Position numbers and translations under genes: made by a program
Notes under the pieces: model-generated
Database searches by the model: none
Told to the model about the DNA's origin: nothing
The model's input: only the letters and a program-made list of their open reading frames with translations
Shown here: piece by piece, positions 1-33,874 of the stretch
Layout of the letters: every line of letters begins with the position of its first letter
Position numbering within the stretch: position 1 is the stretch's first letter
From: Dysgonamonadaceae bacterium
GTDB taxonomy: Bacteria > Bacteroidota > Bacteroidia > Bacteroidales > Azobacteroidaceae
NCBI GenBank assembly: GCA_031287395.1
Contig: JAITTA010000287.1
Coordinates: forward strand, 1 to 33,874
Direction: 5' to 3'
DNA: 33,874 bases

Positions 1-567
1 CAAAACCTGCGGGATTTTGCAAAGGAGAATATTTTTGATGTATTGGGGATGAAACATACGGATTATCAGCCTGCAGGTGAGACTTTGGAGCGGGTAGCTC
101 CTACTGAGAAGCAAAAAGACGGCAGTGTGTTGTGCGGAGTTGTTCACGATCCGTTGGCCAGAATCATGAACGGGGGGATTTCCGGGAATGCGGGCGTCTT
201 TTCCGATGCAAACGATTTAGCTATACTGGCCGCTACTCTGTTGAACGGCGGCGAATATAACGGAAGGCGTCTTTTAAGTCCGCAGGGTGTGAAAACGATG
301 CGTACCGTTCCCCGCGGCGAAGTTGGATCATTCGGGCGTACTCCCGGTTGGGATAATTTTTCCGATTATGCTTCCAATCAGGGCGATCTTCTGAGTCCGA
401 ACACTTATGGGCATACCGGATACACGGGAACCTCATTGGTGATTGATCCCGACAATGATTTGGCAGTTATCCTTTTAACCAATCGTGTGCATCCCGACGA
501 CGGCGGCGAAGCGGTACGCCTGCGGTCGATTGTAGCCAATGTTGTGGCTGCCTCCCTGATACGATAA
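1..567 (+). CDS. Serine hydrolase, beta-lactamase (class C/PBP-like) family, C-terminal part; 5' end outside window
   Basis: Frame 1 is open from base 1 (QNLRDFAKENIFDVLGMKHTDYQP...) to the stop at 567; typical class C-like segments (IFDVLGMKHT, NGGISGNAGVFSDANDLA, GHTGYTGTSLVIDPDNDLAVILLTNRVHP). Confidence 0.85.
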   Translation, partial: QNLRDFAKENIFDVLGMKHTDYQPAGETLERVAPTEKQKDGSVLCGVVHDPLARIMNGGISGNAGVFSDANDLAILAATLLNGGEYNGRRLLSPQGVKTMRTVPRGEVGSFGRTPGWDNFSDYASNQGDLLSPNTYGHTGYTGTSLVIDPDNDLAVILLTNRVHPDDGGEAVRLRSIVANVVAASLIR

Positions 568-597
568 ACAGAAAGCGCCTGATCCGGTAAATTTTAT

Positions 598-605
598 TAT
601 TTTTG
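598..605 (+). promoter_or_regulatory. Candidate Bacteroidetes -7 element (TATTTTTG, consensus TAnnTTTG) upstream of the antiporter
   Basis: Exact TAnnTTTG match 32 bp upstream of the ATG; no clear -33 element. Confidence 0.4.
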
Positions 606-636
606 TATTTTCTCACGTTCAATAAATAGATAAAAT

Positions 637-2889
637 ATGTCGCATTTACCGGATTTAATGAAAGATTTGGCGCTTATATTGATCTCTGCCGGGATTATTA
701 CGCTTATTTTCAAGTGGTTAAAACAGCCTTTGGTTTTAGGTTATATTGTTGCCGGAATATTGGCCGGTCCTTATGTTCATATATTTCCTACGGTTACAGA
801 TACCGAGAGTGTCAATATCTGGGCGGAAATCGGGGTCGTTTTCCTTCTTTTTGCACTGGGACTTGAGTTCAGTTTCAAAAAATTGATGAATGTAGGAGGT
901 ACGGCATTGATCACTGCCACAACGGAAGTGATTTCCATGTTGGCAGTCGGTTATTTCGTCGGAATGATGTTGGGGTGGTCTCAGATGGATAGCATATTCC
1001 TGGGAGGGATGTTGTCGATGTCTTCCACGACGATCATCATCAAAGCTTTTAATGATTTGGGTTTACGCAATCAGAAATTCACCGGAATTGTATTTGGGAC
1101 TCTGGTGGTTGAAGATCTGGTGGCTATCCTGATGATGGTACTTCTATCGACGATGGCGGTTACCCGTGATTTTGCAGGGGAAGCAATGCTCGGAAGCATC
1201 CTGAAGGTAATTTTCTTCCTGATTCTCTGGTTTCTGATCGGGATTTATATTTTGCCTGTATTTTTCAAGAAAGCTAGAAAACTGATGAATGACGAAACTT
1301 TGTTGATTATTTCCATTGGATTGTGTTTGGGAATGGTGGTTCTGGCTACGAAAACAGGATTCTCGGCTGCGTTAGGCGCTTTCATTATGGGTTCCATTCT
1401 GGCGGAAACGATTGAAGCCGAGCATATCGAACACATCATCAAACCGGTAAAAGATCTTTTCGGCGCCATATTTTTTGTCTCGGTAGGGATGTTGGTTGAT
1501 CCGGCAATATTGGTCGAATATGTCTGGCCCGTTGTGATTATTACTCTTGTTACGATTATAGGGAAAGCGTTTTTCTCTTCGTTGGGCGTACTGCTTTCCG
1601 GACAAACGCTCAAAACATCGGTTCAATCCGGGTTCAGTCTGGCTCAGATAGGTGAATTTGCATTTATTATCGCTTCGTTGGGAGTGGCATTGGGGGTGAT
1701 GAATGAGTTTATTTATCCGATTGTAGTCGCCGTTTCGGTTATTACGACTTTTACGACTCCTTACATGATACGGTTGTCGGAACCGTTTGCTGTTTGGTTG
1801 TATAGGATATTGCCCGATAGAACCAAAGAATTCCTGAATACATGTACTTCGGGTTCCAAAACCGTCAACCATGAAAGTGACTGGAAAAAACTGGTGAAAA
1901 ACTATATCGGGAAAATGATTATCTATATTGTCCTTCTTGCGGCAATTGTATTATTCTCACTCGGATACCTGAGCCCATTCCTGGCTGATAAAATGCCTGG
2001 AATATCGGGTGTGGTTTTATCCGCGGCTGTTACATTGGCATGTATGGCTCCTTTCCTGATAGCTTTGATAGCTAATAAAACCAATTCCCCCGAATTGTTT
2101 ATGAGTTTATGGAACGATAATAAATACAATAGAGGGCGACTTTTGTTCCTGGTGTTGTTCCGGGTATTCATTGCCGTCTCGGCGATTACTTTCGTGTTGA
2201 TCCGACTTTTCAATTTCGGATATATTTGGGGAATTATCATTGCATTAGCAGTGTTGATACTTATTCTGGTTTTCCGTAGAGACCTGAACCAATACAATAA
2301 ATTGGAAACAAATTTTCTGAATAACCTGAATCAGAGGGAAGAAGCGGAAAAGTCCCGTCATCCTTTGAAAGCCAGTTTCAATAGCCGGTTAAACGACAAG
2401 AACATTCATATATCGACGATAGTTGTTTCTCCGGATTCCCTTTGTGTGGGAAAGACCCTGAAAGAGTTGAATTTCAGGAATGATTATGGAGTCAGTGTGA
2501 TTAAAATTACACGGGGAAGCCATCATATTTACATTCCTGGAGGTTCCGAATATATTTATCCCCAGGATAAAATTGCCGTAGTCGGGACTGATGAACAAAT
2601 TTGCTCCTTTGCAGAGAAAATTGAAATGGAGAATACTTCTCAGATTTCGCAAGAACCCAATAAGGAAGTTGATCTACAGTCATTTACTATTGATGAACAT
2701 TTCCCATACATGGGTATGAGTATCCTGGAATCCGAAATCGGGAAAAATCATAATTGCCTGATAGTCGGGATAGAACGGGAGGGCGAGTCAATCATGAATC
2801 CGGATCAATCGACGATATTCGAATCCGGGGACCTGGTTTGGGTCGTCGCTGAAAAGAATGAGATTCTTTCGATAAATCATAAAGGGTGA
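637..2889 (+). CDS. Cation:proton antiporter, KefB/CPA2 type with C-terminal TrkA-C (RCK_C) domain
   Basis: Multi-TM protein with LGLEFSFKKL, GGMLSMSSTTIIIKAF and GFSAALGAFIMGSILAET motifs; C-terminal RCK_C-like segments (VVSPDSLCVGKTLKELNFRNDYGVSVIKI...). Confidence 0.88.
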   Translation: MSHLPDLMKDLALILISAGIITLIFKWLKQPLVLGYIVAGILAGPYVHIFPTVTDTESVNIWAEIGVVFLLFALGLEFSFKKLMNVGGTALITATTEVISMLAVGYFVGMMLGWSQMDSIFLGGMLSMSSTTIIIKAFNDLGLRNQKFTGIVFGTLVVEDLVAILMMVLLSTMAVTRDFAGEAMLGSILKVIFFLILWFLIGIYILPVFFKKARKLMNDETLLIISIGLCLGMVVLATKTGFSAALGAFIMGSILAETIEAEHIEHIIKPVKDLFGAIFFVSVGMLVDPAILVEYVWPVVIITLVTIIGKAFFSSLGVLLSGQTLKTSVQSGFSLAQIGEFAFIIASLGVALGVMNEFIYPIVVAVSVITTFTTPYMIRLSEPFAVWLYRILPDRTKEFLNTCTSGSKTVNHESDWKKLVKNYIGKMIIYIVLLAAIVLFSLGYLSPFLADKMPGISGVVLSAAVTLACMAPFLIALIANKTNSPELFMSLWNDNKYNRGRLLFLVLFRVFIAVSAITFVLIRLFNFGYIWGIIIALAVLILILVFRRDLNQYNKLETNFLNNLNQREEAEKSRHPLKASFNSRLNDKNIHISTIVVSPDSLCVGKTLKELNFRNDYGVSVIKITRGSHHIYIPGGSEYIYPQDKIAVVGTDEQICSFAEKIEMENTSQISQEPNKEVDLQSFTIDEHFPYMGMSILESEIGKNHNCLIVGIEREGESIMNPDQSTIFESGDLVWVVAEKNEILSINHKG

Positions 2890-2915
2890 AACGGATTTTT
2901 TTTCGTTCACCCTTT
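2881..2915. terminator. Bidirectional terminator-like hairpin between convergent genes
   Basis: AAAGGGTGAA (2881-2890) pairs with TTCACCCTTT (2906-2915), a perfect 10-bp stem around a T-rich loop, between the stop of the + antiporter (2889) and the stop of the - lipoprotein (2948). Confidence 0.6.
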
Positions 2916-2947
2916 ACGATAATTATTACTTGGAATATAAATACTTT

Positions 2948-4426
2948 TTAGTAATTTGTGTTTTGCGGATCGAAATTGGTCCATCCTTTTGTCCAGTTGT
3001 CTGCATCCGAGTCGCTTTTGAATGCTCCGATGTAATTGACATTTTCAAATCCCGATAGAAGAGGATCTGTAAAGAGTCCTGTTTTACTTGTCAGCGGACT
3101 TCCTGAAGTTGGCCCCCAGTTAGGATTAGCAGCCATACTGTTGGGCTGTTTCAACTTCATATCCGATATGGAAGTGTAGCTTTGATTGTCTAAACCCGAT
3201 GATGTGAAATAGGTGTGAGAGAAAGATTGCTGGCCGGCATTCATTGTTTTTCCTCCATCAATGGAGAGTTGATCCAACCATTTTTTGTTAGCATCACATC
3301 CGGTCAGGGTCATTCCTGCAAAATAAACATTTTTTATTTTCAGGCTGCCGTTGGTTGCCAGGCCTTGGGTGTTTCCTTTCTCGTTATCCAACAGTAAACC
3401 GATGGGATACCCTATGGCTACGGAATTGAAACAACTCAACTGAGAATAGCGGCGAATTTGCATGGCAGCTTGAAAACGGCCTGTTCTTGAATTGTTGTTC
3501 GGTTTCATGTTGCCTGCGTCAACGTATTCGTCCGTATTTTGAAAATCGGAAGCCTGGCCGACCGGACCTACTAAGGTGACGTTACTGAATACGCAGTTGG
3601 TTCTCGGTGTCGCCGTCGATCCGTCGGAGTTGTTGTCGGATTCGAATCCGTTAGAAAGAGACTGATCCCCGATTTTGGGGCTACGAACGCTCAACAGGAA
3701 CTGCATTTTCCCTGAAAATCCGTTATCCGTATCGAAATCGTCGTCCCAGGTATGATAGGAAACCAAATATTTGCAATCGACCGAACCGCCGAACCATTCG
3801 AAAGAATCATCGTTAGAATACGATACCTGCAAATGGTCTATTTTTGTTCCTTTTCCTACGGAACCAAAGGTTATACCGTTGATTTCTTTGTCTGTTTCGT
3901 AAGGAAAACCGGCAAATTCACAACGGACATAGCTCAGCACTCCGGAGTTGTCGTTTGTATCGTTTCCTCCGTGTTTAGTCCTTGGGCCGCCTTCTATCTG
4001 CTGGTTCATCACACCGTTGTTGTTCGGGGCTTTACCACAAATAACAATTCCGCCCCAATCTCCGGGTCTGCGGCTTCCTTTGGGTTGTGCCGATGTGAAG
4101 ACAACCGGTTCGGAAGAGCTTCCCTGTGCGAAAATTTTTCCCCCCGGTTCCACAATCAAGGTAGCGCTGCTTTCTTTTTCTCCCTTGATGATAGTGCCCG
4201 CCGGAATGGTAATGGATGCCCCGTCGACAATATATACCCAGCCTTTCAGCATGTAAGTCCCTTTTTGCAATACAAGGTCTGTCTTGATTTCATAAGCGTT
4301 GCTTCCGTCGCCGATTGTACCTTCTACAAGTGGTTCGGGAGTTGGGTCGTCGTCACTGTTACAACTTGAAAAAACAGCAAGCGCACAAACGGCAAACATG
4401 AGGCTAATCAATTGAAACTTTTTCAT
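2948..4426 (-). CDS. Surface-type lipoprotein with a predicted beta-helix-like domain, partner of the upstream TonB-dependent receptor
   Basis: Lipobox signal peptide (MKKFQLISLMFAVCALAVFSSCNSDDD); ITIPAGTIIKGEKESSATLIVEPGGKI and GDWGGIVICGKAPNN segments known from Bacteroidetes TonB-associated lipoproteins. Confidence 0.75.
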   Translation of the reverse strand: MKKFQLISLMFAVCALAVFSSCNSDDDPTPEPLVEGTIGDGSNAYEIKTDLVLQKGTYMLKGWVYIVDGASITIPAGTIIKGEKESSATLIVEPGGKIFAQGSSSEPVVFTSAQPKGSRRPGDWGGIVICGKAPNNNGVMNQQIEGGPRTKHGGNDTNDNSGVLSYVRCEFAGFPYETDKEINGITFGSVGKGTKIDHLQVSYSNDDSFEWFGGSVDCKYLVSYHTWDDDFDTDNGFSGKMQFLLSVRSPKIGDQSLSNGFESDNNSDGSTATPRTNCVFSNVTLVGPVGQASDFQNTDEYVDAGNMKPNNNSRTGRFQAAMQIRRYSQLSCFNSVAIGYPIGLLLDNEKGNTQGLATNGSLKIKNVYFAGMTLTGCDANKKWLDQLSIDGGKTMNAGQQSFSHTYFTSSGLDNQSYTSISDMKLKQPNSMAANPNWGPTSGSPLTSKTGLFTDPLLSGFENVNYIGAFKSDSDADNWTKGWTNFDPQNTNY

Positions 4427-4487
4427 AATTGAAACTTTTCATAAATTTAACAATAATAAATAATTATTTATAAAATTTCACATTTAA

Positions 4488-7307
4488 TCAGAAATTCAAC
4501 TTGACGGACAATGAAATATTTTGTCCGGGTTTGTATAATTTCGTTATTTGTTCTCTTTTTTGTAAATTTCCCTGTGCATCGTAATATTCAGGGAATTGCT
4601 TAAATACGACGTTCTGTGCCAGTATATCACGGGCGGCAGCCGAAATTTCCCATGTTTTCCCGAATTTTTTATGAACGGACAAATCAAGGACATTACGAGG
4701 CATTTCGTACATGTCGGGAATCACGTTATTGATCGAACTGTTTTCACTGCTGTCGTTTTTCCCGATACCTACAATTCGTTTTCCAATGATATTATACAGA
4801 AAACCGGCCGTGAACCGGCATTTTTCATTTTGATAGAAAAATCCGGCATTCAACAGGTAGGGCGATTGGCCTTGCATGGGGCGGTTGTTTTCGATGCTGC
4901 TTTCCGGAAATTTGACTTTACTTTCGATGACGGAAGCATTCAAGACCAATGAAAAATCTTTCATGCCGGCAAAATCCAGGTTTTTTTTGATATCTATTTC
5001 GGCTCCGAAATTGTTGGCTTGTTCCGCATTCTCAAACGTGTAATTGCGGGCGCCTCCGCCGGTGTAGATGTAAGACCATTCTATCGGATCCTTGAAGTGT
5101 TTGTAAAAGAGCGCCACGGAAATCAGTTCCGAGGGTGAAGGATAGAATTCATACCTCAGATCCGCGTTCTGAATATAAGCTGTTTTCAAATCAGGATTAC
5201 CCATGATGCGGTTGAACAAATCAAAATCGTAGTAAGAGGCCGGGGAAATTTCCCGGAATTCGGGCCGGTTTGCCGACATTCCGTAAGCAACCCTCAACAA
5301 CTTCTTTTTATCGAAATTGTAACTCATATTGATTGAAGGAAAAATATTGGTGCACAGGTAATCCTTTTCTTTTGTCCTTTGTTCCGTTCGTGTAATGTAG
5401 TTGGTAAGTTTCATGTCGTTGTATTCGAAACGAGCTCCGGCATAGATATTCAATTTGCCTGCCGGAATATTCACCGCCAGATAACCGGCGAGTAAAAGAT
5501 TGTTTCCCTTATAATTATCGGCATTATTTGTCGTTTCATCTATTTGCAATTTGTTATATCCGTAATTTTCGGGGATCAGCACGTTTTTGATCACATCTGC
5601 ATAATACAGATTGTATCTATCCTGCAAATCGGTGCCGAACAAGTAATTGAATTGCCTGTTGTTGTATGCCCGGTCACGGAATTCTCCGTATGCTCCGGCT
5701 TTCAGTGTCGGATTGAAGTACCCGGAGTTGAATTCATGCGTGTAATTTACTCCTGCGGCATACATGTACTCATCCATTTTATAGAAATCGCGCATGATAC
5801 CGCCCGCATTGAGCGACATCAGGCCGTTGTAAGGATCCGACTCCACCGACAGGTATTGCTGACGTTTTATGATTCTTCTATCCGGTTGATTTTTATCGGC
5901 ATAGGAAAAACCGAAAGTCCAGTCCAAGTCGTCCTGTCCGGTCAGTGTATGATTTCCGGAGAACTGTCCGTTGTAAGACATCCGGCTGTTGTACAAATAT
6001 TCCGACTGTTCCTGTTTTCCGCTGTTATACTCATATCCGGTACGTTCCGTATAACGATTTTTACCGGATTGATTGAAAATATTTCTAAACTCAAACTTAT
6101 GGTTTTTATCGGATAGAAGGGAGAGGTTCAACAGAACTCCCACTTTGGAATCCGATATGTATTGGTTGTCTAAGTAATCGTTTTCCGCCTCATGTGTATC
6201 CAAAATAACATTATAAATGCCGTATTGGGTGTTTTTCATGCGGTCGTAAATGCGGTTGGAATGTGAATAGCTGAGGGCGGAAATCAGTCCCCATTGTTTA
6301 CCCGATTCCGTATTGAATTTCCGGTTTAAAGTCGCAGAGATCCGTTGGTCGGGTAGAGGCTGTTTGGTGTGTATGGTCCAGTTGTTATTGAATCCTTCTT
6401 TGCTCGTAATATCCGTTTCTGTGGGGTTATTGCCGTTCAACCGTTCCGGAACCACCCTTTTCAAATCCCTGTAACCGTTATCAAAGCCTAAAAAATCCGT
6501 TTGGCTTCCTTTGTTGTACTTGAAATCATGGAATTGGGTTTTCGTATTGAGATTCGTTCCATAACTTAACTGAAAGCTATTTTCGGAAGGCATGTTTTTC
6601 GTTTGTATCTTGATGAATCCTCCTGAAAAATCGGCCGGAAGTTCGGGTGAAGGAGATTTTACAATCACAATATTTTCGATCTGGGAACTGGGAATGATAT
6701 CGAATGAGAATGAGCGGGAATCCGCTTCGGAACTTGGAACGGCACTGTTATTGATCCACACGTTATTGTAACGTTGGGACAGTCCCCTTGCTATTACGAA
6801 TTGATCATCGATGATCGAAATTCCCGGAATCCGTTTGATTACTTCCGATGCGTCTTTATCTTGTGTACGGGTGATTTGTTGGGAAGAAACACCGCTTGTT
6901 ACGGTCAATGCTGTTTTCTGCGCCTGCAACATTGCTATTTCGGTATTGCTTCTGCGTATTCCGGTCACTACCACTTCCGTCAATTGTGTTTCCATTTCCG
7001 TCATGATGATGGCGATGGGAGTTGTCTTGTCTGCAACAACCTCGATGTCTGCTATTTCAATCGGCTCGTAAGAAAGGTAACTCGCTTTCAATGAATACTT
7101 TCCGGGTGATAATCCGTTGATTTTGAATTTGCCGTCAAAATCGGAACTGGTTCCTTTATTCAAAGAAGGAATTGATACAATGGCGCCGATGATTGTCTCT
7201 CCTGTTTTTTTATCTGTTGCAATTCCTTCGATGGTTCCGGTTTGAGCTGCCAGTTTGCTTGTAATTATAAAAAAAATGCCTAATAAAAACTGAATTTTTC
7301 TAACCAT
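4488..7307 (-). CDS. TonB-dependent receptor with N-terminal carboxypeptidase-like (CarboxypepD_reg-like) domain
   Basis: Signal peptide; GTIEGIATDKKTGETIIGAIVSIPSLNKGTSSDFDGKFKINGLSPGKYSL; plug domain (DASEVIKRIPGISIIDDQFVIARGLSQRYNNVWINN); beta-barrel ending in aromatic ...NISLSVKLNF. Confidence 0.92.
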   Translation of the reverse strand: MVRKIQFLLGIFFIITSKLAAQTGTIEGIATDKKTGETIIGAIVSIPSLNKGTSSDFDGKFKINGLSPGKYSLKASYLSYEPIEIADIEVVADKTTPIAIIMTEMETQLTEVVVTGIRRSNTEIAMLQAQKTALTVTSGVSSQQITRTQDKDASEVIKRIPGISIIDDQFVIARGLSQRYNNVWINNSAVPSSEADSRSFSFDIIPSSQIENIVIVKSPSPELPADFSGGFIKIQTKNMPSENSFQLSYGTNLNTKTQFHDFKYNKGSQTDFLGFDNGYRDLKRVVPERLNGNNPTETDITSKEGFNNNWTIHTKQPLPDQRISATLNRKFNTESGKQWGLISALSYSHSNRIYDRMKNTQYGIYNVILDTHEAENDYLDNQYISDSKVGVLLNLSLLSDKNHKFEFRNIFNQSGKNRYTERTGYEYNSGKQEQSEYLYNSRMSYNGQFSGNHTLTGQDDLDWTFGFSYADKNQPDRRIIKRQQYLSVESDPYNGLMSLNAGGIMRDFYKMDEYMYAAGVNYTHEFNSGYFNPTLKAGAYGEFRDRAYNNRQFNYLFGTDLQDRYNLYYADVIKNVLIPENYGYNKLQIDETTNNADNYKGNNLLLAGYLAVNIPAGKLNIYAGARFEYNDMKLTNYITRTEQRTKEKDYLCTNIFPSINMSYNFDKKKLLRVAYGMSANRPEFREISPASYYDFDLFNRIMGNPDLKTAYIQNADLRYEFYPSPSELISVALFYKHFKDPIEWSYIYTGGGARNYTFENAEQANNFGAEIDIKKNLDFAGMKDFSLVLNASVIESKVKFPESSIENNRPMQGQSPYLLNAGFFYQNEKCRFTAGFLYNIIGKRIVGIGKNDSSENSSINNVIPDMYEMPRNVLDLSVHKKFGKTWEISAAARDILAQNVVFKQFPEYYDAQGNLQKREQITKLYKPGQNISLSVKLNF

Positions 7308-7444
7308 ATAAATTTGTCTTGAACTTTTTTTGATGCAAAGGAAGTCCTAAATTATTACGATGTTATTTCGGAAGAATTAAGAATATATTAACGTGAATGG
7401 AACGTCGTTTTTTTGCTTTTTGACGTTTTTCTCTCCCGACGTTT

Positions 7445-7492
7445 TGAACTGCACCCCCCAAATTTTTTGTCCAACTTTTGAGGTGTAGTTCA
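7445..7492. repeat. Imperfect inverted repeat resembling IS3-family terminal ends (IS scar or MITE-like)
   Basis: TGAACTGCACC (7445-7455) and GGTGTAGTTCA (7482-7492) are inverted repeats with 1 mismatch in 11; inner sequence TTTTTTGTCCAACTTTTGAGG resembles IS3-family ends of the TGnACTGnACCCnAAAAGTTGGACA type. Confidence 0.4.
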
Positions 7493-7601
7493 GAAATAGC
7501 TATCGGGCATCCTAATCTTTGCCACGTGAAATAACGGTTAGCGATAAGTGTTTCGTGATTAGAAAAAATTATCTTTGTAGTTAAATTTAATAATTACTAA
7601 A

Positions 7602-7851
7602 ATGAAAAGAACAAGCCCTATTTTGACCATTATCCTGTTGTTAATGATAGGATGCGGAAAGAATATATAGACTAATAACTGATTTGGATATTTCCGGAAT
7701 GCCTGATATGTTTGAAAACAAATTGATTCAAATAATCAATGATGAGGTTTTGATTGATGAATTATTTTATTTAACAAACATTGATAATTTGTCATTGGAT
7801 CATTGTTTAACCGGTTTGGGATGGTCCTTATTGGAATTTGTGGATAAATAA
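7602..7851 (+). pseudogene. Possible frameshifted small lipoprotein remnant
   Basis: 7602-7670 encodes MKRTSPILTIILLLMIGCGKNI*; a second frame continues as ...YRLITDLDISGMPDMFENKLIQIINDEVLIDELFYLTNIDNLSLDHCLTGLGWSLLEFVDK* ending at 7851. Confidence 0.3.
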
Positions 7852-7885
7852 CGGAAAATAAAAATATATTTCACTACTTTTGTCC

Positions 7886-7970
7886 ATGTCGTTTATTATT
7901 TGTGGTGAAATGAAAGTACGACATCCGGACGAAACCGCAAAGCGAGACTGTTCCGGTTTTTTGTCCGGAT
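7886..7970 (+). promoter_or_regulatory. Structured 5' leader upstream of the esterase (two adjacent hairpins)
   Basis: ATGTCGT (7886-7892) pairs with ACGACAT (7918-7924); ATCCGGAC (7923-7930) pairs with GTCCGGAT (7963-7970), with inner AAACCG/CGGTTT pairing. A TAnnTTTG match (TACTTTTG) lies at 7875-7882. Confidence 0.4.
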
Positions 7971-7985
7971 TCATGGAAAATAAAA

Positions 7986-8852
7986 ATGTATAACCCGATA
8001 ACTAAATTGATTATGATTTCAAGAAGCAGTATTTTATTGGTCTTTTGCCTGTTTACTCTTAGTACCTATTCTGCTAAAACAGATACGATTACAACATACA
8101 GTCAGGTAATGCAAAAAGAGATTGAAGCGGTAGTGATTACACCGGATGATTATTCTGTTACGGAAGCTTTTCCTGTAATCTATCTTCTTCATGGATACGG
8201 CGGTAGTTCTGTAAAAGACTGGCCTGCAAAGGAGAAAGGGACCGCAGCGTTATCCGACCTTTATCATGTGATTATTGTATGTCCCGACGGAGGGATTGGA
8301 AGCTGGTATTTCGATAGTCCTGTCGATAAAAATTCCCAGTATGAAACTTATGTGGCAAAGGAACTGGTGCAACTAATCGATAGTAAATACAAAACAATTG
8401 CATCGCCCAAAGGCCGGGGCATCACCGGTTTGAGTATGGGAGGACATGGGGCTTTATACCTGGCATTCAGGCATCAGGATGTTTTCGGAACAGCTGGAAG
8501 CATGAGCGGCGGGGTGGATATCCGTCCGTTTCCGAATAATTGGGATATTATCAAGCGTTTGGGCAGTTATGCTTCAAATCCTGAAAATTGGGAAAAGAAT
8601 ACGGTAATAAATATGGTCCATTTACTGACTCCTAATTCTTTGGCCCTGATCATCGATTGCGGTTCGGAAGATTTTTTCTATAAAGTCAATTGCCGGTTAC
8701 ACGAAAAGTTGTTGGAACGGAATATCCCGCATGATTTTATTTCCAGGCCGGGTGGACATAACTGGGATTACTGGAAAAATGCGGTTAAGTATCAATTCCT
8801 GTTTATGAGCAGTTATTTCGAGAAAAACAATGACGGAAAAATGGGAAAATGA
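7986..8852 (+). CDS. Secreted alpha/beta-hydrolase esterase (esterase D / feruloyl- or acetyl-xylan-esterase-like)
   Basis: Signal peptide; FPVIYLLHGYGG; nucleophile elbow GLSMGG; C-terminal GGHNWDYWKNAV histidine motif. The start could be the ATG at 8013. Confidence 0.85.
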   Translation: MYNPITKLIMISRSSILLVFCLFTLSTYSAKTDTITTYSQVMQKEIEAVVITPDDYSVTEAFPVIYLLHGYGGSSVKDWPAKEKGTAALSDLYHVIIVCPDGGIGSWYFDSPVDKNSQYETYVAKELVQLIDSKYKTIASPKGRGITGLSMGGHGALYLAFRHQDVFGTAGSMSGGVDIRPFPNNWDIIKRLGSYASNPENWEKNTVINMVHLLTPNSLALIIDCGSEDFFYKVNCRLHEKLLERNIPHDFISRPGGHNWDYWKNAVKYQFLFMSSYFEKNNDGKMGK

Positions 8853-8877
8853 AGGAAATGAAAATAATAAATACTTT

Positions 8878-11634
8878 TTAGTTACTTTGAATTCCCGATT
8901 CTTTCAGAAATTCCAAAGGAGTTTGGCCGGTTATTTTTTTAAAGACATGGAAGAAAGAGCTTCGGGAATTGAATCCGCACTTTTCCGACAAAGCGGTCAA
9001 GGTATATTGATGGATTGAGTCGGTTTGAGCTTTTTTCTTGAATTCGGTTACGCGGTATTTATTGACGAAATCGGTAAAATTTGTTTTCAGGTTTTGATTC
9101 AGTACTTGAGATATCTTGGCCTGAGGATATTTTATGGCGGCGGAAGCATCGGCCAGTTTCAGTTTGGAGTTCAGATAGGGTTGTTCCCGCTCCATGTATT
9201 CGAGCAATGCGTTTCTGATCAGAATGGATTCTTCTTCTACCAATTTGGAATTTTGATATTTTTCGGAATGATCCATTCGTTTTTTTACAGGATCAACGAT
9301 TTTTTTCTTTAAATTACTTAACTTTATAAGTTGAATCCTGTAAAAATAAATTTCCGTCAAGATAATGAGGATGGAAATTCCTATCCAGAAATAAGTCGCA
9401 TAAGACTTTTTCTTGAGAATCAATATGTTTTTTTCCGGTTCGAGGCTGCCTGCTTTTCGTATATGAAGTTTGTATCTTCCCGGTTTCACATCGGTGTAAC
9501 TGATCTGGTTTTGTCCGATTAACCTATTCCAGGTGGAATCCTGTCCGTCCAATTTATATTCGTAAATTTCGGATTTGAGTATTCCGAAATCCAGACCGGA
9601 AAAACGGATATCCACGTTGTCCTGATTCGATTCGAGATGGATGATGGAGGTAAATTCGGGAGCATATTGTAAGGATGGAGTTCCGGGCTTTATTCTTTTT
9701 CCTCCGATATATACCGCTGTGACGACAATGGGTTTCTTTCCCGGATCTGTTTTGGGATTTTCCGGCGGCAGGGTATGCAATAATCCTTTTTCATTGGCCC
9801 ACCAAATGGTTCCTTCTTCGTCCTTTTGAACCGAATGGTTGAACAATAGGGCCGGTATTCCGTCGGTTAATGAGAAAAGAAAATAATTGCCGGTTTGTTT
9901 ATCAAAGCGGATTAATCCTTTTGCAGTTGAAATCCAGAGGTATCCGAAGTTGTCTTCTATCGTGCTGATGGCAAATATGTCCGGAAGCAAGTTTTTGTCC
10001 GTGTAGTGTTTTCCTGCGGACAATGATTTGTCGATCTGAACCAGACCGTTTTTTTCACTGCAAATCCAGATATCTCCCGAACTATCCTGGTAGAGGTGCC
10101 GGATCATTTTCAGATTCGGATTAAAACCGGCTGGAAAAATATCTTTCCGGATCGTTTGTGTCTTATTGTCGTATAGACAAACCCCTTCGGCCGTACCGAT
10201 CCATATCCGGTTGTCGGAATCACATAAAATACTATATACCAGGTTGTCTGTTAATCCCGAATCGGACGAAGTGTATTGTGTTATTTTCCCGGTATGGGGA
10301 TCGAAGCAGATGACCCCGCTCAATGTTCCGAACCAGATCCGTTTGTCTTTATCCGAAGTAAAAGAATAAAAGGAATTGTTCGTGAATAATTGTTCGTCTT
10401 TGAATTCGGACAAAGTCATTGTTTGAGGATTGAAAGTATATAATCCGCCACTGTATGTCCCGATTAGAAATTGATTGTTCCAGGGGAAAATACTCAGGAT
10501 GATGTTTGATTTCAAGACACGGGTATTTTCCGACGAAAAATTCCTGAAGACGGATTCTTTTTCCGAGATGAAGAAGAATCCGTTTCGTGTACCGATGATT
10601 TTCCGTCCGTCGTTCCCGATCCAGAAAGAACGGACATTCAAATCGAGCGTATTTAGTTTTCCGGGAAGAGAATAAACCCGGAAGATATCCCTTGAAATGA
10701 TATTATAATTTAAACCGGAAAAAAAAGTTCCGATCCAGAAAGTTTGATCGTCAAGTAGAAAAGAATAGATGGCATTTGAGCTGATGCTGTAAGGATTATT
10801 CGGATCGTGGGTGACGGAAGATACGGATTGGTTTTCCAAAGAGACTATTTTCAATCCGCCACCGTTTGTTCCTACGTATAATTTGTTTTGATGGAAGTTC
10901 AGATTCAGGATGCAATTGTTTCCCAGGTTCGTGAAACGGGTAAAAGTTTTGGATGGGATATCGAAAACAAGAACTCCCGTATTTTCGGAACCGATATAAA
11001 TTTTCGATCCTACCTGAATCAGGCAATAAAATTTGTTCAATATATTATTTGTGGGAGAATAGAGGTATTTTTCGTGTTTCCGGTGGTGGGGGTTATAATA
11101 AATCAATCCGTCGTCACTTGTTAACCAGCAATTGTCTCCGGAATCGATGATGATTCCCGTCAGATGTCCGGTACTGTTTATTTCGGTTTTTTCGATGGAA
11201 TTTTCTTTTTGGGTAAACAGACCATGATCCGTGCAGATATAAAGAGTCTCTTTATGAAATTTCAAGGCGCGGACGGCAATAGGATTGATGCCCGGTAATT
11301 CGACTGTCCGGATGGAACCGGATTTTCTTGATAAGACTTTAAGTCCGAAGTTTGTTCCCACCCATAACCGGTTGGAGTCTGTTTCGCAGATTGTATAGAT
11401 GGTTTCATTATTAAAATCGGGATATACTTCCACATTGATCCCGTCGAAACGATTGAATCCGTTTTGTGTTCCCAACCAGATGAATCCGGCGGAATCCTTG
11501 TAAATAGCATTGATTGTATTATTGGAAAGCCCGTTATCCGTATTTATCGTGGTGAAATGTAAATCAGGGCCGAAAGAAGAAGCGGGAAATACATTTCCCG
11601 AAAACATAAATAAAAGAAAAATTATTTTTCTCAT
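8878..11634 (-). CDS. Membrane-anchored sensor-regulator: two-component-regulator-propeller repeats, Y_Y_Y domain, one TM, AraC-type HTH; no histidine kinase or receiver
   Basis: Repeated propeller motifs (INAIYKDSAGFIWLGTQNGFNRFDG, IWIGTAEGVCLYD); TM YFWIGISILIILTEIYFY; C-terminal AraC HTH (LTALSEKCGFNSRSSFFHVFKKITGQTPLEFLKE). Confidence 0.88.
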   Translation of the reverse strand: MRKIIFLLFMFSGNVFPASSFGPDLHFTTINTDNGLSNNTINAIYKDSAGFIWLGTQNGFNRFDGINVEVYPDFNNETIYTICETDSNRLWVGTNFGLKVLSRKSGSIRTVELPGINPIAVRALKFHKETLYICTDHGLFTQKENSIEKTEINSTGHLTGIIIDSGDNCWLTSDDGLIYYNPHHRKHEKYLYSPTNNILNKFYCLIQVGSKIYIGSENTGVLVFDIPSKTFTRFTNLGNNCILNLNFHQNKLYVGTNGGGLKIVSLENQSVSSVTHDPNNPYSISSNAIYSFLLDDQTFWIGTFFSGLNYNIISRDIFRVYSLPGKLNTLDLNVRSFWIGNDGRKIIGTRNGFFFISEKESVFRNFSSENTRVLKSNIILSIFPWNNQFLIGTYSGGLYTFNPQTMTLSEFKDEQLFTNNSFYSFTSDKDKRIWFGTLSGVICFDPHTGKITQYTSSDSGLTDNLVYSILCDSDNRIWIGTAEGVCLYDNKTQTIRKDIFPAGFNPNLKMIRHLYQDSSGDIWICSEKNGLVQIDKSLSAGKHYTDKNLLPDIFAISTIEDNFGYLWISTAKGLIRFDKQTGNYFLFSLTDGIPALLFNHSVQKDEEGTIWWANEKGLLHTLPPENPKTDPGKKPIVVTAVYIGGKRIKPGTPSLQYAPEFTSIIHLESNQDNVDIRFSGLDFGILKSEIYEYKLDGQDSTWNRLIGQNQISYTDVKPGRYKLHIRKAGSLEPEKNILILKKKSYATYFWIGISILIILTEIYFYRIQLIKLSNLKKKIVDPVKKRMDHSEKYQNSKLVEEESILIRNALLEYMEREQPYLNSKLKLADASAAIKYPQAKISQVLNQNLKTNFTDFVNKYRVTEFKKKAQTDSIHQYTLTALSEKCGFNSRSSFFHVFKKITGQTPLEFLKESGIQSN

Positions 11635-11834
11635 CCGTTACCTCTCATTTAATTACAAAGTTAGTAAAATCATTTCAAATTTCAAATTCCGTCACAACGA
11701 AAACCGTTTATACCTTATCCAGAATCTCCTTCCCTCAACCGTTCAATTCGAAAAAAAAAATGAAAATAAGTCCAGAATTATTATTTTTAGACTAAAAAAT
11801 CCCGGAATAACAATTGTTTTAACATTTATGCCCA

Positions 11835-11842
11835 TACTTTTG
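11835..11842 (+). promoter_or_regulatory. Candidate Bacteroidetes -7 element (TACTTTTG) upstream of susC-like gene
   Basis: TAnnTTTG match with an upstream TTG at 11815-11817. Confidence 0.4.
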
Positions 11843-11900
11843 TCATCGTTACAACGAAAAATTGAAATCACAAATTCATTTATATTAATAAACATGATTT

Positions 11901-14900
11901 ATGAAGAAATTCACAATTAACTTATCCGGAAAATCCGTTTTGTTGGCTTTTCTGATGTTTTGCGGAGGAAGCTATTACAACGGATTTGTTTATGCTGATG
12001 AAAAAGGAGAAACGAGTATTTTTCAAGGAAACCTGAAAGTAACCGGCGTTTTGAAAGACACCGGTGGAGAACCGGTCATGGGAGTTTCCGTTACTGTGGT
12101 TGGTACCGGTCTCGGAACCACTTCCGACTTGGATGGTAAATTCCAGGTTACGGTACCTAACACCCAATCTAAACTGGAATTCCGATATCTGGGATTTGCA
12201 ACGAAAGTAATAACTGTCGGAAATCAGACAACTTTTGAAATCACGATGGAGGAGGATTCCAAACTGTTGGACGAGGTGGTCGTGATAGGATACGGTTCTT
12301 TGAAGCGCTCCGACCTGACGGGAGCCGTGAGTTCGGTCTCCATGCCGACTTTGCTGCTGAGTTCGCAGACCAATGCTTTCGGAGGAATGACGGGAACCGT
12401 ATCGGGAGTTAATATTATACGTAACAATAATAAACCGGGAGGTACGTATGATATTGTCGTCCGGGGATTAAGCTCCATTTCCGGGACCAATGCTCCGCTG
12501 GTGGTAATAGACGGGATCCCGGTTCCGGCTCAAGGTTCCGGGCAAACAGGTTTTACAACCGGGTTGGAAAGTATCAATCCGGATGATATTGAGAAAATAG
12601 ACATTCTGAAGGATGCTTCGTCAACGGCTATTTACGGTTCACGAGCTTCCAACGGCGTTATCATTGTTACCACCAAGCGGGGAAACCTTGGAAAACCGAA
12701 AGTGGCTTATTCGGGATATGCGGGCTGGAGAGAATATACCCATGTTCCGGAAATGATGTCGGGTGACGAATATGTACAGTTAGCCCGTGAAGCCGCCCGT
12801 GCACAGAATAATAATGTTTATAAACCCGATGAACAGGTTTTTACCGATCCGTCCGAACTTAAAGCCGTGCAGGATCATCATTATTATGATTGGCTGGGCG
12901 CTATTTCAAATCCGGCGCTTATTACAAATCATTCCCTTCAGGCTTCCGGAGGTACGGATGCCGCAAAATATGCGCTTTCGGGAGGATATTACTTCGAAGA
13001 CGGTATGGTGAATCCGCAAGATTTTACCCGTTATACTTTCCGGTCTGTTATGGATTTGAAATTATCGGAACATGTCACGTTCGGCGGGAGCATGTATTTG
13101 ACTCATACGATACGGAATACGGGTAACAGCGATTTGTTGCAGGATGCCCTCCGTATGCGTCCCACGCAACATCCCGAAAGTCTTGTCGATGGAAGTGAAA
13201 TGTGGAAGTATGCCAGTAACGGTTTGTTTAATCCGTTGACTACGAATCAAAATGAGTTCAATCAAACCAAAACTTCCAATATTTTTGTCAATGCATACCT
13301 TGCAGTCAATCCTGTAAAAGGACTTGAATTGAAATCCTCGTTTTCACCGAGATTACAGAAAGACATGATCGGACAATACCGGGGCAAATGGACTAAAGCT
13401 AATCAGGGAACAACAGCCGGAGCTACTAATAATTACCGCAAAAATGATTATACGGACTTCGTTTGGGATAATATTGCCAATTATAAATGGTCTAAAGGGA
13501 TTCATAACCTGGATATAACCGGCGTTTTCTCCATGCAGCAGAATGTGATGGAAGGGATATACGGACAATCCCAATACCTGACATTCAATTCCTTGTGGTA
13601 TAACTTGCAAGGAGGTTCTACCAATTCGGCTCAGTCGAGTTATACCCAATCCAGTCTGATGTCTTATCTGGCAAGGGTCAATTATACCTTATTGGATAAG
13701 TATCTGATTACGGCATCTATGCGTTATGACGGTTCTTCCAAACTGGCCGAGGGCAACAAATGGGGGTTGTTCCCATCGGCTGCCGTCGCATGGCGCCTTT
13801 CGGAAGAATCTTTCCTGATGGACCTGCGATGGCTGTCTAATCTGAAACTCCGGTTGAGCTACGGAGAAACCGGTAATGATTCCGTAAGCCCGTATTCTAC
13901 CGACGGACGGATTTCCGGCTCTCAATATATTGTAATCGGAGGTTCGGGAGTCGTAGGAAATGTCCCCAACAATCTTCGTAATACCAAATTGACATGGGAA
14001 CGATCGGCAGAATATAATCTTGGCCTCGATTTCGGATTATTCGATTCCCGTATTTCCGGAAATATTGATGTATATAACAGGCTTACCACGAATTTGATTA
14101 TGCCTAGATCGGTCCCTGCTACTACCGGTTATTCTTCCGTTACGGATAACGTCGGTTCGGTACGCAACAAAGGAATTGAAGTGACGGTGAACACTTTGAA
14201 TGTGAAGAGCGGCCGGTTTACCTGGCGTACAAACATCAATCTTGCTTACAACAAAAACGAAATTGTAGATCTGGTGTTCAAAGAAGATTTGGGAGCTTAT
14301 TCCGAACAATTGGAAGGAATGGTCGGAGATTTTAACAACAAATGGTTTATAGGACAACCAATAAAGATCAACTGGGCATACCAGACATTGGGGGTATGGC
14401 AGTTGGGAGAAGAAGCCGAAGCTTTGAAACACGGACTGAAACCCGGTAACTACCGCGTTAGGGATTTCAACGACGACGGAGTGATCAGCGCTAACAAAGA
14501 TCAGTTTCTTTATGGTCATCAAACTCCCGACTGGACAGGAGGTATGACCAATATGTTTAATTACGGAAATGTTGATTTTAGCGTCAATATGTATTTCCAG
14601 ACAGGTGCCAAGATAAGAAGTCAATTCTATGTGTCGTATGCTCTGGAAAACAATAATCAGAATTTCAATAACATGAAAAAAGATTATTGGACGCCGGAAA
14701 ATCCGACCAATGCTTCCGCTCAGCCTTCCAACATGGGTTCTTACCGTGGATCGGATGCTACGCATCTGATATTCGGTACGGATTTTCTGAAAGTTGGTTA
14801 TGTTACTCTGGGATACACGGTTCCTAAAAAAATCTTATCGAAAGCCGGACTGAATCAGTTCAGGTTCTACGCAACCATGCAGAACCCGTTTACGTTTACT

Positions 14901-14999
14901 TCATTCCCGGGTTTTGATCCGGGACAGCCGAACGCAAGTATTGGAACTACCGATATGATCACACGAAATATTATTTTTGGCCTCAATTTCTTATTTTAA
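11901..14999 (+). CDS. SusC-like TonB-linked outer-membrane transporter
   Basis: VTGVLKDTGGEPVMGVSVTVVGTGLGTTSDLDGKFQVTVP; TonB-box-like LLDEVVVIGYGSLKRSDLTGAVSSV; ILKDASSTAIYGSRASNGVIIVTTKRG. Confidence 0.96.
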   Translation: MKKFTINLSGKSVLLAFLMFCGGSYYNGFVYADEKGETSIFQGNLKVTGVLKDTGGEPVMGVSVTVVGTGLGTTSDLDGKFQVTVPNTQSKLEFRYLGFATKVITVGNQTTFEITMEEDSKLLDEVVVIGYGSLKRSDLTGAVSSVSMPTLLLSSQTNAFGGMTGTVSGVNIIRNNNKPGGTYDIVVRGLSSISGTNAPLVVIDGIPVPAQGSGQTGFTTGLESINPDDIEKIDILKDASSTAIYGSRASNGVIIVTTKRGNLGKPKVAYSGYAGWREYTHVPEMMSGDEYVQLAREAARAQNNNVYKPDEQVFTDPSELKAVQDHHYYDWLGAISNPALITNHSLQASGGTDAAKYALSGGYYFEDGMVNPQDFTRYTFRSVMDLKLSEHVTFGGSMYLTHTIRNTGNSDLLQDALRMRPTQHPESLVDGSEMWKYASNGLFNPLTTNQNEFNQTKTSNIFVNAYLAVNPVKGLELKSSFSPRLQKDMIGQYRGKWTKANQGTTAGATNNYRKNDYTDFVWDNIANYKWSKGIHNLDITGVFSMQQNVMEGIYGQSQYLTFNSLWYNLQGGSTNSAQSSYTQSSLMSYLARVNYTLLDKYLITASMRYDGSSKLAEGNKWGLFPSAAVAWRLSEESFLMDLRWLSNLKLRLSYGETGNDSVSPYSTDGRISGSQYIVIGGSGVVGNVPNNLRNTKLTWERSAEYNLGLDFGLFDSRISGNIDVYNRLTTNLIMPRSVPATTGYSSVTDNVGSVRNKGIEVTVNTLNVKSGRFTWRTNINLAYNKNEIVDLVFKEDLGAYSEQLEGMVGDFNNKWFIGQPIKINWAYQTLGVWQLGEEAEALKHGLKPGNYRVRDFNDDGVISANKDQFLYGHQTPDWTGGMTNMFNYGNVDFSVNMYFQTGAKIRSQFYVSYALENNNQNFNNMKKDYWTPENPTNASAQPSNMGSYRGSDATHLIFGTDFLKVGYVTLGYTVPKKILSKAGLNQFRFYATMQNPFTFTSFPGFDPGQPNASIGTTDMITRNIIFGLNFLF

Positions 15000-15003
15000 T
15001 TAA

Positions 15004-16839
15004 ATGCATACGACAATGAAATCAAATAAGTTTATTCACATCATTATTTTTGTTCTATTCGTCCGGATGTTGACTTCCTGTTCGGGTTTCCTCGATGAGG
15101 TGAACTATTCGAGCCAGTCTGCCGAGACTTATTATGCCACTCAACCGGGATATGAAAGTTTGGTCAACGGTTGTTACGCTTCGCTGAAGGATGTTTACAA
15201 TTCGCTGGATTATTTCTTCCTGGCGCAAATAGGTACCGACTTGGGGACACAAAGCTCCACGACAAGCATTTCTCCGGTCAATGCCTATACTTTGCAATAC
15301 GATGCCAATCAAGGGAATGTGTCTTCCTTGTGGAATAACCTCTATAGAGGGTTGAAGAATTTTAATGCGGCCATTACTCGCGCTTCAAAAGTGATCACTT
15401 CCGGTCCGGAAGGAATGAACGCTTCTCTCCTGGAGCAACGTGTGGCCGAAATGAAAGCGCTCAGGGCGTTATATCTTTTCGAGATTATCCGGAATTGGGG
15501 GCAGGCGCCTCTCATTACGGAAGAATATATGGCTCCGGTTACTACTGCTAAGTATAACACCGAACAGGAATTTTACGAACAAATTCTTTCGGATCTCAGC
15601 GACGCCAATCTGGAACTGTTACCCTGGAAACAAACCGGAGGCAATTATGGACGGGTGTCGAGGGCTGCCGGTAAACACCTTCGCGCCTTGGTTTATCTGA
15701 CTCGCGGATATTCTCCGGCAGCTGTTTCAGATGATTTCAAAAAAGCTTATAATGATGCTGTCGAAGTATTTAATAATTCCGGACATAAATTATTGGACGA
15801 TTACATGATGGTTCACCGCCAGGCCAATCAGACGAACGACGAGATCCTATTCAGTCTGGGGTTTGCCAATCAGGCCAATTACAATACCAATGCATGGCCT
15901 AAATTCTATCTGTTCCCTTATAGAGAAGGTTATCTCGGATTGTCGAAATCCAATATTTACAGCAATGATTGGGCCACCGTAATGCCTACCAAATGGGCTT
16001 ATATGCAATTCGACTGGATGAAAGACCGCCGTGCGTCGGTGACTTTCATGAGTCCTTTGAATTCTAATCCGGCTACTTCCACCAATGGTAATCAGTACGG
16101 ACAAAATTTCTTTCAATGTACGAGTGCTGTGGCCGGTAAGTTCGCTCTTGGAGACACCTGCCTCTATTTCCCTGTTCCGACGGATACTAAATTCCGTTTC
16201 TGGACGCAGACGGATAAAGAGGCGCAGTCGACAGGAGAACATCCTTATGTAGTGTATAATTACCCTTCCGGAGACCCGGCGGATATGTCGCCGGTTGTCG
16301 GAGAAAACGACTACTTCATCAACGGATACCAGGCTTCAAGCGGATTTTCGCGTGCCTGGAACCCGGTCTGGAAATTCAAAGATAACAACACTACATATAG
16401 TGAAGGAAATGCCAATACAGGTACTCGTAATATCTATATCTTTCGTTTGGCAGAGACCTGCCTGATTGCCGCCGAGGCTGCCGTAAAGAGTAATGATAAT
16501 GCAAATGCTTTACTGTGGATTAACAAAGTGCGTAGCCGTGCTTCCGTCAATGCTCCTCAAGCCGGATTGCCCGGCTATACGGGTACGCTGACAATAGATG
16601 ATATCCTGGACGAAAGAGGCCGTGAACTGTTGGGAGAGGGTTCGCGCTGGAACGATTTGCAACGTACGGGCCGGTTGCCTGTGCTGACAATTAAATATAA
16701 TTGGGATTTACGGAATATCGGGACAACACTTCTTACGCAAGAATCGTTTAAAAGTAAATTCAACCGGCGTCCTATACCTATTGATTGGCTGAATTCCCTT
16801 TCTAACGGACAGGAGCTTGGCAATAATCCCGGATGGTGA
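15004..16839 (+). CDS. SusD-like starch-binding-family outer-membrane lipoprotein (RagB/SusD)
   Basis: Lipobox MLTSCSGFLDE; MKALRALYLFEIIRNWGQAPL; LDERGRELLGEGSRWNDLQRTGRL; immediately downstream of susC-like gene. Confidence 0.96.
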   Translation: MHTTMKSNKFIHIIIFVLFVRMLTSCSGFLDEVNYSSQSAETYYATQPGYESLVNGCYASLKDVYNSLDYFFLAQIGTDLGTQSSTTSISPVNAYTLQYDANQGNVSSLWNNLYRGLKNFNAAITRASKVITSGPEGMNASLLEQRVAEMKALRALYLFEIIRNWGQAPLITEEYMAPVTTAKYNTEQEFYEQILSDLSDANLELLPWKQTGGNYGRVSRAAGKHLRALVYLTRGYSPAAVSDDFKKAYNDAVEVFNNSGHKLLDDYMMVHRQANQTNDEILFSLGFANQANYNTNAWPKFYLFPYREGYLGLSKSNIYSNDWATVMPTKWAYMQFDWMKDRRASVTFMSPLNSNPATSTNGNQYGQNFFQCTSAVAGKFALGDTCLYFPVPTDTKFRFWTQTDKEAQSTGEHPYVVYNYPSGDPADMSPVVGENDYFINGYQASSGFSRAWNPVWKFKDNNTTYSEGNANTGTRNIYIFRLAETCLIAAEAAVKSNDNANALLWINKVRSRASVNAPQAGLPGYTGTLTIDDILDERGRELLGEGSRWNDLQRTGRLPVLTIKYNWDLRNIGTTLLTQESFKSKFNRRPIPIDWLNSLSNGQELGNNPGW

Positions 16840-16917
16840 AACTCCAATCCTGTAGGAACTTAAAATTTTATGCCCTTACGGGGAGTCATTTTTACTGATA
16901 ATTATTAAAATACAGAT

Positions 16918-19863
16918 ATGAAAAAAATACTTTTTAGTGTATTATTGTCTGCGATTTGTTTGTTTGTCCGTTCGGCGGAAATCGTCGTTACATCTCCCGA
17001 TAGGAATTACAGGATGAACGTGTATGACAAGGAAGGTTGTATTTATTATTCCGTCTTATACAGAGATGAGCCGGTTGTATTGGAATCGCTGCTCGGCATA
17101 AACGGCAACGGGGAATGGAAAGACGGAATCCGGATTGACAAGTACGCCTTTTCTCAGGCAGACACGCTCTGGAAACCGGTCTATGGTGAACGTAGCGTCG
17201 TACGGGACCGGTGCAATCAATATGAAATAAATCTGGTGAAAACCGCTAATCCCCGTCAGCGACTGCAATTGGTAGTTCGCGCTTATAACGAAGGGATTGC
17301 TTTTCATTATCGCTTTCCGGGAGGCGAGTATCTCCATATCTCCAATGAATATACGGAATATGCTTTTCCGGGAGGAACAAAAGCGTGGTTTACCAGGCAG
17401 GCACAGGCTGTTTATGAATTTTTGCCGTTGCAGGAATGGAAGGGTGAAAGCGAGCGGCCTTTGGTGTTAGAATTGCCGGATAATTTGTATGTGTTGCTTA
17501 CCGAAGCTGGAGTGGTGAATTATGTACGTACCCGGTTTGTTGTGTCGAAAAATAAACCGAATACGATTACCGGTTCCATGTATGGCGCCGTAGATGATAT
17601 AGCTCCATATCAAACGCCCTGGAGGGTGGTGATGGTTGCCGATAAACCGGGAAAGCTGATAGAAAATAACGACTTGCTGCTCAATCTGAATAAGCCTTGT
17701 GAAATAAAAAATCCCCAATGGATTCGTCCGGGAAAAGTCATGCGGGAAGTGACGCTCACTACCGAAGGCGGAAAAGCTTTGGTCGATTTTGCCGTAAAAC
17801 GTCATTTACAATACATTCATTTCGATGCGGGCTGGTATGGTCCCGAAGGAGACAAATTGTCCGATGCGACTACGGTAACGCTGGATCCTGCCCGCAACAA
17901 GAAAATAGATGCCCTGAACCTGCAGGAAGTCATTGCGTATGCCAAGGAACACGGCATCGGAGTGATTCTCTACGTCAATCAACGGGCGCTGTATCGACAA
18001 TTGGATGAAATTTTGCCTTTATACAAAAGTTGGGGTGTTGCCGGAATCAAATTCGGGTTTGTACAGGTCGGATCGCAGTTCTGGACCACATGGATGCACG
18101 AGGCTGTGAAAAAATGCGCTGAATATGGACTGATGGTGGACATCCATGACGAATACCGTCCGACGGGATTCAGCCGGACTTTTCCCAATCTGATGACACA
18201 AGAGGGAATTTACGGTAATGAAGAATTTCCCGATGCGACTCACAATGTTACCTTACCGTTTACCCGCTTTACACAGGGAGCCGCCGATTATACCATCTGT
18301 TATTACCGCCGGAAATGGGACCATAGCACGCAACCCGATACCGGGTACGGACTGGTGAATGCCCGGTTACTGAAAACAACCCCGGCGCACCAGTTGGCGA
18401 TGGCTGTCGTGTATTATAGTCCGTTACAGTATTTGTATTGGTACGATAAGCCGTCCGATAGCCGGGATGAACCCGAACTGGAATTTTTTGATCGTGTACC
18501 TACCGTTTGGGACGATACCAAAGTGGTTCAGGGCGAAATAGGAAAATACATTACCGTGGCCCGCCGTAGTCGTAACGATTGGTTTATAGGTACGATGACC
18601 AACAATGAAGCCCGGAAATTAACCGTTGCATTGGATTTTTTACCGGAAGGAAAGACTTATCTTGCTCGTATTTACTCCGATGATCCGAATGCGGTGAGCC
18701 GGACGAAAGTGGGTATTAAAACGATGAACGTAACGCGCAAATCGGTCATTACCGCGGAGATGCCCGCTTCGGGCGGTCAGGCTATATGGATCCAGGAGCA
18801 AAGCGGGTTTGTTCATCCGGGGGTGCTTCATACGCAGGCAGATATAGAACAGATGCGCCGTTTGATCGGTAACCGGATTGAACCTGCATACGGCTCTTTT
18901 CTTTTATTGAAAGAACATAAGTCTTCTCAGGCGGATTACCGGATGGAAGGCCCTTTTCCCGTGATTTCCCGCGACGGGGAATATCGTCATACCAAAAGTA
19001 AAATGGAAGCCGATTTCAGCGCCGCTTATCAGAATGCTTTGATGTGGATATTGACGAATAATGAATCGCATGCCCGTAAATCGCTTGAAATACTGACTTC
19101 TTATGCCGACAGTCTGACATTGATTCCTGAAACCAACGATGCGCCGCTATTGGCCGGTCTGGAAGGATTAAAAATCATTTACGCCCTTGAGGTATTGAAG
19201 TACACTTATCCGAAAATTACGGACGGGCAACTGAATCATATTGACCGGATGTTCAGGGAAATATTTATCCCTGTGATGGATCGCTTTTACACCCGCAAGC
19301 CTTATACCAATGGGAATTGGGGACCGATTGTCTCGAAGACTTACATGGCGGCGGGTATTTATTTCGACGACCGGGAAATGTATGACAAAGGAAAGAATTT
19401 TTACCTGAATGCCCGTGATAACGGAACGATCGGCTATTACATCAGCGGCAAAACCGGCCAGATACAAGAGAGCGGACGCGATCAGGGACATTGTATGCTG
19501 GGTATCGGAGCAATGGCGACACTTTGTGAAATTGCATGGAAACAGGGAGACGATCTTTATTCGGCCCTGGATAACCGCCTGATGAAAGGTTTTGAGTATG
19601 TTGCCAAATACAACCTCGGTTATGATGTGCCTTTTGAAACCTGGAAGGATATCACGGGAAAATATTGCGAATGGACGGTTATTTCCGATAAAGGCCGCGG
19701 ACGGTTTATTCCGGTTTTCGATATGGCATACAATCATTACGTCAATCGTAAAGGAAAGAAAATGACTTATACGCAGCAGGTATTGGGAAAAATTCGCCCG
19801 GAAGGTTTTGACCGGGACCAGCCGTCGTTCGGTAGCTTGTTATTCAACGATATTAAAAAATAA
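16918..19863 (+). CDS. Two-domain protein: N-terminal GH97-family glycoside hydrolase fused to C-terminal alginate-lyase-superfamily domain (PL38-like candidate)
   Basis: GH97-like N-terminal half (SPDRNYRMNVYDKEGCIYYSVLYRDEPVV; YIHFDAGWYGPE; GVAGIKFGFVQVGSQFW; MVDIHDEYRPTGFSRTFPNLMTQEGIYGNE); C-terminal half from about residue 630 (HPGVLHTQADIEQMRRLI; NGNWGPIVSKTYMAAGIYFDDREMYDKG; IQESGRDQGHCMLGIGAMATLCEIAWKQG). Confidence 0.85.
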   Translation: MKKILFSVLLSAICLFVRSAEIVVTSPDRNYRMNVYDKEGCIYYSVLYRDEPVVLESLLGINGNGEWKDGIRIDKYAFSQADTLWKPVYGERSVVRDRCNQYEINLVKTANPRQRLQLVVRAYNEGIAFHYRFPGGEYLHISNEYTEYAFPGGTKAWFTRQAQAVYEFLPLQEWKGESERPLVLELPDNLYVLLTEAGVVNYVRTRFVVSKNKPNTITGSMYGAVDDIAPYQTPWRVVMVADKPGKLIENNDLLLNLNKPCEIKNPQWIRPGKVMREVTLTTEGGKALVDFAVKRHLQYIHFDAGWYGPEGDKLSDATTVTLDPARNKKIDALNLQEVIAYAKEHGIGVILYVNQRALYRQLDEILPLYKSWGVAGIKFGFVQVGSQFWTTWMHEAVKKCAEYGLMVDIHDEYRPTGFSRTFPNLMTQEGIYGNEEFPDATHNVTLPFTRFTQGAADYTICYYRRKWDHSTQPDTGYGLVNARLLKTTPAHQLAMAVVYYSPLQYLYWYDKPSDSRDEPELEFFDRVPTVWDDTKVVQGEIGKYITVARRSRNDWFIGTMTNNEARKLTVALDFLPEGKTYLARIYSDDPNAVSRTKVGIKTMNVTRKSVITAEMPASGGQAIWIQEQSGFVHPGVLHTQADIEQMRRLIGNRIEPAYGSFLLLKEHKSSQADYRMEGPFPVISRDGEYRHTKSKMEADFSAAYQNALMWILTNNESHARKSLEILTSYADSLTLIPETNDAPLLAGLEGLKIIYALEVLKYTYPKITDGQLNHIDRMFREIFIPVMDRFYTRKPYTNGNWGPIVSKTYMAAGIYFDDREMYDKGKNFYLNARDNGTIGYYISGKTGQIQESGRDQGHCMLGIGAMATLCEIAWKQGDDLYSALDNRLMKGFEYVAKYNLGYDVPFETWKDITGKYCEWTVISDKGRGRFIPVFDMAYNHYVNRKGKKMTYTQQVLGKIRPEGFDRDQPSFGSLLFNDIKK

Positions 19864-19866
19864 TCA

Positions 19867-20409
19867 ATGCAAAATTCTACCCTTTGGGCCGATGTGGCTC
19901 ATCCCATTTTTATCGGTATTCATGGTAATTCGGAAAATCCCGAAATATTGGAAGATTTGAATTATGTCAACATCGATATTCTGGACCATAAAGAAAAACA
20001 AGTTGATTATCAGGGATGTATGGCTATTAATGCCGGTGATGGGAATAAATGATAAAAATTATTGTGGAGAACCGGTAATGACTTATAAGAAACCGGATGT
20101 AGGCAAAACATTTCCTAAAGAAACTCCGGTTGAAAGTGATGAATTCAATTCCGGGAATCTTGGTTTGCAGTGGCAATGGCATGCAAATCCCGGTCAGGCT
20201 TGGGGATTTTTCGTGTCGTGGTAAAAGAAGGGGGAATATGCTCTTTTTCTTACAGTACGGACGGCCGGAAATTCAAAGAATCCGGGATGCGGTTCAATGC
20301 CCGCCGGGGAAAATGGATCGGCGCTAAAATGGGAATGTTTATCCTGAATAAAACTCCCGGTTCCGAACGATCCTGGGTAGACCTGGACTGGTTCAGGGTT
20401 GAGAAATAA
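19867..20409 (+). pseudogene. Decayed remnants of PUL enzymes: GH28-like fragment followed by GH43 C-terminal fragments in different frames
   Basis: 19867-20052 encodes ...NPEILEDLNYVNIDILDHKEKQVDYQGCMAINAGDGNK* (GH28-like); then YCGEPVMTYKKPDVGKTFPKETPVESDEFNSGNLGLQWQWHANP (GH43 C-terminal-like), continuing in another frame as EGGICSFSYSTDGRKFKESGMRFNARRGKWIGAKMGMF...SWVDLDWFRVEK. Confidence 0.65.
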
Positions 20410-20435
20410 AAGAATTTCCGGATCGATCGAGTCAA

Positions 20436-21641
20436 ATGAAAATAAAAATGATGAAGATACTAATTTTGAGTTTATTAGCTTTGATAATCATGACATCCTG
20501 TTCGACAGGGAAACAGGAAGAATCCTTCGATGTGAATCGTGCTTTGAAGTATTGTGATACGCAGGTAAAAAGAACGTTGGCGGAAATAGGAGATACCGTC
20601 ATGATGCCGCGTAATATCATGGACAGCCTGAGCCATTGGTCCCTTGTCCCGGTCGAAATATCGGAGTGGACGGCCGGCTTCTGGCCGGGAATTCTTTGGT
20701 ATGACTATGAAAATACAAAAGATGAGAAGATAAAAGAACATGCGATTCACTATACGGAATTGTTAGCCCCTCTGACTAAGCTTCCGGCTTATGACCATGA
20801 TCTCGGATTTCAGATTTTTTGCAGTTATGGAAATGCCTGGCGTTTGACCGGTAAAGAGGAGTATAGGCAAATTATCCTGAATGCGGCAGATACTTTGGCA
20901 ACCCTGTTCAATTCAAAAGTCGGTACCATCCTCTCCTGGCCCCGGGAGATAGAACCTCGTAACTGGCCTCATAATGTTATTATGGATAATATGATAAATC
21001 TGGAAATGCTGTTCTGGGCAGCCAAAAACGGAGGAAACAGGAATTTGTACCATATTGCGGTGGAACATGCCGTCACCACCATGAAGAACCATTTCCGCGA
21101 GGATGGTTCCGGCTATCATGTCGCGGTGTACGATACGATCACCGGCCGTTTGATCAAAACTGTGACCCACCAGGGATATGCCGACGAAACGATGTGGGCC
21201 AGAGGACAAGCTTGGGCTATCTACGGATATACCCTGGTGTACCGCGAAACAAAGGATGTTCGATTCCTTCGTTTTACCGAAAAAATAACGGATATTTATC
21301 TGCAACGTTTACCGGAAGACTTTGTCCCTTATTGGGATTTTGACGCTCCTAATATCCCCGATGAACCCAAAGATGCATCTTCCGCTGCCATTGTCGCTTC
21401 CGCCCTTTTGGAACTATCAGGTCTGGAAGATAACAAAGAGAAAGCCGCAGAATATAAAACGGCTGCTGTGAAAATGCTGAAAAGCCTCTCATCGGCCGGT
21501 TATCAAAGCAGGGAAAGTAAGCCCTCGTTCCTGCTGCATTCCACAGGACATATGCCGAACGGTTCGGAAGTGGATGCATCGATCAATTATGCCGACTATT
21601 ATTATATTGAAGCATTGATCCGATTGAAAAGCATGCGGTAA
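20436..21641 (+). CDS. GH88-family unsaturated glucuronyl hydrolase (lipoprotein)
   Basis: Lipobox LIIMTSCSTGKQ; EWTAGFWPGILWYDYE, HDLGFQIFCSYGNAWRLTG, HQGYADETMWARGQAWAIYGYT, PYWDFDAPNIPDEPKDASSAAIVASALLELS, DASINYADYYYIEALIRL. Confidence 0.93.
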   Translation: MKIKMMKILILSLLALIIMTSCSTGKQEESFDVNRALKYCDTQVKRTLAEIGDTVMMPRNIMDSLSHWSLVPVEISEWTAGFWPGILWYDYENTKDEKIKEHAIHYTELLAPLTKLPAYDHDLGFQIFCSYGNAWRLTGKEEYRQIILNAADTLATLFNSKVGTILSWPREIEPRNWPHNVIMDNMINLEMLFWAAKNGGNRNLYHIAVEHAVTTMKNHFREDGSGYHVAVYDTITGRLIKTVTHQGYADETMWARGQAWAIYGYTLVYRETKDVRFLRFTEKITDIYLQRLPEDFVPYWDFDAPNIPDEPKDASSAAIVASALLELSGLEDNKEKAAEYKTAAVKMLKSLSSAGYQSRESKPSFLLHSTGHMPNGSEVDASINYADYYYIEALIRLKSMR

Positions 21642-21837
21642 AATGGAATGTTTTTAATACAAAACCTGACTCCATCCCTGTTATTTACAAATATGAAGAA
21701 TAACTTCTCAGTTATTATGTTTAAGATATTTGTATATATGAAATAGATTTATTTTTATTTTTCCTTGAATAATTTGCATAATTAAGAATAAATTTTATTA
21801 ACTTTGATGAATTTGATATACTTTAATATCAAAATTG

Positions 21838-21894
21838 AAAACAAAACTATAAAAATAATAATAATGTTGTTTATTATTTTTGTAGTTTTGTTTT
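21838..21894. repeat. Long inverted repeat (24-bp arms, 9-nt loop) upstream of cas6
   Basis: AAAACAAAACTATAAAAATAATAA (21838-21861) versus TTATTATTTTTGTAGTTTTGTTTT (21871-21894); 23/24 complementary, the exception being a G-U wobble in RNA. TAnnTTTG match TATTTTTG at 21875-21882 inside the right arm. Confidence 0.8.
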
Positions 21895-21930
21895 GACACT
21901 GATTCCTTTAACTTTTTCTTGTTAATAAAC

Positions 21931-22932
21931 ATGAACGATTTCTTAATACCGTACCATGATTTGTGTTATCATCGCTTGGATGTAAGGATTACAGCCGTGA
22001 AGGACACCATTTTCGATGCGTGGCCGGGAGCAATTATCCGGAATAATCTTTTGTTTGCTTCGGAACAAATACCGGTTGGTGGAGAAATGTCGCTGAGGGA
22101 AAAAATTAACAGGATTCCGTTGTTATCATCTCATCCGTTATACAAAGATTTGGCCGGCGGGTTTCCTCGTGGTTACCAGGTTACATTACAATCTAACCAT
22201 GATATGACTTCTTCCGTCTTTTTAAGGAAAAATGAAATCTTGTGTTTTTCCGTCATCCTGATTGGAGATATGGCTCAATATTTTAACTATTTCATTCGGG
22301 CAATCCGGTTGATGTGTCAGCGAGGTTTCGGATATCCGATGGTTCCGTTTTTGTTGATCGATGTCAATGAAAGGTCTTATTCGGGAGAATGTCAATTATT
22401 GGCAACAGAGCAATCCGGCTTGTCGGACCGGTTACAATACCCTGTACGATTAAGCGACTTTTATCCCAATCAGCCAAAGGGGAATAAAAAATCACTAAAA
22501 ATAATGTTCGAGACTCCGGTCAGCTTATTTAAACAAACCAAGAAAAAAGACACTAAAATCAGTTATCAGGATAAAACCAACGGGTTTCCGAGTTTTTATC
22601 AATTGGTACGCTCGATGGTTTTCAGGTTACAAAAACTGCACACTTTATATGTAGATCCGGATAATTATTTTGATTCGGAAGAACAGATAGAAGATTATTT
22701 GAATCATGCGCGGGAATGTTCGCTGTTGGCGGCTGATATCCGTAAAATAGTCCTGCAAAGCACTCCCAAGAAAGAAACGGAGGATCGGATTCAATTTGGC
22801 GGTTATATAGGAGAATTGTCGTTCGACGGTGATTTTTCGGGTTATATCCCGCTTTTGCGGTTTATGCAGGAATTGGGAGTGGGAGATGGTGTGGTTTATG
22901 GGATGGGGAGGTTTCGAACGAATATAAAGTGA
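21931..22932 (+). CDS. cas6: CRISPR-associated endoribonuclease Cas6
   Basis: RAMP-like C-terminus FGGYIGELSFDGDFSGYIPLLRFMQELGVGDGVVYGMGRFRT (glycine-rich loop); first gene of the Cmr operon. ATG at 21931 preferred over the TTG at 21919. Confidence 0.85.
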   Translation: MNDFLIPYHDLCYHRLDVRITAVKDTIFDAWPGAIIRNNLLFASEQIPVGGEMSLREKINRIPLLSSHPLYKDLAGGFPRGYQVTLQSNHDMTSSVFLRKNEILCFSVILIGDMAQYFNYFIRAIRLMCQRGFGYPMVPFLLIDVNERSYSGECQLLATEQSGLSDRLQYPVRLSDFYPNQPKGNKKSLKIMFETPVSLFKQTKKKDTKISYQDKTNGFPSFYQLVRSMVFRLQKLHTLYVDPDNYFDSEEQIEDYLNHARECSLLAADIRKIVLQSTPKKETEDRIQFGGYIGELSFDGDFSGYIPLLRFMQELGVGDGVVYGMGRFRTNIK

Positions 22933-22960
22933 AAATTATGAATTGAAAAATTAAAGGTTT

Positions 22961-23728
22961 ATGAAACAGTTTATTTTTTTACTGGGAGGATACGACCTGG
23001 AAATGCTTGAAATCAAAAGAATACTGGAGTCAAGAGATGATATTCTCGTCTTTGATGAGCATTTGAGATGGGATAATGCGGATTTATCCATGTATAGTAC
23101 AGTCTTGAAAAAATATGGTAATAATGCGGATGTAATGATCTATGGGATCGAATTATACGAAAAGAATATTTCATCTGTTCCTGAAAATTATCATCGGATT
23201 GATCATCATAATGATTTAAATGATAAAAATTCGGCATTGGAACAAGTCGCTGAAATTCTGAGAATTAAACTTTCAAGGGAACAACAATTAATTGCGGCAA
23301 ACGATAGAGGATATATTCCGGCAATGAAGGCCTTAGGAGCTGATCCCGGCGAAATTGAAGAAATCAGGAAAAAAGATAGGAACATACAAGGTGTCACGGA
23401 AGAGGATGAACAAAAAGCAGAAATGGCCATTAAAAACAAGGTGCTTGAACAGGACATTGTTGTCGTAAAATCGGAAACCAATCGTTTTTCCCCGATTTGT
23501 GACCGGCTATATCCATACGACAAACTACTGGTTTATACCTGTAATGAACTGATGTATTATGGTATTGGAAAGGAAAAATTAGCACAACAATTTGAGAATG
23601 AGATAAAAGAAGGGAAAATGTTTCATGGAGGAGGAGCAGAAGGCTATATCGGTACGGCAAGAGGCGCTTACTCCAACAACGAGATTTTAAACATGAAAAA
23701 CAATATTATTCAACTAATCAATCAATAA
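22961..23728 (+). CDS. DHH-family phosphodiesterase, NrN-like (putative SAM-AMP hydrolase / signalling off-switch)
   Basis: YHRIDHHNDLND (DHH motif), FLLGGYDLEMLEIKRI N-terminus, AANDRGYIPAM, C-terminal GGGAEGYIG glycine-rich motif; directly upstream of a CorA-like gene in a cmr operon. Confidence 0.75.
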   Translation: MKQFIFLLGGYDLEMLEIKRILESRDDILVFDEHLRWDNADLSMYSTVLKKYGNNADVMIYGIELYEKNISSVPENYHRIDHHNDLNDKNSALEQVAEILRIKLSREQQLIAANDRGYIPAMKALGADPGEIEEIRKKDRNIQGVTEEDEQKAEMAIKNKVLEQDIVVVKSETNRFSPICDRLYPYDKLLVYTCNELMYYGIGKEKLAQQFENEIKEGKMFHGGGAEGYIGTARGAYSNNEILNMKNNIIQLINQ

Positions 23729-23735
23729 TAGTATT

Positions 23736-25205
23736 ATGTACAGCTATCACATTTTTTATTTTCCGTTTATATGGGAAAATCCCGAAACAAAAGGAAAATT
23801 GTTTTCCGAACAAACTAATTTGTCGGTAATTCCGGTTAATACATATACCAACTGGTTACGCAGTCCTGATATGTCGGATAAGGAAAAGGAAGATTTTTAC
23901 AATGAGCAAAACTTTTATTATAAGTATGTACACCCGGTTTTGTACGATAAAAAAGACAAAGAACCCATTGTCTGCCACTACGAAAGAAAAGAACCGCAGG
24001 AGCATGAAGTAAGTTATATCATTTCGGTAAAAGATGGAAAAACGTATAAACTGAAAGTAGATGCTATGAATCTTAACCTGTATGCTACAGGAGTGGGTAT
24101 GTTGACTTTTTATCTGAAAAACGAAAAGGAAGATCAAAAAGAACCGCAGGATATTTTAAAGATTAATCAATATGGCAGACGAATATTTCCGCCGTTTTTT
24201 GCTGATATTGGCTTTAGAAACGAAACGGCGGTATTCCTGCAAATAGAAGGATTGAATGGCGAACAAAGCAATTTCTGCGAAGATTTTTCTTCATACGGAA
24301 CGCCCAATTCCGACAATCTTTATACGGCATGGAGACCTGCATGTTTTATCAAATATTTGATTGCCGACTTGTCGGAAACAATAGAAATAAAACCCGTGAT
24401 AGATGACAGGATGTTTGTATCTTCCTGGTATAAAAACAATGACTTGACTAAAAAATTCGAGCAGACTGAAGAATCGCTCGATGATTTTTTTAGCAAGGAT
24501 GATTTTTGGTATAAATACCTTTTTGTAGATATTAACGACCCTACCTGTCAAAACGATGCAATGAAAAAAGAACTTGTTGAGAAGCATACTTACAAACGTT
24601 GGCAGAAAGGAGGTTCACTTTATGGAATTTCGCGCTATTCGTTTGTCATGCTTACAAACAATAAGTGTCCCGATTTTCTTTTGCAATACTTCCAAACAAT
24701 GTACGCCCGAATGACAGAACTTGTACTTTTACAACGCGCTTCCCGGCTGCGTTTCTCGGACGAAGTAAACCGTTTGAGCAATCTTTCGAGAAAAAACGTC
24801 CCTGACAAAAAAATGATCGAACAAATCAGTTCTTTGTATAAGGAGTATATACGTTTTATCAATCGTATTTATTTTAAAGATGTTACTGCGCAGGAACAGG
24901 GAATAGAATTATACGACATGTTTTTCAAGACAATGAATGTGAGCGAACACGTAAAAGAATTGGACGAAGAAATAAATGAATTGAATGAGTATGTAAATAT
25001 GCTTGATGATAAAATCCGGAATAAACATGCCAAGGCATTGAACACTATTGCGATTATATTTTTGCCTGCAACATTCGTGTTTAGTTGGTTCGGTATGAAT
25101 GACTATTGGGATATTCCTTTATGGAAAGGATTTCTTATTGGTTTGTCTGCTTCGGCTGTTGGGAGTGTGATATTATTATATTTGATTAATAAATTTAAAA
25201 AATAA
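23736..25205 (+). CDS. CRISPR-associated CorA-like membrane effector
   Basis: C-terminal two-TM CorA architecture with GMN motif (ATFVFSWFGMNDYW; GMN codons at 25092-25100), second TM GFLIGLSASAVGSVILLYLIN; preceding long helical/coiled-coil segment; large non-CorA N-terminal domain. Confidence 0.85.
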   Translation: MYSYHIFYFPFIWENPETKGKLFSEQTNLSVIPVNTYTNWLRSPDMSDKEKEDFYNEQNFYYKYVHPVLYDKKDKEPIVCHYERKEPQEHEVSYIISVKDGKTYKLKVDAMNLNLYATGVGMLTFYLKNEKEDQKEPQDILKINQYGRRIFPPFFADIGFRNETAVFLQIEGLNGEQSNFCEDFSSYGTPNSDNLYTAWRPACFIKYLIADLSETIEIKPVIDDRMFVSSWYKNNDLTKKFEQTEESLDDFFSKDDFWYKYLFVDINDPTCQNDAMKKELVEKHTYKRWQKGGSLYGISRYSFVMLTNNKCPDFLLQYFQTMYARMTELVLLQRASRLRFSDEVNRLSNLSRKNVPDKKMIEQISSLYKEYIRFINRIYFKDVTAQEQGIELYDMFFKTMNVSEHVKELDEEINELNEYVNMLDDKIRNKHAKALNTIAIIFLPATFVFSWFGMNDYWDIPLWKGFLIGLSASAVGSVILLYLINKFKK

Positions 25206-25210
25206 ATAAT

Positions 25211-25678
25211 ATGGAAAGGAAAATTGACATTCAGTTATCGCCTTGGGTTTATACAGTATTTTTTGCCCTTATGGTTTGCGCAATTGTTTTCATAGAAAAT
25301 TACTGTCAGAGGGGAGTGCCGTTTTGCAAAATGATTATTGTTGCTGTTTTTATGCTCTCGCTATTTATTGTTTCGGCAGTAGTTTTATACAAATCGTTCA
25401 AAATAAATGTGGAAAACAATGAAAAACAAAAAGAGTTTGAGCGCAAAAAGGAATGGGAAACATTTCAGCACAGTCTTTATAAAGAAGAAAGAGAGGAAAA
25501 ATGGCATTACGATGCAATAAAGGCGCTTATTGAGAAATTAGACGACAAGGAAATTAAAGAGGAGTTTCCATTAAAAAAAGAAGTTGAAACATTAAAAACT
25601 GACTTGGCTGAACTGAAAAAAGAAAAAGATAAAAAATATTTCGTTGAGTTCGTAAATTCCTTAAAATCCAAAAAATAA
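25211..25678 (+). CDS. Small membrane protein of unknown function: two N-terminal TM helices plus charged coiled-coil tail
   Basis: Hydrophobic stretches WVYTVFFALMVCAIVFI and MIIVAVFMLSLFIVSAVVLY, then a Lys/Glu-rich helical tail; 5 bp after the corA stop and 4 bp before cmr1. Confidence 0.8.
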   Translation: MERKIDIQLSPWVYTVFFALMVCAIVFIENYCQRGVPFCKMIIVAVFMLSLFIVSAVVLYKSFKINVENNEKQKEFERKKEWETFQHSLYKEEREEKWHYDAIKALIEKLDDKEIKEEFPLKKEVETLKTDLAELKKEKDKKYFVEFVNSLKSKK

Positions 25679-25682
25679 TAAT

Positions 25683-26912
25683 ATGAATACATTAACGGTA
25701 ACATTAAAACAGCACACCCCCCTGATTCATTTTCAGCATGATCAGGAGGGCGCAACGCTTCGGGCTTCGGAAGTGAAGCCGAAGTTGGACAGGTTTATAT
25801 TGACGAAACTTGGCAATGGCGATTATGGAAAAGGTAAAACTGAAGCTAAAAAGAGTGGTTTGACAATCGGAGGTCAAGAAACAGCGTTGGATTATAAAAT
25901 GAAATTTATTGTTAATGAAGCACCTGAAATTTTCTACAACAATGAAGTTCAAAAAGACCGGCAGGGAAATGCACAAACCGTTATTCGTAAAGACGGACGG
26001 ATTATTAAGAAACTTAAACCATATCCACTTTTCTTTGCCAATTTGAATACAAACATAGACAATCCTTTGGAATACAAATGTTTCAGTATGCTTCATAAAC
26101 CTTTTGAAATGAAATTGCAAAGTTTTAACAAAGATTTATTGGATCAAATAGAGAAGCAGACCATAAACTTAGGTCAATTCTTTCAATATACAAACTTTGG
26201 CACTCGACAATCAAAGGGATTTGGTTCTTTTTATATTGAGGAAAATGATAAATTGCACGAAGATATTGAGGATTTAAAATACCGATTCAGTGTCGATGTC
26301 AGAAGTGAAAGTAAAAAGTGGCTTGATTTGTTTACTGCAATTGATCTATTTTATAAATCTTTGCGCAGTGGAATTAACATTTGTTGGGGTGATAAATTCT
26401 ATATGAAACCGGCTATTTTTCAATATGCAAAAGATAGAAATTACGATTGGGACAAAAAATTAATAAAGGATTTCTTTTTTAATAATAATTCTCCAAAACA
26501 ACAGAATGATTTTTTATTTAAGGACTTACTTGGATTATCAAGTGAAGAAAGCTGGATGTCATACGGGACAAATATCTCTAAGGAACATTCAACGTCAGAT
26601 ATTAAACGGTTTCAATCTCCAATTATCATCAAACCAATATTGAGAGATGGATATTTTGACGTTTTTGTAGATGCAAACCCAAATGCTAAAGAATTGTTTG
26701 AAAAGTATTGCGGCCAAGTATTTAATATAATACGGTCTAAGAATCCTGAAGAGAAACTTAAATTGAAAACATTTCCCAACTTTGACATTAATGATTTTCT
26801 TGAATTTGCTCTATTGAAAAATGATATTGGCAGATTGACTACGGGTATAAATCACGAAAAATTTTTAGAATTAACAAATATTTATAATGAAATAAAGAAA
26901 GAACATGAATAA
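25683..26912 (+). CDS. cmr1: Type III-B RAMP protein Cmr1
   Basis: N-terminal RAMP strand LTVTLKQHTPLIHFQHDQEGATLRASEVKPKLDRFI and FFQYTNFGTRQSKGFGSFYI glycine-rich region; first cmr gene, immediately before cas10. Confidence 0.85.
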   Translation: MNTLTVTLKQHTPLIHFQHDQEGATLRASEVKPKLDRFILTKLGNGDYGKGKTEAKKSGLTIGGQETALDYKMKFIVNEAPEIFYNNEVQKDRQGNAQTVIRKDGRIIKKLKPYPLFFANLNTNIDNPLEYKCFSMLHKPFEMKLQSFNKDLLDQIEKQTINLGQFFQYTNFGTRQSKGFGSFYIEENDKLHEDIEDLKYRFSVDVRSESKKWLDLFTAIDLFYKSLRSGINICWGDKFYMKPAIFQYAKDRNYDWDKKLIKDFFFNNNSPKQQNDFLFKDLLGLSSEESWMSYGTNISKEHSTSDIKRFQSPIIIKPILRDGYFDVFVDANPNAKELFEKYCGQVFNIIRSKNPEEKLKLKTFPNFDINDFLEFALLKNDIGRLTTGINHEKFLELTNIYNEIKKEHE

Positions 26913-28437
26913 GTATTTTGCTATCACAATTGGGCCGGTCATCAGGACATTATCCATGGCTAGAAAACCTCGTGAGCTATGGTCGGCGAGCTATATGTTT
27001 TCAAAATTGATGGAAAAATTAAGAGCCGAAATTCCGGAAGACGCAATCATATCTCCGGCAACAAGAGGAAACAAGGATATTGGCGACGTAGGGCTTTATC
27101 CTGATCGGATATATTTTAAAAATCCTGGAAATGGCTGGGATATAAACAAAGTAATTGACTGTGTAAAAGTAAATTATGCTGATGAAATTGTAATTTGTGC
27201 CGATTATTTTAGAATTTATGCTGTTGAGATTGAAGCGGACGGTGATGAGGATATTATTAAAAAATTGAATGAACGTTTGGATTGTTTGGAATTATGCAAT
27301 ATAGCTCTTCCTCAAGATACAGAAAATTCTGTATTTAATTCCATTATTGGGAATAAAATATGGACAAAATATCACAAATCCGGAAAACAGATTGAGACGT
27401 TAGCCGAAATTGCCTCTGCGCAATTAGAGCAAATAGATGAGAATGGCTATAAAAAATGTTTGAGTCAAAATAAGGGACAAGACAACGAGGATAAACTTAT
27501 AAAAGAACTCAAAAATAAATTTCCTGAGAAATTCATAACGCCTCATAAGTATATTTGTATTGTACATGCCGACGGAGATAATATAGGTACAATTGCAGGA
27601 TCCGTTACAATTGAAGAATTGAAGACTTTATCCCAACGATTACTGAAATTTGGAGACAAGGCATGCGAATCTATCAAACAATACCAAGGTTTCCCTATTT
27701 ATGCGGGTGGAGACGATTTGCTTTTCATTGCTCCTGTTGTTTCCGGAAAAGAAGAAACCAGGACAATTTTTGATTTGATAAAGCAAATTGATGATGATTT
27801 TAAAGAGACGAAAGTTTCGGAAATAACCGGAAAGGATAATAAAGGAAATACATTAGTTCCTGCCATGTCATATGGAATCTCAATTACCTATTATAAATAT
27901 CCTTTATATGAGTCCTTGGAAATGTCAAGAAATCTTTTATTTGGCATCTCCAAAGAACTAAAGAAAAAGGATGAAAAGGGAAAAGATACAGATGAAAAAT
28001 TGAAAAATGCAATTGCATGGACACTACAGAGAGGAAGTGGTGCCACAGTAACTGGAGTTTTTTCTAAAGGTTCTGAAAATTCTAAAGATTCTGAAAAGTT
28101 ATATGAGGCATATCAATCTCTGATAAAAAGTATTAACGTGAAGACTGATAAAAATTTAGTTTCGGCTGTCGCTCACAAAATTAAGAACAATGAAGAATTG
28201 CTGGGTTTATTTATGGGGACAGCTAATCAAGATGAACGGTTAGTTGCCTTTTTTAAAAATTATCTTGAATATGAAACAAAAAAAGCAGATGAAAAAATAT
28301 ATCTGGATGCCGTAAAAGGATTATTTAAAGTATTACAATCGACAACAAATAATATCAAAGAAACAACAAAAATAATTTATGCGATGCTTCGTACGGCAAA
28401 ATTTATAAAAGGTTTGGAGGACGATAAAGATGAATAG
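26905..28437 (+). CDS. cmr2: Cas10/Cmr2, HD-less, with intact GGDD palm motif
   Basis: ICIVHADGDNIGTIAG and FPIYAGGDDLLFIAPV (GGDD codons 27706-27717); LWSASYMFSKLMEKL N-terminal motif; only 510 aa and no N-terminal HD nuclease motif seen. Confidence 0.95.
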   Translation: MNKYFAITIGPVIRTLSMARKPRELWSASYMFSKLMEKLRAEIPEDAIISPATRGNKDIGDVGLYPDRIYFKNPGNGWDINKVIDCVKVNYADEIVICADYFRIYAVEIEADGDEDIIKKLNERLDCLELCNIALPQDTENSVFNSIIGNKIWTKYHKSGKQIETLAEIASAQLEQIDENGYKKCLSQNKGQDNEDKLIKELKNKFPEKFITPHKYICIVHADGDNIGTIAGSVTIEELKTLSQRLLKFGDKACESIKQYQGFPIYAGGDDLLFIAPVVSGKEETRTIFDLIKQIDDDFKETKVSEITGKDNKGNTLVPAMSYGISITYYKYPLYESLEMSRNLLFGISKELKKKDEKGKDTDEKLKNAIAWTLQRGSGATVTGVFSKGSENSKDSEKLYEAYQSLIKSINVKTDKNLVSAVAHKIKNNEELLGLFMGTANQDERLVAFFKNYLEYETKKADEKIYLDAVKGLFKVLQSTTNNIKETTKIIYAMLRTAKFIKGLEDDKDE

Positions 28438-29605
28438 ATATTTAATAACATTGACCCCGATAGATAAATTCTTTTTCGGGGGCGAGGCTACTTTCACAAG
28501 AGGGAAGAATAGCGACAATAAAGATTTAAAAAAATTTGACGAATTATATAGTAGTTATGTGGTAAAGTCCAATTTATTACCGCAGCAAACATCTTTACTT
28601 GGTATGTTGAGATTCTTGCTTTTGTCGAATAACAAAGATTTATTTGTGGATAATAAAATTAACGCAGAGAAGAAAAACGATGTTATCGAGTTGATCGGTC
28701 CAACAAGTTTCAATGTTGATGAAAATAATTTTAGCGAAATGAAATTTGGTAAAATTAAATTTGTTTTTCCTTGTTTTATTCAACGTAAAAAAGAAGGGGA
28801 CACCGAATGGGAAAATTTGATTTATGCACCGTTAGATTATTCTTTGAGAAAAGTTTCTTTTGAAAAAGGGAAGTCTTTATTAGATAAAGAAAATAATTTA
28901 ACTCCTATAATTGAGGGTTATGACGCAAAAAAAGGGTTACCGTCTCAATATATCGGATGTAAAACAAAATGGATAGACGAATCCTGCCTATTTAAAAAAG
29001 ATGTGAGAATAGGAATAGACCGGGATATTAAAGGAAAAACAAAAGAAGGGGCTTATTATAAACAAATTTTTTACCGTTTCTCGGATAAATATCCAATCTC
29101 AAAAGAAGAATGTAAATCACATTGCCTGAGATTTGCATTTTATGCAGATTTGGATTATGATATATCTTCAGATCAAAAATTCATTGTTTCGTTAGGCGGC
29201 GACAATTCACAATTTATACTTCAGGCGGAGAAAACAACAGATAATTCTGAAATTCAATTGCCTGAAGCATACTGTAATACAACAAATTTTGATAATTGTT
29301 ATGCTAAAATTGTTCTGATTTCAGATGCTCTTATCAAAAAAGAAACTGTCAATGAATCAATTTTCGGGATAAATGATACCATTATTTTTCGTTTTCTCAC
29401 TTCTGATCTGGATACCGAAAATTACTATAAATTTTCAGGAAATAAGCATTTGAAAAGAAATGAAAAGAAATACAATCTTTATAAGCGTGGTTCTGTTTTT
29501 TATTTCAAAGGTGAAGAAGATGTGAAACATTTTGAAACTGCATTAAAAGAAAACAAACGTTTTCGTCAAATAGGATATAATTATTATCAAACAATTAAAA
29601 AATAA
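28430..29605 (+). CDS. cmr3: Type III-B RAMP protein Cmr3
   Basis: YLITLTPIDKFFFGGEATFTRG...SNLLPQQTSLLGMLRFLLL. Confidence 0.92.
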   Translation: MNRYLITLTPIDKFFFGGEATFTRGKNSDNKDLKKFDELYSSYVVKSNLLPQQTSLLGMLRFLLLSNNKDLFVDNKINAEKKNDVIELIGPTSFNVDENNFSEMKFGKIKFVFPCFIQRKKEGDTEWENLIYAPLDYSLRKVSFEKGKSLLDKENNLTPIIEGYDAKKGLPSQYIGCKTKWIDESCLFKKDVRIGIDRDIKGKTKEGAYYKQIFYRFSDKYPISKEECKSHCLRFAFYADLDYDISSDQKFIVSLGGDNSQFILQAEKTTDNSEIQLPEAYCNTTNFDNCYAKIVLISDALIKKETVNESIFGINDTIIFRFLTSDLDTENYYKFSGNKHLKRNEKKYNLYKRGSVFYFKGEEDVKHFETALKENKRFRQIGYNYYQTIKK

Positions 29606-29610
29606 AAATC

Positions 29611-30393
29611 ATGGAAAATAAAGTATGGTTAATAACCACAAAAACAAATTTGCATGTAGGGAATGAAAATACATCAAATTACGGCTTGATTGATAAATCT
29701 GTTCAACGCGATGTTCTTACCGGATTGCCTTGTATTAATGGCAGTTCCTTGAAAGGCGCGTTAAATGAGTTTTTTGCCGTAAAGAAAACCGGGAAAATAA
29801 ATTTAGTAAAAGTATTTGGAGCCGATAAAATGGACAATAGCAAAGATAAAGAAACGAGAAAAGGCGAATATTCCTTTTTGGACGCACAATTATTGTCTAT
29901 TCCGGTACAGAGCAATAACCGCTTGTTCTATCGGGCAACTTCGCCGGGTATATTGAAAAAATTTGTTGAGCAACTGAATTTATTTGGAATAAAATATGAC
30001 GCCTTCAACTTGGGTTTTGACCTTTCCTCTCCAATCGTTTTTACGGAAGATGGGACAAAGTTAGGTGATTTCGATGCAAAAAAAGAAATTGTAAACGATA
30101 CGGTAAAAAGAATTGAAGAATTGATAGGTAAAGACATTGCCATTTTTAATGATGAATACTTTAAAGAATTATGTGGCGATGATAATTTACCTATAATCGC
30201 TCGGAATAAATTAGATAATGGTAAAAGCGAAAACCTTTGGTACGAACAGGCGCTTCCTCAAGAAACTATTTTCTACTCGTTGTTTTTGTCGCTTGAAAAT
30301 GATATTACAAAAGAAATATTGAGTGGAGAAATCGTTCAGATAGGAGCCAATGCAACTATCGGATTCGGATATTGCCAATTCAAACAATTATAA
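29611..30393 (+). CDS. cmr4: Type III-B RAMP protein Cmr4
   Basis: WLITTKTNLHVGNENTSNYGLIDKSVQRDVLTGLPCINGSSLKGALNEFF; C-terminal EIVQIGANATIGFGYCQF. Confidence 0.95.
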   Translation: MENKVWLITTKTNLHVGNENTSNYGLIDKSVQRDVLTGLPCINGSSLKGALNEFFAVKKTGKINLVKVFGADKMDNSKDKETRKGEYSFLDAQLLSIPVQSNNRLFYRATSPGILKKFVEQLNLFGIKYDAFNLGFDLSSPIVFTEDGTKLGDFDAKKEIVNDTVKRIEELIGKDIAIFNDEYFKELCGDDNLPIIARNKLDNGKSENLWYEQALPQETIFYSLFLSLENDITKEILSGEIVQIGANATIGFGYCQFKQL

Positions 30394-30403
30394 TTTTACA
30401 GCC

Positions 30404-30790
30404 ATGAGTAAAAAAAGAAATAACGAATTGCTGAAAAAAGCGGAAGAAGCTTTGAGAAAGACGGAATATGTCGATATTCTTAACAACGAAACCATCAAGG
30501 ATTCATATAAAGGTCAAACCGCAGCTTTGGGTGTGACTATTGCCATGAGTGGATTAAGACCTGCTTTGGCAATATACCAGAAGAAAACGGATGAATGTGA
30601 TAAATTGCAGATTTTAAATGCCATTGCCGTAATGATGGGTATAAATCAAATAGATGCAGGAAAAAAACTATTTAGTGATGTGATGAAATGTGATGATGTA
30701 AATCAATTGAATAATTATAAAAGGAATATTATTGACTGTTCCATCGCATTGAAACAGATAATTCAAACTTATAAATTAGTTAAACTATGA
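30404..30790 (+). CDS. cmr5: Type III-B small subunit Cmr5
   Basis: Small helical protein between cmr4 and cmr6; AALGVTIAMSGLRPALAIYQ. ATG at 30404 chosen over the ORF-track start at 30350, which overlaps cmr4. Confidence 0.9.
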   Translation: MSKKRNNELLKKAEEALRKTEYVDILNNETIKDSYKGQTAALGVTIAMSGLRPALAIYQKKTDECDKLQILNAIAVMMGINQIDAGKKLFSDVMKCDDVNQLNNYKRNIIDCSIALKQIIQTYKLVKL

Positions 30791-31575
30791 AAAATATCAG
30801 TTGGTTGTTTTACAAAGAATATTTTCAGGAAATTGATTTTTCCGGTATCAAGGATATAAATAAAGACATCAAAAATAAGGAACTTATTAAGTCGAGGAAT
30901 TTAAAAATTACGAATGCGGAATTATGTAAAATCGATAATCCTGTTGCAAATCAACGAGTACAGATGCAAATTGAATATCCTGGATTGGCAACAGGGATAG
31001 GAATTAATCATGAAGCATCTGTTGAGGGAGAATTTAAACTGGGTATGCACTTCGATTATACTTATGGTATGCCCGTAATTCATGGTTCTTCCGTCAAAGG
31101 ATTGTTACGTAATGCTTTCCCTGAAAATGAGATAAAAGAGAAAGAAAGGGAAACGGAAGCCGAAAAAGAAAATAGAATCCGGAAAAATAGAATCCGGATT
31201 TGTAAAATAGACCAAATCAGAGAATATCTTGAAAAAGTATCTGAGGATTTGGATATTGATAAATTACGGGATGAAATTTTTGAAAGCGTTGGTTCTATCT
31301 ACAATCGTGACATTTTTTACGACGCTGTAATTGTGAAATCAAACAAGAAAAATAAAATTTTGGCTTCGGATTCTATCACTCCTCATAAGAATCCATTACA
31401 AGAGCCTAATCCGATTACATTCCTGAAGATTGCCTCCGGTGTTACTATAGAATTTCGATTCGATTTGAAAGATGGTATTATTTCTGCAGAAGAGAAATGT
31501 AATATTTTCAAACGTATTCTGTTGGATTATGGCGTCGGAGCTAAAACAAACGTTGGATACGGACAACTAACTTAG
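30787..31575 (+). CDS. cmr6: Type III-B RAMP protein Cmr6
   Basis: LATGIGINHEASVEGEFKLGMHFDYTYGMPVIHGSSVKGLLRNAFP; C-terminal LLDYGVGAKTNVGYGQL. Confidence 0.93.
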   Translation: MKNISWLFYKEYFQEIDFSGIKDINKDIKNKELIKSRNLKITNAELCKIDNPVANQRVQMQIEYPGLATGIGINHEASVEGEFKLGMHFDYTYGMPVIHGSSVKGLLRNAFPENEIKEKERETEAEKENRIRKNRIRICKIDQIREYLEKVSEDLDIDKLRDEIFESVGSIYNRDIFYDAVIVKSNKKNKILASDSITPHKNPLQEPNPITFLKIASGVTIEFRFDLKDGIISAEEKCNIFKRILLDYGVGAKTNVGYGQLT

Positions 31576-31590
31576 TGAATAGTAGCTGTT

Positions 31591-32994
31591 ATGGATACAT
31601 TGATGAATGAATTATCATATAAAGTTGATATGTTGATCTCAGAACAAAGAGCCTCGAAAAATCGGAGTCGTGTAAAAAATGAAAAAACGAAAAATACAGA
31701 GGATATCCAAAAAGTATTATCCATCTGTGATCAGATAATTAATTTAGATTGTAAAGACAAGCTTTCGGAAAAATATGCAAGGTTCATCAGAGCTGTTTGT
31801 TATTCTGAAAAAGAAAAGTGGTATGATGCATTTAAGGATTTGAAAGATTTGGGTTATGAGGATTATTGGATATACAAACAAAAACGTAAATATACAGGGC
31901 TTTATGACGAGATGATTTCTTGTAACCTTAAAGATTGTGACATAGAAGAAAACAGTGATATATTTCATACTTATCTTTCTAATTGCCATAAGATTTATGA
32001 TTGTATTTTTAAAATTATGGATTTCTTAATTGTAGAAGATGAAAATTTGCGAATAAGCCATTACACAACAAAGAAAACTGTTGAAAAATTATTATTTGAC
32101 AATAGTCCGCTCCGGATGTGTTCAATGGCAACTGCAAATGATCCAAGTGAAGGAAGAGTAATTTATGAATTTTTGGAACATCCTGAATGGTATGATGCAG
32201 TAATTGGAAAAAATAAACTTCAATGTTTTGTTACCTGTTTTACTTTCGATTCAAATTGTCTGAATCATTTTCGTCTTTATGGGAAAGAGAATGAGAAAGA
32301 AGCTACGGGCGTAAGTTTAGGTTTCGAGGCTGAAGCATTTGACTGTTTAATATCAGATCAATTAAAATTTGAAGAAAAGACCCTTTTTTTTGAAAAATAC
32401 AAAAAAGCACATTTGTTCAGATGTCTTTATATTTATCCTGTAACGAAAGATATAATATCTATTGGGCATACAGAATATGAAGAAATAAAAGAAGATTGGG
32501 AGGTTCTAACAAAAGATAAAATGTGTACAATGTTTGAGAAAGAAAAGAAGATAGTATCAGAAGAGAATATGAAGGAAATAAGAACGAAGATGAATGAAAT
32601 GCAAAAAAATATTAATAACTTTATTAATATAGAAGAAAACAAAATTAATATAGAAGAAAATAAAATTATTATAGATGAAAACAAAGCGAAAAGAATAGAA
32701 ATTGTTTCCAAAATGTTGCTGAATTTGAGTTATATTGTTAAACATGCAGCTTTTAAAGAAGAACAGGAGAGTAGATTGTTTTATATTGTAAAACTTAACA
32801 GTACAAAAAGCTATATTAAATTTTGTGATAATTCTCGGAAAATGTATGTGGAGTACGATTTACCAATGGAAAAACTCAAAAAAATTACTTTTGCTCCAAA
32901 AACGACTGAATATTTGCTATTGAAAGACAGGTTAGAATTATTTGATGGTTTTGAAACGGTAGAATGCGTTCAAAGTAAATTACCTATTGCATAA
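31591..32994 (+). CDS. DUF2971-like protein with N-terminal helical (TPR-like) region and internal heptad repeat
   Basis: LRISHYTTKKTVEKLLFDNSPLRMCSMATANDPSEGRVIYEFL and CFVTCFTFDSNCLNHFRLYGKENEKEATGVSLGFEAEAF are DUF2971-like; 16 bp downstream of cmr6. Confidence 0.65.
   Translation: MDTLMNELSYKVDMLISEQRASKNRSRVKNEKTKNTEDIQKVLSICDQIINLDCKDKLSEKYARFIRAVCYSEKEKWYDAFKDLKDLGYEDYWIYKQKRKYTGLYDEMISCNLKDCDIEENSDIFHTYLSNCHKIYDCIFKIMDFLIVEDENLRISHYTTKKTVEKLLFDNSPLRMCSMATANDPSEGRVIYEFLEHPEWYDAVIGKNKLQCFVTCFTFDSNCLNHFRLYGKENEKEATGVSLGFEAEAFDCLISDQLKFEEKTLFFEKYKKAHLFRCLYIYPVTKDIISIGHTEYEEIKEDWEVLTKDKMCTMFEKEKKIVSEENMKEIRTKMNEMQKNINNFINIEENKINIEENKIIIDENKAKRIEIVSKMLLNLSYIVKHAAFKEEQESRLFYIVKLNSTKSYIKFCDNSRKMYVEYDLPMEKLKKITFAPKTTEYLLLKDRLELFDGFETVECVQSKLPIA
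32623..32685 (+). repeat. Three tandem 21-bp units inside the DUF2971-like CDS
   Basis: attaatatagaagaaaacaaa / attaatatagaagaaaataaa / attattatagatgaaaacaaa, encoding INIEENK INIEENK IIIDENK. Confidence 0.9.
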
Positions 32995-33017
32995 ATTAAA
33001 TTATTAATTTAGATATA

Positions 33018-33874
33018 ATGCTCACCCCTCTCTTCCGCACTCTCTGTCTTCCCGTCACGCTCCACAGCGCCTGGAAGCTCGTCAAATCGAAAAACTCCGC
33101 CGGAGGAATCGACGGACTTTCCATTGTGCAGTTTGAGGAGAATCTGGCGGAAAACCTGGCGGATTTGCGGCAGGAATTAATTCATAAAACCTGGAATCCC
33201 GAACCGTACCTGCGGGTGGAAATTCCAAAAAAAGAAACGGAAATCCGCCGGTTAGGCTTGTTAAGCATCCGGGATAAAATCGTGCAGCAGGCAATCAAAA
33301 CGCTGATTGAACCGAAGATGGAGAAACTGTTCCTGAATAACAGTTACGGTTATCGTCCCGGAAAAGGGCCTGCAAGAGCGATTCGCCGGGTGATGTATAT
33401 CTATAATCAGGTGAAGCGGGGTTGGGTAGCTAAGCTGGATATCGATGATTATTTCGATACCATCAAGCAGGAACAACTGTTTATCAGCCTGCAAAACTTG
33501 TTGAAAGACGAGGAAATCGTGCGGCTGATTGAGCTTTGCCTGAAAACGGGAGTGGTTACGAAGCAATTGAAATGGAGCGAAACCGGCAAAGGCCTGCCGC
33601 AGGGAGCGGTTTTGTCCCCGTTGCTGGCTAATTTTTATTTGCATCCTTTCGATCAATTTGTGGTAAACAAAATCCCAAACTATGTCCGTTACGCCGATGA
33701 TTTCTTGGTAATTTCGGGCAATAGAGAGGAATTGGAGACAACTGTCCGGGATATTGAAGCTATATTGGAGAGCAAATTTTCATTGAAGCTGAACACCCCC
33801 GTCATTACCGACCTGGAAACGGGAACGGAGTTTTTAGGGATATGGATCAAGCGGTCGGGGTTAACATTGACCGA
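33018..33874 (+). CDS. Group II-intron-like reverse transcriptase, CRISPR-associated; probable N-terminal part of RT-Cas1 (truncated by window end)
   Basis: Open from ATG 33018 to the window end (absent from the ORF track because there is no stop). RT motifs: NSAGGIDGLS, IRDKIVQQAIKTLIEPKMEKLFLNNSYGYRPGKG, VAKLDIDDYFDTI, GLPQGAVLSPLLANFYLH, VRYADDFLVIS (YADD at 33690-33701). Confidence 0.9.
   Translation, partial: MLTPLFRTLCLPVTLHSAWKLVKSKNSAGGIDGLSIVQFEENLAENLADLRQELIHKTWNPEPYLRVEIPKKETEIRRLGLLSIRDKIVQQAIKTLIEPKMEKLFLNNSYGYRPGKGPARAIRRVMYIYNQVKRGWVAKLDIDDYFDTIKQEQLFISLQNLLKDEEIVRLIELCLKTGVVTKQLKWSETGKGLPQGAVLSPLLANFYLHPFDQFVVNKIPNYVRYADDFLVISGNREELETTVRDIEAILESKFSLKLNTPVITDLETGTEFLGIWIKRSGLTLT

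Follow-up and report, generated by a model that had tools for sequence, protein, structure and literature searches.

The window analyzed here, a 33,874-nucleotide stretch of DNA from a Dysgonamonadaceae bacterium (contig JAITTA010000287.1), contains an apparent type III-B CRISPR operon in which a 155-aa open reading frame (ORF) is wedged between corA and cmr1. This raises the question of whether the ORF is a real gene and, if so, what its product might do next to CorA, the signature effector of SAM-AMP signaling.

The operon and its neighborhood

Profile and PDB matches of the NrN, CorA and Cmr products (Table 1) indicate that the locus is a CorA/NrN type III-B CRISPR system of the SAM-AMP kind. 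The genes run in the order Cas6-NrN-CorA-ORF-Cmr1-Cas10-Cmr3, followed by a RAMP protein (Cmr4), Cmr5, a further RAMP protein (Cmr6) and a 467-aa gene. The Cas10 is predicted from its sequence to make SAM-AMP. R148/R149 and D223/D224 of the window CorA are conserved in the alignment of CRISPR CorA proteins and, judging from motif position alone, probably correspond to R152/R153 and D219/D220 of B. fragilis CorA, which were mutated by Chi et al. (PMC10600005). No CRISPR array was found near the operon (window 19800-20500, 21600-22000 and 32900-33874 were searched), and it may be located past the end of the contig. Searches of Pfam, PADLOC, NCBIfam and the PDB gave no match for the 467-aa gene 3' of cmr6 (window 31591-32994), and it has no homologue among the other CorA loci at 1e-4. 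Polysaccharide-utilisation genes adjoin the CRISPR operon (window 11901-19863); these include SusC-like and SusD-like genes and encode a 981-aa protein combining GH97 and alginate-lyase domains.

Table 1. Features of the CRISPR operon in the window, with the evidence for each assignment
Feature	Position	Strand	Evidence
Cas6	21919..22932	+	Pfam PF10040; PADLOC
NrN, DHH-family SAM-AMP phosphodiesterase, IDHHND motif	22961..23728	+	PADLOC DHH_CorA 9e-79; PDB NrN 9lq9 4e-67
CRISPR-type CorA, 489 aa, SAM-AMP-effector family, GMN motif kept	23736..25205	+	PADLOC PDLC01174 5e-125; Pfam PF01544
Small membrane/coiled-coil protein, 155 aa	25211..25678	+	ORF translation; same-position homologues in other CorA loci
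Cmr1	25683..26912	+	PADLOC PDLC01492 8e-81
Cas10/Cmr2, 510 aa, GGDD cyclase motif	26905..28437	+	Pfam, PADLOC; motif in sequence
Cmr3	28430..29605	+	Pfam, PADLOC
RAMP protein, Cmr4 by position	29611..30393	+	Pfam PF03787
Cmr5	30350..30790	+	Pfam, PADLOC
RAMP protein, Cmr6 by position	30787..31575	+	Pfam PF03787

The 155-aa ORF starts with an ATG at 25211, has its stop codon at 25676-25678, and is separated by 5 nt from the end of corA and by 4 nt from the start of cmr1. Homologues at the same position in other CorA loci, a phmmer match (3e-10) to the protein of a Seramator thermalis isolate (L055) and purifying selection in the L058/L059 pair (see below) together establish it as a real gene, beyond chance.

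Predicted structure of the small protein

Hydropathy places two transmembrane (TM) segments at residues 10-28 and 41-59 of the window protein, and charged residues make up 51% of its tail. An AlphaFold2 model built with 12 relatives predicts a TM1 helix at about 11-32 and a single helix at 37-116 that would comprise TM2 and a cytosolic stalk, with pLDDT blocks of 92-98 over residues 51-110; two short helices at the C-terminal end (122-135 and 140-154) are modeled with low confidence. A second AlphaFold2 model, of the Seramator thermalis member, has a TM hairpin, a helix at 74-150 and helices at 157-174 and 181-206, so that the two models predict the same layout. The preliminary description of this ORF, which had read from the sequence a 155-aa protein with two N-terminal TM segments, a long charged helical tail and gaps of 5 and 4 bp to its neighbors, is thus corroborated by the ORF coordinates, hydropathy and AlphaFold2. 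Charge bias puts the tail of the single-TM forms of the protein in the cytosol and is less clear-cut for the two-TM forms, which likely adopt an N-in/C-in hairpin. The hydrophobic periodicity of the stalk peaks at 3.66, a value that is not taken as evidence here.

Recurrence directly behind corA

With the window protein as a single query, searches of 148 related genomes recovered weak coiled-coil matches only, and therefore loci were sought by way of CorA and the adjoining gene was read. A single-sequence CorA search of the genome contigs returned nothing; the search with the CRISPR CorA alignment succeeded and furnished 80 named CorA loci, to which whole-genome searches added 5. The gene scored was one lying directly behind corA and encoding one or two N-terminal TM segments followed by a highly charged helical tail. 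It is present in 36 of 81 scorable loci (~44%), a count in which L072 and L097 look like one locus counted twice and the L128 product has just 48 aa. The products range from 48 to 213 aa (median 152), and the gene starts between -25 and +19 nt relative to the corA stop. In 11/37 loci the start overlaps that stop by 4 nt, which suggests coupled translation of corA and the small gene. Most CorA loci without the small gene have cmr1 directly after corA, and where the corA-cmr1 gap exceeds 150 nt the small gene lies inside it in 31 of 34 loci; in L068, one of the three exceptions, the gap is occupied by cas6. Isolates among the small-gene loci include Seramator thermalis, Xylanibacter muris and Parabacteroides acidifaciens. 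Mapped on the CorA tree, presence of the small gene undergoes 14 state changes.

Interrupted genes are seen at several loci. The small protein of L064 (7536-7778 onward), and also that of L143, is encoded in two ORFs that overlap by 4 nt; the parts in L064 are an 80-aa TM/stalk portion and a 62-aa C-terminal portion that looks like the C-terminus of the L099 protein, and the split is either a natural fission or a frameshift. In L072, L045 and L103 it is corA that appears to be spread over at least two ORFs, through pseudogene formation, assembly error or frameshift, and the downstream small TM gene is intact.

Family limits and selection

Comparison by phmmer at 18 bits or more delineates a group of 11 members (window, L036, L055, L056, L060, L062, L063, L065, L067, L099 and L103); at this cut-off, and over every protein compared, there were 41 real matches versus 1 among 50-fold more shuffled decoys. 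The group is confined to one CorA clade, and a second small-protein group (L079, L082, L088, L090) sits in a different one. Members of the window group share the position behind corA, the one or two TM segments with a charged helix and a detectable sequence kinship, and so constitute a family. Beyond this group, membership is defined by shared position and layout: sequence conservation across the small proteins is very weak, and hhalign of two wider profile groups, Bacteroidales (A2) and Saprospiria/other (A3), aligned only 13 columns at 69% probability, the divergence being so high that homology between the two is without sequence support.

The window protein matches no Pfam family, including the CorA family PF01544, and nothing in PADLOC at 0.001, and it has no solved relative in the PDB by either sequence or fold. 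PADLOC and NCBIfam profiles run on groups A2 and A3 gave scattered weak matches, nearly all to single members; 2TM effector, LiaS, PspB and the like were rejected as identities, these matches reflecting membrane/coiled-coil composition.

In the L058/L059 pair dN/dS is ~0.33 for the small protein versus 0.09 for CorA, and in other pairs identity is 33-40% for the small protein versus 58-69% for CorA. The small protein is hence under purifying selection that is looser than that on CorA.

Specificity for CorA

Counted over the same loci, small TM genes come after CorA in 33 of 84 cases, as against 1 of 332 for the other recognised cassette genes. The reverse reading, a gene linked to cmr1, was rejected on the basis of L060 and L062, in which the small gene directly follows corA and is itself followed by cas6, and of four CorA-less type III-B loci, none of which (0/4) has a small TM gene ahead of cmr1. 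When 394 genomes were searched with a profile of the window group, the strong matches (E below 1e-17) adjoined CorA only and were the loci from which the profile was built; the weaker matches are mostly coiled-coil stretches in large ORFs. The association of the small gene with CorA is therefore well supported: the partnership with CorA anticipated in the preliminary description holds as an association, and the 394-genome search did not find homologues to lie mainly outside CRISPR loci, the outcome that would have counted against it. In L163, a III-B locus devoid of CorA, Cmr1 is part of a 641-aa ORF that is extended at its N-terminus; the gene ahead of it encodes 279 aa with two internal TM segments.

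SAM-AMP-degrading enzymes and NrN-CorA fusions

Many Bacteroidota loci have, upstream of corA, a DEDD (RNase T/oligoribonuclease-like) gene in place of NrN (L066, L072, L076, L080, L081, L083, L084, L086, L087, L101, L102, L118, L124, L038, L044 and L045), and this replacement occurs even between close sister CorAs. The small proteins of one such sister pair, L066 (DEDD) and L071 (NrN), are homologous and 40% identical, and L081 (DEDD) clusters with L082/L088/L090 (NrN) on the CorA tree. Given that the small gene is kept across the NrN/DEDD switch, its partner is more likely to be CorA than one particular degrading enzyme.

The small gene is missing from all 17 NrN-CorA fusions, whereas 36 of the 64 loci without a fusion carry it (naive Fisher 1e-5); for the CorA clade of the window the corresponding counts of carriers are 0/4 and 20/24 (p 0.003). 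Phylogeny-aware pairs stand at 0 vs 2-4, in this direction throughout and with p at best 0.125, so that the absence from fusions is suggestive and not significant once phylogeny is corrected for. Two plasmid loci, of Haliscomenobacter and Arcobacter, encode an over-long, apparently fused CorA and are likewise without the small gene. A long tail of their own was considered as a substitute in CorAs that have no small gene and is not supported, most of these tails being short after the last TM helix, as in the other CorAs. In several CRISPR CorAs hydropathy alone predicts three C-terminal TM helices rather than two (L073, L075-L077, L080-L082, L084, L086-L088, L090, L092, L096 and L098).

A candidate auxiliary subunit of the CorA channel

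The existence of the small protein, its layout, position, CorA specificity, selection and retention across the change of enzyme are supported by the above observations. We propose, with about even confidence, that it serves the CRISPR CorA channel as a so far undescribed auxiliary subunit, restraining, gating or assembling it. The protein, presumably co-translated with corA, would be held in the inner membrane through one or two helices and extend its helical stalk and small helical end into the cytosol. It could pack on the CorA pentamer with its TM helices flanking the pore and its stalk along the cytosolic funnel, and would set when the pore opens upon SAM-AMP, the most likely mode being that it keeps the pore shut, or aids assembly, until SAM-AMP binds. 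Binding to CorA and the sense in which the protein acts on the channel are what we infer. A restraining partner is plausible because CorA alone is toxic in B. fragilis, a property reported as hard to explain (PMC10600005). In the same study B. fragilis CorA and NrN provide immunity in E. coli with no third protein added; this two-protein immunity and the absence of the gene from about half of the loci indicate that it is not universally required.

The main rival to the subunit reading is a membrane tether, in which NrN or DEDD would be held at CorA, by the stalk or by the hairpin of C-terminal helices, for local SAM-AMP removal. We consider this unlikely. The absence of the small gene from NrN-CorA fusions, overall and in the window's clade, and from the two plasmid loci would be expected of a tether, as would the finding that B. 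fragilis CorA and NrN are functionally linked yet showed no physical interaction in vitro (PMC10600005); however, the phylogeny-aware pairs are too few, the small protein is retained where an unrelated DEDD enzyme substitutes for NrN, and it is missing from many loci (11) in which NrN is separate and unfused. A CorA-specific antitoxin or guard, which would neutralise stray CorA or sense phage inhibition of CorA, appears quite improbable to us. Such a role would explain why the small protein evolves faster than CorA, in both dN/dS and identity, and would suit a CorA that is toxic without SAM-AMP (PMC10600005), but the rate may just reflect a loosely constrained coiled-coil sequence, and no phage partner is known.

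Less likely, and to be given only a small chance, is that the protein is an effector in its own right, a second membrane pore that is gated by a nucleotide as in Csx23 and acts in parallel to CorA. Csx23 is comparable in size and gross layout (PMC11014256), but the window protein has no PDB match by sequence or fold, its tail is modeled as an extended helix instead of a folded ligand-binding domain, forms of 63-80 aa have little room for a sensor, and in the loci surveyed the small gene is seen with CorA only. That it is merely a loosely constrained passenger of the cassette with no immunity role is highly improbable: its patchy presence, with frequent state changes on the CorA tree, and its very weak sequence conservation are what a passenger would show, but its strict place behind corA, the retained membrane layout and the purifying selection argue otherwise.

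Returning to the auxiliary subunit, we tentatively extend the proposal to a possible three-part membrane machine for SAM-AMP CRISPR immunity in many Bacteroidota, made up of the CorA pore, a SAM-AMP-degrading enzyme and an auxiliary subunit that would hold CorA shut or couple degradation to gating. If this were true, reconstitutions without the subunit could contribute to the toxicity of CorA and to the requirement for SAM-AMP degradation, and an NrN-CorA fusion would make the auxiliary subunit dispensable. The toxicity of CorA alone and the need for SAM-AMP degradation in immunity are still unexplained (PMC10600005, PMC12255297). Linked to corA in a sizeable fraction of the Bacteroidota CorA loci, the membrane gene is a concrete candidate for a missing component, and reconstitutions from CorA and NrN may miss a small subunit where the locus encodes one.

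CorA, NrN, DEDD and the SAM-AMP lyase are described in PMC10600005, PMC12255297, PMC11229360 and PMC12669027, whose accessible portions do not mention any small membrane protein linked to corA; older neighborhood surveys might list the family. Together with the lack of convincing Pfam, PADLOC, NCBIfam and PDB matches, this agrees with the preliminary placement of the ORF outside the described CorA/NrN/Cmr set, and we regard the small gene as adding a new component to a known system. The 2024 effector survey set unknown genes aside where a known effector was present and re-added some by hand (PMC11229360); this design, the small size of the gene and its fast evolution may be why it was overlooked.

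Comparison with known systems

The window operon resembles the CorA/NrN type III-B system of B. fragilis (Chi et al. 2023, PMC10600005) in having Cas6, a DHH-family NrN, CorA, Cmr1-6 and a GGDD Cas10; the set tested there comprised Cmr, Cas6, CorA and NrN, and a small membrane protein is unmentioned in the part of that paper accessible to us. Csx23, a Vibrio cholerae type III effector with a 68-residue two-TM domain and a 91-residue cytosolic domain (PMC11014256), is like the window protein in its length of ~155-160 aa, two N-terminal TM helices and cytosolic C-terminal part, and the TM segments of the window protein fit an N-terminal two-TM domain of ~68 residues. Csx23 differs in its folded, tetrameric cA4-binding domain, whereas in the model of the window protein an extended helix is followed by short terminal helices, and the protein goes with CorA; a Csx23-related C-terminal cA4-binding domain was not found in it by PDB sequence search, fold search or in the all-helical model.

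With the CorA Mg2+ channel family (PF01544) the small protein shares membrane segments and a long cytosolic helix, but it has no GMN motif and its stalk comes after the TM segments. In CorA structures the long cytosolic helix comes before TM1. The CorA-like gross layout suggested earlier therefore stands for the combination of membrane segments and long helix; the order of the helices is reversed, and the comparison is a loose one. Csx27 and Csx28 of type VI-B are small membrane accessory proteins that are encoded beside a CRISPR effector and modulate it. Compared by description, the protein studied here is akin to them as a small membrane protein beside an effector, and differs in the CRISPR type to which it belongs.
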